Source: Burkholderiales bacterium LSUCC0115 (GTDB lineage: Bacteria; Pseudomonadota; Gammaproteobacteria; Burkholderiales; Burkholderiaceae_A). Taken from it: a DNA stretch of 64,000 bases. Below the pieces are notes generated by a model. That model had not been told where the DNA came from and did not search any database. It worked only from the letters and a program-made list of their open reading frames with translations. Within the stretch, counting starts at the first letter, position 1. Every line of letters begins with the position of its first letter. The stretch is from the NCBI GenBank assembly GCA_009646425.1, contig WJBW01000001.1:581475-645474 (forward strand), given 5' to 3'. This document shows positions 1 through 64,000 of this stretch, in pieces. A program made the position numbers and the translations under genes.

Positions 1-1316
1 CTGCGGTCAATCGACGCACAAGACGATGCACCGCGGGCCAGTCGAATGGCGTTGGCCGCCATCAAGGCGCTGTACTTCTGAGCACCCGACAGCTGCGGGG
101 CCAGGTGAAGTTTTAAATGCGCGGCCGCCTCAGCGAGCAGTCGGTCCGCTGTGGAACGGTCTGACGAGACCCCCGCCGAGCCGTCCGCACCCGTCGTTGT
201 GCTTGTCGTTGTGATCGTCGCCTTGGCCATCCTGGCGATGTCCTGACCTTTGTAATGCGACACCACCGGCTCGGCCAGGCTGGCCGACATACAACCGGTG
301 ATCACCAATTCCAGGGCCTCCACATCGCCCTGCACCGCCCGCTCACCCTGCTGAGCCGCAATGATCGCCCAGCGCAGGTGGGCATAGCGCTGCCAAAAGG
401 CGAGCTCGTTTTGAAGTCGAGTCCGCAGGCCCTGGGCCTCAGTAACATCCATCGTTGAGGACAGCCCGCTGACCAAGTCATCCAATTCACCAAATCCTGC
501 CACGGGCTTGGTACCGCCAAACCGCCAGCAGGGCGCTGTGAGCCAGCCGATGTCGGCCATGACATCGCCCCAGGCCGCGAACTCCCAGTCCAGCACCGCA
601 GTGAGCCGACCTGACTCTGGATCCATCATCAGATTGCCCAGACGAAAATCGTTGTGACAGACGGAAGCAGCCGAGTCTGTTAACTGAGCGGCTAATTCAC
701 GGCCCTCTTGCAGCATCTGCTCGGTGGCATAGGTCAGGTAGGACGTCGGCTGCCTCACGCAGGCAAAACTCTTTCCCACCAGGACCATGGCTGCCTCGAT
801 GGAATGGGCTGGTCGTGGCCCCAGGGTCTTGGCTAGCGTCTGGGCCGCCAGCTCACTGGCTTTTACACTATGCAGACGACCCAGTTCTGCACCCAGTTGC
901 CGCGTAAGAGCTTGCGCCGTCTGCGCGGACGCCTCATACCCAGCCCCCAACCACTGCAACAGCTTTCGGCCATCGGCCTGGCCTGAACGGAACTCAAAGA
1001 AACTGACCAAGCCATCGTCGGTCTGCACCAAGGCAATCGGCTTGGGCACCGTGAGGCCAAGGGCATGGGCAAATTCAAAGAGGGTGTATTCATCGGCACG
1101 GCCATGGGTACCCGGAATGCCGGCACTCTGGCCCCGACGCATGACCCAACGAATGGTTTGGGCCTGTTCGTCTTGTAATTCAATCAAGAAGTTCTGGTTG
1201 ATCGCACCACCAGACAGGCGCGTGGCACCGAGCAGCTGCCAGTCCTGGCAACTCAACTGCGCCAAAGCAGCTGCAACAGCTGAACCAACCGAGGCGTCGA
1301 TGTCTTTCAGGCTCAT
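1..1316 (-). CDS. APH-family acyl-CoA kinase fused to DUF6285-like domain (3' end cut by window)
   Basis: The frame is open from ATG at 1316 to the window edge, so the C-terminus is missing. A glycine-rich nucleotide loop (LSGGAINQNF, about residues 34-43) is followed by the APH catalytic loop CHNDFRLGN near 218-226 and the metal-binding LDWEFAAWGD near 239-248. This is the aminoglycoside-phosphotransferase fold of acyl-CoA-dehydrogenase-linked kinases such as LvaA, which phosphorylates 4-hydroxyacyl-CoA. After a Thr/Ser-rich linker (about 365-385) comes a second short segment (STADRLLAEAAAHLKLH onward) that resembles the small LvaB/DUF6285 partner protein, normally a separate gene. It starts 6 bases after the dehydrogenase stop, so the two are probably co-translated. 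The kinase assignment is firm; the identity of the second domain and the substrate are inferred. Confidence 0.8.
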   Translation of the reverse strand, partial: MSLKDIDASVGSAVAAALAQLSCQDWQLLGATRLSGGAINQNFLIELQDEQAQTIRWVMRRGQSAGIPGTHGRADEYTLFEFAHALGLTVPKPIALVQTDDGLVSFFEFRSGQADGRKLLQWLGAGYEASAQTAQALTRQLGAELGRLHSVKASELAAQTLAKTLGPRPAHSIEAAMVLVGKSFACVRQPTSYLTYATEQMLQEGRELAAQLTDSAASVCHNDFRLGNLMMDPESGRLTAVLDWEFAAWGDVMADIGWLTAPCWRFGGTKPVAGFGELDDLVSGLSSTMDVTEAQGLRTRLQNELAFWQRYAHLRWAIIAAQQGERAVQGDVEALELVITGCMSASLAEPVVSHYKGQDIARMAKATITTTSTTTGADGSAGVSSDRSTADRLLAEAAAHLKLHLAPQLSGAQKYSALMAANAIRLARGASSCASIDR

Positions 1317-1322
1317 CGCTGC

Positions 1323-2540
1323 TCAGTCATTGCCCAGGCCCCAGGCAAAGAAATCCTGGCCCTTGGTCTGAGCACCCTGATAGGCCCGGCTGATCACCAT
1401 CTGATGGACCTCGCTGGCCCCATCCACCAGACGAGCCTGACGGGCATAGCGATAGATCCACTCGAGCTTAGTGTCTTGGCTGTAGCCCAGAGCGCCGCAG
1501 AGCTGAATGGCTGTGTCTGCTGCCAGATGCAGGGTTTCGGCCACCTGAATTTTGGCCATCGAGATGTCGGGTCGAGCCTTTTGGCCCTGCTCCAGCCGCC
1601 AGGCCGCCCGCATGGTGAGCAGTCGTCCGGTGTCAATGGCCATGGCCACGCGACCCAGCTGCATCTGCACGCTCTCGCGATCAGCTAGCTTGATGCCAAA
1701 GCCCTCGCGCTTGGCCACGTAGGCATTGGCAATCTCCATGCACCGCTGCGCCAATCCCAGCCAACGCATGCAGTGGGTCAGTCGCGCCAAGCCCAGACGA
1801 ATCTGGGTGAGCTTTAAGCCCTGGCCAACTTCCATCAACCGATTCTCATCGGGGATCTCCAGGCCGTCGAAGGTCAGTTCGCAATGGCCGCCGTGCTCCT
1901 CGGGCCCCATGATCGGAATGCGCCGAACAATCTGCCAGCCCGGATCATCTTTATGAAAGGCAAAGGCGGTTAGACCATCTCGCGAGCCCTCTCCGGTCTT
2001 GGCAATCAGAATGAAGTGGCTCGCCACGCCAGCGCCCGTGATGTACCACTTGTGGCCGTGAACCACCCAGCGGTCACCTTTCCTCTCGGCCCGCGTCTGG
2101 ATCATGCCGGGATCTGAACCACCGCCCGGATGCGGCTCGGTCATGATGAAAGAGGAGCGCACCTGGCCATCGATAATCGGCTGCAGCCATCGGTCCTTCT
2201 GGGTTTCGGTGGCCACTTTGGAGAGCACCGACATGTTGCCGTCATCGGGTGCCGCGCAGTTAAAGCATACCGGCCCAAAGATGGACCGGTTCATCCGCTC
2301 GTAGAGCAGGGCCTGTCCAACGGGCCCAAGCCCCAGGCCACCACGCTCACGTGGCATCTGTGGCGAGAAAAGACCCATGGCCTTCACCTCGCCGCGCAGA
2401 ACCTCCAGCAGATCCTCCCGAATGTTCTCGTGTTCATCGAAACTCGCGGGGTCTTGCTCCAGTGGTAGCAGTCGGTCGGCCACAAAGGCATCGACCTGGG
2501 CCATCAGCCCCTGGTGTTCAGCAGGTACATTGAAGTCCAT
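1323..2540 (-). CDS. ACAD10/11-like acyl-CoA dehydrogenase
   Basis: A 405-residue protein with the full acyl-CoA dehydrogenase layout: helical N-domain, FAD/substrate beta domain (MTEPHPGGGSDP, then GHKWYITGAG) and C-terminal helical domain (LCGALGYSQDTKLEW). Where ordinary family members have the catalytic Glu in YEGT, this one reads VDGASEVH near residue 370, so Asp replaces Glu. That is the pattern I associate with ACAD10/11 and LvaC, which work together with an APH-type kinase on 4-hydroxyacyl-CoA. The next gene downstream is exactly such a kinase and the gene upstream is an SDR, which supports a shared pathway. FAD-dependent, probably cytoplasmic. A fatty acyl-CoA dehydrogenase role is possible but less likely. 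Confidence 0.9.
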   Translation of the reverse strand: MDFNVPAEHQGLMAQVDAFVADRLLPLEQDPASFDEHENIREDLLEVLRGEVKAMGLFSPQMPRERGGLGLGPVGQALLYERMNRSIFGPVCFNCAAPDDGNMSVLSKVATETQKDRWLQPIIDGQVRSSFIMTEPHPGGGSDPGMIQTRAERKGDRWVVHGHKWYITGAGVASHFILIAKTGEGSRDGLTAFAFHKDDPGWQIVRRIPIMGPEEHGGHCELTFDGLEIPDENRLMEVGQGLKLTQIRLGLARLTHCMRWLGLAQRCMEIANAYVAKREGFGIKLADRESVQMQLGRVAMAIDTGRLLTMRAAWRLEQGQKARPDISMAKIQVAETLHLAADTAIQLCGALGYSQDTKLEWIYRYARQARLVDGASEVHQMVISRAYQGAQTKGQDFFAWGLGND

Positions 2541-2549
2541 GTCTTTCCT

Positions 2550-3308
2550 TTAAAGGCCTGCGCTCATGCCGCCATCCACCAACAAGACCGAGCCTGTCAT
2601 GTAGCTGTTGGCTGGGTCCAGCAGGCAGCGCAAGGGGGCATCTAACTCGGTCAACTCCGCGAAGCGGCGCAACGGGGTCTTCTTTTTGAGGGCATCGCCC
2701 GCAGGTCCATCCAACAGCTCAGCATTCAGGTCGGTACGCACATAGCCCGGTGCGAGTGCATTCACGCGAATGCCATCTCGGGCCAGTTCAATCGCACTTG
2801 ATCGGGTCATCTGAATGACAGCGGCCTTGGTCGCGGCATAGGTGGCCACATTCTTCAAAGGACGCAGGCCCAGCACCGAGGCCACATTCACCATCACAGC
2901 ACCATCCTTGGACCCAGCCGCTGCGGCCCGCAGATAGGGCACCAGCGCCCGAGTCATGTTGGTCGTGCCCACCAGGTTGGTGGCCAAGACTCGGGCCTCA
3001 TCCTCGGGCGTGGTCTCGTGCAAGGCGGCCGTGACCGCCACACCAGCATTGTTGATCAATCCATAGACAGCCTCACCCGCACCGGGCTCTCCGAGTGCGG
3101 CCTTGATCGCCTGAGCAACGGACTGGGCGTCAGTGACATCGGCCGTGATCGCCAGATCGATGTCTGGATTGGTACTGACATCCCGCCGGGCCAGTCCAAT
3201 CACCCGGGCGCCCTGCGATTTCAAATGAGCACAGAAATGGGCACCAAGGCCACTGGAGGCGCCAGTGATCAGGATGGTTTTGCCCTGCAGAAAAGGATGC
3301 TGCGTCAT
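2550..3308 (-). CDS. Short-chain dehydrogenase/reductase
   Basis: A 252-residue classical SDR. It shows the cofactor motif TGASSGLG near residue 15, NNAG near 95, the catalytic Tyr/Lys pair in YAATKAA near 160 and PGYVRTDL after it. The ATG at 3308 is chosen because the family begins just before the Rossmann strand and an AAGG lies about 8 bases upstream; longer in-frame reading would run into the rng promoter. It is the first gene of a group with the ACAD10/11-like dehydrogenase and the APH kinase. In levulinate (lva) operons an SDR provides keto/hydroxyacyl-CoA interconversion, so a similar role is plausible, but SDR substrates cannot be read from sequence. Confidence 0.85.
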   Translation of the reverse strand: MTQHPFLQGKTILITGASSGLGAHFCAHLKSQGARVIGLARRDVSTNPDIDLAITADVTDAQSVAQAIKAALGEPGAGEAVYGLINNAGVAVTAALHETTPEDEARVLATNLVGTTNMTRALVPYLRAAAAGSKDGAVMVNVASVLGLRPLKNVATYAATKAAVIQMTRSSAIELARDGIRVNALAPGYVRTDLNAELLDGPAGDALKKKTPLRRFAELTELDAPLRCLLDPANSYMTGSVLLVDGGMSAGL

Positions 3309-3341
3309 CAATGGACCTTTTCGGGTTACCCACCGTGGAGC

Positions 3342-3371
3342 CAGACAACCCAGCGCCAGGGGATTTATATT
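3342..3371 (+). promoter_or_regulatory. Putative rng promoter
   Basis: A TATATT hexamer (3366-3371) lies 18 bases after a CAGACA hexamer (3342-3347). The -10 element ends only 6 bases before the rng ATG, so transcription would start at or next to the start codon. Prediction by eye only. Confidence 0.35.
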
Positions 3372-3377
3372 ATCCCT

Positions 3378-4889
3378 ATGACTCAACTCACCCCACACCC
3401 CGAAGAGATCTTCCTGCAGGCCACGCCCTTTGAGGCCCGGGCTGTGCGCCTAATTCAAGGTGTGGTCCAAGAGATCGAGGTCGAGCGTACCCTGCAGCGT
3501 GGTGCGGTGGGCAACATCGTCATGGGCAAAGTCAGCCGGGTCCTGCCAGGCATGCAGGCCGCTTTTATCGATGCGGGCTTTGCGCGGACTGGCTTTCTGC
3601 ACGTAGCCGATGTCTGGCAGGCCAAACTGCTCGACGGCGAGCGGCTCGAGACCCCTCGCCCCATCGAAAAGGTCCTCTACGACAGTCAGCAGTTCCTGGT
3701 CCAGGTGCTCAAAGACCCGGTGGGCAGTAAAGGTGCGCGGCTCTCCACACAGTTATCCATTGCCGGCCGCTACCTGGTCTACCTGCCCTACGACACCAAG
3801 CCCGACCCCACCAGCAACGAGCCGCGAGTTGGCATCAGTCAGCGCATCGAGGATCCCGAGGCACGTGAGGCCCTCAAAGCCCGGCTGTTGGCCCTGATCC
3901 CCAGTGACGAACACGGCAGCTTTATCGCCCGCACCCAGGCTGAAGACGCCAGCCAAGAGGCTCTGGCCAACGACATTCAGTATCTCAAGCAACGCTGGAA
4001 TGAGATTCTGGCTGCGAGCAAATCGGCCACCCCGGGTACTGTTCTCTATCGAGAGCTGAACCTCGCCCAGCGAGTGCTGCGTGACTGGGTCGGCGATCGA
4101 ACCACACGCGTGCTGGTCGACGACCCCTATCGGATTGATGGCCTGCGCAGCTTTGCCCAGCAGTACATGCCCAGTGTCATGCCTCGCATTGAGAACTTTG
4201 TCGGCGAGCGCCCCCTGTTCGAGCTGCACAACATCGAGCAAGAGATCACCTCGGCCTTGAAGCGCCGAGTGGACCTCAAGAGCGGTGGGTATCTGATCAT
4301 CGACCACACCGAGGCCATGACCACCATTGACGTGAACACGGGGGGCTATGTCTCGGGGCGCAGCTTCTCGGACACCATCTTCAAGACCAACCTAGAGGCG
4401 GCCCAGGCCATCGCCCGGCAGCTTCGACTGCGCAACATCGGCGGCATCATCCTGGTCGACTTCATTGACATGCAGGACGAAGACCACCGAATTCAGGTGC
4501 ACCAGGAACTCGCCCATGCCCTCGAAGACGACCGCACCAAGGTGCGCATCAGTGGCTTTACCTCATTGGGCCTGGTGGAACTCACCCGCAAGCGAACTCG
4601 GGATTCTTTGGCCCAGCAGCTCATGCAGACCTGCCCCACCTGTGATGGTCAGGGTCGGATCAAGACGGCGCAGACTACCTGCTACGAGATCCTTCGCGAG
4701 ATCGCCCGCATGGCCCACCAGTTCAATCCAAAGGAGTTTCGGATTCTGGCGGGACCGGAGATCATCGAGCGCTTCCTGGAAGAAGAGGCCGCGTTCTTGA
4801 ACGCCCTGATCGATGAGGTGGGCAAGCCCATCACCCTGTCGGTCGAGGGCGAGTACCCACCGGGTGGGTACGACATCGCGCTGCTGTAG
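3378..4889 (+). CDS. rng: Ribonuclease G
   Basis: A 503-residue member of the RNase E/G family, close to the usual length of RNase G (about 490) and lacking the long C-terminal scaffold of RNase E. An S1 RNA-binding domain occupies roughly residues 35-130 (GNIVMGKVSRVLPGMQAAFIDAG). The catalytic DNase I-like region contains the two Mg-binding aspartates in TTIDVNTGGYVSG and ILVDFIDMQDE. The zinc-link cysteines are in CPTCDGQG near the end. The enzyme matures 16S rRNA 5' ends and trims mRNAs. The ATG at 3378 fits the family N-terminus; no Shine-Dalgarno sequence precedes it at a normal distance. In many betaproteobacteria rng follows maf, but here maf is at 25561-26226. Confidence 0.95.
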   Translation: MTQLTPHPEEIFLQATPFEARAVRLIQGVVQEIEVERTLQRGAVGNIVMGKVSRVLPGMQAAFIDAGFARTGFLHVADVWQAKLLDGERLETPRPIEKVLYDSQQFLVQVLKDPVGSKGARLSTQLSIAGRYLVYLPYDTKPDPTSNEPRVGISQRIEDPEAREALKARLLALIPSDEHGSFIARTQAEDASQEALANDIQYLKQRWNEILAASKSATPGTVLYRELNLAQRVLRDWVGDRTTRVLVDDPYRIDGLRSFAQQYMPSVMPRIENFVGERPLFELHNIEQEITSALKRRVDLKSGGYLIIDHTEAMTTIDVNTGGYVSGRSFSDTIFKTNLEAAQAIARQLRLRNIGGIILVDFIDMQDEDHRIQVHQELAHALEDDRTKVRISGFTSLGLVELTRKRTRDSLAQQLMQTCPTCDGQGRIKTAQTTCYEILREIARMAHQFNPKEFRILAGPEIIERFLEEEAAFLNALIDEVGKPITLSVEGEYPPGGYDIALL

Positions 4890-4919
4890 AACATAAAAAA
4901 CGCGTTAATTCGAGAAAAT

Positions 4920-6032
4920 ATGAGAGTTAAAGACACGATGTTCCGAAGTATTTGGATTGACGGTGAGTCTCTAAATATCATCGATCAAACACAGTTACCT
5001 CACGAATTTGTAGTCAAAGAACTTCGAAATTCCGAGGATGTTCGTCTCGCGATCAAGAATATGTTGGTGCGCGGAGCTGGGCTAATTGGTGTGACCGCTG
5101 CCTATGGGGTGTGGCTCGCAGCCAGAGAAGCTCCGAGAGGTAGTCTTGCGGATTTTGATACATACGTAAACAATCGAGCGCGACTAATCGCGGCGACCCG
5201 ACCAACTGCAGTGAACCTTGTGTGGGCACTCAATAGACAGCTTGAAAAACTAACTCAGGCCCGGACCGTAGAAGAAAAAATCAGCCTAGCGAAGCTAGGG
5301 GCACTGGGGATAGCGGATGAAGATGCTGACTTTTGTAAGAAAATCGGTCAGCACGGGTCTTCGCTTATCGAAAGTCTTTATAAAAAAAAGCAGACGACCG
5401 TAAACGTTCTCACGCACTGCAACGCTGGTTGGCTCGCCTTCGTGGATTACGGCTCAGCTCTCTCCCCCGTATACGCTGCACACGACAACGGCGTTCCAGT
5501 CCATGTTTGGGTAGATGAGACTCGACCTCGTAATCAGGGGGCAAGCCTAACCGCATGGGAACTAGCCCAGCACGGAGTTCCGCATACCCTTATCGCCGAT
5601 AATTCGGGTGGACATCTGATGCAAAAAGGTGAAGTAGATATCGTAATCACAGGCGCCGACAGGGTTACTAGACTCGGAGATGTGGCAAATAAGATTGGCA
5701 CCTATCTCAAAGCTTTGGCTGCCGTAGACAATAAAGTGCCGTTTTATGTGGCTTTCCCGTCAAGTACTCTTGACATGAGTATTTCGGATGGCACTACAGA
5801 AATTGAAATTGAGGAACGATCTGAGGATGAGGTTCGGTTTGTGTACGGCAGAGATCCACGCGGAAACTATGTCTCAGTGCAAATTTGTCCAGATAAAACG
5901 AGGGCTGGAAACTGGGGGTTTGATGTCACGCCCGCTCGTCTGATAACTGGCCTAATAACTGAGCGTGGAGTCTTCCCAGCGAACAAGGTTGGAGTGTCAG
6001 ATATTTTGGGAGACGCCGATGGGCGAAACTGA
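4920..6032 (+). CDS. mtnA: Methylthioribose-1-phosphate isomerase
   Basis: A 370-residue eIF2B-like isomerase that converts 5-methylthioribose-1-phosphate to methylthioribulose-1-phosphate in methylthioadenosine salvage. Diagnostic segments are the N-terminal RGAGLIGVTAAYG, the catalytic Cys in LTHCNAGWLA, VDETRPRNQGASLTAWE, and the catalytic Asp in TGADRVTRLGDVANKIGTY. The start at 4920 is preferred over the ATG at 4938 because family members begin MRV/MKV followed by the IW motif. It heads a tightly coupled cassette: the next gene overlaps its end by 14 bases. Base composition of 4920-7409 is clearly more AT-rich than the flanks, suggesting acquisition as a unit. Confidence 0.93.
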   Translation: MRVKDTMFRSIWIDGESLNIIDQTQLPHEFVVKELRNSEDVRLAIKNMLVRGAGLIGVTAAYGVWLAAREAPRGSLADFDTYVNNRARLIAATRPTAVNLVWALNRQLEKLTQARTVEEKISLAKLGALGIADEDADFCKKIGQHGSSLIESLYKKKQTTVNVLTHCNAGWLAFVDYGSALSPVYAAHDNGVPVHVWVDETRPRNQGASLTAWELAQHGVPHTLIADNSGGHLMQKGEVDIVITGADRVTRLGDVANKIGTYLKALAAVDNKVPFYVAFPSSTLDMSISDGTTEIEIEERSEDEVRFVYGRDPRGNYVSVQICPDKTRAGNWGFDVTPARLITGLITERGVFPANKVGVSDILGDADGRN

Positions 6033-6645
6033 TCAAGTCGAAGGCGTCATTAAGTTCTTATTGAAACATGCGACGTCACCCCCCCCTAAAGAAGATGTAA
6101 TCCATCAGATGAATCTGGTGCGCACCAGATTATTCGATGACTCGCTGATCGGGCAATACCCCGACGGAGTTGGCTACGGGAACGTCTCGGTTAGACATAA
6201 AACAGGATTCGTTATCTCCGGAACTGGTACTGGCGGCGAGAGGGTACTTCAGGCTCTTCATTACTGCACAGTTGTTGAATTCAGTATCGAGTCTAACTAC
6301 GTTCGTTCAGAGGGGGACATTAAACCTAGCAGTGAATCGCTAACTCACGCGGCACTATATCTCGCGGACAAAAATGTAAATTGCGTTTTACATATCCACA
6401 GCCTTTGTTTGTGGAAAGCCCTTATGACCACTGATCATCCTTCAACACCAGCAGATGCACCCTATGGATCTATTGAAATGGCTGACTCTGTGGCCAGAAT
6501 CGTTTCCGACCAGGGGAACCCTTCCGGACTAATTGTTATGTCAGGCCATAAAGAGGGGCTCATAGCGTATGGACGGAGTCCCATGGATGCGATAGCACAA
6601 ATTGAAATCCACCGCTCACAAACTAAATTGAAAGTCAATATATGA
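6019..6645 (+). CDS. Class II aldolase, probable methylthioribulose-1-phosphate aldolase (DHAP shunt)
   Basis: A 208-residue class II aldolase/adducin-family protein. The zinc ligands are visible as HIHS (HxH, near residue 125) and a later His in SGHKEG (near 175); the N-terminal part carries GNVSVRH and SGTGTGG. Its position between mtnA and mtnP, overlapping both, points to methylthioribulose-1-phosphate as substrate. Two family roles fit: MtnB dehydratase (universal methionine salvage) or the Ald2-type aldolase giving dihydroxyacetone phosphate and methylthioacetaldehyde. No mtnC, mtnD or other later methionine-salvage gene is present, so I favour the aldolase. The ATG at 6019, inside the mtnA end, is preferred over an in-frame ATG 54 bases upstream because it aligns with the family N-terminus. 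Confidence 0.8.
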   Translation: MGETDQVEGVIKFLLKHATSPPPKEDVIHQMNLVRTRLFDDSLIGQYPDGVGYGNVSVRHKTGFVISGTGTGGERVLQALHYCTVVEFSIESNYVRSEGDIKPSSESLTHAALYLADKNVNCVLHIHSLCLWKALMTTDHPSTPADAPYGSIEMADSVARIVSDQGNPSGLIVMSGHKEGLIAYGRSPMDAIAQIEIHRSQTKLKVNI

Positions 6646-7409
6646 AAATTAAGGTGGGAGTTATTGGCGGTAGCGGCCTAGACAATCCGGATATCCTCAA
6701 AGCACCCGAGGATCTATGCGTCAAAACAAAATGGGGGGCAACGTCCTCACCTCTTCGAGTTGGGAAAATTGACGATACAGATGTCGTAATACTCAGTAGG
6801 CACGGTCGACAGCACACCATTCCCCCGTCGCAGGTAAATTACAGGGCCAATATTGCCGCGCTTCTGGACGTGGGGTGCACGCACATCCTAGCAACCACAG
6901 CTGTCGGATCTTTGAGAGCAGAAATTGAGCGTGGGGACATAGTGATACTGGATCAGTTCCTGGATTTCACAAAAATGAGATGCGCCACTTTCCACGAGAC
7001 TTTCCAACCACACGAACCTGTTCACACGCCAATGGCAGATCCATTCAACGCGGATCTTCGGGAAATGCTATTGAATAAATGCGTTGCTGCAGGCGTGAAG
7101 GTCCATAGTCGCGGCACTGTGGTGACAATTGAGGGACCAAGATTCTCCACCCGCGCAGAATCTAACATGTACCGCCTGTTGGGTGCCGATGTAATTAATA
7201 TGTCGATTGCGACAGAGGTGTGCCTCGCGAACGAGGCCAAGATACCCTACGCCGCAATTGCCATGAGCACAGACTATGACTGCTGGAAAGTCGACGAGCC
7301 ACCAGTTAGTTGGGAGGAAATCGTGGGGGTTTTTCAAAAGAACTCAAACAAAGTCACTAGTGTTCTAAAAAACGTCATACCTGTCATACGATCCGCACAA
7401 AGTGTCTAA
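6642..7409 (+). CDS. mtnP: S-methyl-5'-thioadenosine phosphorylase
   Basis: A 255-residue trimeric-type purine phosphorylase. The phosphate-binding GGSG at the N-terminus, RHGRQHTIPPSQVNYRAN, TTAVGSL, EGPRFSTRAE and MSTDYDCW are typical of MTA phosphorylase rather than general purine nucleoside phosphorylase. It splits methylthioadenosine with phosphate into adenine and methylthioribose-1-phosphate, the substrate of MtnA encoded two genes upstream. The ATG overlaps the aldolase stop in an ATGA, indicating translational coupling. The released adenine can be taken by the adenine phosphoribosyltransferase encoded next. Confidence 0.92.
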   Translation: MKIKVGVIGGSGLDNPDILKAPEDLCVKTKWGATSSPLRVGKIDDTDVVILSRHGRQHTIPPSQVNYRANIAALLDVGCTHILATTAVGSLRAEIERGDIVILDQFLDFTKMRCATFHETFQPHEPVHTPMADPFNADLREMLLNKCVAAGVKVHSRGTVVTIEGPRFSTRAESNMYRLLGADVINMSIATEVCLANEAKIPYAAIAMSTDYDCWKVDEPPVSWEEIVGVFQKNSNKVTSVLKNVIPVIRSAQSV

Positions 7410-7447
7410 CAGGCCAGCAGCCATATAACTTCACAAGAGATTTCAAA

Positions 7448-7966
7448 ATGAATTTGCTTGATTACATTCCCATTGTCCAAGACTTTCCAAAGCCCGGTGT
7501 GGGCTTTCGGGATGTCTCCCCGCTGCTGGCCAACCCTGCTGCCTTTTCCGTGGCTCTCGACCTACTCAACGATCAGTTCGCGCAATCTGACTATGACGTC
7601 ATCGCCGGTATTGATTCACGCGGGTTCATCTTCGGGACAGCCTTGGCCCGCCTGACAGGTAAGCCTTTTGTCATGATTCGCAAGGCCAACAAGCTGCCAC
7701 CTGAGACCCTGCGGGTGAGCTACGAGTTGGAATACGGCAGCGACCACCTGGAAATCCGGAAGGGGCTTCTTCAGCCCACCGACCGGGTCTTGATCGTTGA
7801 CGATGTACTGGCCACAGGCGGAACGCTGCTGGCTAGCAAACAACTCATTGAAATGGCCGGGGCCAGAGTCTGCGGTGCGCTTACTTTGCTGGAGATCGCA
7901 TTTCTAGGGGGCTCAAAAAAGCTGGCCCAACAAAACCTACTCTTTAGAGCGGCGCTCTCGGTTTAG
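7448..7966 (+). CDS. apt: Adenine phosphoribosyltransferase
   Basis: A 172-residue type I phosphoribosyltransferase, the usual length for Apt. The PRPP-binding loop VLIVDDVLATGGT lies near residues 116-128; the N-terminal IPIVQDFPKPGVGFRDVSPLL and GIDSRGF are typical of adenine-specific members. It makes AMP from adenine and PRPP in the cytoplasm. It lies 38 bases after mtnP in the same direction and would recycle the adenine released by that enzyme. Its base composition is more GC-rich than the mtn genes, so it may be the resident gene next to which the mtn cassette was inserted. Confidence 0.95.
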   Translation: MNLLDYIPIVQDFPKPGVGFRDVSPLLANPAAFSVALDLLNDQFAQSDYDVIAGIDSRGFIFGTALARLTGKPFVMIRKANKLPPETLRVSYELEYGSDHLEIRKGLLQPTDRVLIVDDVLATGGTLLASKQLIEMAGARVCGALTLLEIAFLGGSKKLAQQNLLFRAALSV

Positions 7967-8007
7967 GCTGAATTTGATTTCTTTGCAGATTACATTAGGA
8001 GGCAAAG

Positions 8008-8190
8008 ATGAAGCGGAAAACTCTTACAGAAAAGATGCACCCCAAAAGGGATGCAATCTATTCGATTAAAAATCTGAAAGGGCGCATAAAACCGCCCGTT
8101 GATCCGATCTCCGTGCAAAAGATGCGGGAGGTTGTCATCACCGGCGCAACCGAGGGACTCAAATCTTCCGGCCAATCGCCTCGTAAATGA
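8008..8190 (+). CDS. Small basic hypothetical protein (60 aa)
   Basis: A 60-codon reading frame with a near-perfect Shine-Dalgarno AGGAGG at 7997-8002 and good spacing to ATG. The product is very basic (many Lys/Arg), with no membrane segment or known motif that I recognise. Its last 32 bases overlap the 3' end of ugd, which is on the other strand. It lies 41 bases after apt and could be transcribed with it. The ribosome-binding site argues for expression, but a short frame next to a rearranged region could also be the remnant of a longer gene. Confidence 0.45.
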
Positions 8191-9478
8191 TTCCGTATTG
8201 AGCTGGCATCGCTGGGTCGTAAAGATTACGGCCATCAAAGATGCGCTTGGTCTTGAGTTTCTCGGCCAGTAGGTCAAAACTTGGGCTTCTGAATTCCTTC
8301 CACTCCGTGACAATCACCAGTGCGTCGGCCCCCTCAATGGCATCGACCGCCCGATTGGCATAGTCAATGCTCGCTCCCAAAACACGTTTGGCCTCGTCAA
8401 TGGCCACTGGATCGTAAGCACAGACCGTCGCCCCGCGGGCCAGTAACGCATCGATAATGACGCGGCTGGGCGCTTCCCGCATGTCGTCTGTATTGGGCTT
8501 AAAGGCCAAGCCCCAAAGTGCAAACCGCTTGCCTTTGAGGTCCTTGCCAAAGGCCGTGGTGATCTTGTTCACCAGGACTGACTTCTGAGCCTCATTGGCA
8601 TCCTCAACCGCTGTAAGTACCTGCAGTGTGTGGCCGTTTTCAGATGCCGTCTTGATGAGGGCCTTCACATCTTTGGGGAAGCATGACCCGCCATAGCCGC
8701 AACCGGCGTACAGAAACGAGTAGCCAATGCGCGAGTCTGAGCCAATGCCCATGCGCACCTGCTCGATGTCGGCCCCCAGGGTCTCAGCCAGATTGGCCAG
8801 TTCATTCATGAAAGAAATACGTGTGGCCAGCATGGCGTTGGCGGCGTATTTGGTGAGCTCGGCGGAGCGAACATCCATAACCATGAGTTTGTCGTGATTG
8901 CGCTGGAAGGGCGCATAGATCTGGCGCATAACGTCGATGGCTCTAGCAGAGTCCACACCCACCACGATGCGGTCTGGCCGCTGGAAGTCTTCAACCGCAG
9001 CACCCTCTTTCAGGAACTCTGGGTTAGACACAACGTGGAAGGGCAGATCAGATTTGCGTTGAGCCAGTTCGTCGGCAATAGCCGCTCGTACCTTGTCGGC
9101 CGTTCCCACAGGCACCGTGCTCTTGTCGACCACCACCTTCTCGCTGGTCATGTGGCGGCCAATGTTGCGAGCAGCGGCCAGCACGTACTTGAGGTCTGCG
9201 GAGCCGTCTTCATCGGGAGGTGTGCCAACAGCAATGAACTGGACGAGTCCAAAGGCCACGGATTCTTCTACACTGGTGGTAAAGCGCAGGCGGCCAGCAG
9301 CAACATTCTTGCGGACGATGTCGAGCAGGCCTGGTTCATGAATAGGGATGCCGCCGTCTTTTAGGATCTTGATCTTGGATTCATCCAGATCCAGGCAGAG
9401 CACGTCATTGCCCGCATCGGCCAGACAGGCGCCGGTAACCAGTCCAACGTAGCCCGTACCAACAACTGAGATCTTCAT
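8159..9478 (-). CDS. ugd: UDP-glucose 6-dehydrogenase
   Basis: A 439-residue nucleotide-sugar dehydrogenase oxidising UDP-glucose to UDP-glucuronate with two NAD+. The N-terminal Rossmann motif is [14 protein letters not shown], the central domain carries [10 protein letters not shown] and the catalytic Cys is in [12 protein letters not shown] near residue 260. The C-terminal domain ([17 protein letters not shown]) completes the family layout. UDP-glucuronate would feed the epimerase-like protein at 12324-13373 and the surface polysaccharide genes later in the window. It is transcribed toward apt and overlaps the small gene at 8008-8190 tail to tail. Confidence 0.95.
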
Positions 9479-9556
9479 AACCGCAACAACCTATTTGAAT
9501 AAAAGAGATAACCTCGATTCTAACGGGGGAATGTGACGGGGGCTTAGCCCTCGGTG

Positions 9557-9583
9557 TTGACGTTTATCGATAAACGATATAAC
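9557..9583 (+). promoter_or_regulatory. higBA promoter with palindromic operator
   Basis: A -35-like TTGACG (9557-9562) and a -10-like TATAAC (9578-9583) flank a perfect 16-base palindrome, CGTTTATCGATAAACG (9561-9576), just upstream of the higB ATG. HigA antitoxins usually bind palindromes in their own promoter, so this is a good operator candidate. Spacing between the hexamers is 15 bases, slightly short. Confidence 0.6.
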
Positions 9584-9591
9584 TTCATCAT

Positions 9592-9870
9592 ATGATTCAG
9601 TCGTTTGCATGTGCGGAGACTCAGAAGCTATTCGAGACAGGCCGGTCTCGTCGGTTCTCGAACTTTGGGGATGTCGCTCAAAGAAAACTTTAGATGCTCG
9701 ACAGTGCGGCAACTCTAGATTTTTTACGAAGCCCACCGGGGAATCGACTTGAGGCACTGCAAGGAGATCGATCTGGTCAGTACAGCATCCGAATTAACCA
9801 GCAATTTCGAATTTGTTTCACCTGGACCGAGTTAGGGCCAGAGAACGTAGAAATTGTCGACTATCACTGA
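9592..9870 (+). pseudogene. higB: HigB-type (RelE-fold) toxin gene interrupted by an in-frame amber codon
   Basis: Reading from ATG 9592 to TGA 9868-9870 gives a 92-residue HigB-like frame with a single TAG at 9691-9693, codon 34. The first part begins MIQSFACAETQKLFETG; the second contains [32 protein letters not shown] and ends IVDYH, matching HigB toxins from N- to C-terminus. The rest of the frame is uninterrupted and collinear, so this is a point change (for example CAG to TAG) rather than decay. An ATG follows the TAG directly, but restart there would lose the first third. The gene is probably inactive unless the amber is suppressed. The antitoxin gene follows 12 bases later and is intact. 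Confidence 0.8.
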
Positions 9871-9882
9871 GAGGATTGAGCG

Positions 9883-10191
9883 ATGATTAAAAATGGAATG
9901 AGACCTGTACACCCCGGAGAAGTACTTCGCGAGGAGTATCTAGTTCCCCTTGAAATGACCCCTAATGCACTGGCGAAGGCCCTGCATGTCACGCCCGCCC
10001 GTATCAATGAAATTGTTAGAGAAAAGCGAGGCGTCACCCCAGACACCGCTTTACGTTTATCGCGTTACTTCGGGGGAGACCCCCGGTCCTGGTTAAACCT
10101 TCAGTTGGCGTATGACCTGAAGGTCGCCGAGACTGCCCTATCAGCGGAGATTAAAAAGGAAATCCGGCCCTTGCAGGCTGTGTTGACGTGA
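9883..10191 (+). CDS. higA: HigA-family antitoxin, XRE-type DNA-binding protein
   Basis: A 102-residue protein whose N-terminal MRPVHPGEVLREEYLVPLEM is the signature of HigA antitoxins. A helix-turn-helix follows (TPNALAKALHVTPARINEIVREKRGVTPDTA, about residues 25-55), then RYFGGDPRSWLNLQ. It neutralises HigB and represses the operon by binding the promoter palindrome. A GAGG lies upstream of the ATG at 9883. The antitoxin is complete although its partner toxin gene carries a stop codon, so it may persist only as a regulator or as an anti-addiction protein. Confidence 0.9.
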   Translation: MIKNGMRPVHPGEVLREEYLVPLEMTPNALAKALHVTPARINEIVREKRGVTPDTALRLSRYFGGDPRSWLNLQLAYDLKVAETALSAEIKKEIRPLQAVLT

Positions 10192-10209
10192 TCAGCCTAA
10201 AATCTGGGC

Positions 10210-11364
10210 ATGAACCCCGCTGAAGCCCAGATCCACTACCCAGTCCTTGACATCCCCCAGCCCGGCCAGCGCACGGCCATTGCGCCAGGCGTCTGGTGGC
10301 TGCGCATGCCGCTGCCCTTTGCCCTGGACCACATCAACCTCTGGCTGATCGAAGACCAGTTCGAAGGGGTCGACGGCTTCACCGTGATCGACACAGGCGT
10401 CTCCACCGCGCAGACCAAGGCGCTCTGGCGGCAGATCAAAGACCAGTTCTTCGACGGCAAGCCCATCGTTCGCGTGATCTGCACCCACATGCACCCCGAC
10501 CACATGGGCCTGGCCTACTGGCTCACCGAGGGCATGTGGGAGGGTGAAAACACCCCAGCCGCCAATACCGGCCCCCACCCAGAAGGCGCCTGGGAGGCGC
10601 CCCTGTGGATGACCCTGGGCGAATACAGCACCGGTCGCATCTTCGCCTCCAAGGGCATGGCCAACGAGACCGAGGCCGCGCCCGATGGGCCGCGCGCCAC
10701 CATGGCCGAGCACTTCAAGCGTCACGGCATGACCAGCGAAGAGGATTACCAAAAGACGCTTCAGCGCAAAGACTATTTCACGGGGCTGGTGCCTCGGGTA
10801 CCGCAGCGATACAAGCGACTGCTCGGTGGCCAGTCCTTTCAGATGGGCGGGTGTGACTGGCGTGTGATCCCAGGCTACGGCCACTCTCCCGAGCATGCCT
10901 CGCTCTACTGCGCAGAGAAGAACCTGCTGATTTCGGGTGACATGCTGCTGCCACGCATCTCCACCAACATGTCGGTCTGGGCCCACGAGCCAGACGGTGA
11001 CCCACTGGGCCACTACCTGTCCTCGATCAAACTCTTTCGGGACCTGCCCACCAAGACCTTGGTGCTGCCCAGCCACGGACGTCCCTTCGGTGGACCCAGC
11101 ATGCCCAGCGACCTGGGTGGCATTTACACCCGTGTGCAACAACTCATCGACCACCACGACGCCCGCATGGCCGACGCGCTGCAGGCCTGCCAGGCGCCCA
11201 AGACCTGCGCCCAGGTGCTGCCCGTCTTGTTTCCTCGCGAGTTGGATTTTCACCAGTTCACCTTTGCCATGGGTGAGACCATTGCCCACATGAATTACCT
11301 CTGGCACGCGGGCCGCGTCAGCCGGTCACTGGTCAATGGCCAGTGGCAGTTCCAGGCACAATAA
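10210..11364 (+). CDS. MBL-fold metallo-hydrolase
   Basis: A 384-residue metallo-beta-lactamase-fold protein. The metal site THMHPDHMG (HxHxDH) is near residues 95-103, with further ligands in PGYGHSPEH (near 222) and the C-terminal LPSHGRPF. An insertion of about 90 residues between the first and second metal motifs, and a C-terminal helical region, resemble the larger hydrolases often annotated as hydroxyacylglutathione hydrolase-like or lactonase-like. The substrate cannot be named. The start lies 18 bases after higA with no strong ribosome-binding site. It may be co-transcribed with hemF, 21 bases downstream, but the functions are not obviously linked. Confidence 0.85.
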   Translation: MNPAEAQIHYPVLDIPQPGQRTAIAPGVWWLRMPLPFALDHINLWLIEDQFEGVDGFTVIDTGVSTAQTKALWRQIKDQFFDGKPIVRVICTHMHPDHMGLAYWLTEGMWEGENTPAANTGPHPEGAWEAPLWMTLGEYSTGRIFASKGMANETEAAPDGPRATMAEHFKRHGMTSEEDYQKTLQRKDYFTGLVPRVPQRYKRLLGGQSFQMGGCDWRVIPGYGHSPEHASLYCAEKNLLISGDMLLPRISTNMSVWAHEPDGDPLGHYLSSIKLFRDLPTKTLVLPSHGRPFGGPSMPSDLGGIYTRVQQLIDHHDARMADALQACQAPKTCAQVLPVLFPRELDFHQFTFAMGETIAHMNYLWHAGRVSRSLVNGQWQFQAQ

Positions 11365-11385
11365 AAAAGTCATCAGGGAGAGACC

Positions 11386-12327
11386 ATGTCCATCGACATC
11401 AACCGGCTGCGCGACTACTTCATGGGTCTGCAGGACCGGATCACCAGTGCCATCAGCCAGGAGGACGGCAAGCCTTTTGTAGAAGATGCCTGGACCAAAG
11501 AAGAGCACTCACCCCTGCGCGGCAACGGCCGCTCGCGCATCCTGGAAGAAGGCAACCTGATGGAGCGCGCCGGCGTGGGCTTCTCGCATGTCCGCGGTGA
11601 TCGCCTGCCGCCGTCTGCTACAGCAGCCCGGCCCGAACTCTCTGGTCGCGGCTTTGAGGCCATTGGTGTCTCGCTGGTGTTTCACCCTCGCAATCCATAC
11701 GTGCCCACCGTCCATGCAAACGTTCGTGTACTGGTGGCCAAGGCCACGAAGGCCGGTGAAGAGGACATCTGGTGGTTCGGCGGTGGCATGGATCTCACGC
11801 CCTACTACCCATTCGATGAAGATGCGGTGCATTTCCATCAGACCTGCCAGCAGGCGCTCGCCCCCTTCGGCGATGGGCTCTACCCACGCTTTAAGAAGTG
11901 GTGTGACGAGTACTTCTACCTGAAGCATCGGGGCGAGGCGCGCGGTATTGGCGGCGTCTTTTTTGATGACTTCGCAGAACTGGGCTTTGAGCAGAGCTTC
12001 GCCATGACCCAGGCCGTCGGTGACTCGGTGGTGAAGGCCTACCTGCCCATTGCCCAGCAGCGTCGCGACACGCCCTATGGTGAGCGTGAGCGTGACTTCC
12101 AGGCCTATCGACGTGGCCGCTACGTGGAATTCAATCTGGTCTATGACCGTGGCACGCACTTTGGTCTGCAGAGTGGTGGACGAGCCGAGAGCATCCTGAT
12201 GAGCATGCCGCCCATCGTGAAGTGGCGCTACGACTGGCATCCCGAGCCAGGCAGCCCAGAGGCCCGGTTGTATCAGACCATTCAGCCCCAGGATTGGCTG
12301 AAATTAGGCGAGAGCGCTTACTCATGA
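11386..12327 (+). CDS. hemF: Oxygen-dependent coproporphyrinogen III oxidase
   Basis: A 313-residue protein with the family hallmarks [33 protein letters not shown] and GVFFDDF, and the C-terminal [12 protein letters not shown]. It decarboxylates coproporphyrinogen III to protoporphyrinogen IX in haem synthesis, using oxygen, which implies an aerobic lifestyle. An AGGGAG precedes the ATG. The stop overlaps the next start in an ATGA, an unexpected coupling to a nucleotide-sugar epimerase. In related bacteria hemF is usually followed by nadD; here the epimerase and fbp stand in between. Confidence 0.95.
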
Positions 12328-13373
12328 AAAAATGTCTGGTCACTGGCGCGGCCGGCTTCATCGGCCACTTCGTCGGTGAACGACTCCTGGCCCGTGGCGA
12401 TGCCGTCGTTGGCCTGGACAATCTCAACGACTATTACGACCCCAGCCTCAAAGAGGCTCGTCTACAGCGTCTTGCTGGCTGCCCAAACTTCCAGAACTTC
12501 ACCTTTGTGAAGGCCAGCCTGGAAGACCAGTCGGCCATGCAAAAGCTTTTTGCTGACCACTCGTTTGACAGCGTGGTTCATCTCGCCGCTCAGGCCGGCG
12601 TGCGCTATTCGCTAACCAATCCCCATGCCTACATCGACAGCAACATCAATGGCTTTCTGAACATCCTAGAAGGCGTTCGGCATCAGCGCAGCGCTCGCGG
12701 CCTGACTGAGCGGGACAACGGCACGGGACCTCACCTGGTCTACGCGAGCTCCTCCAGCGTCTATGGTGGCAACAAGACCCTGCCGTTTTCAGAAGAGCAG
12801 TCCGTCGACCATCCGGTCTCCCTTTATGCCGCGACCAAAAAGGCCAATGAGCTCATGGGTCATACCTACAGCCACCTCTTCGGCATCCCCATGACCGGCC
12901 TGCGCTTCTTCACGGTGTATGGGCCCTGGGGTCGGCCCGACATGGCGGCCTTCAAATTCGTCAAAGCCATCCTGGCTGGCGAGACCATCGAGGTCTACAA
13001 CCATGGTGACATGCAGCGCGATTTCACCTACATCGATGACATTGTGGAGGGCGTGATTCGTTCGCTCGACAACCCACCCACCACAACCGACTCGGCCGGC
13101 CAAGACTTCGCCTTCGAGAAGATGGCCGCCCACCAGGTGCTGAACATTGGCAACCACCGTCCCGAGCCACTGACTGAATTTATCGCGGCCATTGAGGACG
13201 CACTGGGCCTCAAGGCCAAACAGCAGCTCATGCCCATGCAGCCTGGCGACGTACCCGCCACCTATGCCAATACGGACGCACTGAAATCGTTAACGGGCTT
13301 TGCGCCCTACACACCTTTGCGGGAAGGCATTCAGAAGTTTGTGGACTGGTATCGGGGGTACTACAAGGTCTAA
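12324..13373 (+). CDS. UDP-glucuronate 4-epimerase-like NAD-dependent epimerase
   Basis: A 349-residue extended SDR. The NAD motif [14 protein letters not shown] opens the protein, [16 protein letters not shown] follows, the catalytic Tyr/Lys pair is in YAATKKANE, and [15 protein letters not shown] and the C-terminal [10 protein letters not shown] are typical of UDP-glucuronate 4-epimerases. It would make UDP-galacturonate from the product of Ugd (8159-9478). The ATG at 12324 overlaps the hemF stop by four bases. A loop of about 15 residues (around [13 protein letters not shown]) is inserted before the catalytic serine strand. Related activities on other UDP sugars cannot be excluded. Confidence 0.85.
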
Positions 13374-13395
13374 AGGACGCACGGCAAGACCAGAC

Positions 13396-14358
13396 CTACC
13401 GGTGATACCCCGTCACCAGGTCGATTTCTTCTTTGGCGCCCAGGAACACCGCTACCCGCTCGTGCAACTTGGTGGGCTGAAGACTGAGGATCCGTTCATG
13501 ACCGTTGGTAGACACCCCACCAGCCTGTTCCACCAGGAAGGACATGGGGTTGGCCTCATAGAGCAACCGGAGCTTGCCGGGCTTGGCAGGATCACGTTGA
13601 TCGGCCGGATACAGAAAGACACCACCCCGGCACAGAATGCGATGGACATCGGCGACCATGCTGGCCACCCAACGCATGTTGAAATCCTTGCCACGGGGCC
13701 CGGTCTTGCCCGCCTGCAATTCTGAGATGTAGCGCTGCACTGGGGCATACCAGAACCGACTGTTCGACGCATTGATGGCGAACTCTTTGGCCGCTGGCGC
13801 AATGGTCATTTTCTCGACCGTCATCAGCCATCGGCCCTGGTTATCCAGGGTAAAAGCCTGAACACCCCGCCCCAGACTGAAGACCAGTTCGGTGCTGGGT
13901 CCATAGACGGCATAGCCGGCCGCGACCTGACGCTCACCAGGCTGCAGGAAATCCTCATCCCCGGGAGTCTTACCAGCAGGAGCGGGCAGCACCGAGAAGA
14001 TGGTGCCAATCGAGACGTTCACATCAATATTGGAAGAACCATCCAGTGGGTCAAAGGCCACCAAATAGGGCGCTCCTCCCGGTACAACCACTGCGTGGTC
14101 CATCTCCTCAGAGCCCAAGGCTAAGGCCACCTTGGCAGACGACAGATGGTTTACCAACAGATCGTTGGCAATCAGATCAAGTTTCTTCTGATGCTCGCCC
14201 TGCACGTTGTCAGAGCCAGCTTCACCCAGCACGCCTGCTAGTGCGCCCAGGCGAACCTTGGCGCTGATCTCAGCACAGGTCTGGGCGAGCGCCAGAATCA
14301 GCTTTTGAAGATCAGCGGGTGCGCCGCTGGCGGACAGTACTTGATCAAGCGACTTCAT
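13396..14358 (-). CDS. fbp: Fructose-1,6-bisphosphatase class 1
   Basis: A 320-residue enzyme hydrolysing fructose-1,6-bisphosphate to fructose-6-phosphate in gluconeogenesis. The metal- and phosphate-binding [21 protein letters not shown] is near residues 105-125, [15 protein letters not shown] and [12 protein letters not shown] follow, and the C-terminus has [15 protein letters not shown]. It is encoded convergent to the epimerase-like gene with 22 bases between, and directly downstream of rsfS (5 bases). A housekeeping gene, although it could also supply hexose phosphate for the sugar pathways here. Confidence 0.95.
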
Positions 14359-14363
14359 GGCAG

Positions 14364-15041
14364 TTACGACTTGGCGGCGGGTTTCTTGGCTGCGGGCTTT
14401 TTAGCAGCCGCCTTCTTCGCCGCAGGTTTACCGGCGGCAGATCTCGCAGCAAGCGGTTTTTTCGCGGCAGGTTTGGCGCCCGCCTTCGATGCTGGTTTCG
14501 CCGCTGACTGGCTTGAAGACTTGCCGCCCGTCTTGCTGGCTACCTTCTTGGCCGCGGGCTTATCAGCAGAGGTGCTCGTCTTGCCGTTCGACTTACTCGC
14601 CGCCTTCTTCGCTGCAGGTTTCCTCTCAGCAGCCTCAGCATCCGCCACCTTTTTTGCCGCCACTTTCTTAGCCGGCCCCTTGCGCCGGAATCCCTTGATC
14701 ACTTCTTCCATGGAGACAGGCTTCTCGCCCCAGATGTCTTCCAGCCGATAGTACTCGCGAATGGCTGGCTGCTGAATGTGGACCACGATGTCGCCGCAGT
14801 CCACTAGCACCCACTCGCCGGTCTCCTCACCTTCCATGCCATAGACCTGACCACCATTTTCCTTGACCTTGTCGTGCACGTTCTTGGCCAACGACCGGGT
14901 CTGCCGGTTCGAGGTGCCGCTCACCACGATCACGCGATCAAAGAGCGCAGTCAGTGGGGTGGAATCAAAGACAGCGATGTCCTGGGCTTTCATATCCTCC
15001 AGGGCATCCACAATCACGTATTGAAGTTTGGCGAGTTCCAG
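14364..15041 (-). CDS. rsfS: Ribosomal silencing factor RsfS with long Lys/Ala-rich tail
   Basis: The first 110 or so residues are Rsf[28 protein letters not shown], the [13 protein letters not shown] strand and FYRLEDIW-like YYRLEDIWG. RsfS binds ribosomal protein L14 and blocks subunit joining in starvation. About 100 further residues are a low-complexity tail of AAKK, PAAKK and KPA repeats like histone H1 or AlgP, far beyond the normal 105-120 residue length. Start: GTG at 15017 would cut the conserved N-terminal helix. A CTG at 15041, six bases after AAGGAG (15048-15053), restores [12 protein letters not shown] and fits the family better, so I use it. It follows nadD by 27 bases, as usual. 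Confidence 0.88.
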
Positions 15042-15068
15042 CTTGGTCTCCTTGATGTATGCAGGGGG

Positions 15069-15686
15069 CTATCGATACAGCCCATGTTCAGAAATATAGT
15101 CTGCCACCGACCTCGGCAGCATATTGGGTGGCAGCACACCCTTGGCAATCGACTGCCGAATATGGGTCGAGGACAAGGCGTCCAGTGGCATAAAGAATCG
15201 CTGCACCTGTGCACCGCGCTCGCGCAGCATGCGCTCATCCGGCGTCTCGTCACTGCCCGGTCGGGCGCAGACGGCCAGCGTCATATTCTGGATCAGCCAC
15301 TCCCAGTGTTGCCAGCCGGTGAAGTGGGTGAACTGGTCTTCGCCCAGAATCCAGATCAAGGGGCGCTCGGGGTCATCGTGCAGAAAGCTTTCGATGGTCT
15401 TGTAGGTGGCATTGGTCTGGCCCAGGGCATCGGCGCGAATCTCTCGGTCATCCAGGCGCATGCGGGTATCACCCAGTTCTTCCAAGGCCAGGCCAGTCAT
15501 CTTGAGCCGGTGCTCAGATGGGGCCGCAGCAGGCTTGTGAATGGGGCTGCCCGTCACAATCCAACGGATTTCTTCGAGCTGCAGCTGGTCAGCCGCGGCC
15601 TGCGCCATGGCGGCGTGGGCGCGATGAACGGGGTCGAACCGACCGCCAAACAGGCCCAGCGGCTTCGGAATGGAGAGAATCGTCAC
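15069..15686 (-). CDS. nadD: Nicotinate-nucleotide adenylyltransferase
   Basis: A 205-residue nucleotidyltransferase of NAD synthesis converting nicotinate mononucleotide and ATP to deamido-NAD. The phosphate-binding GLFGGRFDPVHRAH is near residues 12-25 and the ATP-binding LSSTHIRQSIAKG near 175. ILGEDQFTHFTGWQHWEWL in the middle is typical. It is the usual upstream partner of rsfS. It lies 9 bases downstream of chrA, so it may be part of that transcript. Confidence 0.93.
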   Translation of the reverse strand: MTILSIPKPLGLFGGRFDPVHRAHAAMAQAAADQLQLEEIRWIVTGSPIHKPAAAPSEHRLKMTGLALEELGDTRMRLDDREIRADALGQTNATYKTIESFLHDDPERPLIWILGEDQFTHFTGWQHWEWLIQNMTLAVCARPGSDETPDERMLRERGAQVQRFFMPLDALSSTHIRQSIAKGVLPPNMLPRSVADYISEHGLYR

Positions 15687-15695
15687 CGACCTACT

Positions 15696-17099
15696 TTACT
15701 GCAGGCCCAAGGCAATGGCCACCAGACCCATTGCAATGCTGGCCAGCATGGTTCGGATCATGCCCACTTTAAACAGCAGCATGAGCAGGATTGCCAGCAC
15801 CGAGATGATCGCCGCGACGATGTCCAGGCTGCGAATGCTCATGGGGGCATAGCCGCTGGTGGGCCAGAGAATGTGCTGGGCAAAGATCAGGCCCAGGTCG
15901 ACGATGACGGCCACCACTGCGGCACTGATTGCCGTGAGCGGCGCAATCAGACCCGGAATGCGGCGACTGGCCTCTACCCAAGGCGCCCCGGCCAGGATGA
16001 ACACAAAAGATGGCAAAAAGGTAAAGAAGGTCACCACCGCCGCCCCCAACGCTCCTGCCGCCGGAATGCTCAGGTAGGTAAGCTCCAGATTCTCCGCTGC
16101 CGCCACAAAGCCAACAAAGGCATTGACCATGACCAGAGGTCCTGGCGTGGTCTCCCCCAAAGCCAGGCCATCCATCATCTGGGCAATGGTGAGCCAGCCC
16201 TCTTGCTCCACGACCACATCAAAGACATAGGGCAGCACCGCATAGGCGCCACCAAAGGTCACCAAGGCCACCTTGGTAAAAAAGGCGGCCAGATCGGTCA
16301 TCAATATCGGGAAATAGCTCTTTAAGACGCCGTAGGCCACTGCCCAGATGGCCACACCCGTCAGAACCGCCGTGACCAGATGCCGCAGACCCGCCTTCGC
16401 ATGAGAAGGCGAGGGCGTGTGGTCGTCAATCCGGTAGCCGGGCTGCTCAGGCTCGCGGGCAATTTCATCCTCTGCCTCGCCAGGACTCTGGACATAGGCC
16501 GTATTGGCCGGGCTGGCTGACCCCATGTTGTGGGGCAGCCCACGCAGCGGGGTCTTGGAAAACAGATGGGCCAGCCAGCCAACCAAGGCAGCTACACTGA
16601 TCACCACCACAAAGCTGAACTTAAAAAACAGCAGCACAAAGGCGCCCGCTGCAATCGCCCACCAGAGCGGGCCATGTAAGACCTTCTGGCCAAGCCGCAC
16701 AGACGCCGCCACCACAATGGCCAGTACGGCAGGCTTGAGCCCATAGAGCAGCGCCTGCACCTCCGGCATCTGGCCATAGAGCACATACAGAGAGCCCAGG
16801 GCAATCATGGTGAGCAAAGAGGGCAGCACAAAGAGCAGACCAGCCGCGATCCCGCCCAAGGGGCCATGGGTAAGCCAGCCCATGTAGGTGGCCAGCTGTT
16901 GGGCCTCTGGCCCCGGTAGCACCATGCAATAGTTCAGGGCATGCAGAAAACGATGGGGCGAGATCCAACGTCGCTTCTCAACGAGCTCCTCTTGCATCAT
17001 GGCAATCTGAGCAGCCGGCCCACCAAAGGAGGCCCAGCCAATAAAGTGCCAGAGCTTGAGCGAAGCCCAGAGGGTCAGCGGTGCGGCCTGAACGCTCAA
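15696..17099 (-). CDS. chrA: ChrA-family chromate efflux transporter
   Basis: A 467-residue membrane protein made of two homologous CHR halves. The first half shows WASFGGPAAQIAMMQEELVEKRRW and the pore-region PGPEAQQLATYMGW; the second shows VTFGGAYAVLPYV and LALGETTPGPLVM. About ten to twelve hydrophobic segments are separated by a charged cytoplasmic linker around residues 200-235. Two-domain ChrA proteins export chromate with proton exchange; other oxyanions are possible. It begins one base after the end of the SCO gene upstream. No chrB regulator is visible. Confidence 0.9.
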   Translation of the reverse strand: MSVQAAPLTLWASLKLWHFIGWASFGGPAAQIAMMQEELVEKRRWISPHRFLHALNYCMVLPGPEAQQLATYMGWLTHGPLGGIAAGLLFVLPSLLTMIALGSLYVLYGQMPEVQALLYGLKPAVLAIVVAASVRLGQKVLHGPLWWAIAAGAFVLLFFKFSFVVVISVAALVGWLAHLFSKTPLRGLPHNMGSASPANTAYVQSPGEAEDEIAREPEQPGYRIDDHTPSPSHAKAGLRHLVTAVLTGVAIWAVAYGVLKSYFPILMTDLAAFFTKVALVTFGGAYAVLPYVFDVVVEQEGWLTIAQMMDGLALGETTPGPLVMVNAFVGFVAAAENLELTYLSIPAAGALGAAVVTFFTFLPSFVFILAGAPWVEASRRIPGLIAPLTAISAAVVAVIVDLGLIFAQHILWPTSGYAPMSIRSLDIVAAIISVLAILLMLLFKVGMIRTMLASIAMGLVAIALGLQ

Positions 17100-17100
17100 T

Positions 17101-17775
17101 CTATTGGGCCTGCTTTAACAGCGTGCGGACATCGGCCTCTAGCTGGTCCATGGCCAGGTCATGCGGCACCACCAGTCGCAGCGCACCCGTGGGGTCGTAG
17201 ACATAGGTAAAGGTGGTGTGATCGATGGTGTAGGCCATGGGATCTTTTTTGGAGGCCGAGGTCTCGACCTTTTTGGCATAGACGCGGAAGTCTTTGCTGA
17301 TCGCATCGGTCTGCTCACGGCTGCCACGCAGACCGACAAAGCTGGGATCAAACGAAGCGAGAAATTTCTTCAGAGGCTCAGGCTTGTCACGCTCGGGGTC
17401 CACGGTGATGAAGACCACTTGAAGCTTGTCGGCATCTGGGCCCAGGCGTTTTTTCAGGTCCTGCATCTTGGTCAGGTGAGTGGGACAGGCATCGGGGCAA
17501 TACAGAAAGCCAAAAAAGATCGCAGTGACCTTGCCCGGAAAGCTCTGGTTGGTCACTGTCTTGCCATCCAGGTCAGGCAGGGAGAAGGTCTGGCCCCAGG
17601 GGGCACCGGTGACATCCATGCTGCTAAAGGTGGCCGCCTTTTTCGAGTTGCTCTCTCCGCAGCCAGACAAGCCACCCATGAGGATCACCAGGGTGATGGT
17701 CGAGACCACAGCAAATAGAAGGCGAGACAGCAGCTCGAGCGGAGAGACGGCGGATATTTTGGTTTGGCGGGACAT
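17101..17775 (-). CDS. SCO1/SenC-family copper chaperone, probable lipoprotein
   Basis: A 224-residue protein with an N-terminal hydrophobic segment ending in the lipobox-like LSGC (Cys about residue 38), so it is probably anchored in the periplasmic face of the inner membrane. The thioredoxin-fold SCO domain contains the copper ligands CPDACP near residue 92 and the distant His in TIDHTTFTY near 186. Family members deliver copper to cytochrome c oxidase CuA or act as thiol reductases. Its ATG lies only 17 bases from the divergently transcribed mnmC start, so the two promoters must overlap each other or lie inside coding sequence. Confidence 0.9.
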   Translation of the reverse strand: MSRQTKISAVSPLELLSRLLFAVVSTITLVILMGGLSGCGESNSKKAATFSSMDVTGAPWGQTFSLPDLDGKTVTNQSFPGKVTAIFFGFLYCPDACPTHLTKMQDLKKRLGPDADKLQVVFITVDPERDKPEPLKKFLASFDPSFVGLRGSREQTDAISKDFRVYAKKVETSASKKDPMAYTIDHTTFTYVYDPTGALRLVVPHDLAMDQLEADVRTLLKQAQ

Positions 17776-17792
17776 GCGCTAGTGTTCACCCA

Positions 17793-19145
17793 ATGATGGA
17801 AGCAATCAAACCCCCATTTTGCCGGTCTTTTCAACGAATTGCGGTCATTGGCCTGGGAATGGCCGGGGCCTGCATGGTTCGAGCCCTGGCGATCAGGGGG
17901 CAGCAGGCCAAGGCTCAAGGCCGATCCACCCAAACCCCCGCGCCTCAGATCGTCGCCTTTGAGGCCGCGGACCAGCCTGCCACCGGCGCCTCGGGCAATC
18001 CGGTGGGCATTGTTCACCCCTTTGTCTCCAAGGACTGGAACCTGGCGAGCCAATTCATGCAGCAGGGTGTCCAGACGACCCTACGTTGGGTTCAAGAGTT
18101 GGGCGGTGAACACCACTCCCCCGACCCATGGGCTGGCCTTATCGGCGTGCTGCAGCTGGCGGAGGATCAGAGTGAGGCTCAGGCGTGGCAAGACCTCCCT
18201 GCCCGCTTGAGCGACAGCCAGAGTCTGTCATTCCACACGGCCGCCCTGGCCTGGCTGACACCAGCACAGATTCAGGAGCGACTCGGCCTGCCCGATGCTC
18301 CGATCGGCGGCCTTTGGTCTGAGCAAGGTGGCTGGATCAAGCCAGCCGAACTGATCCGCGCCTGCCTGAATGAAGCCAAGAGCCTGCTCGGTGATCACCT
18401 GACCGTTCATTTCAACCACCCCATCCAGCCTGAGGACCTGCCCCAGCTGCAGAAAGACTTCGACGCCGTGGTGATCTGCACCGCCCACGATGCACTGCTG
18501 CCATGGGCTGGTCTTCGCATCAACAAGATTGCAGGCCAAGTCTCTTGGATCCAACATCCATTGCTGGAAGAGTTGCCCTGGCCCAAGGCCGTGGTCTGTC
18601 GCTCGGGCTATCTGTCTCCAGTGATCGATGGCCAAGTGCTGGTGGGCGCCACGTTTGATCGAGACCCGAGCAACACCGACCCATCCAGTCTGAAGCCCAC
18701 CACCCAGGCTCATGCAGAGAACCTGCAGCGGGTTGCCGAGATCTCGCCAAAGCTAGCCCAGACACTGGAGCCGCTGTGGCGAGCCCCAGAGAGCAGCGCG
18801 ACACAGCAACCGAGCCCTGCAACACCAGCAGGCCTCTGTGGCCGAGTGGCCATTCGGCATGCCAGCCACGACCGTATGCCTCTCATCGGTCAGGTGATCA
18901 GCCAGCAGGCCCTGACCACAGGCCTGCCCCGCAGCGCTTCGCAGCTGCACCACCTGCCTCGAGAGGACAAGCTCTATGTCATGGGCGGACTGGGCTCTCG
19001 GGGGCTATCGATTGCACCGCTGGCGGCAGAACGCTTGGCCGCGCAGATCATCAGCGCCCCCTCACGCGACGCCCTGGCCCAACCCCTGCTCGATGCCGTG
19101 GACCCCGCACGGTTTGTGCTGCGCGCCCACCGCCGCGCGGGCTAA
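17793..19145 (+). CDS. mnmC: MnmC-type FAD-dependent tRNA modification oxidoreductase (lone C-terminal domain)
   Basis: A 450-residue FAD protein. The dinucleotide-binding IAVIGLGMAGACMVRAL follows a short N-terminus, then ATGASGNPVGIVHPFVSKDWN, which is diagnostic of the MnmC oxidase domain, and LYVMGGLGSRGLSIAPLAAE at the C-terminus. It demodifies cmnm5s2U34 of tRNA to nm5s2U before methylation. Escherichia coli MnmC also has an N-terminal methyltransferase domain, which is absent here, so a separate MnmD would be needed elsewhere or the pathway stops early. Residues 330-380 include an insertion (PESSATQQPSPATPAG) of low complexity. Confidence 0.85.
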   Translation: MMEAIKPPFCRSFQRIAVIGLGMAGACMVRALAIRGQQAKAQGRSTQTPAPQIVAFEAADQPATGASGNPVGIVHPFVSKDWNLASQFMQQGVQTTLRWVQELGGEHHSPDPWAGLIGVLQLAEDQSEAQAWQDLPARLSDSQSLSFHTAALAWLTPAQIQERLGLPDAPIGGLWSEQGGWIKPAELIRACLNEAKSLLGDHLTVHFNHPIQPEDLPQLQKDFDAVVICTAHDALLPWAGLRINKIAGQVSWIQHPLLEELPWPKAVVCRSGYLSPVIDGQVLVGATFDRDPSNTDPSSLKPTTQAHAENLQRVAEISPKLAQTLEPLWRAPESSATQQPSPATPAGLCGRVAIRHASHDRMPLIGQVISQQALTTGLPRSASQLHHLPREDKLYVMGGLGSRGLSIAPLAAERLAAQIISAPSRDALAQPLLDAVDPARFVLRAHRRAG

Positions 19146-19155
19146 ACTAGCCGCC

Positions 19156-20097
19156 ATGAACCTGCAGCAGCTGCGCATCCTGCGCGAAACCGCCCGCCAT
19201 GATTTCAATCTAACGGAAGTCTCCATGGTGCTGTGCACCTCTCAGTCCGGGGTGAGCAAAGCCATCAAGGAACTCGAGGATGAGCTGGGCACCGAGATCT
19301 TTGTTCGCAAGGGCAAGCGGCTGCTCGGCTTTACCGAACCAGGGCAGGCCATGCTGGCCCATGCCGAGCGCGCCCTGCAAGAAGTCGAGAACCTGCGTTC
19401 GGTCAGCCAGCAGTTTGCCGACAAAGACTCAGGACGACTGGTGTTGGCCACCACGCATACTCAGGCGCGCTACTCGCTGCCTGAGATCGTTCGGTCCTTT
19501 AGAGAGCGCTTCCCCAAGGTTCAACTGGTGCTGCGTCAGGCGAGCCCCTTAGAGATTGCCGACCTGCTGGAGTCTGGCGAAGCCGACATTGGCATTGCCA
19601 CGGAATCACTCAAGGCCAATCCGCAGTTCGTCACCTTTCCGTTTTTCAAGTGGTTCCACGGCGTGGTGGTACCCAAGGATCACGCACTCGCCAAAGCGGC
19701 CGCTAAGGGCAAGGCGCTGACCCTGCAAGCCCTGGCCGAGCAGCCCATCATCACCTACCACGAGGGCTTTACCGGTCGCGGCATGATCGATGCGACGTTT
19801 GCAAAAGCAGGACTCACCCCCAATGTGGTGATGGAGGCCCTGGATGCGGACGTGATCAAGGCCTATGTGGCCCTGGGTATGGGGGTGGGCATCGTGGCCT
19901 CTGTCGCCTACGACGAAGACAGCGACACCAGTCTTGAACTGCTCGACGGCAGCGAACTCTTTAAAGAGAACACCACGGTGTTGGCCCTGCGTCGAGGCCG
20001 ACTGCTACCCGGCTATGCGGCTCATTTCGCACGACTCTGTGTGCGGGGCCTGTCTGATGACAAACTTCGCAAGGCGGTGATGGAGACCGCAGAGTAA
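19156..20097 (+). CDS. cysB: CysB-like LysR-family transcriptional regulator
   Basis: A 313-residue LysR regulator. The winged helix at residues 1-60 (NLQQLRILRETARHDFNLTE, then TSQSGVSKAIKELEDELG) and the effector domain (ATTHTQARYSLP near 100; TYHEGFTGR near 200) match CysB/Cbl, which activates sulfate assimilation in response to N-acetylserine. The ATG at 19156 is chosen because MNLQQLR is the family start; an in-frame extension upstream lies inside mnmC. It follows mnmC by 10 bases. No sulfate-assimilation genes are adjacent, so the regulated genes lie elsewhere. Confidence 0.9.
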   Translation: MNLQQLRILRETARHDFNLTEVSMVLCTSQSGVSKAIKELEDELGTEIFVRKGKRLLGFTEPGQAMLAHAERALQEVENLRSVSQQFADKDSGRLVLATTHTQARYSLPEIVRSFRERFPKVQLVLRQASPLEIADLLESGEADIGIATESLKANPQFVTFPFFKWFHGVVVPKDHALAKAAAKGKALTLQALAEQPIITYHEGFTGRGMIDATFAKAGLTPNVVMEALDADVIKAYVALGMGVGIVASVAYDEDSDTSLELLDGSELFKENTTVLALRRGRLLPGYAAHFARLCVRGLSDDKLRKAVMETAE

Positions 20098-20122
20098 TAC
20101 CCCAAGCCCAAGGACCCCCGCC

Positions 20123-20959
20123 ATGAGCGTTCACCCGCAAGCCGACCAGCCCTCATCCAATCGCAAGCCCGTTAGCCTGGCCACACTGCGCAAGGCCAAA
20201 GAGACCGGTGAAAAACTCACCATGCTCACCTGCTACGACTACTCGTTTGCCAAGGCCATGGATGCTGCCGGCGTGGACCTACTGCTCATCGGCGACTCAC
20301 TTGGCATGGTGGTTCAGGGCCATGACTCCACCTTGCCCGTCACCTTGGAAGACATTTCCTATCACACCGCCTGCGTCGCCAGGGCCAAACCGGCTGCCAT
20401 GGTGGTCGCTGATATGCCCTGGGGAAGTTATCAAGTCTCGCCGGAGCAGGCCTATGAGAGCGCGGCCCAGCTCATGGCGGTAGGCGCTCAGATGGTCAAG
20501 CTTGAAGGCGGTGCCTGGCTGGGCCCCACGGTTCGATTCCTGACCGAGCGCGGCATTCCAGTCTGCGCGCATTTGGGCCTGACGCCTCAGAGTGTTCACA
20601 CCCTGGGGGGCTACAAGGTTCAGGGCCGTGGTGCTGCTGGTGATCAACTGATTGCCGATGCCAAGGCCTTGCAAGATGCTGGGGCTGCCATTGTGTTGGT
20701 TGAGTTGATTCCCACCCCCTTGGGCAAGCGTCTGGAAGAGGCTCTGCAAGTGCCCACCATTGGCATTGGGGCCGGTCCGCATACCACCGGTCAGGTGTTG
20801 GTGCTGCACGACATCCTAGATGTCACACCAGGCAAGAAAGCCCGATTTGTGAAGAACTACCTGGCCCAGGCCGGCAGTGTTCAGGCGGCTTTTGCCGCCT
20901 TTGTGCAAGAGGTGAAGTCAGGGGCCTATCCGCAGCCCGAGCATGGCTTCTCCGAGTAG
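20123..20959 (+). CDS. panB: 3-methyl-2-oxobutanoate hydroxymethyltransferase (ketopantoate synthase)
   Basis: A 278-residue TIM-barrel enzyme of pantothenate synthesis transferring a hydroxymethyl group from methylene-THF to ketoisovalerate. Conserved pieces are LTMLTCYDYSFAKAMD, LIGDSLGMVVQGH (metal-binding Asp), ADMPWGSYQ, MVKLEGG and the catalytic Glu in LVELIPTPLG, then TIGIGAGPHTTGQVLV. The start follows cysB by 25 bases. Its last 17 bases overlap the start of earP. panC is not adjacent. Confidence 0.95.
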   Translation: MSVHPQADQPSSNRKPVSLATLRKAKETGEKLTMLTCYDYSFAKAMDAAGVDLLLIGDSLGMVVQGHDSTLPVTLEDISYHTACVARAKPAAMVVADMPWGSYQVSPEQAYESAAQLMAVGAQMVKLEGGAWLGPTVRFLTERGIPVCAHLGLTPQSVHTLGGYKVQGRGAAGDQLIADAKALQDAGAAIVLVELIPTPLGKRLEEALQVPTIGIGAGPHTTGQVLVLHDILDVTPGKKARFVKNYLAQAGSVQAAFAAFVQEVKSGAYPQPEHGFSE

Positions 20960-22007
20960 ATCACAGGCTCACCTCTTCTGTACCGTCGTCGACAACTACG
21001 GCGACGCTGGCGTCTGTCTAAGACTGGCCCGTCATTACGCTCGCAAGGGTGCCCAGACGACGCTGGTCATCGATGAGCCAGAGCTAATTGATCGCATGAT
21101 GCCGAACTGGCGGCAAGAGCCGCGGCTGTCGGTGCAGACCGAGGCACCGAGTCTTGCAGGCTCACCACAGCCAATTGAGCTGACCGTGATCGAAGCCTTC
21201 CAATTCGATGCACCCCTGGACTACCGAGTCGCGCTGGAGCAATTGCACGCCTCCGGCACAACCGTTCAACGCATCGCCCTGGACTATTTGGCAACGGAGC
21301 CCTGGGCTGCCAGTCACCAGGGCCTTGCGTCACCCGATCTAGAGGTCAAACACGCCGCGATGGAAAAGGGACATTCGACCAACCCAGCCGGCCCAGCAGC
21401 CACCCGCCAGTGGTTCGCACCCAGTTTTTATGGGCAGGGTTTCCCGATGATCCATGACGACTTCATTGAGGCGAATAGCGAGCAGCGCCAACAGATGCGC
21501 GCTCGACTAGGCGCCACTCAGTCGGATGATTTTCTAGTCATGGCCTTTGGCTACCCAGATGCGCCTTGGGATGAACTCAAGGAGGCATTCCAGAGCCACG
21601 GTCTACCATCAGGGTTCAAGCAGGCGGTCTTCTGGCAGCCAAAGGGGCTAGAGCTGACACAAGATGAATTCGACATCGCCCTTCAAGCCTGTGATCTCAA
21701 CTTTGTGCGCGGTGAAGATTCGTTTGTCCGAGCCCACTGGGCCGCAGCCAGTCGGTGGCAAGTCCCGTTTGTCTGGCAACCCTATCGGCAAGAAGGCAAC
21801 GTCCATGCCGACAAGCTGAGTGGTTGGCTGAGCAAGGCAGGCGAATTCGAACCTCACTACAAGGCGTTCACCCTTGAATTCAATCGGTTGGGAGCAGGTG
21901 CCGGCCTATCAGAATCCTGGTCCGGCGTCTTGTCCGCCTGGGATCAAATAAGAGCGCAGCTCAGTCAATTCGGCTTTGTCTACAAGGGACGCGACCGCCC
22001 AACTTGA
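20943..22007 (+). CDS. earP: EF-P arginine rhamnosyltransferase
   Basis: A 354-residue GT-B enzyme that transfers rhamnose from dTDP-L-rhamnose to an arginine of translation factor EF-P, which relieves ribosome stalling at polyproline. The N-terminal [22 protein letters not shown] carries the two catalytic-site aspartates, and the C-terminal [13 protein letters not shown] carries the conserved Glu. The gene usually sits next to efp; here it is followed 46 bases later by the complete rmlBDAC set that makes its sugar donor. The start overlaps panB, suggesting co-transcription. EF-P itself is not in the window. Confidence 0.92.
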
Positions 22008-22053
22008 CCAACAGGGTCTCGTGTGTGGAACACGAACTGGGTACACTCTCGCC

Positions 22054-23121
22054 ATGATCCTTGTCACCGGTGCCGCCGGCTTTATCGGCTCTAACTTCGT
22101 TCTGGACTGGCTGGTCGGCTGCGACGAGCCTGTGGTCTCGCTCGATGCCCTGACCTATGCAGGCAATCTAGAGAACCTGGCCTCACTCCAAAACGACCCC
22201 AGACACACCTTTGCTCACGGCAGCATCGGCGACTACGACTTGGTCAGCCGTCTGCTCGCTGAACACCAGCCCCGGGCCATTCTGAACTTCGCCGCCGAGA
22301 GCCATGTGGATCGGTCCATCCACGGGCCGGGTGAGTTCATCCAGACCAATGTGGTGGGCACCTATCAGCTGCTAGAGGCTGCTCGGGCCTATTGGTCCAG
22401 CCTATCCGAGCCCGCCAAATCCGCCTTTCGGTTCCTGCATGTCTCAACCGATGAGGTCTATGGCAGTCTCTCGCCCACCGATCCTCCGTTTGCAGAGACC
22501 AATCGCTATGAGCCCAACAGTCCTTATTCTGCGAGCAAAGCTGCCAGTGATCATCTGGTGCGCGCCTGGCATCACACCTACGGCCTGCCAGTGCTCACCA
22601 CCAACTGCTCGAACAACTACGGGCCCTATCACTTCCCCGAGAAGCTCATCCCGCTGTGCATCCTGAATGCCCTAGAGGGCAAGCCCCTGCCCATCTATGG
22701 CGATGGCCAGCAGGTGCGCGACTGGCTCTATGTGAAAGACCACTGCAGTGCAATTCGGGTCGTTCTAGGCAAGGGCCAACTGGGCGAGACCTACAACGTC
22801 GGTGGCTGGAACGAAAAGCCCAACCTAGAGGTGGTCCGCACCCTCTGCGCCATTCTGGACGAGCTCAGACCCAGAGCAGATGGCCGGTCCTACGCCACGC
22901 AGATCACTTACGTCACTGATCGGCCAGGCCATGACCGCCGCTACGCCATCGATGCACGCAAGCTGGAGCGTGAGTTGGGCTGGAAGCCAGCCGAGACCTT
23001 CGAGACGGGTATCCGCAAGACCGTGCAGTGGTACCTGGACAACCCAGGCTGGGTGGCCAACGTCAAGAACGGCAGCTACAAAGACTGGCTGACCAAGCAG
23101 TATCAGCAGTCGGCGGCATGA
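22054..23121 (+). CDS. rmlB: dTDP-glucose 4,6-dehydratase
   Basis: A 355-residue extended SDR, second enzyme of dTDP-L-rhamnose synthesis. [19 protein letters not shown] opens the protein, [12 protein letters not shown] and HVSTDEVYG follow, and the catalytic Tyr/Lys are in [26 protein letters not shown] and [11 protein letters not shown] are diagnostic. The ATG at 22054 gives the family start; in-frame codons further upstream run into earP. The product feeds RmlC and RmlD encoded downstream. Confidence 0.95.
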
Positions 23122-23164
23122 CCGTCATCGATCCGGTCTACAGAGCGAAGCATTGGAGCGGCGT

Positions 23165-24097
23165 TTGAGAATCCTGCTCACAGGACAAAACGGGCAGGTT
23201 GGCTTTGAGTTGGCGAAGTCACTCAGGGGATGGCGTGCGAACTCACCTTTGAAATTGGTGGCCGTCGGTTCAGCGGAGTGCGATCTGGCCAAGCCGGCAG
23301 CCCTTCGAGAGCTGATTCAGAGGGTCCAGCCCCATGTCATCCTCAACCCGGCCGCCTACACGGCAGTAGACCGAGCCGAATCCGAACCAGACCTGGCCAA
23401 GGCCATCAACGCCCATGCGCCCGAGATCATGGCCAGCGAACTTCAGAAGACCGGCGGCCTGCTGATTCATTTTTCGACCGACTATGTCTTTGATGGCCAA
23501 AAACCGGCGCCCTACACCGAGCTCGACACCACCAAACCCCAGTCGGTCTATGGGCTCACCAAGCTGCAGGGGGAGCAGGCGATTGCGGAGAGCGGCGTTG
23601 ACCACGTCATCCTGCGCACCAGCTGGGTCTTTGGGGTTCACGGCAGCAACTTCTTAAAGACCATGCTGCGCCTGGCCACCGAGCGCGAAGACCTGAAGGT
23701 GGTCAACGACCAGTTCGGAGCCCCCACCAGCGCCCGGTTTCTGGCCTCAACAGTCATGAGAATTCTGGAGCGCTTGGGATCTCTTGCGAAAAATGATCAG
23801 AAAGCAGTCGATCGCAAGGCCCTGTCTGGCCTTTATCACTGCAGCTGTGCCGGTCGCACCAGCTGGTTTGACTATGCCCAGTTCGGCATCGAGCTGGCCC
23901 GCCAGCAGGGCAAGGCACTCAAGCTCGCCCCCGAGAGACTGCGGCCCATTCCGTCTTCTGATTACCCCACGCCTGCGGTCCGCCCGGCCAACTCCGTGCT
24001 CGACAACACCAAGTTGGAAGAAGCCTTCGGCCTTCAGCGCCCGGATTGGCAGTCTGAGGTAGACCAGGTGGTCCAGGCGCTAGAATCCCAGCCATGA
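23165..24097 (+). CDS. rmlD: dTDP-4-dehydrorhamnose reductase
   Basis: A 310-residue SDR, last enzyme of dTDP-L-rhamnose synthesis. [39 protein letters not shown], the catalytic YGLTKLQGE and RTSWVFG identify it. No ATG is available at the right place. Two TTG codons fit: 23153 and 23165. I prefer 23165 because GGAG stands six bases before it and the product then starts MRILLTG, as in the family. The end overlaps rmlA by four bases. Confidence 0.93.
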
Positions 24098-24987
24098 CAA
24101 ACCAAATTCAACGCAAGGGCATCATCCTGGCCGGTGGTGCCGGTACCCGGCTGCATCCGGCCACGCTGGCCGTGAGCAAACAGCTGCTGCCGGTCTATGA
24201 CAAGCCCATGGTCTACCACCCCCTGACCACACTCATGCTCTCGGGCATTCGTCAGGTGCTGTTGATCTCCACACCTTCCGACACGCCGCGCTTCCAGCAC
24301 CTACTGGGTGACGGCTCGCGGTGGGGCATGGAGATTCAATATGCGGTACAGCCCAGCCCCGATGGTCTGGCCCAGGCCTTTCTGATTGGGGAGTCGTTTG
24401 TTGGCCAGTCCCCCAGCACCCTGGTCTTGGGCGACAACATTTTTTACGGCCACGACCTGGTCAAACTGCTGGCCAGCGCCAACGAGCGCCAGTCTGGCGC
24501 CACGGTCTTTGCCTATCACGTGCACGATCCCGAGCGATACGGTGTGGCCGAGTTTGATGCCCACGGCCGTGTTCTGTCGATTGAAGAAAAGCCTGCCAAG
24601 CCCAAGAGCAGTTATGCGGTCACTGGCCTGTATTTTTACGATGAGCAGGTGGTGGGCCTGGCCAAGTCGCTCAAGCCCTCCCCCCGTGGCGAGCTCGAGA
24701 TCACCGACCTCAACCGCCTCTACCTTGAACAAAACAGCCTGCATGTCGAGACCATGGGCCGTGGCTATGCCTGGCTGGACACTGGCACCCATGACAGCCT
24801 CTTGGAGGCGAGCCAATTCATCGCCACGCTGGAAAAGCGCCAAGGCCTAAAAGTCGCCAGCCCCGAGGAAGTCGCCTACCGGGCTGGTTGGATCACGGCT
24901 GCGCAGCTGGAGAAGTTGGCCGCCCCCTTGCTCAAGAACGGTTATGGCCAGTACCTGATGGGTCTGCTGCGAGAGACCGTTCGCTAG
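24094..24987 (+). CDS. rmlA: Glucose-1-phosphate thymidylyltransferase
   Basis: A 297-residue nucleotidyltransferase making dTDP-glucose from glucose-1-phosphate and d[24 protein letters not shown] is the nucleotide loop; [27 protein letters not shown] (metal Asp) and [20 protein letters not shown] are typical of RmlA. The start overlaps the rmlD stop in an ATGA, indicating translational coupling. First enzyme of the rhamnose route although third in gene order. Confidence 0.95.
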
Positions 24988-24994
24988 GCCCGCT

Positions 24995-25564
24995 ATGGAA
25001 TTTAAACGCCTGGCCATTGCCGATGTCTGGCTGATCAAGCCCAAGGTCTTTGGAGATGACCGAGGGTTTTTCTACGAGAGCTTCAACGCCAAGGCGTTTC
25101 AAGAAGCCACTGGTGTCTCGCTAGACTTCGTGCAGGACAACCACTCCAAAAGCGCACGAGGCGTGCTGCGCGGCCTGCATTACCAGCTGCCCCCGTACGC
25201 ACAAGGCAAGCTGGTTCGCGTGACCCAAGGTGCAGTCTTCGATGTCGCAGTGGATATTCGCAGGTCTTCACCAACCTTCGGGCAATGGGTGGGCGAAGTG
25301 CTGTCGGCGGAGAACCATGCCCAACTCTGGATCCCACCCGGCTTTGCCCATGGCTTTGTGACCTTGAGCGAGACGGCCGAGTTTCTCTACAAGACCACCG
25401 ACTTCTATGCACCGCAATCAGAGGTCGCGATTGTCTGGAATGACCCAGATCTGGCCATTGCCTGGCCCTTGTCTGACTTACAAGCCCACGGCATCCATCA
25501 GCCCCTTCTCTCGGGCAAGGATCAACAGGCCTCGTCGTTCAAGCAAGCCCCGCTGTTCGACTAG
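24995..25564 (+). CDS. rmlC: dTDP-4-dehydrorhamnose 3,5-epimerase
   Basis: A 189-residue cupin-fold epimerase. GDDRGFFYESFN, the substrate-binding QDNHSKSARGVLRGLHYQ with the catalytic His, and WIPPGFAHGFVTLSE are diagnostic. It follows rmlA by 7 bases and completes the rmlBDAC set. Its last four bases overlap the end of the convergent maf gene, so there is no room for a separate terminator between them. Confidence 0.95.
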   Translation: MEFKRLAIADVWLIKPKVFGDDRGFFYESFNAKAFQEATGVSLDFVQDNHSKSARGVLRGLHYQLPPYAQGKLVRVTQGAVFDVAVDIRRSSPTFGQWVGEVLSAENHAQLWIPPGFAHGFVTLSETAEFLYKTTDFYAPQSEVAIVWNDPDLAIAWPLSDLQAHGIHQPLLSGKDQQASSFKQAPLFD

Positions 25565-26226
25565 AGGTTTTTCAGCAGCAGCGCTCGGGTCTCAAAGAGC
25601 GGCAGTCCCATCACCCCACTGGGGCTGCCCCGCACCCACTCAATGACACTGGCCGCATGGCCCTGAATGGCATAGGCGCCCGCCTTGTCCATGGGCTCAC
25701 CCGTGGCCACCACCCAGTCAATCCAGTCATCGGTCAACTCCCCAAACTTCACCTCTGAGCTGCTGACCACCGCCAGGTATTGGAATGCCGAGTCAACGGT
25801 GTCCGGCGATTGACCATGCGAGGGCACGGCCAGCCCCACGGCCGTGTGAACCTGATGCACCTGTCCCGACAGGCTGCGCAGCATGGCCTTGGCCTCACCA
25901 GCCGAGCCCGGTTTGCCCAGAATCTGCTGGCCCAGGGCCACGGTGGTGTCACTCACCAAAACGGGCAGCAGAGACAAAGACCGATCGCCTACCCAGCGGC
26001 ACATGCGTTGCCATCCCGCCTGGGCCTTGCGTTGGGTCACCCTGGTGACATAGTCCAGGGGAGCTTCGCCTGGCTCCACCGTCTCCAGACTCTCGGCATC
26101 CTCATGGGGTTCGGGGGGCAAGACCTGCACCTGCAAGCCCATCTCGGCACCCAGTTGCTCCAGCAGTTTCCTGCGACGGGGCGACTGCGAGGCCAGCACC
26201 AGCTGGCCAAACCGCGGCCTGTTCAA
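25561..26226 (-). CDS. maf: Maf-family nucleoside triphosphate pyrophosphatase
   Basis: A 221-residue Maf protein. LVLASQSPRRRKLLEQLG is the family N-terminal motif and VSDTTVALGQQILGKP carries the catalytic Asp region. Maf enzymes hydrolyse dTTP, UTP or modified nucleotides to monophosphates. Two insertions (near residues 60-75 and 115-135) make it longer than the usual 190-200 residues. In related genomes maf stands between rlmH and rng; here it lies more than 20 kb from rng, directly downstream of an acyl-CoA dehydrogenase gene (3 bases). Confidence 0.85.
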   Translation of the reverse strand: MNRPRFGQLVLASQSPRRRKLLEQLGAEMGLQVQVLPPEPHEDAESLETVEPGEAPLDYVTRVTQRKAQAGWQRMCRWVGDRSLSLLPVLVSDTTVALGQQILGKPGSAGEAKAMLRSLSGQVHQVHTAVGLAVPSHGQSPDTVDSAFQYLAVVSSSEVKFGELTDDWIDWVVATGEPMDKAGAYAIQGHAASVIEWVRGSPSGVMGLPLFETRALLLKNL

Positions 26227-26229
26227 AGC

Positions 26230-28056
26230 TTATTGGCCGGTGAAGGCTTCGGCCTGGCCCAAGGCCTGCTGGCCGGCGGTGACCGCCGCCAGCAGCCCCA
26301 GGTTCGGCAGCAGGACATGACTGCCATAGAAGCCCGCCGCAGCGAGCTTGGCGGCATAGAAGGGCTCGGCGCTGACCTTGCTTTGGGCCACCAGGGCGGC
26401 ACGGCCCATCAGCCATCCACCAAAGACATAGCCTGCTAGCTGCACCAGGGGTACCGAACCCAGGTGGGCTGCAGCAGGATCGGTCTTGCCGTTGGCCAAG
26501 ACCCAGTCAACCGCCTGGGCCAGCGACTCAATGCCCCGTGCCAACGCATCTCCCAATGCACTAGCAGACGACTGCTCAGACCCGTGCAGCAAGACCACCG
26601 TCTCGCGCATCTCCCCCATCAACCGGCGAATCTCAGCCCCGCCATCGCGCAGAATCTTGCGGCCCATGAAGTCGTTGGCCTGAATGGCCGTGGTGCCTTC
26701 GTAGATGGTGGTGATGCGGGCATCGCGCAGGTGCTGGGCGGCACCGGTCTCTTCCACATAGCCCATGCCCCCGTGCACCTGAATGCCCATGGAAGCAATG
26801 TCGATGCTCTGCTCGGTACACCAGGCCTTGACCACCGGAATGAGCAGGTCCACCCGCGCCTGGGCGCTGGCCGCTTGTGCGGCATCGCTGGACCGAGCAG
26901 CCAGATCCATCTGGGCGGCAGCCTCGTAGGCCAGGGCCCGCATCGCCTGGATGCGCGACTGCATGGAACCCAGCATGCGACGCACATCGGGATGAAAGGC
27001 AATCGGCAGCTTGTCTTCACCACGGCCCAGGACCCGACCCTGTACGCGATCATGGGCATACCAGTGGGCCTGTTGATAGGCGCGCTCGGCAATGGCCACA
27101 CCCTGCAGACCAACGTTCAGACGAGCGTGGTTCATCATGGTGAACATATACTCCAGGCCACGGTTGGGCTCACCGATTAGATAGCCCACCGCCCCTTGTT
27201 GTTCACCGTAGCTCATGACCGCGGTTGGGCTGCCATGAATGCCCAGCTTGTGTTCCAGCGAGACGCACTTCAGGTCGTTGCGCTGACCCATCGATCCATC
27301 GTCGTTGACCAGAAGCTTTGGCACCAGGAACAAGGAGATGCCCTTCACACCAGCTGGTGCATCGGGCAGACGGGCCAACACCAGGTGAATGATGTTCTCG
27401 GCCAGGTCATGCTCGCCGTGGGTGATGTAGATCTTGGTGCCATGGACGCAGAAGGCTGGGTTGCTGTCGCTGGCATCGGCCCGACGCAGCGCATGATCGG
27501 CCGGCAGGGGCCAGGCCTTGGCGGCGACAGCTGCCAGGTCCGAGCCTGCCTGAGGCTCGGTCAGGTTCATGGTGCCGGTCCATTCACCACTGATGAGCTT
27601 GGCCAGGTATTTGTCTTTTTGGGCCTGCGAGCCATGGTGCTCAATGGCGTGAATCGCCCCTGCAGTCAGCATGGGGCACAGGGCAAAGCTCATGCTCGCC
27701 GCATGCCACATCTCATTGACACACGTCGCCAAGACCTCGGGCAGGCCCTGACCACCAAAGTCGGGATTGCCCGACAGGCTGTTCCAGCCCGACTCGACAA
27801 ACTGGGCATAGGCCTGCGGGAAACCTGGCGAGGTCTTGACCGCATCGCCCTGCAGTTGGGCACCGTGCTGATCCGAGGGCCAGTTTAGGGGCGAGATCAC
27901 GCCATTGGCGAACTTGCCGGCCTCCTCCAGAATGGCCTCGACGAGGTCTGACGAGAACTCCTCGCAGCCTGGCAGGGCCGAGACTCGGTCGAAGTGGGCG
28001 AGCTCCTCGATGACAAAGCGCATATCACGCGTGGGGGCGACGTATTCGACTGGCAT
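26230..28056 (-). CDS. Acyl-CoA dehydrogenase with C-terminal extension (DmdC-like)
   Basis: A 608-residue acyl-CoA dehydrogenase, longer than the 380-400 residues of the core family because of a roughly 130-residue C-terminal extension of the kind found in DmdC-type and related enzymes. Core motifs are MNLTEPQAGSDLAAV, KIYITHGEHD, GVAIAERAYQQA, GGMGYVEETGAAQHLRDARITTIYEGTTAIQ with the catalytic Glu in YEGT. Electrons go to ETF, encoded just upstream by etfA and etfB. A strong AAAGGAG precedes the ATG. Methylmercaptopropionyl-CoA is one possible substrate, medium or long acyl-CoA another. Confidence 0.9.
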   Translation of the reverse strand: MPVEYVAPTRDMRFVIEELAHFDRVSALPGCEEFSSDLVEAILEEAGKFANGVISPLNWPSDQHGAQLQGDAVKTSPGFPQAYAQFVESGWNSLSGNPDFGGQGLPEVLATCVNEMWHAASMSFALCPMLTAGAIHAIEHHGSQAQKDKYLAKLISGEWTGTMNLTEPQAGSDLAAVAAKAWPLPADHALRRADASDSNPAFCVHGTKIYITHGEHDLAENIIHLVLARLPDAPAGVKGISLFLVPKLLVNDDGSMGQRNDLKCVSLEHKLGIHGSPTAVMSYGEQQGAVGYLIGEPNRGLEYMFTMMNHARLNVGLQGVAIAERAYQQAHWYAHDRVQGRVLGRGEDKLPIAFHPDVRRMLGSMQSRIQAMRALAYEAAAQMDLAARSSDAAQAASAQARVDLLIPVVKAWCTEQSIDIASMGIQVHGGMGYVEETGAAQHLRDARITTIYEGTTAIQANDFMGRKILRDGGAEIRRLMGEMRETVVLLHGSEQSSASALGDALARGIESLAQAVDWVLANGKTDPAAAHLGSVPLVQLAGYVFGGWLMGRAALVAQSKVSAEPFYAAKLAAAGFYGSHVLLPNLGLLAAVTAGQQALGQAEAFTGQ

Positions 28057-28207
28057 CGGGAGCTCCTTTGTTCTTCTATCTTCTGTACTGTTTTGTTCGG
28101 CTGTTCACTCGTTGGCGTGTCCTCTCCACTCTCGCTTTGGCTGCGCAAAGCTCAAAGTTCATCGGACATCACCAACGTCGTGCCAGCCGACGATGTCATC
28201 AAGGTCA

Positions 28208-29137
28208 TCAAAGCTTGCCGACAAGCTCGGGCACGGCCTCGAACAAGTCCGCCACCAGCCCGTAATCTGCAACCGAGAAGATGGGAGCATCGGGGTCTTT
28301 GTTGATCGCCACGATCACCTTGGAGTCCTTCATGCCAGCCAGGTGCTGAATGGCTCCGCTCATGCCAACGGCAATGTAGAGCTGGGGGGCGACGACTTTG
28401 CCGGTCTGCCCCACCTGGTAGTCATTGGGGGCATAGCCCGCATCGACCGCGGCTCGGGACGCGCCCATGGCTGCGCCCAGCTTGTCGGCCAGCGGCGAGA
28501 GGACCGACTGGTAGTTCTCAGCCGAACCCAGGCCACGGCCACCGGAGACCACCACCTTGGCGCTGGCCAGCTCAGGACGGTCACTCTTGCTAAGCTCTTG
28601 CGAAACAAACCGTGACTTGGCTGAGGCCGCCACACAGGCCATGGACTCAATGGGTGCAGACCCGCCATCGCCGGCCGCCTCGAAGCTGGTCGACCGAACC
28701 GTGATGACCTTGATGGCATCGGAGGATTGGACCGTGGCCATGACATTGCCCGCATAGATGGGCCGCTCAAAGGTGTCGGCCGAGACCACCTGGGTGATGT
28801 CCGAGATCTGAGCGACATCGAGCATGGCCGCCACGCGAGGGGCGACGTTCTTGCCGGTGGTGGTCGCTGGCAGCAAGACGGCTGCGTAGCTGCGGGCCAC
28901 GGCCAGGATCTGATCGGCTAGCGACTCAGCCAGGGCCTGCTCATGGGCCGCCCCATCGGCCTGCAAGACTTTGGTCACACCAGCCAGACCAGCAGCTGCC
29001 TGGGCCACGCCAGCGGCGTTGTGACCGGCCACCAGAACATGCACCTCGGCATCGATGGCCTTGGCAGCAGTCACGGCACCGCGGGTGGCGGCATTGAGTT
29101 GTTGATTGTCGTGTTCAGCAAGGACAAGGACAGCCAT
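28208..29137 (-). CDS. etfA: Electron transfer flavoprotein subunit alpha
   Basis: A 309-residue ETF alpha subunit. The C-terminal FAD domain shows GRGLGSAENYQ, DYQVGQTGKVVAPQLYIAVGMSG and IFSVADYGLVADLFE. Together with EtfB it carries electrons from acyl-CoA dehydrogenases to the quinone pool. It lies 2 bases after etfB. Downstream, 151 bases separate it from the acyl-CoA dehydrogenase gene; that gap holds a possible inverted etfA-like fragment (see findings). Confidence 0.96.
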   Translation of the reverse strand: MAVLVLAEHDNQQLNAATRGAVTAAKAIDAEVHVLVAGHNAAGVAQAAAGLAGVTKVLQADGAAHEQALAESLADQILAVARSYAAVLLPATTTGKNVAPRVAAMLDVAQISDITQVVSADTFERPIYAGNVMATVQSSDAIKVITVRSTSFEAAGDGGSAPIESMACVAASAKSRFVSQELSKSDRPELASAKVVVSGGRGLGSAENYQSVLSPLADKLGAAMGASRAAVDAGYAPNDYQVGQTGKVVAPQLYIAVGMSGAIQHLAGMKDSKVIVAINKDPDAPIFSVADYGLVADLFEAVPELVGKL

Positions 29138-29139
29138 GA

Positions 29140-29889
29140 TCAGATCACCTTCGCTTCGTTTTTGAGTTTATCGACCAGGGCCGCTACCGAATCCACCTTG
29201 ATGCCGGCTGAACGGGCTGGTGGATCACTCACTTTGAGCATCTTCAACCGGTGGGCTGTGTTCACCCCCAGGCTATCGACCGCAATGGTCTCGATCTCTT
29301 TTTTCTTGGCCTTCATGATGTTGGGCAGGGTGACGTAGCGCGGCTCATTTAAGCGCAGATCGGTGGTCACCACGGCAGGCAGCTGCACTCCGATGGTCTG
29401 CAGACCCCCATCCACCTCTCGGGTGACCAGGGCCTCAGAACCCTCGATCACCACCTTCGAGGCAAAGGTGGCTTGGGGCATGCCTGTGAGCGCGGCCAGC
29501 ATCTGGCCAGTCTGGTTGCAGTCGTCGTCAATGGCCTGCTTGCCCATGATGATGAGTTGGGGCTGTTCTTTGTCGACCATGGCTTTGAGGACCTTGGCCA
29601 CGGCCAGAGGCTCCAGGACCGTGGGGCAGTCCACCAAGATGCCTCGATCAGCGCCCATGGCAAAGGCGGTGCGCAGCACGTCTTGCGAGGCCGAACTGCC
29701 GCAGGTCACCACCACCACTTCAGTCGCCTTGCCGGCTTCTTTCAGACGCACGGCTTCTTCCACCGCAATCTCGTCAAAGGGGTTCATGCTCATCTTGACG
29801 TTCGCAATATCAACATCCGAGCCATCTGACTTCACCCGAACCTTGACGTTGTAGTCGACCACCCGTTTCACGGTGACCATTACCTTCAT
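29140..29889 (-). CDS. etfB: Electron transfer flavoprotein subunit beta
   Basis: A 249-residue ETF beta subunit binding [21 protein letters not shown] at the start, [38 protein letters not shown] and the ETF beta signature region [25 protein letters not shown] (split across two short conserved runs) identify it. It precedes etfA by 2 bases and follows the enoyl-CoA hydratase by 14 bases, in one operon for acyl-CoA oxidation. Confidence 0.96.
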
Positions 29890-29903
29890 GGACAGACCCT
29901 TCC

Positions 29904-30698
29904 CTACAGTTTGTAATTTGGTTTGCGTTTTTCGATAAAGGCCTGCACGCCTTCCAAGGCATCAGGCGACATCATGTTGCAGGCCATGGTCTGGCCGGCC
30001 AGCTCATAGGCCTTGGCCATGCCGGTCTCGAGCTGCTCATAGAACAGGCGCTTGCCCATGCGCACCGCCACCTCGGGCTTGGCTGCAATCTTCAGGGCCA
30101 GGCTGTGGGTCTGATGGGCCAGCTCATCGACTGGTACCACCTGATTGACCAGGCCCTTGTCTTTGGCCTCTTGGGCGCTGATGAAGTCTCCGGTGAGCAG
30201 CATTTCCAAAGCTTGCTTACGCGACATGTTTCGCGACAGGCCCACACTGGGGGTGGCGCAAAAGAGCCCATAGTTGATGCCCGAGACTGCAAACCGCGCC
30301 TCCTCGTCGGCCACGGCCAGGTCGCACATGGCCACCAGCTGACAGCCGGCCGCCGTGGCAATGCCATGGACCTGAGCAATCACGGGCTGCGGCATGCGCT
30401 GGATGGCCATCATCATGCGAGAACATTGGGCAAAGAGCTGCTTGTAGTAGTCGGTGCTGGGCTCGGCTCGCATCTCTTTGAGGTCATGGCCTGCGCAGAA
30501 GGCCTTGCCTGCCCCCGCCAGAATGACCACGCGGGTGGCTGGGTTGGCGGCAATGGCATCGAGCTCCACCTGAAGCGTCGTCAGAAGGTCTTCACTCAGG
30601 GCATTGAAGGCCTGCGGTCGATTGAGCGTCAGGCGGACAATGCCACCGGGCAGCACCTGACGGGCGAGCACCTGCTCGGTCATCAGGGCCTCAGACAT
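29904..30698 (-). CDS. Enoyl-CoA hydratase/isomerase family protein
   Basis: A 264-residue crotonase-fold protein. The oxyanion-hole segments are [11 protein letters not shown] near residue 70 and [18 protein letters not shown] near 112, followed by [21 protein letters not shown]. The acidic catalytic residues of classical enoyl-CoA hydratases are not clearly placed, as in ECHDC3-type members. The start at ATG 30698 overlaps the end of the CoA ligase gene by 8 bases, so the two are coupled. It would act between the dehydrogenase and later steps of acyl-CoA breakdown. Confidence 0.88.
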
Positions 30699-32403
30699 CG
30701 ATGGCCTCCGCAGACCCCGTGCGCTTGCGCAGTTCGAACTTCTGAATTTTGCCCGTTGACGTCTTGGGCAACTCCCCAAAGACCACCGAGCGGGGAATCT
30801 TGAATCCAGCCAGACGCTGCTTGCAGAACTCGACAATCTCTTGGGCGGTGACCTGTGCTCCGGGTTTAGTCTCAATAAAGGCACAGGGTGTCTCACCCCA
30901 CTTGGCATCGGGCTTGGCCACCACCGCCACCGCCATGACCGCTGGATGCCGGTAGAGGATGTCCTCGACCTCGATGGAGGAGATGTTCTCACCACCCGAA
31001 ATAATGATGTCCTTGGATCGGTCTTTGATCTTCACGTAGCCATCGGGGTACATGACGGCCAGATCGCCTGAATGGAACCAGCCACCGGCAAAGGCGGCCT
31101 GGGTTGCCCTCTCGTTTTTCAGGTAACCCTTCATGGTGATGTTGCCGCGGAACATGATCTCGCCCATGGTCTCGCCATCGGCGGGCACGGGCTGCATGGT
31201 CTCGGGGTCCAGCACACTGACAGCCTGCTGCAGGTGATAGCGCACGCCCTGACGGGCGTTCAGGCGAGCCCGCTCTGAGATGTCCAGATCGTTCCACTCC
31301 TCGTGCTTCACGCAAACGGCTGCAGGACCGTAGACCTCGGTCAGGCCATAGACGTGGGTGATCTCAAAGCCCATCTGCTCCATGCCCTCGATCATGGCTG
31401 CTGGTGGGGCCGCACCCGCCACCATGGCTTTGACACCGCTGGGCAGGCCAACTTTCATCTCGGCCGGCGCATTGATCAGCAGGTTGTGGACGATAGGGGC
31501 TGCACAGTAATGGGTGACCCCGTGCTCGCGGATCAGATCGAAAATCATCTTGGCCTCGACCTTGCGCAGGCAGACATTGATGCCGGCTCGCGCGGCAATG
31601 GTCCAGGGAAAGCACCAGCCATTGCAATGGAACATGGGCAGGGTCCACAGGTAGACCGGGTGCTTGGGCATGTCCCACTCCAGAATGTTGGAGATGGCAT
31701 TGGTCGCGGCCCCCCGATGGCTGTAGACCACGCCCTTAGGGTCCCCTGTGGTGCCAGAGGTGTAGTTCAGGCAGATGCTCTGCCACTCGTCAGCCGGCAT
31801 CTGCACCATGAAGTTATGATCACCACCAGCCAGAAACCCGTCGTAGGTCTGGCTGCCCAGTTGCTCACCGGGCACATCAAACTCGGCATCCAGCGCATCG
31901 ATGACCGTGGGCGTTCTGCCGTGGTCTCGCTTGAGAATGGCCAGGGCCTCTTTCATGACGGGTGAGAACTCGATGTCGGTGATGACGACCTTGGCCTCTC
32001 CGTGGTTGAGCATGAAGGCAATGGCTGGGGCATCCAGCCGGGTGTTCAGGCTATTGAGTACCGCTCCCGACATGGGAACGCCAAAGTGGGCCTCGACCAT
32101 GGGCGGGGTGTTGGGCAGCATGACGGCCACGGTGTCGCCAAGACCAATGCCATGTCGATGCAAGGCACTGGCCAATTGCCGAGCCCTGGCATAGGTCTGG
32201 GCCCAGGTCTGACGAAGGCTGCCATGGATGACTGCCAGCTTGTTGGGATAGACCAGGGCCGCACGCTCGATAAAGCCGATGGGCGACATGGCCACACAGT
32301 TGGCTGGGTTGGCTCCGAGTCCTCTGACGTAGATATGGTCGGCGGGCAGATGACCATGCGAAGTGGCTGACACAGCGGTCTCCTGAAGTCTTGTATTTGT
32401 CAC
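30691..32403 (-). CDS. AMP-dependent acyl-CoA ligase (DmdB-like)
   Basis: A 570-residue ANL-superfamily ligase that activates a carboxylic acid to its CoA thioester via an acyl-AMP. Signature motifs are the phosphate loop YTSGTTGDPKGV near residue 215, TLPMFHCNGWCFPW, HVYGLTEVYGP, FHSGDLAVMYPDGY, DRSKDIIISGGENIS and the catalytic Lys in TSTGKIQKFELR near the C-terminus. It is the first gene of the run ligase, hydratase, etfB, etfA, dehydrogenase. The overall look is that of medium-chain or methylmercaptopropionate (DmdB) ligases; the true substrate is not decidable here. Confidence 0.92.
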   Translation of the reverse strand: MTNTRLQETAVSATSHGHLPADHIYVRGLGANPANCVAMSPIGFIERAALVYPNKLAVIHGSLRQTWAQTYARARQLASALHRHGIGLGDTVAVMLPNTPPMVEAHFGVPMSGAVLNSLNTRLDAPAIAFMLNHGEAKVVITDIEFSPVMKEALAILKRDHGRTPTVIDALDAEFDVPGEQLGSQTYDGFLAGGDHNFMVQMPADEWQSICLNYTSGTTGDPKGVVYSHRGAATNAISNILEWDMPKHPVYLWTLPMFHCNGWCFPWTIAARAGINVCLRKVEAKMIFDLIREHGVTHYCAAPIVHNLLINAPAEMKVGLPSGVKAMVAGAAPPAAMIEGMEQMGFEITHVYGLTEVYGPAAVCVKHEEWNDLDISERARLNARQGVRYHLQQAVSVLDPETMQPVPADGETMGEIMFRGNITMKGYLKNERATQAAFAGGWFHSGDLAVMYPDGYVKIKDRSKDIIISGGENISSIEVEDILYRHPAVMAVAVVAKPDAKWGETPCAFIETKPGAQVTAQEIVEFCKQRLAGFKIPRSVVFGELPKTSTGKIQKFELRKRTGSAEAIDV

Positions 32404-32454
32404 TTCACTTTACACCGCCAGGCCTCAGGCGGCATTCAGAAAATCCCCAGCAGG

Positions 32455-33528
32455 CTATGCGGGTGACGAAGGCTCGAAGACTGGCGTGCGCTTGCTGGCA
32501 GCCAAGCGTCGGTAAGCCCAGAGATAGGCTAGAACAAACGCCACAACCGCCAGCCCGTTGGCAATGTGCGAGCGCGGAAACATCATGGGCACCCAGACAA
32601 AGGCCAGCCACAGTGGCGCATAGACCAAGACCACGGTGGACTGTGTGTAGAGGCTGTTGGGCAGGTGGCGGCGCAGGAACTTGGTGTAGATCAGATGGTG
32701 AAGATGCCCATGGTCCGCCGAGGTAGCCGCCCTGCGGCCGGTTCGCAGTCGCCTGAGTGCCGAGAAGAGCACCTCAAAGGCCGGAAAGGCCAAGACCAAC
32801 AGGACCGCAAAAGGACTAATCGACACGGGGTTGCGAGACGCCAGCAAGACCCCTGCACAGGCCAGCCAGAAGCCCAAGAGATAGGCCCCGCCATCGCCCA
32901 GAAAAAGCCGGCCAAATGGCCAGTTGAAAACCAGAAAACCCAGCAAGGCTGAGAAGGCCACCAGGCTCATGGCCAAGACCAGCTCGTCGCCAGTGCCCTG
33001 GGCCATAAAGGCAAAGATCCCGCAGACGGCCAGGCCTGTAAAGCCACAGAGCCCATTGAAGCCATCGATCAGGTTAAAGCCGTGGGCCACACTGGCCACA
33101 GCCAGGCTGGTAAATAGAAAGCCCAAGACCGGCCAGGCCAAAAACCAGTCCAGCAGGGCAATGGCCGTGTGATCGATGCGAACGCCAACAAAGGCCCAGG
33201 CCAGGGCTGCGCTGATCACGGTGGCCAGCAAGCGTATGTGAGGGGCTACCGACTTGGTGATGTCTTCTTGAAAGCCCGCCAGAAAGGCGGGCAGTGCACA
33301 GAGCACCAGGCTGTTGACAATACCCCCCATGAAGTCTCGATAGACCAGGGTGGTGGCCAGAATGCCAGCCGCCAGGCCCAGTCCCCCGATGCGGGGCACC
33401 GCCTCCAGGTGAACCTTGCGGCGTTCACCCCCAAAGTCGTGGCTGGCTCGATGGTGCCAGCGCTCAGTCAGCAGAATACCCAGGCAGACCGAGGCGCTCA
33501 CCAGAAAGGCGATAATGGATGGGTCCAA
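32455..33528 (-). CDS. WecA/MraY-family undecaprenyl-phosphate sugar-phosphate transferase
   Basis: A 357-residue polytopic membrane protein with about ten hydrophobic segments. Catalytic motifs of the family are visible: the Asp-containing GFQEDITKSV near residue 88, HGFNLIDGFNGLCG near 150, FLGDGGAYLLGF near 210, and the cytoplasmic His motif DHGHLHHLI near 272. Such enzymes start surface polysaccharides by transferring a HexNAc-phosphate to undecaprenyl phosphate. It stands at the border of the polysaccharide region, divergent from the next gene with 22 bases between. It could prime O-antigen or the glycan built by the island genes. Confidence 0.9.
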   Translation of the reverse strand: MDPSIIAFLVSASVCLGILLTERWHHRASHDFGGERRKVHLEAVPRIGGLGLAAGILATTLVYRDFMGGIVNSLVLCALPAFLAGFQEDITKSVAPHIRLLATVISAALAWAFVGVRIDHTAIALLDWFLAWPVLGFLFTSLAVASVAHGFNLIDGFNGLCGFTGLAVCGIFAFMAQGTGDELVLAMSLVAFSALLGFLVFNWPFGRLFLGDGGAYLLGFWLACAGVLLASRNPVSISPFAVLLVLAFPAFEVLFSALRRLRTGRRAATSADHGHLHHLIYTKFLRRHLPNSLYTQSTVVLVYAPLWLAFVWVPMMFPRSHIANGLAVVAFVLAYLWAYRRLAASKRTPVFEPSSPA

Positions 33529-33550
33529 GACTTATTTGTATAAGGTGTAG

Positions 33551-35909
<2,359 letters not shown>

Positions 35910-35918
35910 GATGGTTGG

Positions 35919-36602
35919 CTAGACGCCCATTCCCTGGTTGATCTTGTCGTGATAAGCGTGCCAGACATCGCTCATCTCACTGTCTTTATAGTCTTTGAAA
36001 CAAGGGGTCCCCAGCGTGTAATGGAGCAAGTTGGCCTGGTAATTGTCTGGATACTCAGTGGTCAGCCAGTTCCATTCTTTTGGCAACTCTCCAACCTCGG
36101 TGTCGTCCAGCCAAGTAAAGCGATGTAGGAAAGCCCCCGTCTGCTTAGCAATGAACTCAGGCGTCAGAATCTTGTGCTTAGGATGAGCACAATTCCAAAG
36201 AATCACACTCGACCAATTCTTTCGGGGATAGTCCTCGTTTTTGTTGCCCAGATACTTGTCACGAGCCTTGGTCTTGTAGTCGTGCTTGACGACCATCACG
36301 GCCTTGGACTCGTCTCTGAGTTTCCAAAGCTCAGCGATATCCGACTTGCAGATCATGTCACCGTCAGCAAAGATCGCCCATCCATTGAAATTCATTAGCC
36401 AAGGGGTTAGGAAACGTGAGTAGATAAAAGCGTTGCTTCCGTCGTTGTGTGTCTCAACGTACTCTTTAACGTTATTCAGCGCCAGAGGGATAAAAGAAAC
36501 TGGCTGAGAGGCATTTTCGATAATGCTCTGAACGAACGTGTGATAGGCCACCGCCTCGCGCTGGTCAAAACCGATTACTATAGGAATTAGAGTATTTTTC
36601 AT
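35919..36602 (-). CDS. GT8-like glycosyltransferase
   Basis: A 227-residue protein with a GT-A-type fold. An N-terminal strand (IPIVIGFDQREAVAYH) is followed by the donor-metal motif ADGDM (DxD) near residue 80, in FADGDMICKSDI, and later NYQANLLHYTLGTP. The look is that of the GT8-related family found in LPS clusters. It is first in an operon with kdsD and kdsA, which makes an LPS-core role attractive, for example adding a sugar near Kdo. Acceptor and donor are unknown. Confidence 0.78.
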   Translation of the reverse strand: MKNTLIPIVIGFDQREAVAYHTFVQSIIENASQPVSFIPLALNNVKEYVETHNDGSNAFIYSRFLTPWLMNFNGWAIFADGDMICKSDIAELWKLRDESKAVMVVKHDYKTKARDKYLGNKNEDYPRKNWSSVILWNCAHPKHKILTPEFIAKQTGAFLHRFTWLDDTEVGELPKEWNWLTTEYPDNYQANLLHYTLGTPCFKDYKDSEMSDVWHAYHDKINQGMGV

Positions 36603-36728
36603 GGGGCAATAAGGAGAGAAGCGAATAGGTATTTGGTTACCGCCGAATGTTCCATTTTACAGCCGACATCGGAGAAAAACATGCCAACAGCCGACCCTGA
36701 CTCAGGTAGCTTCGGCGCAGGGGCTCTT

Positions 36729-38192
36729 CTAAATAAACTCGAGGCCAATTTCGGACAGCCCGACCAAGTCAATATTGTCGGTATTGAAACTTGTATCAGC
36801 AGCCAAGGTCGTTAGCTGCCCAATACTGAGCTGCCCAGTGTCCAGCATTGACTTAAATGGCGCAATATCAGTGGCCGTAGCTGAACTGCCAATCACATTC
36901 TCCCAGAGCAAATTACAGATATCAGTAGAGCTGGTGTTGCCGGTAACAGATACTGCAAGGGCCGCCAAATCGCTGTAACTCATCCCACCATCGAGTAGGT
37001 CCAGGCCGATACCAACATACTCTGCGTTGGCGACACTATCGGATCCGAATACTGCTCCAAGTATTTTGGCTACCTGCCCAGCATGACCATCCAAGTCAAC
37101 CGCAAGCGACTTATCAGTAAATACAAACCTCTCCACATCTTGAAGTAAATAGGCAACGTTGGCATCACTTAACAAATGCCCGACCCAATCGCCCTCGTTA
37201 AAGAAGTCTTGCTCCAGAGTAAGCGCACTAGATGCAATTGCAAATGAAACGGTATCAATGCCATTGCCCGCCCGCACGTGGGCGCCCTGCTCCCCAACTG
37301 CAATGGTGTCATTGGTTGACGTTGCGGCTATGAGGGATTCAGAAACGGTAAGCCCACTGAAATCTATTCCCTCAGCGACGCTGGCAGCCGCAGCGAATTC
37401 CGCGTCCTGAGTCGTGAATGTAGTCCCGTCCGAACTGGTGGCGAGAGAGGTGAGATGTCCGAGCAGTGGTGAGGACTGCTGTCCCTCTACGGTGGTTTGA
37501 GTCTTATAGAACATTCCCCAAGATCCATCGGGCATTCGAAAGACAGAGGGATCAAAATAGGGGCCAGCAAACCGAGCACCCGACTCTACAACCCAAGTCT
37601 CTCCGCCATCACTCGAAACCTGACTGCCAAACCCACCGGCAGCCGCGTCTGCATAGACAATGCGGACGTTGCCATTGGCTAGCAGCTGAAAGTCGGGGGA
37701 AAAGGCCGGCAGGCTCACCCCATTTGCAGTGAAGTTAACGCCATCGGAACTGGTATACAGACCGGCACTCTGCGAGCTGGGGTTGGAAATGGCCAACAAC
37801 CAAGATCCATCAGTCAGTTGAACGAGACTAGGATCAGTCACAGCGGGTAGTCCGAATGACGCCTGACTTGAAGGCTTATACAAAACCTGCGGGTTATAAA
37901 AATCGACACCGTTATAGGACCAGGCACTGTAGATGGTGGAGACCGGCTCGGGATTGGTCTGGGTGAATTGACCTCTCATGTAGGTCAATAGATAACGGCC
38001 GTCTTCTAGCTGGATAAGATTGGGGTCAACGGCGTTACCGTCGATTTGACCCTCAATCTTTATGGGTGCTCGGTCTGACCAGGTCCCAGTGTTGGAATTT
38101 CGGTCGCTGTAATAAATCGCATGCTCCAGACCAACATACTGAGGATCCTCCCCCTCATCAAAACCATTCACATAATAGACACGTAGCGTCAT
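36729..38192 (-). CDS. Type I-secreted beta-propeller protein (sialidase/GH43-like)
   Basis: A 487-residue protein without an N-terminal signal peptide. Residues 1-280 contain repeated bladed motifs (DPNLIQLEDGRYLLTYM, DPSLVQLTDGSWLLAIS, DPSVFRMPDGSWGMFYK, SSDGVNFT, SSDGGETW) of a five-bladed glycosidase/sialidase-type propeller. Residues 330-487 are a different module: a beta segment with VERFVFTDKSLAVDLDGHAGQ, a helical part like the DUF4214-type C-termini of secreted proteins, and an end reading NIDLVGLSEIGLEFI. That architecture, with the type I exporter encoded nearby, suggests a secreted surface glycan-binding or glycan-cleaving protein. Catalytic residues cannot be assigned. Confidence 0.75.
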   Translation of the reverse strand: MTLRVYYVNGFDEGEDPQYVGLEHAIYYSDRNSNTGTWSDRAPIKIEGQIDGNAVDPNLIQLEDGRYLLTYMRGQFTQTNPEPVSTIYSAWSYNGVDFYNPQVLYKPSSQASFGLPAVTDPSLVQLTDGSWLLAISNPSSQSAGLYTSSDGVNFTANGVSLPAFSPDFQLLANGNVRIVYADAAAGGFGSQVSSDGGETWVVESGARFAGPYFDPSVFRMPDGSWGMFYKTQTTVEGQQSSPLLGHLTSLATSSDGTTFTTQDAEFAAAASVAEGIDFSGLTVSESLIAATSTNDTIAVGEQGAHVRAGNGIDTVSFAIASSALTLEQDFFNEGDWVGHLLSDANVAYLLQDVERFVFTDKSLAVDLDGHAGQVAKILGAVFGSDSVANAEYVGIGLDLLDGGMSYSDLAALAVSVTGNTSSTDICNLLWENVIGSSATATDIAPFKSMLDTGQLSIGQLTTLAADTSFNTDNIDLVGLSEIGLEFI

Positions 38193-38249
38193 TTATTCCC
38201 CCGAGTTTTTTAGTCTTCTAAAAATTTAAGGGTTGGGATGGCATGAAAT

Positions 38250-38275
38250 TGTGACTTTTCGTCGCATATGTCACA
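38250..38275. promoter_or_regulatory. Inverted repeat in the H-NS/propeller divergent intergenic region
   Basis: TGTGAC (38250-38255) and its exact reverse complement GTCACA (38270-38275) are separated by 14 bases, so their centres are 20 bases (about two helical turns) apart on one face of the DNA. The arms resemble half-sites of CRP-type operators but the spacing does not. It lies between the divergent starts at 38192 and 38337 in AT-rich DNA, a place for a regulator of one or both genes. Confidence 0.4.
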
Positions 38276-38336
38276 GAACTGTACTCGGATATTGGTGAAA
38301 ATATTAGACTATTAACTATTAAACGGAGGCTATTAA

Positions 38337-38711
38337 ATGGCAAGTTACTCGGAACTAGTTTCCCAAATTGAAGATTTAAAGAAGCAAGCCGAGCGCCAAC
38401 GTAAGGAGGAATACTCCTCAGTGGTTCGAACCATAAAAAAACAAATTGCTGAGTATCACATTTCCGCCGAAGATCTGGGATTCGGGGATCAACTCGGTTC
38501 TCCTTCTGATAAAAGAAGGAAGGGAAGAAAGATTGAAAGTAAAAAGGTTTCTAGGACGGCCAAGAAGCCTTCGGGTAAGGTTCCCCCGAAGTACCAAGAT
38601 GGATATGGAAACACATGGACTGGCCGCGGCAAGACCCCACGATGGGTTTCGGACGCTGTTGACAGAGGTGCGACTCTGGAGTCCCTTCGCATCAGTGAGA
38701 TCAGTAACTGA
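38337..38711 (+). CDS. H-NS family nucleoid-associated protein
   Basis: A 124-residue H-NS homologue. Residues 1-50 form a predicted coiled-coil oligomerisation region (ELVSQIEDLKKQAERQRKEE), a Lys/Arg-rich linker follows (55-85), and the DNA-binding domain has PPKYQDGYGNTWTGRGKTPRWV, the motif that inserts in the minor groove of AT-rich DNA. A good GGAGG stands before the ATG. Such proteins silence AT-rich acquired genes; this one is encoded exactly at the edge of the AT-rich type I secretion/S-layer region. Its 3' end overlaps the TolC-like gene by 11 bases. Confidence 0.92.
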   Translation: MASYSELVSQIEDLKKQAERQRKEEYSSVVRTIKKQIAEYHISAEDLGFGDQLGSPSDKRRKGRKIESKKVSRTAKKPSGKVPPKYQDGYGNTWTGRGKTPRWVSDAVDRGATLESLRISEISN

Positions 38712-40086
38712 TCGGACTTACCCCTTTAGCAGTCTGGCTGTTGTACAATACCGATGCGTCAATAGTAGTTGCTAAGGTAGCTAAAGAACTGCCCTGTAGA
38801 AGTTCACATCGAACAAAAGCCATAAAGTACTCAAGTTGTGACTCGCGCAGTGTTGTGACCTGCTTCAAGAGGTTAACCCTTGCATCAAGCAAATCTGACA
38901 GCTTCTTAAGTCCGGCAGCCTTACCCCTCTCAATGCCGTCTATATTTTGTCGTTGACTATTAATAGAAATCTTTATGGCCTCAACCCTATTCGCGTGAGT
39001 GGTTAAAGCATGATGTGCCTTAAAGGAATCATATTTCACTTGGTCAATAGCATCATCTAACTGTAGGTCTGCCTGTGCTTTGATGGCCACCATTTCCCGA
39101 GCCCGAGCAGACATCGCCCCCCCGGAGTAGATCGGTATGTTCAATTGGACACCAACTAGAGCCCCTTTGGATTGACTATTTAAAAAATAGGCATTATCGC
39201 TTCTAGATTCGTAAATCTGGACAGACGAGGTCACCGTAGGAAAATGGTCCGTAGTTGCGTTTGAAACCTCCTTCTCAGCAATATCCGCTTCAAGCCTTAA
39301 CTTCGCCAATTGGCTATTACCTGATAAGACCCTTTCCATAAACTGACCCAGAGCTGGAACCGGGAGATTATTAACGACATCCTCCGCGATATCCAGAGGT
39401 AATGCCAAATCCACGTCCCGCTCCTGCTTTATCTTTTGAAAGTACAGCAATTCGGCCGATTTAAGATCCATTATCGCACCCTCAAGATCGGCCCAAACCA
39501 AAGAAAGACGCGACTCGACGTCCGAAACTTCTATTTTTGTTGCCATACCGACAGCCAGCTCACTTCGTACACTATCCAATAAATTAGAAAGGTATGCCTT
39601 CTCTTCTGTCAAGGTTTGCACTCGGTGTCTAGAGCTAATGTAACTTGACACATTTTTCAGAAGACCTTCAAACTGGCTTTGTCGCTCCAATTCAAGCTTT
39701 ATCTCGGCTAGCCCAATTTTCATCTCAGCAAGGGAGATCTCACCCGAAATCCTCCTGTTAAAAATCACTTGGGATACATTTAAAACACTATTATTAGAGG
39801 AATAATACCTCCTGTCTCCTATCGTATTCATATCGGCTGAATCAGACTGCTGCAATTGTTGTCGACTCATATTGCCCTGTATGGTTATAGAGGGTAGGTA
39901 GCGCCCGAACGCTTGATTGTGCCTTTCCCTCTCGACATTCACACCCTCTAGTGCAGCCTTCACTCTAGGGCTTAGTTCCATCGTCCTCAGTAAATCACTT
40001 TTTAACGAACCCGGCGACTTAGCGTAAGCCCCTGAATGGGCAACCAAACACAAAGTAAGAATGATCTCAGGAAGCTGGTTCTTCAT
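38701..40086 (-). CDS. TolC-family outer-membrane channel of type I secretion
   Basis: A 461-residue protein with a signal peptide (KNQLPEIILTLCLVAHSGAYA, cleavage about residue 22). Two repeats of long alpha-helical barrel segments and short beta strands are visible, for example SPRVKAALEGVNVERERHNQAFGRYLPSI at the N-terminal half and the equivalent region near NATTDHFPTVTSSVQIY. It would form the outer-membrane exit channel. It is last in the operon after the HlyD-like gene (12 bases), so the complete exporter is encoded together. Confidence 0.88.
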   Translation of the reverse strand: MKNQLPEIILTLCLVAHSGAYAKSPGSLKSDLLRTMELSPRVKAALEGVNVERERHNQAFGRYLPSITIQGNMSRQQLQQSDSADMNTIGDRRYYSSNNSVLNVSQVIFNRRISGEISLAEMKIGLAEIKLELERQSQFEGLLKNVSSYISSRHRVQTLTEEKAYLSNLLDSVRSELAVGMATKIEVSDVESRLSLVWADLEGAIMDLKSAELLYFQKIKQERDVDLALPLDIAEDVVNNLPVPALGQFMERVLSGNSQLAKLRLEADIAEKEVSNATTDHFPTVTSSVQIYESRSDNAYFLNSQSKGALVGVQLNIPIYSGGAMSARAREMVAIKAQADLQLDDAIDQVKYDSFKAHHALTTHANRVEAIKISINSQRQNIDGIERGKAAGLKKLSDLLDARVNLLKQVTTLRESQLEYFMAFVRCELLQGSSLATLATTIDASVLYNSQTAKGVSPISY

Positions 40087-40098
40087 AAAGTTTAAAAT

Positions 40099-41235
40099 CT
40101 ACTGTTCTACGAGTGCTGATTGAATACGTCTTAAGAACGGACTGAATATATATGCAGCCAGAGTACGTCGCTCGCTTATAATAACGACTTCTGCAGGCAT
40201 CCCAGCATGCATGGTTCTGGTGCCTAGTTGTTTTTTGCCATCTTCAGTTAATTGGGCTCTCACTAAATAATAGGGCGGTGAATTTGGCGTCTCAACAGTG
40301 ATATCGGAAGAGACCGAAATAACTTGTGCCTCGATGCTCAAAAGAGGACTGTGAGAGAATAACGAAAATTTTGCACTGACCAAATCCCCCACCTTTACTC
40401 TATCTATAAAAGTCGGAGAGATTTTTGCCTCTAGAACCAACTCCGGTTTTTGGGGTACAAGTTCCATCAGTACCTGACCACTTGTGACGACAGCTTTCTC
40501 CGCCTGGACTTTTAGATTAATGATCTGACCACTCAGAGGGGCAAGAATTATGCCTCTATCCTTTTCCTCTTTCGCCAATTTCATTAACTCCCTTGCGCTG
40601 TTTGCACTGTTTTTAAAATCACTAAGTTGATTCACCGCCCTGACAAACTCTGACTGACTAGTAGCGACCATCACCGAGAGTTCAGCCACTCTAGTCTGCT
40701 GATCGTTGTACTGGTCTACCGTCGCAAACCCATCAATCATCAGTGACTTAAGGCCAGATAAACGTTCCTCTGCTAATCGGAGTTGCGTTCTGCGCGAGGC
40801 CTGAATTGCCTTCATGTCAGTTATCAGTTTCTCTTGAGCATCAATCGATAACTCGATGTTCCGCAATGTGCTGTAGGCCTTCTCGTAATTCGCTACCGAA
40901 GCCTGCTCGTCAAACTCGATGAGTATCGAACCTGCCTCAACAAATTGCCCTTCTGTGACGTAGGCCTTCTTTATAATTCCCCCGGTAGGGTGTTGTATCG
41001 GTATTCTCTTGCTATCAACCACGGTAAGGGCGGGGGTAGGAACGCCCTCGTCCAAAGGAACAACCAGCGCAAGTGAAAGGAAAATTAAAGAACTAGTAAC
41101 GACGTATATTTTTGTCAGGCGATAATAGTAGGCCGTGGAGGTAATCACCTCAGTGGGTTCCTCGGGCGATCGACTTTGGAATACTTTTTGAAATCGGCGG
41201 GCAAGCACTTTAACAGCATTCATAAGGCTATTCAT
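40099..41235 (-). CDS. HlyD-family periplasmic adaptor of type I secretion
   Basis: A 378-residue membrane fusion protein. One membrane segment near residues 50-68 (VVTSSLIFLSLALVVPL) is preceded by a cytoplasmic N-terminus. The lipoyl half-motifs IPIQHPTGGIIKKAYVTEGQFVEAGSIL (residues about 80-107, broken here) and GQIINLKVQAEKAVVTSGQVLMELVP flank a coiled-coil hairpin of about 130 residues. The C-terminal beta-barrel ends TMHAGMPAEVVIISERR, typical of the HlyD/PrtE group. It links the ABC pair to the TolC-like channel; it lies 17 bases after the ABC gene. Confidence 0.9.
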   Translation of the reverse strand: MNSLMNAVKVLARRFQKVFQSRSPEEPTEVITSTAYYYRLTKIYVVTSSLIFLSLALVVPLDEGVPTPALTVVDSKRIPIQHPTGGIIKKAYVTEGQFVEAGSILIEFDEQASVANYEKAYSTLRNIELSIDAQEKLITDMKAIQASRRTQLRLAEERLSGLKSLMIDGFATVDQYNDQQTRVAELSVMVATSQSEFVRAVNQLSDFKNSANSARELMKLAKEEKDRGIILAPLSGQIINLKVQAEKAVVTSGQVLMELVPQKPELVLEAKISPTFIDRVKVGDLVSAKFSLFSHSPLLSIEAQVISVSSDITVETPNSPPYYLVRAQLTEDGKKQLGTRTMHAGMPAEVVIISERRTLAAYIFSPFLRRIQSALVEQ

Positions 41236-41252
41236 TTTATCTCGGGATAAAG

Positions 41253-42944
41253 TTATGTAATATTATGTCCATCAAATGTTAGAACCTTAAATTCATCCCT
41301 AGCAATGTCGGGGGTGTGACTAACCATAATAACAACTTTTCCGTTTTTGGATATCCGTCCAAGACAGTCGAAGAGCCTGTTTTTAGACGCAACATCGAGG
41401 TGTGAGTCAGGCTCGTCAAGCAAATATATTGATCGGGAACTACTAAGATTCCGAGTCAATCTTAACAACTGGATTTGGCCACCAGATAATGAACCTTCCG
41501 CCGTATTGATAATAGTATCGTAACCCGACTTTAGTTTCAGAATCGTTGAGTGAATTCCGAGTTCTATGGCCATTTCATAGACTCGCTCTTTTGGAGTTTC
41601 CCCAAACCAAGTGAGATTCTCCAACACGCTTGCGGTAGGAAGTCTAGCGATCTGATCGAGAAACGATACCCGCCCCATTGTATCCCGAATACTCTTGTCA
41701 TTTGGGTACGTGATATTAACAGTACCCAATGTCGGCCTTAGATTGCCTGCAATTAGATTTAAAAGGGTCGATTTACCAACGCCATTCGGCCCTTGGATCA
41801 CATAGACGATCCCGGAATCAAAGACATACGAGACATTCTGAACCAAGGGAGTCAGGTCGCTGGGAAAACTGAATGATAAGTCACCCAGCTGAACCTTTGG
41901 GCTACCGAACAGGTCATCCGAACTTAAGTACCCGGTTAAATCATCGTCTAGCGGGCGGTGCTCGGACTCATTCTGCCCCGCCTCTAGTCTCTCCAAAAGG
42001 TCAAGATCCCTCTGGGCCGTCTTGAATGAGGTCCAACTCGAGATCAGCGTGTCAAATGGTGACGTAGCTCTTGCGACTAAAAAGCTTGCCGCGATCATAC
42101 CTCCCATAGTTAAGGAATGGTCAATAACGAGTATGGCGCCCAATGCTAAAACGAGAGAGCCAGATAGAACTCGGAATTGCTTTCCGACTTCACCGTAACC
42201 CTCGTCACCTTTAAGAAAAGCATAGTTATTTGAGTCATGGGCGGATTGTATGTGCATGAACCTGTTAATCGTACCCTCAACCATGCCATTAACTCTGATT
42301 GCCTCACTGTGACGTAAGTTGAAAAAGTTAAACTCATTTATACTCTTCTGCTCTATTGACAGGTCGCTTGCTGCCAAGGCCTTTCTCCTCGCGTAGAGCC
42401 TAACAATCAGAAACAAAACTCCAGAGAGTAGGACGGCAGCCAAGAATATGTAGGGATGGAGAAGGTAGAGTGCCACATAAAATATGGGAATATAAGGCAA
42501 CTCCAGAATCGGAACCAAGCCAACCGAACCAACCCAGTTTTTCAGATTTTGGATTGAGCTCTCTATTTCCACAGTGCTAATTCGATTGGGAAGATTATAA
42601 GAGTTCAGATAGTAGTGTAACGCCGGCCTTCTAAAGTGACTTTCGATGTATATTGAAAATCTAGATAAAATTCTAGCTTTGTATTTTTCAGCCAGATAAT
42701 TGATGAAATAGAAATACAGCGTGATTATAGATATAAGCAGGAGGCTAAGGGCATTAAGGCTGACCATAATTCGATCGAACACTTGAAGCATATATAGCGT
42801 GGGCACAACACTCAGAAATGTAGAGAACCCAGTTAATAAAAATAGGTAGAATCTATCCGATCGAGATCTTGCCAATATTTTTCTTGAAAATCGTAAATAC
42901 GCACCGATTTCATTATCAAAGAAACGGAGATTCATTGATGTCAT
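41253..42944 (-). CDS. Type I secretion ABC half-transporter (second of a pair)
   Basis: A 563-residue fused membrane/ATPase protein. Six membrane helices occupy about residues 25-310; the ATPase has Walker A GPNGVGKST near 383, signature SLSGGQIQ near 485, Walker B YLLDEPDSHLD near 507 and the switch His in MVSHTPD. No N-terminal peptidase domain. It resembles PrtD-like exporters of S-layer and RTX proteins. The upstream gene ends 1 base before this start and encodes a different half-transporter, so a heterodimer is likely. All catalytic motifs appear intact in this half. Confidence 0.9.
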   Translation of the reverse strand: MTSMNLRFFDNEIGAYLRFSRKILARSRSDRFYLFLLTGFSTFLSVVPTLYMLQVFDRIMVSLNALSLLLISIITLYFYFINYLAEKYKARILSRFSIYIESHFRRPALHYYLNSYNLPNRISTVEIESSIQNLKNWVGSVGLVPILELPYIPIFYVALYLLHPYIFLAAVLLSGVLFLIVRLYARRKALAASDLSIEQKSINEFNFFNLRHSEAIRVNGMVEGTINRFMHIQSAHDSNNYAFLKGDEGYGEVGKQFRVLSGSLVLALGAILVIDHSLTMGGMIAASFLVARATSPFDTLISSWTSFKTAQRDLDLLERLEAGQNESEHRPLDDDLTGYLSSDDLFGSPKVQLGDLSFSFPSDLTPLVQNVSYVFDSGIVYVIQGPNGVGKSTLLNLIAGNLRPTLGTVNITYPNDKSIRDTMGRVSFLDQIARLPTASVLENLTWFGETPKERVYEMAIELGIHSTILKLKSGYDTIINTAEGSLSGGQIQLLRLTRNLSSSRSIYLLDEPDSHLDVASKNRLFDCLGRISKNGKVVIMVSHTPDIARDEFKVLTFDGHNIT

Positions 42945-44624
42945 TTATTTCTTGCCGTCTTCCTGGAGTTTCTGTATAACCGCCGGTGTTCTACCGTAGC
43001 CCAATATAGAGCCACCTTGAAGTACCATCAACCATTCCGAAATCCTTATAAAATCTGAACTGTGCGAAGCCACTAAAATCGTTGTTTCACCTTCTCGCAT
43101 TAACTCAACAATCAGATCAATCAAGATCTTCTTATTTTGGGAATCTAAAGCAGAGTCCGGCTCATCAAGAATCAAATATCTCGGAGAGGTATACAAGGCC
43201 CGGGCTATGCAGAGCTTCTGCTGCTCTCCTATCGAGAGTATCGGCACCTCTGGAGACAACGCCGTGTGTATTCCGTTTTCTAATTTTCCAATTATCCGAT
43301 CTAGATTGAGCTTTTTTACTAGGTAGCTGATCCTTGTATCGTTAACCTCGGAAAATCGAGCTATATTCTGTAGAACATTTCCGTCGAAAATCGTCGGGTT
43401 TTGGCTGACGTAACCGATGTAATGACAACTTTCATTCGGGTCCCATTTCGAAGCCCGAATAGAGCTTAGCTGGACTTCACCAGATGTCGGTGCTAGCAGT
43501 CCGGTTGCAAGCTTTAACAAAGTGGACTTCCCCGATCCTGGGGGACCTACTACAGTGAGCAACTGACCCTTCTTCACTGTTAAAGATATATTAGTCAGAA
43601 TTCTTACGTTATTTCGAACTAAATTTACATTTTGAAAGGTTAACAGCCCGTCTGGTTTTGGCAATCCTTTCTGAAATTTTTGTTCGATCGAATATTCGTC
43701 AAACGTTCGTAGTCGCGAGATAGCCTCATATGTGTCATTCAGGCTCTTCCAGGAGCTTAGTAATTGGATTATTGGTCGAGATGCAAAGCCACCCAAAATT
43801 TTTGCGATAATAAGGTATGCCCCGAGCGCAGGGTGAAGGACGGAAGCAATCATCAAGGCAGCTCCAAGCCCCAACATCACCGAACCCTGAACAGTTGAGA
43901 CAAATTTAACTAGGGTGATTCCGCTAGCCTGAACATCCGAGGCTCGCAACAGCAGACTTTGACTATTTGATTGATCTCTTTCACTTCTTGCTGCCAGCGT
44001 TTCAAAAGGTACATTCGGACGTATCTCTTTTGCGCAGTAATATAGATCGGACAGAAACTGGCCATTCTTTGACATATCGGCGTAGACCTGTTTCATCAAA
44101 GGGGCCACCTTACGCTCAGTTGTAAATGACACTAGTGCTGTCAAAACGACGCCCAGTAATGTGATCCATCCCATGAACGGATGAATAAAAAACACAATAA
44201 CTATGAACAAAATGCTCATAGGTAAATCCAACAATGCCATCATCGGTTGCGAGGACAGAAATTTTTTGACTGCTTGAAAATCGTTTAGCGGGGTTGAAAT
44301 CAACCTTCCCGTCTCAGATGCATACTGATACGACAACCTCAACACATCCGAGAGAACCGCCTGCTCTAGAATTACCGATGCGGCAAAAAGTGTTCTTCTT
44401 CGTAAGACACTGACTAAGCTCTGGCAAACGAGGGCAACTAGGAGAGCGAAAGTGGCATAGAAAAGGTTGTGAATGCTTTCTGCACTTATAATTGGGCCGT
44501 AAACATCACGCATGTATATAATTGGTGCAAGCGAAAATAGGCCCACAACTATAGTCTGTAAATATATTACACGGACGAGCGATTTATTAGAAACAAAAAT
44601 CTTTTTTATTTTTTCAAAAATCAT
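42945..44624 (-). CDS. Type I secretion ABC half-transporter (first of a pair)
   Basis: A 559-residue half-transporter with six membrane helices (about residues 15-300) and an ATPase domain. Walker A is GPPGSGKST near 358, Walker B YLILDEPDSALD near 490 and the switch His is in VASHSSD, but the signature reads LSIGEQQ instead of LSGGQ. It shares fold but little obvious sequence with the partner encoded directly downstream. Pairs with one degenerate half are common in heterodimeric exporters. It is the third gene of the operon beginning at 47105. A TTTTTTATAAAAAA palindrome (44627-44640) fills the short gap before it. Confidence 0.9.
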   Translation of the reverse strand: MIFEKIKKIFVSNKSLVRVIYLQTIVVGLFSLAPIIYMRDVYGPIISAESIHNLFYATFALLVALVCQSLVSVLRRRTLFAASVILEQAVLSDVLRLSYQYASETGRLISTPLNDFQAVKKFLSSQPMMALLDLPMSILFIVIVFFIHPFMGWITLLGVVLTALVSFTTERKVAPLMKQVYADMSKNGQFLSDLYYCAKEIRPNVPFETLAARSERDQSNSQSLLLRASDVQASGITLVKFVSTVQGSVMLGLGAALMIASVLHPALGAYLIIAKILGGFASRPIIQLLSSWKSLNDTYEAISRLRTFDEYSIEQKFQKGLPKPDGLLTFQNVNLVRNNVRILTNISLTVKKGQLLTVVGPPGSGKSTLLKLATGLLAPTSGEVQLSSIRASKWDPNESCHYIGYVSQNPTIFDGNVLQNIARFSEVNDTRISYLVKKLNLDRIIGKLENGIHTALSPEVPILSIGEQQKLCIARALYTSPRYLILDEPDSALDSQNKKILIDLIVELMREGETTILVASHSSDFIRISEWLMVLQGGSILGYGRTPAVIQKLQEDGKK

Positions 44625-44641
44625 AGTTTTTTATAAAAAAA

Positions 44642-45664
44642 TCAAGCACTCTTAATCAAAGAGATCCATCTCTGCGCCACCGAGGACATCGAATAAATTT
44701 CAGAAACCTCTCTCTGAGCCTCTTGCATGACATGCGACGGATAAGGGGCGCCTGCTAAAAATCTAGAAGCCGCCTCGGATCCGATTTCCAGAAAGAGCCT
44801 CTCAAATTCAATGTAGGAATCTAACATCGTCGCCACCACTGGGCGACCAAGCGCAAAGGCTGTAACCAGTCTGCCTGGGCTTGAACCATTTTTTCTAGGG
44901 TCTGCGGAGTCACTCGGTATAACGATGTAATTACACAGCTTAGAGGTATCTACCATTTTCTTGAGAGACCACTCAGACACCGATATATTGAAGTTCCCCG
45001 GAAGTGATTTCATCAGAGACTCGAAAGGTTCACGTTCAATATTATTTGTCAAAATATGCAAGTGCTTCGGCAGGGGCCTTGACTGTGGTGTTAGCAAATA
45101 ATGGAAAAGATACTTCAAATTGGAGTTGTGACCAAACCAAAGTGCCGATGCCTTATTCGGGTCATACTGGGACGCCTCAGAAATAGGCTGATTCGATATC
45201 TCGAGGGGCTCCGGAATTAAATATATGGGAAATGTACCGAACGAACGGGCATTTTTCTCCATTAATCGTGATGGCACGATCATAACATCAATGTAATCCA
45301 ATATTCCCCTGTAAAATTCACCCGCCAGAGAATTTGTAACAAAATGATGATCTGAATAGTCCACAACATTAATCCCGCCCAGGAGTCTATTCCTTTTAAT
45401 CTTTTCTAACCAAATTTTTTGCCTTACGCCTCCGTCTTCAATGTATTTTCCACTGAAGCTGTCAAATACAAACTTTCCCACGAACAAAATGACAGGCTCA
45501 GTTGGACTGCCGTTTATCTGGTGTATATCAAACCCTGCACTCATAAATGCGCGCAGAGATACACCAGCCCTAAGTCTGGTGCTAGCTAGTTGAGTTGATA
45601 AAACCTCTTCTAACTTGTTTGACCGCAAGTTTGATATCAGCCAGCAAATCGGAAGCTTGGGCAT
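44642..45664 (-). CDS. GT-B-type glycosyltransferase
   Basis: A 340-residue protein with features of GT-B transferases: an N-terminal part with WLISNLRS and VDYSDHHF, a hinge, and a C-terminal donor-binding part with IVIPSDS, KNGSSPGRLVTAFALGRPVVATML. That last segment is the equivalent of the E-x7-E/nucleotide-binding region of GT4 enzymes. The ATG at 45664 is 8 bases after the kinase/nucleotidyltransferase stop; a longer frame would overlap that gene. Its place between a heptose-type activation enzyme and the exporter suggests it glycosylates the exported protein or builds its glycan. The substrate is unknown. Confidence 0.7.
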   Translation of the reverse strand: MPKLPICWLISNLRSNKLEEVLSTQLASTRLRAGVSLRAFMSAGFDIHQINGSPTEPVILFVGKFVFDSFSGKYIEDGGVRQKIWLEKIKRNRLLGGINVVDYSDHHFVTNSLAGEFYRGILDYIDVMIVPSRLMEKNARSFGTFPIYLIPEPLEISNQPISEASQYDPNKASALWFGHNSNLKYLFHYLLTPQSRPLPKHLHILTNNIEREPFESLMKSLPGNFNISVSEWSLKKMVDTSKLCNYIVIPSDSADPRKNGSSPGRLVTAFALGRPVVATMLDSYIEFERLFLEIGSEAASRFLAGAPYPSHVMQEAQREVSEIYSMSSVAQRWISLIKSA

Positions 45665-45671
45665 CAAGGAT

Positions 45672-47105
45672 TTACATCGACGACAGTACACTACCGATAG
45701 GGCTGTTTCCAATTGTCGAACATTGCACGGCCGCACCAATATTTGACATAACGAAAGCCTCTTCCGGAGGGATATCCAGCGTTACAGCCGCTACATAAGT
45801 TGAAAGCATCGCATCACCAGCACCGGCGACATCCACCGGGTTCTGATTAAACGCCCTCAATTCAACTGGGTATCTAACGTTTTCCCTTCGGAACATCAAT
45901 GCACCATCCTTACCCAGTTTGAATACCAGAATCCGGCACTGAGTTTTTTCCATAAGGCGTGCTGCAACGCTCTGGATTCCAGACTTAAAATCATTCACTG
46001 CTAATCGAACCTCCCGCTCAGTTGCGAATATCAAATCCGCCCCCACGAATCGCGACACATCTCCGACCTGCGAAGATGACTGACTATCGGCAACAGTAAA
46101 CTTCCCTACTGACTCACAAAAACTTATTATGTTTGAGACCAGATTTGTCGGTAGAATACCATAATTGAAATCGGAAAATACAACCGCATCAGATTTTTTT
46201 ATGGAACTCCTTATCCGGGCGAGAACCTTCTCCTGTTGAATGTTATCAATATCATGGTTTGAAATATTGTTGACTCTTAGTAATGTCTTTCCGAGCGCTC
46301 TGTATCGAGTTTTTACTGTGCTATCCCTTGTGGGGTCGACCCAAGAAAAGAGATTTACGTCATTTTTGAGGTTAATTATCTCTTTCGTTTCCGTTTTGCT
46401 ATAGTTATCACCGAGCACAGTAAAAAAATCTACTTCGAGCCCTAGACTCGCAAGATGCCTAGCAACTATACCTGCACCACCAACAAATGTTTTTACCTTA
46501 TTGGGCTGGACGACGAGAGTGGGGTCCTCTTGCGACATCCCTAAAGGATGGCAATCAACATATCGATCTATTATTAGATCTCCAACAACCACAACACGTT
46601 TTTTTTTTGTATTACGCTTTTGGATTACTGCATTGAATTTTTTCGCCCGAGCTAACAGGTCTCTTTCGGAATACTTTCCAGAGGGATCTTTTAAATATAC
46701 TTGTCCCCCGTAATCGGCTAAACTTTCACTTCGCGACCTTTGGTCCAATATCTCATTGGTAGAGTCAGTGAAGAATATAAGTGAGCCTCCGTATTTTTTA
46801 AGCACCGAGGCTTCAATATTCTCCCCCCCCTCGAATTCCTTTCCCTTTACCACGATGTCGGGCTTCAGAGCGGCAAGTAGATTTCCTATGCCGCCTGGAG
46901 CCAGCTCAACTATCGAATCGGCAAGCTTTAATGAATCTATTAGAAATTGTCTGTCGACGTAAGGTACATCTGCACCATCAGAACCGTCACTTGTTAGCCC
47001 AATAATTAATCTGTCACATTTCGCTCTTGCGAATTGCAACATTCGGACATGCCCCGAGTGAACCATGTTAAAATTTCCGCTCACGAAGGCTACGGTTTTT
47101 TTCAT
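45672..47105 (-). CDS. HldE-like bifunctional nucleotidyltransferase-kinase with permuted domains
   Basis: A 477-residue fusion. Residues 1-140 are a cytidylyltransferase-type nucleotidyltransferase domain with the HxGH site in GNFNMVHSGHVRML and the family segment KPDIVVKGKEFEG. Residues 165-477 are a PfkB sugar kinase with VVVVGDLIIDRYV, FVGGAGIVARHLASLG and the signature DVAGAGDAMLSTYVAA carrying the catalytic Asp. In HldE/RfaE the kinase comes first; here the order is reversed. The expected role is phosphorylation and nucleotide activation of a heptose (or related sugar). First gene of the exporter operon, so sugar activation and secretion are co-expressed. Confidence 0.82.
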   Translation of the reverse strand: MKKTVAFVSGNFNMVHSGHVRMLQFARAKCDRLIIGLTSDGSDGADVPYVDRQFLIDSLKLADSIVELAPGGIGNLLAALKPDIVVKGKEFEGGENIEASVLKKYGGSLIFFTDSTNEILDQRSRSESLADYGGQVYLKDPSGKYSERDLLARAKKFNAVIQKRNTKKKRVVVVGDLIIDRYVDCHPLGMSQEDPTLVVQPNKVKTFVGGAGIVARHLASLGLEVDFFTVLGDNYSKTETKEIINLKNDVNLFSWVDPTRDSTVKTRYRALGKTLLRVNNISNHDIDNIQQEKVLARIRSSIKKSDAVVFSDFNYGILPTNLVSNIISFCESVGKFTVADSQSSSQVGDVSRFVGADLIFATEREVRLAVNDFKSGIQSVAARLMEKTQCRILVFKLGKDGALMFRRENVRYPVELRAFNQNPVDVAGAGDAMLSTYVAAVTLDIPPEEAFVMSNIGAAVQCSTIGNSPIGSVLSSM

Positions 47106-47120
47106 ACTCTGTCACCCCAA

Positions 47121-47831
47121 ATGAATTTCTTACTGCTCAGCGCTGGTCATGGATCCAGACTTCGTCCCATTACCAACACAACCCCCAAATGCCTCGTACC
47201 GGTCGGTGGAGTGCCCATCCTCGAGATTTGGATTGACAAAATATTCCGCCACTTCCCGGATTCCCAAGTTTTTGTTAACACTCATTACCTGTCGGAAAAA
47301 GTCCATACCGCCCTCTCCGCTCCAAAGTATGCATTCAAGCGAATCACAATTATCCACGAGCCGATTCTCCTTGGTACCGCTCAAACGATATTTCACGTGC
47401 TCGAAAGTGTCGCTGGGGATCTTTTTGTTGCACACGTAGATAACTACACGAATTTTGACCTACCGAATTTCGTCGATTTTTTTTATGGCCGTCCTTCTTG
47501 GTCTGACATCTCCCTGTTGACCTTCACCACCGCCCACTTCCAATCATGTGGAATTCTTGGCTTAGACCCCGAAAGTGGAAGAATTAGAGATTACTGGGAA
47601 AAATCCTCGACATTCAAAGGCGATCTGGCGAATGGGGCCGTTTTCATCATCTCCAAAACCATATCCAGTACCTTGCGGGGGTTGTGCTTAGATAAGAAAG
47701 ATTTTTGCGCGGACTGTATTCCTGTGCTGCTGCAACGTATCTCTGTATGGTATCATGAAGGGTTTCATATTGACATCGGCTCCCCTGAAAAACTTGCGGA
47801 AGCTGAGCGGCTAGCTTCAACTGCTCGATAG
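47121..47831 (+). CDS. Sugar-phosphate nucleotidyltransferase (HddC/ManC-like)
   Basis: A 236-residue nucleotidyltransferase. FLLLSAGHGSRLRPITNTTPKCLVPVGG is the loop binding the NTP phosphates (given here as the conserved run at the N-terminus), followed by LLGTAQTIFHV and the metal Asp in VAHVDNYT. It resembles enzymes making GDP-heptose or other GDP/UTP/CTP sugars. The ATG at 47121 is family-like, but no ribosome-binding site precedes it; in-frame alternatives exist at 47049 and 47034. The start is 15 bases from the divergent start of the kinase gene. Confidence 0.8.
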   Translation: MNFLLLSAGHGSRLRPITNTTPKCLVPVGGVPILEIWIDKIFRHFPDSQVFVNTHYLSEKVHTALSAPKYAFKRITIIHEPILLGTAQTIFHVLESVAGDLFVAHVDNYTNFDLPNFVDFFYGRPSWSDISLLTFTTAHFQSCGILGLDPESGRIRDYWEKSSTFKGDLANGAVFIISKTISSTLRGLCLDKKDFCADCIPVLLQRISVWYHEGFHIDIGSPEKLAEAERLASTAR

Positions 47832-47932
47832 TGGGGAAATGCAATTTTCTTGATAGGCCCGATACTTGAGGAAGTCTCTCTACCTTCATGGTGGAGGCCA
47901 GTCCAACAACGACATCAACCAAGGTATTACAA

Positions 47933-48871
47933 ATGAAGATCCTTGTTACTGGAGCCTGTGGTTATAAGGGCTCTGTTCTTACCCCGAAACTCTTAGAGCG
48001 AGGCCATGAGGTTGTTGCATTCGATATCATGTGGTTCGGAAACCATCTCGCTCCTCATCCAAAACTAACGATTGTTAAGGGCGACGTTCGACAGCTCGAT
48101 CAGGTTCCACTCGATGGGGTGGACGCAGTGGTTCACCTGAGCTCGGTCGCCAACGATCCATGTAGCGATCTCGACCCCAAGTTGACCTGGGAAGTCAGTT
48201 GTTTGGCGACCATGCAGCTTGCGGATGCTTGCGCTCGAAGAAAGATATCGCGATTCATTTATGCTTCTTCAGGCAGTGTCTATGGTGTGTCGGAGGAGCC
48301 AAAAGTTGTAGAAGATGCCCTGCTTACTCCGCTATCCGAGTACAACAAGACCAAGATGGTTGCGGAGAGGGTGCTCTTAAGCTACTCCGAAGTTATGAAC
48401 ATTCAAATTGTTCGCCCAGCAACCGTCTGCGGCCTGTCACAAAGGATGCGGCTTGATGTCGCCGTCAATCTACTAACCATGCAAGCCGCCAAAAATGGGG
48501 TTATGACTGTCTTGGGTGGCAAGCAGACAAGGCCAAACATCCATATCGATGACATTACTGACCTATATGTTTACTTATTAGATAACCCGAAATACGTTGG
48601 TGTCTTCAACGCTGGTTTCGAGAACATATCGATACTTGACATAGCCTCGTTAATTCAAAGCAGGACCGGAGCGGAAATAAAAATGATGCCCTCCAACGAC
48701 CCTCGATCCTACAGACTTGACTCGACAAAACTCCTCAATACTGGCTTCAGACCCAAGAAAAATGTGGAGACAGCGATAGACGAGATGCTGGATGCAATCA
48801 AGACTGGAGCTCTTATTGATAGTGATCAATGGTACAACTTAAAATGGATGCAAAGGGGAGTCGAGAAGTGA
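47933..48871 (+). CDS. NAD-dependent epimerase/dehydratase family protein
   Basis: A 312-residue extended SDR. The cofactor motif is GACGYKGSVLTPKLLERGH, the Ser/Tyr/Lys triad sits in IYASSGSVYG and EYNKTKMVAE, and RPNIHIDDITDLYVYLL is the usual substrate-side motif. It would epimerise, dehydrate or reduce a nucleotide sugar. The ATG at 47933 gives the normal start. The stop overlaps the next start codon (GTGA), so it is coupled with the GmhA-like isomerase. Together with the preceding nucleotidyltransferase it fits a heptose or deoxysugar route. Confidence 0.85.
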   Translation: MKILVTGACGYKGSVLTPKLLERGHEVVAFDIMWFGNHLAPHPKLTIVKGDVRQLDQVPLDGVDAVVHLSSVANDPCSDLDPKLTWEVSCLATMQLADACARRKISRFIYASSGSVYGVSEEPKVVEDALLTPLSEYNKTKMVAERVLLSYSEVMNIQIVRPATVCGLSQRMRLDVAVNLLTMQAAKNGVMTVLGGKQTRPNIHIDDITDLYVYLLDNPKYVGVFNAGFENISILDIASLIQSRTGAEIKMMPSNDPRSYRLDSTKLLNTGFRPKKNVETAIDEMLDAIKTGALIDSDQWYNLKWMQRGVEK

Positions 48872-49443
48872 CCGAGAAAAATGCTCCAGCCGTCTATGTT
48901 TCAGAGCTAGTCAACACAATCAGGAATTTTGATTGGGATGAGCTGCAATCGGTCACAGACCGATTGTTAACCGCCTCATCTTCAGGGAGGCGCATCTTTC
49001 TAATAGGCAATGGCGGCAGCGCGGGAAATTCAGAGCATCTGGCTAATGATTTCACGTACGGTGCATTCAAATCCTTCGGGCGGGGTCTTAATGTCCATTC
49101 TCTTAGCTCAAATTCCTCGGTCATCACCTGTCTTGCCAACGACATTGGCTACGAGAATATTTATTCCCATCAAATCATGGCTTACGCCGCATCGGGTGAC
49201 CTATTGGTTTGTTTTAGTGGTAGCGGAAATTCTCAAAATATAGTCAACGCAATTGAATCCTCGAAAAAAATCGGCCTCTATTCAATTGGAATTTTCGGTT
49301 ATGACGGTGGAATAGCAGCAAAACATGTTGATTTTTTGGTACACATCAAAAGCTTCGATATGCAGGTTTGTGAAGACATGCAACTAATCATCGGGCATTA
49401 CATTATGAAGTCAATTTATTCAAAAGTAGGAGCACATAGCTAA
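48868..49443 (+). CDS. GmhA-like phosphosugar isomerase (SIS domain)
   Basis: A 191-residue SIS protein resembling sedoheptulose-7-phosphate isomerase. FLIGNGGSAGNSEHLANDF near residue 40, CFSGSGNSQNIV near 115 and CEDMQLIIGHYI near the end carry the substrate- and metal-binding residues of GmhA. It converts sedoheptulose-7-phosphate to D-glycero-D-manno-heptose-7-phosphate, the substrate for the HldE-like kinase domain. GTG at 48868, with a GGGGAG seven bases upstream and overlapping the preceding stop, is preferred over ATG codons at 48829 and 48844. Confidence 0.87.
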   Translation: MTEKNAPAVYVSELVNTIRNFDWDELQSVTDRLLTASSSGRRIFLIGNGGSAGNSEHLANDFTYGAFKSFGRGLNVHSLSSNSSVITCLANDIGYENIYSHQIMAYAASGDLLVCFSGSGNSQNIVNAIESSKKIGLYSIGIFGYDGGIAAKHVDFLVHIKSFDMQVCEDMQLIIGHYIMKSIYSKVGAHS

Positions 49444-50151
49444 ATGACTAATTTAAGTGAACGGATCTTGGCGTTCGAACGTAAATTGCAGGTGCACATG
49501 CACGAGGTTTTTTGTCCAACCCACCTGTCTATCGGTCAAGAGCATGTCGCTGAGGAAATGGCGGCAGAGATGATCAAGGAAGATTGGCTCTTTTCCACCC
49601 ACAGGAACCACCATCACTACCTTGCGAAGGGGGGTGACGAGCAAAAGCTCTGGGATGAAATCATGGGCTTGGAGTCTGGGCTAAATGGGGGGTTTGCAGG
49701 ATCTCAAGGTATCACTGATAGATCGATTAATTTTCATGCCAGTGCTATTGTTGGCGGGTTAATCGGAGTAGCGGCAGGTGCTGCGTTTTCTCTCAGAAAT
49801 TCGAAGAGTAATGCAATTTCCATCTCTTGCATCGGTGACGCCGCATCTGAGCAAGGCGTATTTTGGGAAGTTTTGAACTTCGCAGTTCTGTACAATCTCC
49901 CACTTTGTATAATCATGGAAAACAATGGTAAGTCTGTTGATGCCCATATTTCTGAGCGCCAGGTTGGGGAAATTTCTCCGAAGGTGGCGGCCTTCGGAGT
50001 CAAGACATTCCAATCGATTGGTGAGGCAATAAGATTCACTCGGGATAACAGATTGCCTTCTTTTGTCGAGGTGAAGGTGAAGCTTAAATGTGCTCACTTG
50101 AACATGGCGACTATGCTGGATTTGTGCGATCAATCCGAACCTACATCCTAA
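49444..50151 (+). CDS. TPP-dependent E1 alpha-like subunit
   Basis: A 235-residue thiamine-diphosphate enzyme subunit of the pyruvate-dehydrogenase E1 alpha type. The TPP/metal-binding motif runs from GDAASEQGVFWE to IIMENNG (GD-x26-NN) near residues 132-162; HRNHHHYLAKGG and ASAIVGGLIGVAAGAA precede it. It is shorter than the usual 320-400 residues, lacking the C-terminal part. The start codon directly abuts the upstream stop. Its neighbour encodes the matching beta-like (pyrimidine-binding) subunit, so together they form one split TPP enzyme. No lipoyl E2 gene is near, so a classic dehydrogenase complex is unlikely. Confidence 0.82.
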   Translation: MTNLSERILAFERKLQVHMHEVFCPTHLSIGQEHVAEEMAAEMIKEDWLFSTHRNHHHYLAKGGDEQKLWDEIMGLESGLNGGFAGSQGITDRSINFHASAIVGGLIGVAAGAAFSLRNSKSNAISISCIGDAASEQGVFWEVLNFAVLYNLPLCIIMENNGKSVDAHISERQVGEISPKVAAFGVKTFQSIGEAIRFTRDNRLPSFVEVKVKLKCAHLNMATMLDLCDQSEPTS

Positions 50152-50180
50152 TGTGTCGCCCTTAATTCACGAGTGAGAAT

Positions 50181-50798
50181 ATGAAGACCTTTGCATCTGA
50201 AATTAATAGAGCTATAGATGAGTTGATCATGAATGACAAAGATGTCATTGTTGGAGGACAACTCGTTCGCTATGGAGTGGCCGGACTCACTACAGGCCTT
50301 TTTGATAAATACCCAAGTAATTTTATAACTTACCCCGTTGCAGAGTCTTTAATGAATTCTAGTGCCATGGGATTGGCCTTGACCGGTAAGCGGGTGATTA
50401 TGATTCATGTTCGCATTGACTTTCTCGCGAGTGGAATGTGTGCCCTTGTAAACCACATTCCAATTTGGGCAAAAAAGGGTTTCAAGCTCCCTATCACTCT
50501 AATCTGCCAGGTTGGCCGAGGGATGGGTCAAGGAGCCCAACATAGCAAAGATCTATCGCATTGGTTCAAGAATTTTGAAGGCTGGAATGTTGTGGTACCT
50601 ACAAATCCATCAGAGGCCCATGACTTTCTGGTCGATTCCGTAAACGGTGATAAGCCGACACTCTATGTAATCTACCGAGAACTCTTCGATAGTGATGAGC
50701 GTAAAGTGATTCCGCAGCCCACCAAGGTTACCCTGTGCGGTGCTAGCCGTAGACACGAGGCTGAATATTATGCCAAACGTGACGCCGGACTTCTTTAA
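50181..50798 (+). CDS. TPP-dependent E1 beta-like subunit, lacking the C-terminal domain
   Basis: A 205-residue transketolase-type pyrimidine-binding domain. The proton-relay Glu is in TYPVAESLMNS near residue 55, and CQVGRGMGQGAQHSKDLSHWF and VVVPTNPSEAHDFL match E1 beta subunits. The C-terminal transketolase domain (about 120 residues) of normal E1 beta proteins is absent; the frame ends cleanly after a short basic stretch (SRRHEAEYYAKRD). An AGTGAGAA stands before the ATG. With the preceding gene it should form a minimal alpha2beta2 TPP enzyme. In a sugar operon its job may be ketol or acyl transfer to a sugar, which is inference. Confidence 0.8.
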   Translation: MKTFASEINRAIDELIMNDKDVIVGGQLVRYGVAGLTTGLFDKYPSNFITYPVAESLMNSSAMGLALTGKRVIMIHVRIDFLASGMCALVNHIPIWAKKGFKLPITLICQVGRGMGQGAQHSKDLSHWFKNFEGWNVVVPTNPSEAHDFLVDSVNGDKPTLYVIYRELFDSDERKVIPQPTKVTLCGASRRHEAEYYAKRDAGLL

Positions 50799-50811
50799 GT
50801 AGGCCGTTACA

Positions 50812-51750
50812 TTGAATTTAAATGTCTATTACGATACGCAGGAAGCTCCGGTAACGTTTGATTTTGCAACATATTTAGTTACCGCGAATTGCGCCCGTGT
50901 ATTTGCGGGTTGCGAAGGCATGAATCTTCACATTCATGCTCATAAGTTTCGCAAGAAGACTATACGTGACCAGTCGACGCCCGAAGGGGAGATTCGCTGG
51001 AGGGTCAACCACATCCTCAAGGGGGTTCCAGCGCTTTTGCCAATGGTCCGGGACGTGCACATCTACTCCTCGCCCGTGATGAGCATAGATTTCCCAATGT
51101 TCCCACCTGGATACCCACAAAACAAGTCGAAGGATCTCGTGATCCCTTATCTTAGTGATACTCTCTTGAAGTTTAAGGACAAGGTCGATCCAGATTGTCT
51201 ACGGCCTTACAGGCCTCCAGACGAAGCCGTTAACATCGTATCAAGACTGAGGTCCGTTGGTAAGTCGTCACAGAGAGGCTACTTTACAATCACGCTTCGA
51301 ACGTCTAGAACTCAAACCGATCGAAATTCTAATCTTGACTCATGGTTTTCTGTCTATGAGCTACTAATCGCCCGGGGCTTCTCTGTTTATGTGGTTCCGG
51401 ATTATGAAGATCTAACATCACATCGGAAATACTTGGACTATCCCTGGGAGACGTTCGAGATTGCAGCGTTTGACCACGGCATTCGGCTCGCGCTTTATGC
51501 CGGTGCAATTCAGAATCTTTGCGTACTAAATGGAGTGATGGTTCCTCTTTTCCACTCCCCTTATCCGTATATCGTATTTAAACCCATAGTCGAGTCGGTG
51601 CACCAGACAAGGCTGGACTGGTTTCAGCGTATTTTCGGCATAGATCAGGATGACAGCTTTTGGTGGTCATCTGGTGACTCCCAACGTATTGAGTGGGTCG
51701 AGGATACTGTAGAAAATGTCTCTAACTCATTAGGTGCCTATTTAACATGA
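50812..51750 (+). CDS. Hypothetical protein (312 aa)
   Basis: I do not recognise the family. The protein begins with TTG at 50812, 13 bases after the TPP gene, and ends overlapping the methyltransferase-like gene by four bases (ATGA). It shows alternating strands and helices (ISTLR-like YFTITLRTSR, then RGFSVYVVPDYEDL), and later GAIQNLCVLNGVMVPLFHSPYPYIVF, which recall the two-domain GT-B fold, including a late NGV/PLF region such as a donor site. No signal peptide or membrane segment. A transferase acting in the same glycan route is possible. Confidence 0.6.
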   Translation: MNLNVYYDTQEAPVTFDFATYLVTANCARVFAGCEGMNLHIHAHKFRKKTIRDQSTPEGEIRWRVNHILKGVPALLPMVRDVHIYSSPVMSIDFPMFPPGYPQNKSKDLVIPYLSDTLLKFKDKVDPDCLRPYRPPDEAVNIVSRLRSVGKSSQRGYFTITLRTSRTQTDRNSNLDSWFSVYELLIARGFSVYVVPDYEDLTSHRKYLDYPWETFEIAAFDHGIRLALYAGAIQNLCVLNGVMVPLFHSPYPYIVFKPIVESVHQTRLDWFQRIFGIDQDDSFWWSSGDSQRIEWVEDTVENVSNSLGAYLT

Positions 51751-52463
51751 ACACTTTCGATATAAGCAGGGAGTCTCTTTCTCGTCTCTTTTGGATGAAG
51801 GTGGCCGAGGATCACCTCCGTGCCTTCAACATTGAATATCCTGACTACTTTAAAAAGCTTCATGAAATGCGCCGACTAATCGCGGATGCGGAATTCAAAA
51901 CTGGTAGTGTGCTGACAGGCAGCGCGATTACACTTGCGATGGCTTCCGCCCACTTCTCACCAGCGTCTATCGCCGAGGTGGGAACCTTCATTGGACGGTC
52001 TACCTACAGCATGGCTTGTGGCTCCATGCTTTACAGCAGAATGGAGCAAGAGGTAAGCCTTGTAACCTGTGACTTTTCTAATGACATCCCTATTCCGATT
52101 GATATCGCTGGATTCAAGCTTAGCCAATACCCTAAAAAGTCCTCTACACAGATGTTCACAGACCTAGTGAGCAAGCAGGTAGTACTCGATTTTGTTTATA
52201 TTGATGGTAGGTTAGACATCGCAGACTTAGACCTATTGTCGAAAATCACGAGCGATCGTACTGTCATAGCCTTGGATGACTATGAGGGAAACGAAAAAGG
52301 GGTGGATAATGCAGCACTCATTCAAAATCACACTATTTCTCAGAAGAGGCTATTAATTTATCCTGCTACAAGAGACGTACTGTACAGCCACTACGATTTG
52401 AGTGGTTACTCGACAACGGCTCTGTTCATACCTCAGTCGTTGCTCAGGCTCACCAGGCAGTAG
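51747..52463 (+). CDS. Class I SAM-dependent methyltransferase-like protein
   Basis: A 238-residue protein. IAEVGTFIGRSTYSMACG near residues 72-90 resembles the SAM-binding loop of Methyltransf_24-type enzymes, and LDFVYIDGRLDIADLDLL near 150 resembles the following acidic motif; VIALDDYEGNEKG comes next. O-methylation of a sugar is the usual role of such genes in glycan clusters. It overlaps the preceding gene by 4 bases and the convergent kinase gene by 14. A catalytically inactive relative cannot be excluded. Confidence 0.7.
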   Translation: MNTFDISRESLSRLFWMKVAEDHLRAFNIEYPDYFKKLHEMRRLIADAEFKTGSVLTGSAITLAMASAHFSPASIAEVGTFIGRSTYSMACGSMLYSRMEQEVSLVTCDFSNDIPIPIDIAGFKLSQYPKKSSTQMFTDLVSKQVVLDFVYIDGRLDIADLDLLSKITSDRTVIALDDYEGNEKGVDNAALIQNHTISQKRLLIYPATRDVLYSHYDLSGYSTTALFIPQSLLRLTRQ

Positions 52464-52977
52464 TCCGGTTTTTAGAGAGGAGTACCTTGAGAATACGCTG
52501 AATCGGGGTGAGACGGCTCGGCCGGTGGTTTCTGACTACTTGGTCGACATAGCCATATCGCTGGAAGCTCTCGACTTGAGATATCGCTAGTTTTATCTTT
52601 CCAAAGTGTCCGCGTCTTCTATGGACTCTTCGGATACGTTGTGATTCTGGTATCACTAGTTGGATAATTTTAGAATACTTGAAAATTCTCTTTACTCGAG
52701 CCCGGTCCAATTTGTTCAAAAGTGAGCAGGCGCATACTACACCTCTCGTGGTGTAATCATTTTTCTCGAGGCTAGTAACAGTAGCACACACGCTTCGGAC
52801 ATATCTTGATCTCTCGCTCTGGCTTAGTCCTCGACCAAGTTTCATTTTCATTAGATCCCGAGCGCGGTGACAGTGATCACCGTCTAAATAATGCAGTTTT
52901 AAGAGCCTGGCTATTTCGGCAGCAATATATGACTTACCAACTCCTGACATGCCTGTTATAAAAATTAAATTTCTCAT
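52450..52977 (-). CDS. Gluconokinase/APS kinase-like P-loop kinase
   Basis: A 175-residue P-loop kinase. Walker A is ITGMSGVGKSYIA near residues 7-19; LDGDHCHRARDLMKMKLGRGLSQSERSRYV and VVCACSLLN match gluconate kinase (GntK) features, where DGD and KM..G are substrate-site motifs. The C-terminal third is unusually basic. It overlaps the preceding 6-phosphogluconate dehydrogenase-like gene by 4 bases, a pairing that suggests gluconate or another aldonate as substrate. APS kinase is the alternative. Last gene of the nine-gene minus-strand run. Confidence 0.75.
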   Translation of the reverse strand: MRNLIFITGMSGVGKSYIAAEIARLLKLHYLDGDHCHRARDLMKMKLGRGLSQSERSRYVRSVCATVTSLEKNDYTTRGVVCACSLLNKLDRARVKRIFKYSKIIQLVIPESQRIRRVHRRRGHFGKIKLAISQVESFQRYGYVDQVVRNHRPSRLTPIQRILKVLLSKNRTTAW

Positions 52978-54239
52978 GTTTTTTCATGACCGCCAAATCT
53001 GTTTCTGGCTATACTGATTGGAAAATTCGTTATAATTCCGTTATCTTCAGCGCAGGCACTAATTGCGCTCCAAAAAATGGGAGGGATGTACCAAAAACAG
53101 CCTGGCTGAAGACAGGATAAAATACCAAATAATTCATCTTTGGCTCCATGGTAAAGCTCCCGGGAAGCATCGTCCGCATTATGACTTCTTGACATCAATT
53201 CGTTAATCGCACGCCAATAGTCACCTCGTATTACACTAAACCCGGAATAAACTTGGAATATTTCCTTTAGCTTTTGGGTACTGTTGTGACTTATGTGCCC
53301 CAAAATTTCAATAGCCTCATGTATAGAGTAGAGCCTAACGGCGTCTATAATTCGCAAAAATAGATCGCCCAATCCGACCTGGCTTTGAGCTCTTAGGGGC
53401 GTGACAGCCTCACAATAAGTTTTTCTCGGCGCGAATCGTCCATTCAAAGCACATGTTGGTAACCTAATGGGTATTCGATTGTCAAAACAATATTCGATGA
53501 GTGATCGTACTGAGCCATTCTCCGCAATATCGTGGCGCTTTTTTGAACCCAACCGATCACCGTAGTTCTCCTCTAGGTTCGCGAACATAATGTCGGCGAG
53601 GTAGGACCGATACCGTGGAGACATGAGTGAACGTATAAAATCGTGTGGCAACGATCCGATTGCAGCGGAAAGCCCCTCAAAGCAGGAGGACAACAAGGAC
53701 AGTTCGATATACTCCAACGAATTATGAACGCTTTTGACTAGGTGGCCGTTTGGATTCGGTCCACAGTCAACTATTCGCCGAGGATCCCCTTTACAAAGTG
53801 CAAGGAAAATCTTCTCCACGCAGGGATCCTCTGTATATTGATCATGAAATATCGACGCGCCGTTTGCGTAAATAGACGTCCCACCCGAAATGCCAGCTCC
53901 GATGTATTCAATGCCTTTAAGAGACAGTTGCTTGGCCCGGCCTGAAGACTTCTGAAAGTGGGCATTCGAGAAATCGATGACAATAAATCTTTGACCATGA
54001 AATCGGTCTGCTGTAACCCCGATCTCCTGAACTAAACTGTCTGTTGCATTATCGGGCGCAAACAAACAAATATAAAGAGGGTTGTTCGGATTGGGTACTG
54101 ATGAGGCTATTGCACTCGTAATCGACCTGAAATCAGCCAAGGGTGCAGCATTGTCAATTGAAATCGGGTTCATATCCCTCATTAACTCAACAGCTTGAGA
54201 ACCCATTTTTCCAATTCCAACAATTAGAGGGCTATTCAT
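52974..54239 (-). CDS. Divergent 6-phosphogluconate dehydrogenase-like protein
   Basis: A 421-residue beta-hydroxyacid dehydrogenase. The Rossmann start is VGIGKMGSQAVELM; IVIDFSNAHFQKS, GIEYIGAGISGGTSIYANGAS and GHLVKSVHNSLEYIELSL follow. These match 6PGDH segments, including the catalytic Lys/Asn (K-x-x-H-N near residue 168) and the downstream Glu. It is shorter than the 470-residue enzyme and the C-terminal region diverges strongly, so the substrate may be a modified aldonate phosphate. It overlaps genes on both sides (kinase, 4 bases; lactonase-like, 8 bases). Confidence 0.75.
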   Translation of the reverse strand: MNSPLIVGIGKMGSQAVELMRDMNPISIDNAAPLADFRSITSAIASSVPNPNNPLYICLFAPDNATDSLVQEIGVTADRFHGQRFIVIDFSNAHFQKSSGRAKQLSLKGIEYIGAGISGGTSIYANGASIFHDQYTEDPCVEKIFLALCKGDPRRIVDCGPNPNGHLVKSVHNSLEYIELSLLSSCFEGLSAAIGSLPHDFIRSLMSPRYRSYLADIMFANLEENYGDRLGSKKRHDIAENGSVRSLIEYCFDNRIPIRLPTCALNGRFAPRKTYCEAVTPLRAQSQVGLGDLFLRIIDAVRLYSIHEAIEILGHISHNSTQKLKEIFQVYSGFSVIRGDYWRAINELMSRSHNADDASRELYHGAKDELFGILSCLQPGCFWYIPPIFWSAISACAEDNGIITNFPISIARNRFGGHEKT

Positions 54240-55059
54240 AATCGATTCCTAGTAGACGGCCGGAGTATTGAGAAGTGGTCGCGCTGCCCACGGCTGTCGC
54301 TATGAGCATGCGACATCGAGGGATTCCGTCCACTCGGATATTAGAAAGGGTAACAGACGTAGCGTGTTGCACTGGTAGCTGATACCTCTTCGCGATAACT
54401 CCACTTGCTACGTCGAATGCAAAGACATCGCCATCGAAGAAGCTCGGAATAAGTATTGTGTCTCCAAGCCCACGGGCAATGCCGTCGGGTCCCTTAATTA
54501 TCCCGTCAAGATCTATCTGACGTCTTAATGCTAAATGCCCAGGTTCCTTATCATATTCGTAGATGACATTCGTCCCACTATCGGACACAAATAGCCGACG
54601 GCCTCTAATTATGAGCCCGTTGCCAACAACCAGGAAATTTTTTAAAAGCTTCCTTATACGATTATTGCAAAACTCATACAGCGAACCCTTATTGCTTCGC
54701 TCTTCAACATCCATACTCGATATATAAAGCACCCCAGAGTGGAAAAGTGAATCATTAAATGATTCACCCTTATTTAAATCGGAACTCTCAATAAGACACT
54801 CGAATTTGCAAGACAGAAAGGAGTATGAGTATACTGAATTATTTGATGTGATTAGACATGTGCCGCTGGAGAGTGGATTAATAGAGGTTGGTGAAAACCT
54901 AACCGGAACAACATCGGTTTGTGATCCGAAAATTCGAATAATATTTCTCTCCACTTTGTCTACAAAGTAGATTTCACCCAAATTCCCGATGCGGACTGAC
55001 TCTAGAAAACGACCCTTGTAACTCGACTGAAATACTATTTCAGGCTCTTCTATTTTCAT
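54232..55059 (-). CDS. SMP-30/gluconolactonase-like beta-propeller
   Basis: A 275-residue protein with the spacing of metal ligands seen in regucalcin/gluconolactonase: Glu in FLESV near residue 17, Asn in VGNGLI near 140, Asp in GPDGIARG near 188, plus the substrate-side FNDSLF near 98 and VSDSGTNVIYEYD. It would hydrolyse a sugar lactone to an aldonate. The ATG at 55059 is preferred over an earlier one, which would extend the overlap with the GT2 gene from 20 to 62 bases. Its neighbours encode an aldonate kinase-like and a 6PGDH-like protein, giving a plausible three-step route. Confidence 0.68.
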   Translation of the reverse strand: MKIEEPEIVFQSSYKGRFLESVRIGNLGEIYFVDKVERNIIRIFGSQTDVVPVRFSPTSINPLSSGTCLITSNNSVYSYSFLSCKFECLIESSDLNKGESFNDSLFHSGVLYISSMDVEERSNKGSLYEFCNNRIRKLLKNFLVVGNGLIIRGRRLFVSDSGTNVIYEYDKEPGHLALRRQIDLDGIIKGPDGIARGLGDTILIPSFFDGDVFAFDVASGVIAKRYQLPVQHATSVTLSNIRVDGIPRCRMLIATAVGSATTSQYSGRLLGIDYE

Positions 55060-56338
55060 GAAAAATGGCTGGAAGTGACTGGATCTCAACCGAAAAGTCA
55101 TCCGCTGGAAAAATATTCAGGACTCTCTCAGTGATTTTCTTAATGACGGGTTTGTTTATGTTTGCAATTAGTATATATATACGGTGATTCCGATTTGATT
55201 CACAAATCTCAAAAAATTGCCCCAAGGTTACATTTCCATTAATCTCAGAAAAGTTATCGTCAATCACATAGATCTTCTCATTACCAATTTTCAAAAGATA
55301 ACTTCTCAATACTTCACTTAGGGCACCAGAACAGTAGATTGCGATTGTTGGTAACGGTTCAATCAGAGTCGACTGCATCCGCCGAAGGGAACGGGACAAT
55401 CTCCCCATTAGCGCAGACAGCGATAATAGGAGTGAAACTACCTGGCAAAGGCTCACCTTCGTTTTAAATAGTGTAAACATAAGCCGAGTCATTGTCTTGA
55501 CGTTTCCGAGTCTATCTCTTGGATTGGTCGTCACAAATGCGGGGAGCCTTGATAGTGCTAACGTCTCCAAGTATTCAACTCGATCTTGGACATATCTCTT
55601 AATGTTTGTATCAGTCCGTAGATGGGTATCCAAATCCTGTAAGGCCTGCTTTACTCGAATCACGTCAATCACGGCACTAGCACTATTTATATTTTTAGTG
55701 GACTGGGGATGAAATTTATACCCATATCGAAATAGGTTTGTCAGGTTTAGATCTTCAAGTTTTGATAAAAGCTCGGTAGAGAACATTAAATCCTCTACTA
55801 CTCTGGTATCAACAAACCGCATCCGAGCGACATTCAGCCACCGCCTATTTATAATCAGTCCAGTGCAGTGATTCAAACACGATTCAGTCGAAATTATTCG
55901 TCGAACATATTCCTCGACAGTGACCCGTTCACATCGGTTGGAATGTCTTCGCTCAAAAGAAGGTGTTGGATGGCTAAATTCACCCACCAGCAGTGAATGA
56001 TCTTTAGTTCTCAGCAGGTCAAGGAGTTTGTACGCATCAACCCCAATATCGTCGTCATCGTCAACGAAGGTTACGTACCTTCCTGTCGAGACTTCCAGTC
56101 CAATATTTCTCGCAGCTCCAGGTCCTGCACCACCACGGACGCCCGAATATTCAATCTTTACGCCCTGCCCCAGTAGCGATGGATCTATTCGTGATGAAAA
56201 GTCGATCTTTCTACCATCGAAGATAATTACAATCTCGATTTGGTCCTCGAGACACTCGAAGTTACGGAGAATTTGACCCGCTATGCGCGCTGGATCTCTT
56301 ACCGTGGGAACTACAAATGACAGCAGACTACTGTTCAC
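55040..56338 (-). CDS. Family 2 glycosyltransferase with C-terminal extension
   Basis: A 432-residue protein. The GT-A domain (residues 1-250) starts SFVVPTVRDPARI, has GAGPGAARNIGLEVSTGRYVTFVDDDDD with the metal-binding DDD near residues 92-99, and MFSTELLSKL further on. Residues 330-432 form a separate part with IAIYCSGALSEVLRSYLLK and EKIYVIDDNF, like the Rossmann-type domain of the radical SAM protein encoded upstream. Donor and acceptor unknown. It overlaps both neighbours (11 and 20 bases). Confidence 0.82.
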   Translation of the reverse strand: MNSSLLSFVVPTVRDPARIAGQILRNFECLEDQIEIVIIFDGRKIDFSSRIDPSLLGQGVKIEYSGVRGGAGPGAARNIGLEVSTGRYVTFVDDDDDIGVDAYKLLDLLRTKDHSLLVGEFSHPTPSFERRHSNRCERVTVEEYVRRIISTESCLNHCTGLIINRRWLNVARMRFVDTRVVEDLMFSTELLSKLEDLNLTNLFRYGYKFHPQSTKNINSASAVIDVIRVKQALQDLDTHLRTDTNIKRYVQDRVEYLETLALSRLPAFVTTNPRDRLGNVKTMTRLMFTLFKTKVSLCQVVSLLLSLSALMGRLSRSLRRMQSTLIEPLPTIAIYCSGALSEVLRSYLLKIGNEKIYVIDDNFSEINGNVTLGQFFEICESNRNHRIYILIANINKPVIKKITERVLNIFPADDFSVEIQSLPAIFHENRRA

Positions 56339-57569
56339 GGACTATTGGTATCTTGATTACGTGCTTTGTCTGTACACCCGGAATCACCCTTGGTTGCATG
56401 TAATCTCTACCGAGACAATATGCACATGAGTCGAGGTGGGGTCGTCCGAAATACCATGACTTGAACGAAGACCGAAGCGAGGCTGAGTCTTGGAAATCTT
56501 CGAGATCAAGGTACTCTGCCTGTGAAACATCAAATGCATCTAGGTTTATCGCGTTTGCTGAAAAGGGGCAATGGTAGATACGACCGTGCAGAATTGTGAG
56601 AGCATCGTTCACGCAGCAAGCATCAAACATCTGTGACAGTTCGTTCGGATTTAGATTGTTCTTAACGATCCTCGCCGAATCGGTCCAGTTCTGGGGCTTG
56701 TGTGCGAAAAATTTTATTTTCTCAGCCTCCAATGTTTCACAGACACGCTTTAAATTCCGAGAATGCTCATCGTAGTCTGTAATCTCGACTACGATCTTAG
56801 GGTCCCGAAGGGCTTCAAGGACATCCTGTCGGGGTACTATCGTACCGTTTGTATATACAGTAACGTGGCCTACCTTTGGGTTTAAACCCAGATAATTTAA
56901 TACACTAGCCAAATCGCGTACCAAAAAGGGCTCTCCGCCTATAACACGCGCGTCCGCGAGATGATCAATGGCGCCCACGAACGTGTCCAAGTTCTTCAGA
57001 AGTTGCCCAATATCTGAATCAACTGGCTTCTGGTAGTACTGCATCAAATTCGAACAGTCCACACATTTCATAGTGCACTTTTCTGTTACCTGAACGTCTA
57101 ATGCGTTCACGTAAACTTCACCTTGAAAACCCTGTACCTGGAGTAGTTTGCTCTTGTGTGTATGCGATCTTCTCTGAACCTCCTCGAAAGACATTAGCCC
57201 CACGAACTCTTCCGGGTGAGCCTCCTCGAGAATACGGACCATAGAGCTTACAATTACACCTGGCTCATTTAGAACAGGGCCCTTCATGATAGTGCGAAAA
57301 TAATTGCTTGTTATAATAACCAAAGTGCCAGAATCCACCATCGAGGTATCAGAACTTGAATATATCGGATATCCCTCGAAGGTCTTACCGGTTCGCGAAT
57401 CGTCATCATCAAAAAAACCGTCAATCTTCAAGTCTTTAGCACTAAGCGTTGCTAGTGCTATCCTCGCGTAGCTACTAACCGCGTCACCCGCTCCGTAAAG
57501 ATACAGTTTCGCACCATTCTTTCGGTGCTGCCTTATTTGTTCAATTGTGAGGGAGCTAATACTAATCAT
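56328..57569 (-). CDS. Radical SAM protein with N-terminal Rossmann-like domain
   Basis: A 413-residue protein. Residues 1-110 form a Rossmann-like domain (KLYLYGAGDAVSSYARIAL, FFDDDDSRTG) similar to sensor or sugar-binding modules in polysaccharide genes. The radical SAM core follows with the 4Fe-4S motif EKCTMKCVDCSN (C-x3-C-x2-C, near 167), then VIGGEPFLVRDL. Additional cysteines (CC near 290, YHCPFS, CAYC near 395) suggest an auxiliary cluster of SPASM type. The likely task is a radical modification (epimerisation, dehydration or cross-link) of a glycan or of the exported protein. ATG at 57569 overlaps the upstream stop by 8 bases. Confidence 0.78.
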   Translation of the reverse strand: MISISSLTIEQIRQHRKNGAKLYLYGAGDAVSSYARIALATLSAKDLKIDGFFDDDDSRTGKTFEGYPIYSSSDTSMVDSGTLVIITSNYFRTIMKGPVLNEPGVIVSSMVRILEEAHPEEFVGLMSFEEVQRRSHTHKSKLLQVQGFQGEVYVNALDVQVTEKCTMKCVDCSNLMQYYQKPVDSDIGQLLKNLDTFVGAIDHLADARVIGGEPFLVRDLASVLNYLGLNPKVGHVTVYTNGTIVPRQDVLEALRDPKIVVEITDYDEHSRNLKRVCETLEAEKIKFFAHKPQNWTDSARIVKNNLNPNELSQMFDACCVNDALTILHGRIYHCPFSANAINLDAFDVSQAEYLDLEDFQDSASLRSSFKSWYFGRPHLDSCAYCLGRDYMQPRVIPGVQTKHVIKIPIVREQ

Positions 57570-58590
57570 TTGGATAGTCGGCCTTGTATAAATTTGAGAC
57601 GTCAAAGTGATAGGAAATCAGTTCTTTTAAGTCAATTATGGTTGTTCGCTTAGAGGACCGTCCAAATATACTTTCACACTTTTCTGAAATCCAAACAGGG
57701 GAGGCCCCGCGGACATATCCAAGCTGCAATTCCGCTAATTCAAAGCGGGGGAAAAAGGTATCAGACCGATCTGTGCTCTTCAAACTCCCAAAGTTTCCTC
57801 TCAGCGTAGAAAAGACAACCACAAAGTCGGAGTCGCGTATCTGATTGTCTAGATATTCAAATTCCGCCAAATTGAACTCCCTCATAACACGCGTTTTAAG
57901 GGAGGTACCTTTTTGCGCCTCCATTCGTAGGTAGCCCAGGCTTACCAAAACTCCCACTGCATTTATTAGAGAGCCGCTCCAATGATAGAAAAAATCTTGA
58001 AATATCACGACCGAATCAGTCATTAGACACGGGAAGAAGTTCTTTAGTATTGGTCGAAAGTCCTCGTAAGACTTCGGAGCATCGATATGTAATAAATGAA
58101 TTGGCTGGTTGGGCGGTGTCGCGCTTCTCAGTAGAGTCTGGTGTAAGGATACCTGTGTTCCCGACAAGTAAAAATCCGTGATTTTCCTGAAGTCAACAAA
58201 CTCTTCTTCGTGAACCAACAGTTCAGCTTTGTCGATATTTTTGACCATATCTAATAGGGGGTTAATGAACCAACCCCGCTTCGAAGCCTTGAATGCGTCA
58301 TATCCAATAACCTCAATGGTTTCGTCTTGGTTTGCCGCATTCCTGTAACGCTCAACGGCCTTTGCCATTAAGAACGTGCTTAATCCAAAGAATACTCCCA
58401 GATCTACTATGCAGCCTTTAGAAACAGTTTGATGTTTGATATATGCGACACAGGCTTCGGTTACCAGTTGAATCCGCTCGGAGACCTCGAGCATTCCTGG
58501 AGGAGTGCCAGTTAAACTGACAATCTCCTTTACATCTTTGACCTCGAACAAGTTGATCTTATCTTGATTCAATGCAATTTTTCCGATCAA
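57562..58590 (-). CDS. SAM-dependent methyltransferase-like protein
   Basis: A 342-residue protein. CIVDLGVFFGLSTFLMAKAVE near residues 65-85 is the SAM-binding loop type of Methyltransf_24/macrocin-like enzymes; EVIGYDAFKAS and LLHIDAPKSYEDFRPIL then VVIFQDFFYHWSG complete the core. A C-terminal part of about 120 residues has no clear match. Methylation of a sugar or lipid is likely. The start overlaps the end of the Nudix gene by 32 bases; a start at 58494 is less likely because it would remove part of the N-terminal helix. Confidence 0.72.
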   Translation of the reverse strand: MIGKIALNQDKINLFEVKDVKEIVSLTGTPPGMLEVSERIQLVTEACVAYIKHQTVSKGCIVDLGVFFGLSTFLMAKAVERYRNAANQDETIEVIGYDAFKASKRGWFINPLLDMVKNIDKAELLVHEEEFVDFRKITDFYLSGTQVSLHQTLLRSATPPNQPIHLLHIDAPKSYEDFRPILKNFFPCLMTDSVVIFQDFFYHWSGSLINAVGVLVSLGYLRMEAQKGTSLKTRVMREFNLAEFEYLDNQIRDSDFVVVFSTLRGNFGSLKSTDRSDTFFPRFELAELQLGYVRGASPVWISEKCESIFGRSSKRTTIIDLKELISYHFDVSNLYKADYPND

Positions 58591-59026
58591 GTATAGTCAT
58601 AAAGTATAAACTTACGAACAAATAATCATAGGGAACTACCTTTAAATTACTCGCAAGTTGCGCCCGGGTAAAAAACTCATAACACACCCCCTCTGACTGG
58701 ACAATAGTCATATTAGAGTCGAAAGTAGCCCAATAGGCGGTTACTGTGTGTATCGATGGACTTATTATGTCGGTGTGTTCAGTTATCCGGGACAATAAGT
58801 TCATGTACCTTGGCTCTATTGACAGCTCCTCCCTCAGCTCCCGTCTTGCACACTCAATTTCCGATTCGTTCTCCTCTTGGTTTCCACCGGGTAGCCCCCA
58901 GTAACCAGGAAATAGGATGTTCGGATGAGGATCTCGCTTAATTAGGCAAATCCTACTTAGTTCGTCCGACAAAACAATCGAACTCGATTTTCTTCTATAA
59001 CTGGTTTCATTTAACAGCAAATGCAT
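58559..59026 (-). CDS. Nudix hydrolase
   Basis: A 155-residue Nudix protein. The Nudix box GGNQEENESEIECARRELREELSIE, given here as the run near residues 47-71, matches G-x5-E-x7-REU-x-EE-x-G-U except that the final Gly position is Ser. It follows the strand GYWGLPGG. GDP-mannose hydrolase-like or nucleotide-sugar hydrolase functions would suit the surrounding sugar genes. It overlaps the hypothetical gene upstream by 20 bases and the methyltransferase-like gene downstream by 32. Confidence 0.82.
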   Translation of the reverse strand: MHLLLNETSYRRKSSSIVLSDELSRICLIKRDPHPNILFPGYWGLPGGNQEENESEIECARRELREELSIEPRYMNLLSRITEHTDIISPSIHTVTAYWATFDSNMTIVQSEGVCYEFFTRAQLASNLKVVPYDYLFVSLYFMTILDRKNCIESR

Positions 59027-59642
59027 GCCCTTCGAAAGTCACTACGGGCCATATTCCGTTTGCCTCAAGATAATCTCTCTCATCGTTATTTTCCGTACGT
59101 GCCCATCCTGGCATTGCCAGGATTCCAGACTTCACCTTAACAAATAGATCTGCGGCAAAGCGTGTGTGGGTCATCTTGTCTGCAGACCCTATGACAAAGC
59201 TCATATTTTTCTCGATGTCATCTTTGTTTGGAAACACTCCTGGCCCTTGCAATATATGGGTCACAAAGTCATCGTACAAGTCCTTCAAAACTCGTAACTT
59301 AAATATTATTTCTGAAAACCCACGGGGTGCGTATATAAAAGTACTATCTCTTTGAGACTGTTTTAAAAACAACCAAAAATAAAATGCAGAATAGGTTTGT
59401 GAGTTGTCTGCGAGCACGATATTTACACCGTCGGTTTTTATAAGCTTCGCATAGTTTTCAAACTGCGCCAGATAGGTTCGGTCTCGATAACTCATCTTGG
59501 TATTTGAGGCCAATAGTAACTGATGAACCGTCGATATTTGGGTGAGATGGTAATCCTTCACATCTAGGAGCAAAAAGGTTTCGTCAGCTATTGCGCCCTT
59601 GTGCTTCGGTAATAATTCCTTAACTTTGTTGTAGAGAGTCAT
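59007..59642 (-). CDS. Hypothetical protein (211 aa)
   Basis: No family recognised. The protein shows an N-terminal region with LLLDVKDYHLTQISTVHQLLL and a central part rich in aromatic residues (SAFYFWLFLKQSQRDSTFIYAPRGF), with no signal peptide. The gene is embedded between the TPR glycosyltransferase (4-base overlap) and the Nudix gene (20-base overlap). Its fixed place in the coupled run suggests a role in glycan assembly. Confidence 0.6.
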   Translation of the reverse strand: MTLYNKVKELLPKHKGAIADETFLLLDVKDYHLTQISTVHQLLLASNTKMSYRDRTYLAQFENYAKLIKTDGVNIVLADNSQTYSAFYFWLFLKQSQRDSTFIYAPRGFSEIIFKLRVLKDLYDDFVTHILQGPGVFPNKDDIEKNMSFVIGSADKMTHTRFAADLFVKVKSGILAMPGWARTENNDERDYLEANGIWPVVTFEGHAFAVK

Positions 59643-61246
59643 GATGCTATCTTCTTAATAACCCGCTTGACGTAGGTTTCATCGTCCTCGGACTCAGTCT
59701 GTTTATAGGTCCAAGTGTCCTTGTATGCGATACTCGGCCCTTCTTCTAGGCCCCAAATGAACGGACCCATGTTACTTTTCAGTAAAACGTGGGTGGGTAT
59801 TCCGGAGGCAGCGGCAAAATGTACAGCCGCCGTAGATACGCTCACGACATAGTCGCAGGTACATATAAGGGCGTGCCAACTATCGATGTCCTTTTTGAAA
59901 TCAACACCAGAAGTAAACATAACGGGGAGCTTATTTTGGATGGCGTAATTTTTTTCTCTTGAAACATCTCCATATTGCAGTGAGAGCGCGACGGCTCCGG
60001 TCTGTGTTACAGCATTTGCAATTAATTCAAAAGAAAGTGACTTTGTACGCTTTTGACGATCCCAATATCCGCCTGTCCAAGAGATTCCGACTATTGTTTT
60101 CCTATTGAATTTCTCTCGGATTTTTTCTCCGTATCGATCAACCTTCGCCTCGTTCGGTCTCAAGTAGATTCGCCGTCCAGATTTAAAGTCTTCGTCACTT
60201 CGTCGAAAGGTCTTCATCAGAGACGCTATCGGAAGAACCCCATTAACCCTCTTGTTCATCGTGGAAAGCCCACGAGCCATTCCGTACGTTATTACATCGA
60301 TTTCAGGGAATGAACGAGCAAATACTGGCTGGGTACGGTCCTCCGAAACTAGAACTAGCTTTTTGGGGTACTTTGCAATTACCTTATCCAAGGGACCAAG
60401 AAATAGTACTTGATCCCCAAGTCCTTGTTCACAGGCCAATAGCGTAAATTTATCTGGGTCTATATCATCAATGCTTGTTATCCGCTTGAAGTCCCTTAAT
60501 TGCTGGGGAAGAGGCCGCCCCACTCGGCCGATCTGGGGCAGTAGACCATTCTCGTATAACTCCCAACCTTTGTCCCAATTTCTTAGCCTGAGTTCAGTGA
60601 AGGACCAGTTCCATGCCAGAGAAACCTTTTTTCCCTCCGAAAGGTCGGTCTTACTGGATAGCTCATTGAAGAGCTCGGAGGATCTTTTGGGGTCAATCTC
60701 GGAGTTTATGTCTGCGAGTGACCGTGTGAGAGTCTCGCTTGTCATACCCCCGTCAATTGCCTTCTGCAAAAGTTGTATCGCCTCCTTAGGCTTTAAATTT
60801 GCACGCAAGACGTTTGCAAGTGAAATGATGATCCTATCCGAGGGGCTCTTTGATTCCTCGTAATATTGCCTGATGATCGATTCTGCTTCCGCGATCTCAT
60901 CTGCTTCGCTAAGGCACTGGGCATAGTTAAGTACAAAGGTCTCGTTGTGAGGCTGTGCCTTATAGCATGCCTCACATGGCTTTCGGGCTCTCCGGTAGTC
61001 TCCTTTAGCGAGATAAAGTGATGCTAGGTTTTGAACCGCGATCATCGAGTGTGGGTTTTTGGCGATCGCATTAGCAAAGTAGACCTCTGCCTCTGCGTGG
61101 TCGTTCTTCTTTAGCGCCAGCGCGCCTTTAACGCTGAGCACCACATCTTCTGGTGCCTTTAGTTTCGCTATGCATCTCTCAGCCTCTGCAAACATCTTTT
61201 TGTTTATGAGGCCTTCAATTTCCTTTAGCTTGGTCGCATCTTGCAC
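59639..61246 (-). CDS. TPR glycosyltransferase (probable S-layer glycosyltransferase)
   Basis: About 535 residues: TPR-like helical repeats (roughly residues 5-190; for example VYFANAIAKNPHSMIAVQNLASLYLAKGDY, broken here) followed by a GT-B-like domain with WNWSFTELRLRNWDKGWELYENG, ACEQGLGDQVLFLGP, VGISWTGGYWDR and VVSVSTAAVHFAAASGIPTHVLL. That layout resembles protein O-glycosyltransferases acting on flagellin or S-layer protein. Start: the longest frame begins at GTG 61288, inside the terminator of the array gene, so I take GTG at 61246. ATG at 61195 is another option. It sits directly downstream of the putative S-layer gene. Confidence 0.75.
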   Translation of the reverse strand: MQDATKLKEIEGLINKKMFAEAERCIAKLKAPEDVVLSVKGALALKKNDHAEAEVYFANAIAKNPHSMIAVQNLASLYLAKGDYRRARKPCEACYKAQPHNETFVLNYAQCLSEADEIAEAESIIRQYYEESKSPSDRIIISLANVLRANLKPKEAIQLLQKAIDGGMTSETLTRSLADINSEIDPKRSSELFNELSSKTDLSEGKKVSLAWNWSFTELRLRNWDKGWELYENGLLPQIGRVGRPLPQQLRDFKRITSIDDIDPDKFTLLACEQGLGDQVLFLGPLDKVIAKYPKKLVLVSEDRTQPVFARSFPEIDVITYGMARGLSTMNKRVNGVLPIASLMKTFRRSDEDFKSGRRIYLRPNEAKVDRYGEKIREKFNRKTIVGISWTGGYWDRQKRTKSLSFELIANAVTQTGAVALSLQYGDVSREKNYAIQNKLPVMFTSGVDFKKDIDSWHALICTCDYVVSVSTAAVHFAAASGIPTHVLLKSNMGPFIWGLEEGPSIAYKDTWTYKQTESEDDETYVKRVIKKIAS

Positions 61247-61259
61247 AGTTTGTCGCCCG

Positions 61260-61294
61260 AAAAAAAAAGAGGTGGGGAAAATCCCCACCCCTCT
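61260..61294 (-). terminator. Intrinsic terminator of the S-layer-like gene
   Basis: On the minus strand an 8-base-pair GC-rich stem (GGTGGGGA with TCCCCACC, 61271-61278 and 61282-61289), extended by AGA/TCT across a CC bulge, has a 3-base loop and is followed by a run of at least eight T. It lies about 50 bases after the stop codon at 61348-61350. Confidence 0.85.
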
Positions 61295-61347
61295 TAGGTT
61301 ACAGATCTAGGAGTCTAAGCTAACGCTTAAGCACCTAATACTTCGAC

Positions 61348-64000
61348 TTATTCAAACTGGAACTTGTCCGCGAATGAAGAGGTGTAGGTCGAAATATTAA
61401 CACCGTAAAGTATTGCTAGGTCATTGGTGTTCGCCGCAGAAATCAAACCCACAGCGGAGAACAGTGCCCCAACGCCAGCAGCCGTCGTGTTGACCAACGT
61501 TACATGTGTGTCACCATTTTGGTCGGCCCAGGCGACAATCACATCAAGGCCAGCCGTCACGGCTGTACCAACAGCCAGCGTCATAGGACCGGCACTACTG
61601 ATAGCCGACAACATGTCCGTTACGCTGTCATAAGTCCCACTACGGAGAATCACGATCTGCGTTCCGCCCGAGAGAACTCCCGGCGTTGTGACGGATGCGT
61701 TATCCCCGCTTACGAGAACAACCCCCGTAGCCGCCCCGCCGTCCTGAAGCGCTGCAACAGCAGTAGCAGCACTAGCTAGGAGGCCAATATCAAATCCGGC
61801 AGTAGTGAACACCAGCTGATCGGTAGCGGATGCGAGGTCGAAGTTGTAGATAGACACAGTTTCTGTGGAGGTGGTCGTGAAGACAACCTTGTCAACGCCA
61901 GAACCACTCGCCATGTAAACCGTATCACCACCTTCACCGACATAGACCTTGTCAGTACCACTAGCGGCCAGGTTTACCGTTACGGCGGCCACTGCGGAGC
62001 TTAAGTCAATCGTTACAGAACCCCCGTGCCCAGTGGTGTCGACGTTTCCGACATTATTGGCACTACCAACGTCCACTGAAACTGCACCGGAGCCTGCGAC
62101 AGTGACTGTCCCAACATCACCAGCCGTATTGGTAAAGACCGTACCGGAACCAGTGATATTGACATTTCCGATTCCTCCCGTCGTCGAGCTAACTGTAAGA
62201 GTCGCGGATCCGCCGGAGATATCGATGTTGCCCATACCAGACGTGGTATCGAGAAGGATGGTCTTAACGCCTGAACCGGTCAGGGTGATATCACCTACTA
62301 TGCCAGCGGAACCGTCCGTAATGTAGGCACTACCTGCTGCCGCAGCGTCGATAGTAATGTCACCAATGACGTCGGCATCCAGCTTCCAAACCTTGAACAG
62401 GCCTGTTGTACCGACATTCACGGTTATATCAGACACCGATCCCGATGCACCCGCAGCGATAGAACTGATGTAAACCGATGCCGAAGCTCCGATAGTGGTC
62501 TCACTTAGCGTGAAAGTACCAGCGGATCCCGTGAAGTTCAAACCTTCATCGTTTGCACCGTAAGCGCCGTTGTCACCGACATTCAGATTCAAGGTGAAAG
62601 CGTTCATGCCGGATCCCTTGTCCTGCAGGAATGCACCACCCACAACGCTACCAGAACCGGTTACGTTGATATTTACAGTAGTTTCACCTGTAGCCAACTC
62701 AATGACATCGGCAGCAGAACCCAGTCGGAGAGCGGTTTCACCAAGGCCGGCGTTGGTCAACGTGAGGGTCGACAAGGCCGATCCGCCAGTTACCGCGCCA
62801 CCGATGGAAGCCGTACCCGAGCCAGACTGGGTAACCGAGACAGTGGTAGCACCACCCAGATTAAACGCAGCAGCATTACCGAGAGTCAACGAGCCGCTAG
62901 CCAAAGAAATGTCGACGGTCCGTACATCGCTGTCCAGAGTAATCGCTGACATTGTCACGTCTCCGGATGCTGACTCAACAGACAGAGCCACCGAGACTGC
63001 ATCGGTAATCGACAGGGAAGACACCAGCGAAATGTCACCACTTACACCATTAAATTGAACAACCGAGGCGGCACCCGAAGCATAATCCAACTGGACTTCG
63101 CCAAGGCTAGCATTTCCAGTGAACTTGACGGTGGTTCCGTCTGCGATGTTGTCACGGAGATTTAGATCCACCGAGGCGGTAGCGTCGGCGAACGTGATGG
63201 TTGAGAAGCTAGCCCCAGACATCGACATAGTCACTGAGTTTCCAGTGGCGTTAAAGACGGCGCTCTCAACATTGGCTATACCCGCGACCGAGACCGACCC
63301 GGCGATTGCCGCACGGAGGGTATCAGTGCCGTCCCCACCATCCACAGAATCGAGACCGTTAAACGTAGTTCCGAACCGCAGAACATCGTTACCCGCACCG
63401 GTGGACACATCTACGTTGGAAGCGGCAGAGAAGGTGATATCCAAATTACCATCGAACGCTGTGGCGTCAATTCCAGAAACCGCATCAACTTTCAAGACGC
63501 TGCTGCCGGCACCACTGATCGTGATATCCGTTCCAGATCCTTCAAGACGCAATGCGTTATCACCGCCGAGATCAAGCATTACAATACCGGCGCTTCCGGT
63601 GTTGATCGTCGAAATGTTGGTGGAGGTTTGGTAGTAGGTTCCGCTCGCCGCAGCATATGCGGTGGAACTTGCGTTCGACTCAAGATACGTAACATTGATT
63701 GTGCCGTATTTTTCGAGTTTAAACTCAGTGTCGAGGTCAGCGTTGGTGATGGTCAAAGTGTTGTTCGATGTCGAATCACCATTCACGACGACTTGGTTAG
63801 TACCTGACCAGCTGAGTGTGTCAAATGACTGGGCCGAGAGCAAACGGATCGATACGGTCTCAATCGAATCCAGTTGGACGGTTGCCGCAGCACCCTGAGC
63901 AGTGATCGTCAAACTATCGTTACCGAGCCCACCGTTGGCGATATCTCCGGAATCAAGAGTTTGTCCAGTGTTGCTTGTTGTGGCCGTAAATGCATCGTTA
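61348..64000 (-). CDS. Giant Gly/Ala/Ser/Thr-rich beta-strand-repeat protein, probable S-layer protein (5' end cut by window)
   Basis: The frame is open from the window edge to TAA at 61348-61350, at least 883 residues, so the N-terminus is missing. The protein is rich in Gly, Ala, Ser, Thr, Val and Asp, has no Cys in the visible part, and consists of beta-strand repeats with many VNITGSG and DVSTGAG units. Calcium-binding-like GAGNDVL and SVDGGDGTDTLRA, together with NGGLGNDSLTITA near the 5' side, are typical of type I-secreted S-layer or RTX-like proteins. The C-terminus (ILYGVNISTYTSSFADKFQFE, last 21 residues in two parts) would carry the secretion signal. A T1SS exporter is encoded 17-25 kb away. 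Confidence 0.82.
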   Translation of the reverse strand, partial: NDAFTATTSNTGQTLDSGDIANGGLGNDSLTITAQGAAATVQLDSIETVSIRLLSAQSFDTLSWSGTNQVVVNGDSTSNNTLTITNADLDTEFKLEKYGTINVTYLESNASSTAYAAASGTYYQTSTNISTINTGSAGIVMLDLGGDNALRLEGSGTDITISGAGSSVLKVDAVSGIDATAFDGNLDITFSAASNVDVSTGAGNDVLRFGTTFNGLDSVDGGDGTDTLRAAIAGSVSVAGIANVESAVFNATGNSVTMSMSGASFSTITFADATASVDLNLRDNIADGTTVKFTGNASLGEVQLDYASGAASVVQFNGVSGDISLVSSLSITDAVSVALSVESASGDVTMSAITLDSDVRTVDISLASGSLTLGNAAAFNLGGATTVSVTQSGSGTASIGGAVTGGSALSTLTLTNAGLGETALRLGSAADVIELATGETTVNINVTGSGSVVGGAFLQDKGSGMNAFTLNLNVGDNGAYGANDEGLNFTGSAGTFTLSETTIGASASVYISSIAAGASGSVSDITVNVGTTGLFKVWKLDADVIGDITIDAAAAGSAYITDGSAGIVGDITLTGSGVKTILLDTTSGMGNIDISGGSATLTVSSTTGGIGNVNITGSGTVFTNTAGDVGTVTVAGSGAVSVDVGSANNVGNVDTTGHGGSVTIDLSSAVAAVTVNLAASGTDKVYVGEGGDTVYMASGSGVDKVVFTTTSTETVSIYNFDLASATDQLVFTTAGFDIGLLASAATAVAALQDGGAATGVVLVSGDNASVTTPGVLSGGTQIVILRSGTYDSVTDMLSAISSAGPMTLAVGTAVTAGLDVIVAWADQNGDTHVTLVNTTAAGVGALFSAVGLISAANTNDLAILYGVNISTYTSSFADKFQFE

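Follow-up and report, generated by a model that had tools for sequence, protein, structure and literature searches.

A candidate domain-minimal, E1-like thiamine diphosphate enzyme pair in a surface-glycan gene cassette of a Burkholderiales bacterium

E1-like alpha/beta pairs that add a two-carbon branch to sugars are known or have been proposed for avilamycin, paulomycin, everninomicin, aldgamycin and kibdelomycin. C2 branching is a proposal for avilamycin and paulomycin; for aldgamycin it is backed by feeding and knockout experiments, and KbDH-alpha/beta takes pyruvate as donor and ketones as acceptors in vitro. For the split-gene transketolases of miharamycin and amipurimycin, a sugar ketol transfer has been proposed. 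Binding and activation of ThDP need a PP and a PYR domain, and the ThDP motif is GDX25-30N (PMC2831816).

Here we describe an E1-like alpha/beta pair of Burkholderiales bacterium LSUCC0115 that lies in a sugar cluster without an E2, as in the alphaKADH2 sugar-branching carboligases. "The window" is the whole stretch of DNA analysed, 64,000 nucleotides. A preliminary description of it suggested that the pair's reaction could be new, a suggestion that we drop because E1-like alpha/beta C2 branching is already known or proposed in antibiotic sugars.

Domains and conservation of the pair

The two genes are:

49444..50151, + strand: TPP enzyme alpha-like subunit (PP domain), 235 aa; Pfam E1_dh 1.4e-22
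50181..50798, + strand: TPP enzyme beta-like subunit (PYR domain only), 205 aa; Pfam Transket_pyr 1.8e-16

Both ORFs, already given as alpha-like (235 residues) and beta-like (205 residues) in the preliminary description, were confirmed, with Pfam scores well above chance. The alpha ATG lies immediately 3′ of the stop codon of a GmhA-like gene, and the protein matches E1_dh with 80.4 bits (cut-off 22) over profile positions 16-162 of 300; a weaker match to DXP_synthase_N is also present. The beta protein matches Transket_pyr with 60.8 bits (cut-off 27) over positions 9-169 of 174, essentially the complete domain. The Pfam search of the pair found no Transketolase_C, a domain present in full-length relatives in the same alignment, and no decarboxylase-superfamily (TPP_enzyme) domain in alpha or beta. 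The top NCBIfam matches, both far under their cut-offs, are PDH E1 alpha and PDH E1 beta. Also missing is the alpha tail of E1, and beta ends about 35 residues past the PYR domain; when the C-terminal ends of full-length relatives were used as tblastn queries, the missing parts did not turn up in any frame near the genes.

Within this reduced frame the TPP-binding motif and the proton-relay Glu are kept, as first described: alpha carries G131-D132-(27)-N160 (GDX27N, seen as GDAASEQG...ENN), within the GDX25-30N range, and alignments with full-length relatives identify the catalytic Glu as beta E55. The same alignments show that the E1 histidines are retained at alpha H27 (in the motif PTHLSIGQE), H56 (in THRNHHHYLAKGG) and H218 and at beta H121. 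The C-terminal H218 aligns with an E1 loop that we take to be the one bearing the phosphorylation site in mitochondrial enzymes (phosphorylation loop A), and alpha ends just past the equivalent of this loop. The preliminary description had named missing active-site residues as grounds for giving up its reading; in the sequence alignments, the motif residues are all present.

The minimal pair also occurs, with the same partner genes, in two genomes from another genus of the same family (G212 and G213), with alpha of 233-241 aa and beta of 219-225 aa and with identities to the window pair of 66% and 69-71%. Between these two genomes dN is 0.10 for alpha and 0.13 for beta, and silent change has reached saturation (pS 0.85 and 0.78); by these sequence measures, purifying selection on the pair is strong. 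The low dN with saturated silent sites, together with the tblastn result, ruled out decay or a frameshift that conceals the missing domains. Measured against E1, both subunits are truncated, as stated earlier; since their short form is conserved between genera, however, it is better regarded as a stable minimal one. It appears to be narrowly distributed, since it was found in only three of 26 family genomes (it was absent from the other 23 examined) and no further minimal beta turned up in samples of 369 genomes of the class and 398 of the phylum. A contig scan for relatives gave one full-length example only, with an E2.

Loss of the C-terminal parts, and the long stem of the minimal clade in the tree below (about two changes per column), are what one might expect of a decayed, inactive remnant or a non-catalytic scaffold. 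We consider this very improbable, given that the motif residues are all kept, that similar lengths and partner genes are found in another genus and that selection appears so strongly purifying. The long stem does mean that the function of the minimal clade may have shifted. The pair is probably a stripped-down, working thiamine-dependent enzyme, as judged from its conserved residues and domains.

Two other origins were considered and rejected: a phage origin, as a viral-contig scan gave no relative of the pair and phage records give only distant matches, the annotated ones acetoin-type; and a defence system, as PADLOC gave no match.

Fold, relatives and E2 partners

AlphaFold2 single-chain models are of good quality, with mean pLDDT values of 88.3 (alpha) and 86.8 (beta). 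In VIA-align comparisons, alpha gave Z 26.2 to 1umb_C (231 residues, 2.0 A) and 19.7 to the split transketolase 6yak, and beta gave Z 26.4 to 1um9_B (177 residues, 2.0 A), about 21 to DXS and 19.8 to the split transketolase. Both halves are thus predicted to fold as E1 and to be nearer to E1 than to transketolase (Z 26 vs 18-20), and hhalign gave beta a probability of only 33% against the genome's own transketolase. Alpha and beta would assemble as a heteromeric ThDP enzyme made of PP and PYR domains alone.

Minimal two-subunit ThDP enzymes do exist among decarboxylases: ComDE and RhiEF, like the window pair, have only PP and PYR, on two chains. They lend some plausibility to the idea that the pair acts on a glycan precursor by itself, either decarboxylating a 2-oxo acid or, as a ThDP lyase, cleaving a sugar. 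However, ComDE and RhiEF belong to the decarboxylase superfamily, whereas the window pair, with its E1_dh and Transket_pyr matches, is of the E1/transketolase type, and an aldehyde-using partner is not evident in the window cassette; we regard this alternative as improbable.

In a tree of alpha plus beta, the minimal pair forms a clade (support 100/100) that groups with a full-length pair found in a different family of the same order (L032; 100/99), and the branch that parts the sugar-linked side, including the minimal pair, from all E2-linked E1 has support of 99/96. A second, quicker tree that included named plasmid records gave the same split (SH-aLRT 100), so that the phylogeny against E1 proposed in the preliminary description sets the pair apart from E2-linked E1 both times. 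Gene neighbourhoods (within about 10 kb) follow this division for 24 sugar-linked clade loci and 28 others: GmhA is nearby in 10/24 vs 0/28 (Fisher p 1e-4), GmhA or a heptose kinase in 12/24 vs 0/28 (p 1e-5), and E2 in 0/24 vs 13/28 (p 6e-5), and these p values remain < 0.003 when the minimal rows and near-duplicates are left out. All sugar-linked rows share beta H76 (H76-x-R78), R78, G116 and R166 and alpha R172, residues that E2-linked rows lack or carry only rarely. By hhalign, beta R78 falls on the position of a DXS Tyr, presumably an active-site residue. The Streptomyces griseofuscus plasmid pSGRIFU1 also carries an H-x-R E1-like pair (L134 10983-13029), in a natural-product cluster with a condensation domain, ketosynthases and regulators. 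A match in S. chartreusis (H124) was rejected as a sugar-linked relative, being catabolic instead.

The C-terminal domain of E1-beta holds the E2-binding domain (1w85) and is the usual E2 docking site. The preliminary description had reported no lipoyl E2 nearby, and neither a lipoyl E2 nor an E3 was found within the window or within 20 kb to either side of it. Being homologous to E1 alpha and beta, the pair could still be a genuine 2-oxo acid dehydrogenase E1 that borrows the E2 and E3 of the genome's SucA-SucB-Lpd operon, but this operon is about 600 kb from the pair, beta has no C-terminal domain, the tree separates the pair from E2-linked E1 and no E2 or E3 is within reach; we give this proposal almost no credence. 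With no E2, an E2-free sugar clade and the gene context described below, a dehydrogenase role is unlikely and a C2 carboligase acting on a sugar is likely.

The cassette and the proposed reaction

The pair is surrounded by the following genes:

45672..47105, - strand: HldE-like protein, adenylyltransferase (8-90) then PfkB kinase (169-466); PF01467, PF00294; TIGR02198 178 bits, under cut-off
47034..47831, + strand: sugar-1-phosphate nucleotidyltransferase (NTPT); PF00483 1.7e-17; linked in L061, L063, L093 and L129
47888..48871, + strand: NAD-dependent sugar epimerase/dehydratase (SDR); PF01370 6.9e-36; overlaps the GmhA-like gene
48829..49443, + strand: GmhA-like SIS-domain ketose-phosphate isomerase; SIS_2; TIGR00441 109 bits, under the model's cut-off
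50812..51750, + strand: conserved cassette protein, putatively a glycosyltransferase or another glycan protein; homologues in L060 and L061 at 42% identity; no Pfam match
51747..52463, + strand: conserved cassette protein, putatively methyltransferase-like; homologues in L060 and L061 at 36-39% identity; no Pfam match
52450..52977, - strand: gluconokinase-like (GntK); TIGR01313 78 bits, under cut-off
52974..54239, - strand: 6-phosphogluconate dehydrogenase-like (Gnd), divergent; PF03446 5.6e-9
54232..55101, - strand: SMP-30/gluconolactonase-like; PF08450 4.8e-17
56328..57605, - strand: radical SAM-like; PF04055 26.4 bits (cut-off 29.5); 46-47% identical in L060 and L061
58559..59026, - strand: NUDIX hydrolase; PF00293 8e-14; NUDIX also in L061, L129, L135 and L136

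The cassette also includes a GT2, and the genome has another GmhA-like gene outside this region. The SDR is 63% identical in three sister-genome cassettes. The HldE-like protein is conserved in L061 and L063, and its swapped domain order is also seen in L129. Alignment with the Gnd of L061 shows that the Gnd-like protein retains the GISGG and GHLVKSVHNSLEY motifs; no other Gnd was found in the genome, and 21 of the 26 family genomes have no such Gnd. The lactonase/Gnd/GntK-like trio recurs (window 52450-55101 on the - strand, L061 11613-14403, L129 7718-10455, L131 8370-11095), beside HldE and NTPT, and GntK-like and Gnd-like genes are linked in L061, L129, L130, L131 and L132.

Farther out in the same glycan region, 34076-35909 (- strand) encodes SIS-CBS (KdsD-like) and DAHP/KDO8P synthase-family proteins, probably for Kdo biosynthesis. 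On one side of the cassette, 38701-44624 looks from its sequence like a type I secretion set. On the other side, a large Gly/Ala/Thr/Ser-rich ORF, S-layer/RTX-like and with no Pfam match, runs from 61348-63912 (- strand) off the window end into L089 1-995.

One sister locus of the same family (L063, genome G218) has HldE, NTPT, SDR and GmhA as in the window, with full-length E1alpha and E1beta in place of the minimal pair, and this shared gene set suggests that the two forms do the same job. Full-length pairs also occur on an Azospirillum oryzae plasmid (L135: SDR, PfkB, SIS, SDR, E1alpha, E1beta, two DegT, radical SAM, NUDIX) and on Solidesulfovibrio magneticus pDMC1 (L136: radical SAM, NUDIX, kinase, E1alpha, E1beta, SDR, DegT, NTPT, SIS). 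In clade, signature residues and partner genes these three resemble the minimal pair, but Transketolase_C and the alpha tail, both missing from the minimal pair, are retained in them. Other split ThDP pairs were seen as well: a second, distinct one (about 280 + 305 aa) is found with SDRs and HddA-like GHMP kinases in genomes of this family (L060 911-2639, L064 8779-10535, L065 9731-11460, L066 8002-9731, L067 8250-9976, L096 17942-19650), and what appears to be a split transketolase (286 + 317 aa) lies upstream of lactonase-Gnd-GntK in the G214 glycan locus (L131 1531-3357).

The cassette adjoins flagellin genes (Flagellin_C) in G212, G213 and G218 (L061 3-3203, L060 16410-20000, L063 2-1387), so in the sister genomes it resembles a glycosylation island for flagellin; flagellin genes also stand beside it in L128 and L129. 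Nothing in the window is similar to the sister-genome flagellins, and here the product of the Gly/Ala/Thr/Ser-rich ORF may be the glycosylated protein. The surface-protein targets are thus possibly flagellin in the sister genera and an S-layer-like protein in this genome.

With no E2, the beta C-terminal docking domain gone, an E2-free, sugar-linked clade and sugar-activation neighbours, the best reading is the C-C bond formation on a sugar that the preliminary description had favoured, the reaction itself being inferred. Without the beta C-terminal domain and an E2 the usual acyl hand-over would be impossible, so transfer of the C2 intermediate to another carbonyl would be its natural fate. 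The ThDP ylide would attack a 2-oxo acid, pyruvate being the first choice; CO2 would be released and the two-carbon unit would stay bound, then be added to a sugar carbonyl, most likely that of an NDP-keto-sugar from the SDR. The resulting branched or extended sugar would be placed by glycosyltransferases in the glycan of an exported surface protein or in LPS. That the pair is a C2 carboligase of some type on a sugar seems to us probable; that it is of the 2-oxo-acid (acetyl) type in particular falls a little short of an even chance. Against the carboligase reading, only 12 of the 24 clade members lie beside GmhA or a heptose kinase, the GntK/Gnd/lactonase trio is left without explanation, and the long stem of the minimal clade allows for a shift in function.

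The trio fits better with a transketolase-like enzyme that would transfer a ketol (C2) unit between a ketose phosphate donor and an aldose phosphate acceptor, yielding a ketose phosphate that the GmhA-like isomerase would convert to an aldose for the HldE-like kinase and the nucleotidyltransferase, with Gnd, GntK and the lactonase supplying pentulose phosphate. This would suit the GmhA-like gene immediately upstream, the GmhA and heptose kinase genes at other clade loci, the recurrence of lactonase-Gnd-GntK beside HldE/NTPT and, as a lead, the additional conserved Arg and His of the PYR domain, R78 among them. The window gene set also resembles the lincomycin octose route. Against this, family and fold are those of E1 rather than TK (NCBIfam matches; Z scores above), the genome's normal transketolase can provide sedoheptulose 7-phosphate, and GmhA is not nearby in about half of the clade. 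The ordinary transketolase and the lack of GmhA near more than half of the clade lead us to favour the carboligase over a transketolase role upstream of GmhA, which we consider rather unlikely. We tentatively propose, as a whole that may well prove wrong in one part or another, that a minimal PP+PYR pair, active alone, makes a new sugar, branched or extended, with which surface proteins are glycosylated, within a widespread E1-like/GmhA/heptose-kinase module that is undescribed in the papers searched.

Comparison with described systems

If the pair is active, the transketolase C-terminal domain is dispensable in this class, which would offer a compact biocatalyst for C-C bond formation, and the recurring gene module would point to unknown higher-carbon or branched sugars. 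Activity would also extend E1-like sugar carboligation beyond antibiotics to surface glycans, where the type described so far is the single-chain YerE. A domain-minimal E1-type pair in a surface-glycan island is not described in the open papers searched; in the same open literature we found no description of the full-length sugar-linked E1/GmhA/HldE-HddA module and nothing on the whole cassette gene set.

YerE and ErwE carry out ThDP-dependent C-branching of an NDP-keto-sugar in LPS but, unlike the window pair, are single chains of the decarboxylase superfamily. The split-gene transketolases (6yak/6yaj; those of miharamycin and amipurimycin) are, like the window pair, two-chain ThDP enzymes, with longer chains (about 300 aa) and a lower structural match (Z 19.7-19.8). 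By description, AviB1/AviB2, Pau11/Pau12, EvdU5/EvdS3 and KbDH-alpha/beta (alphaKADH2) are most like our pair in being encoded by separate alpha and beta genes within sugar clusters. Pau11 and Pau12, again compared by description, are full-size proteins of 325 and 345 aa with an antibiotic role, as against 235 and 205 aa and a surface-glycan island here. The chemistry and the E1-like type are thus known, AviB, Pau and KbDH being compared by description; what is new at this locus is the domain-minimal architecture and the surface-glycan context.
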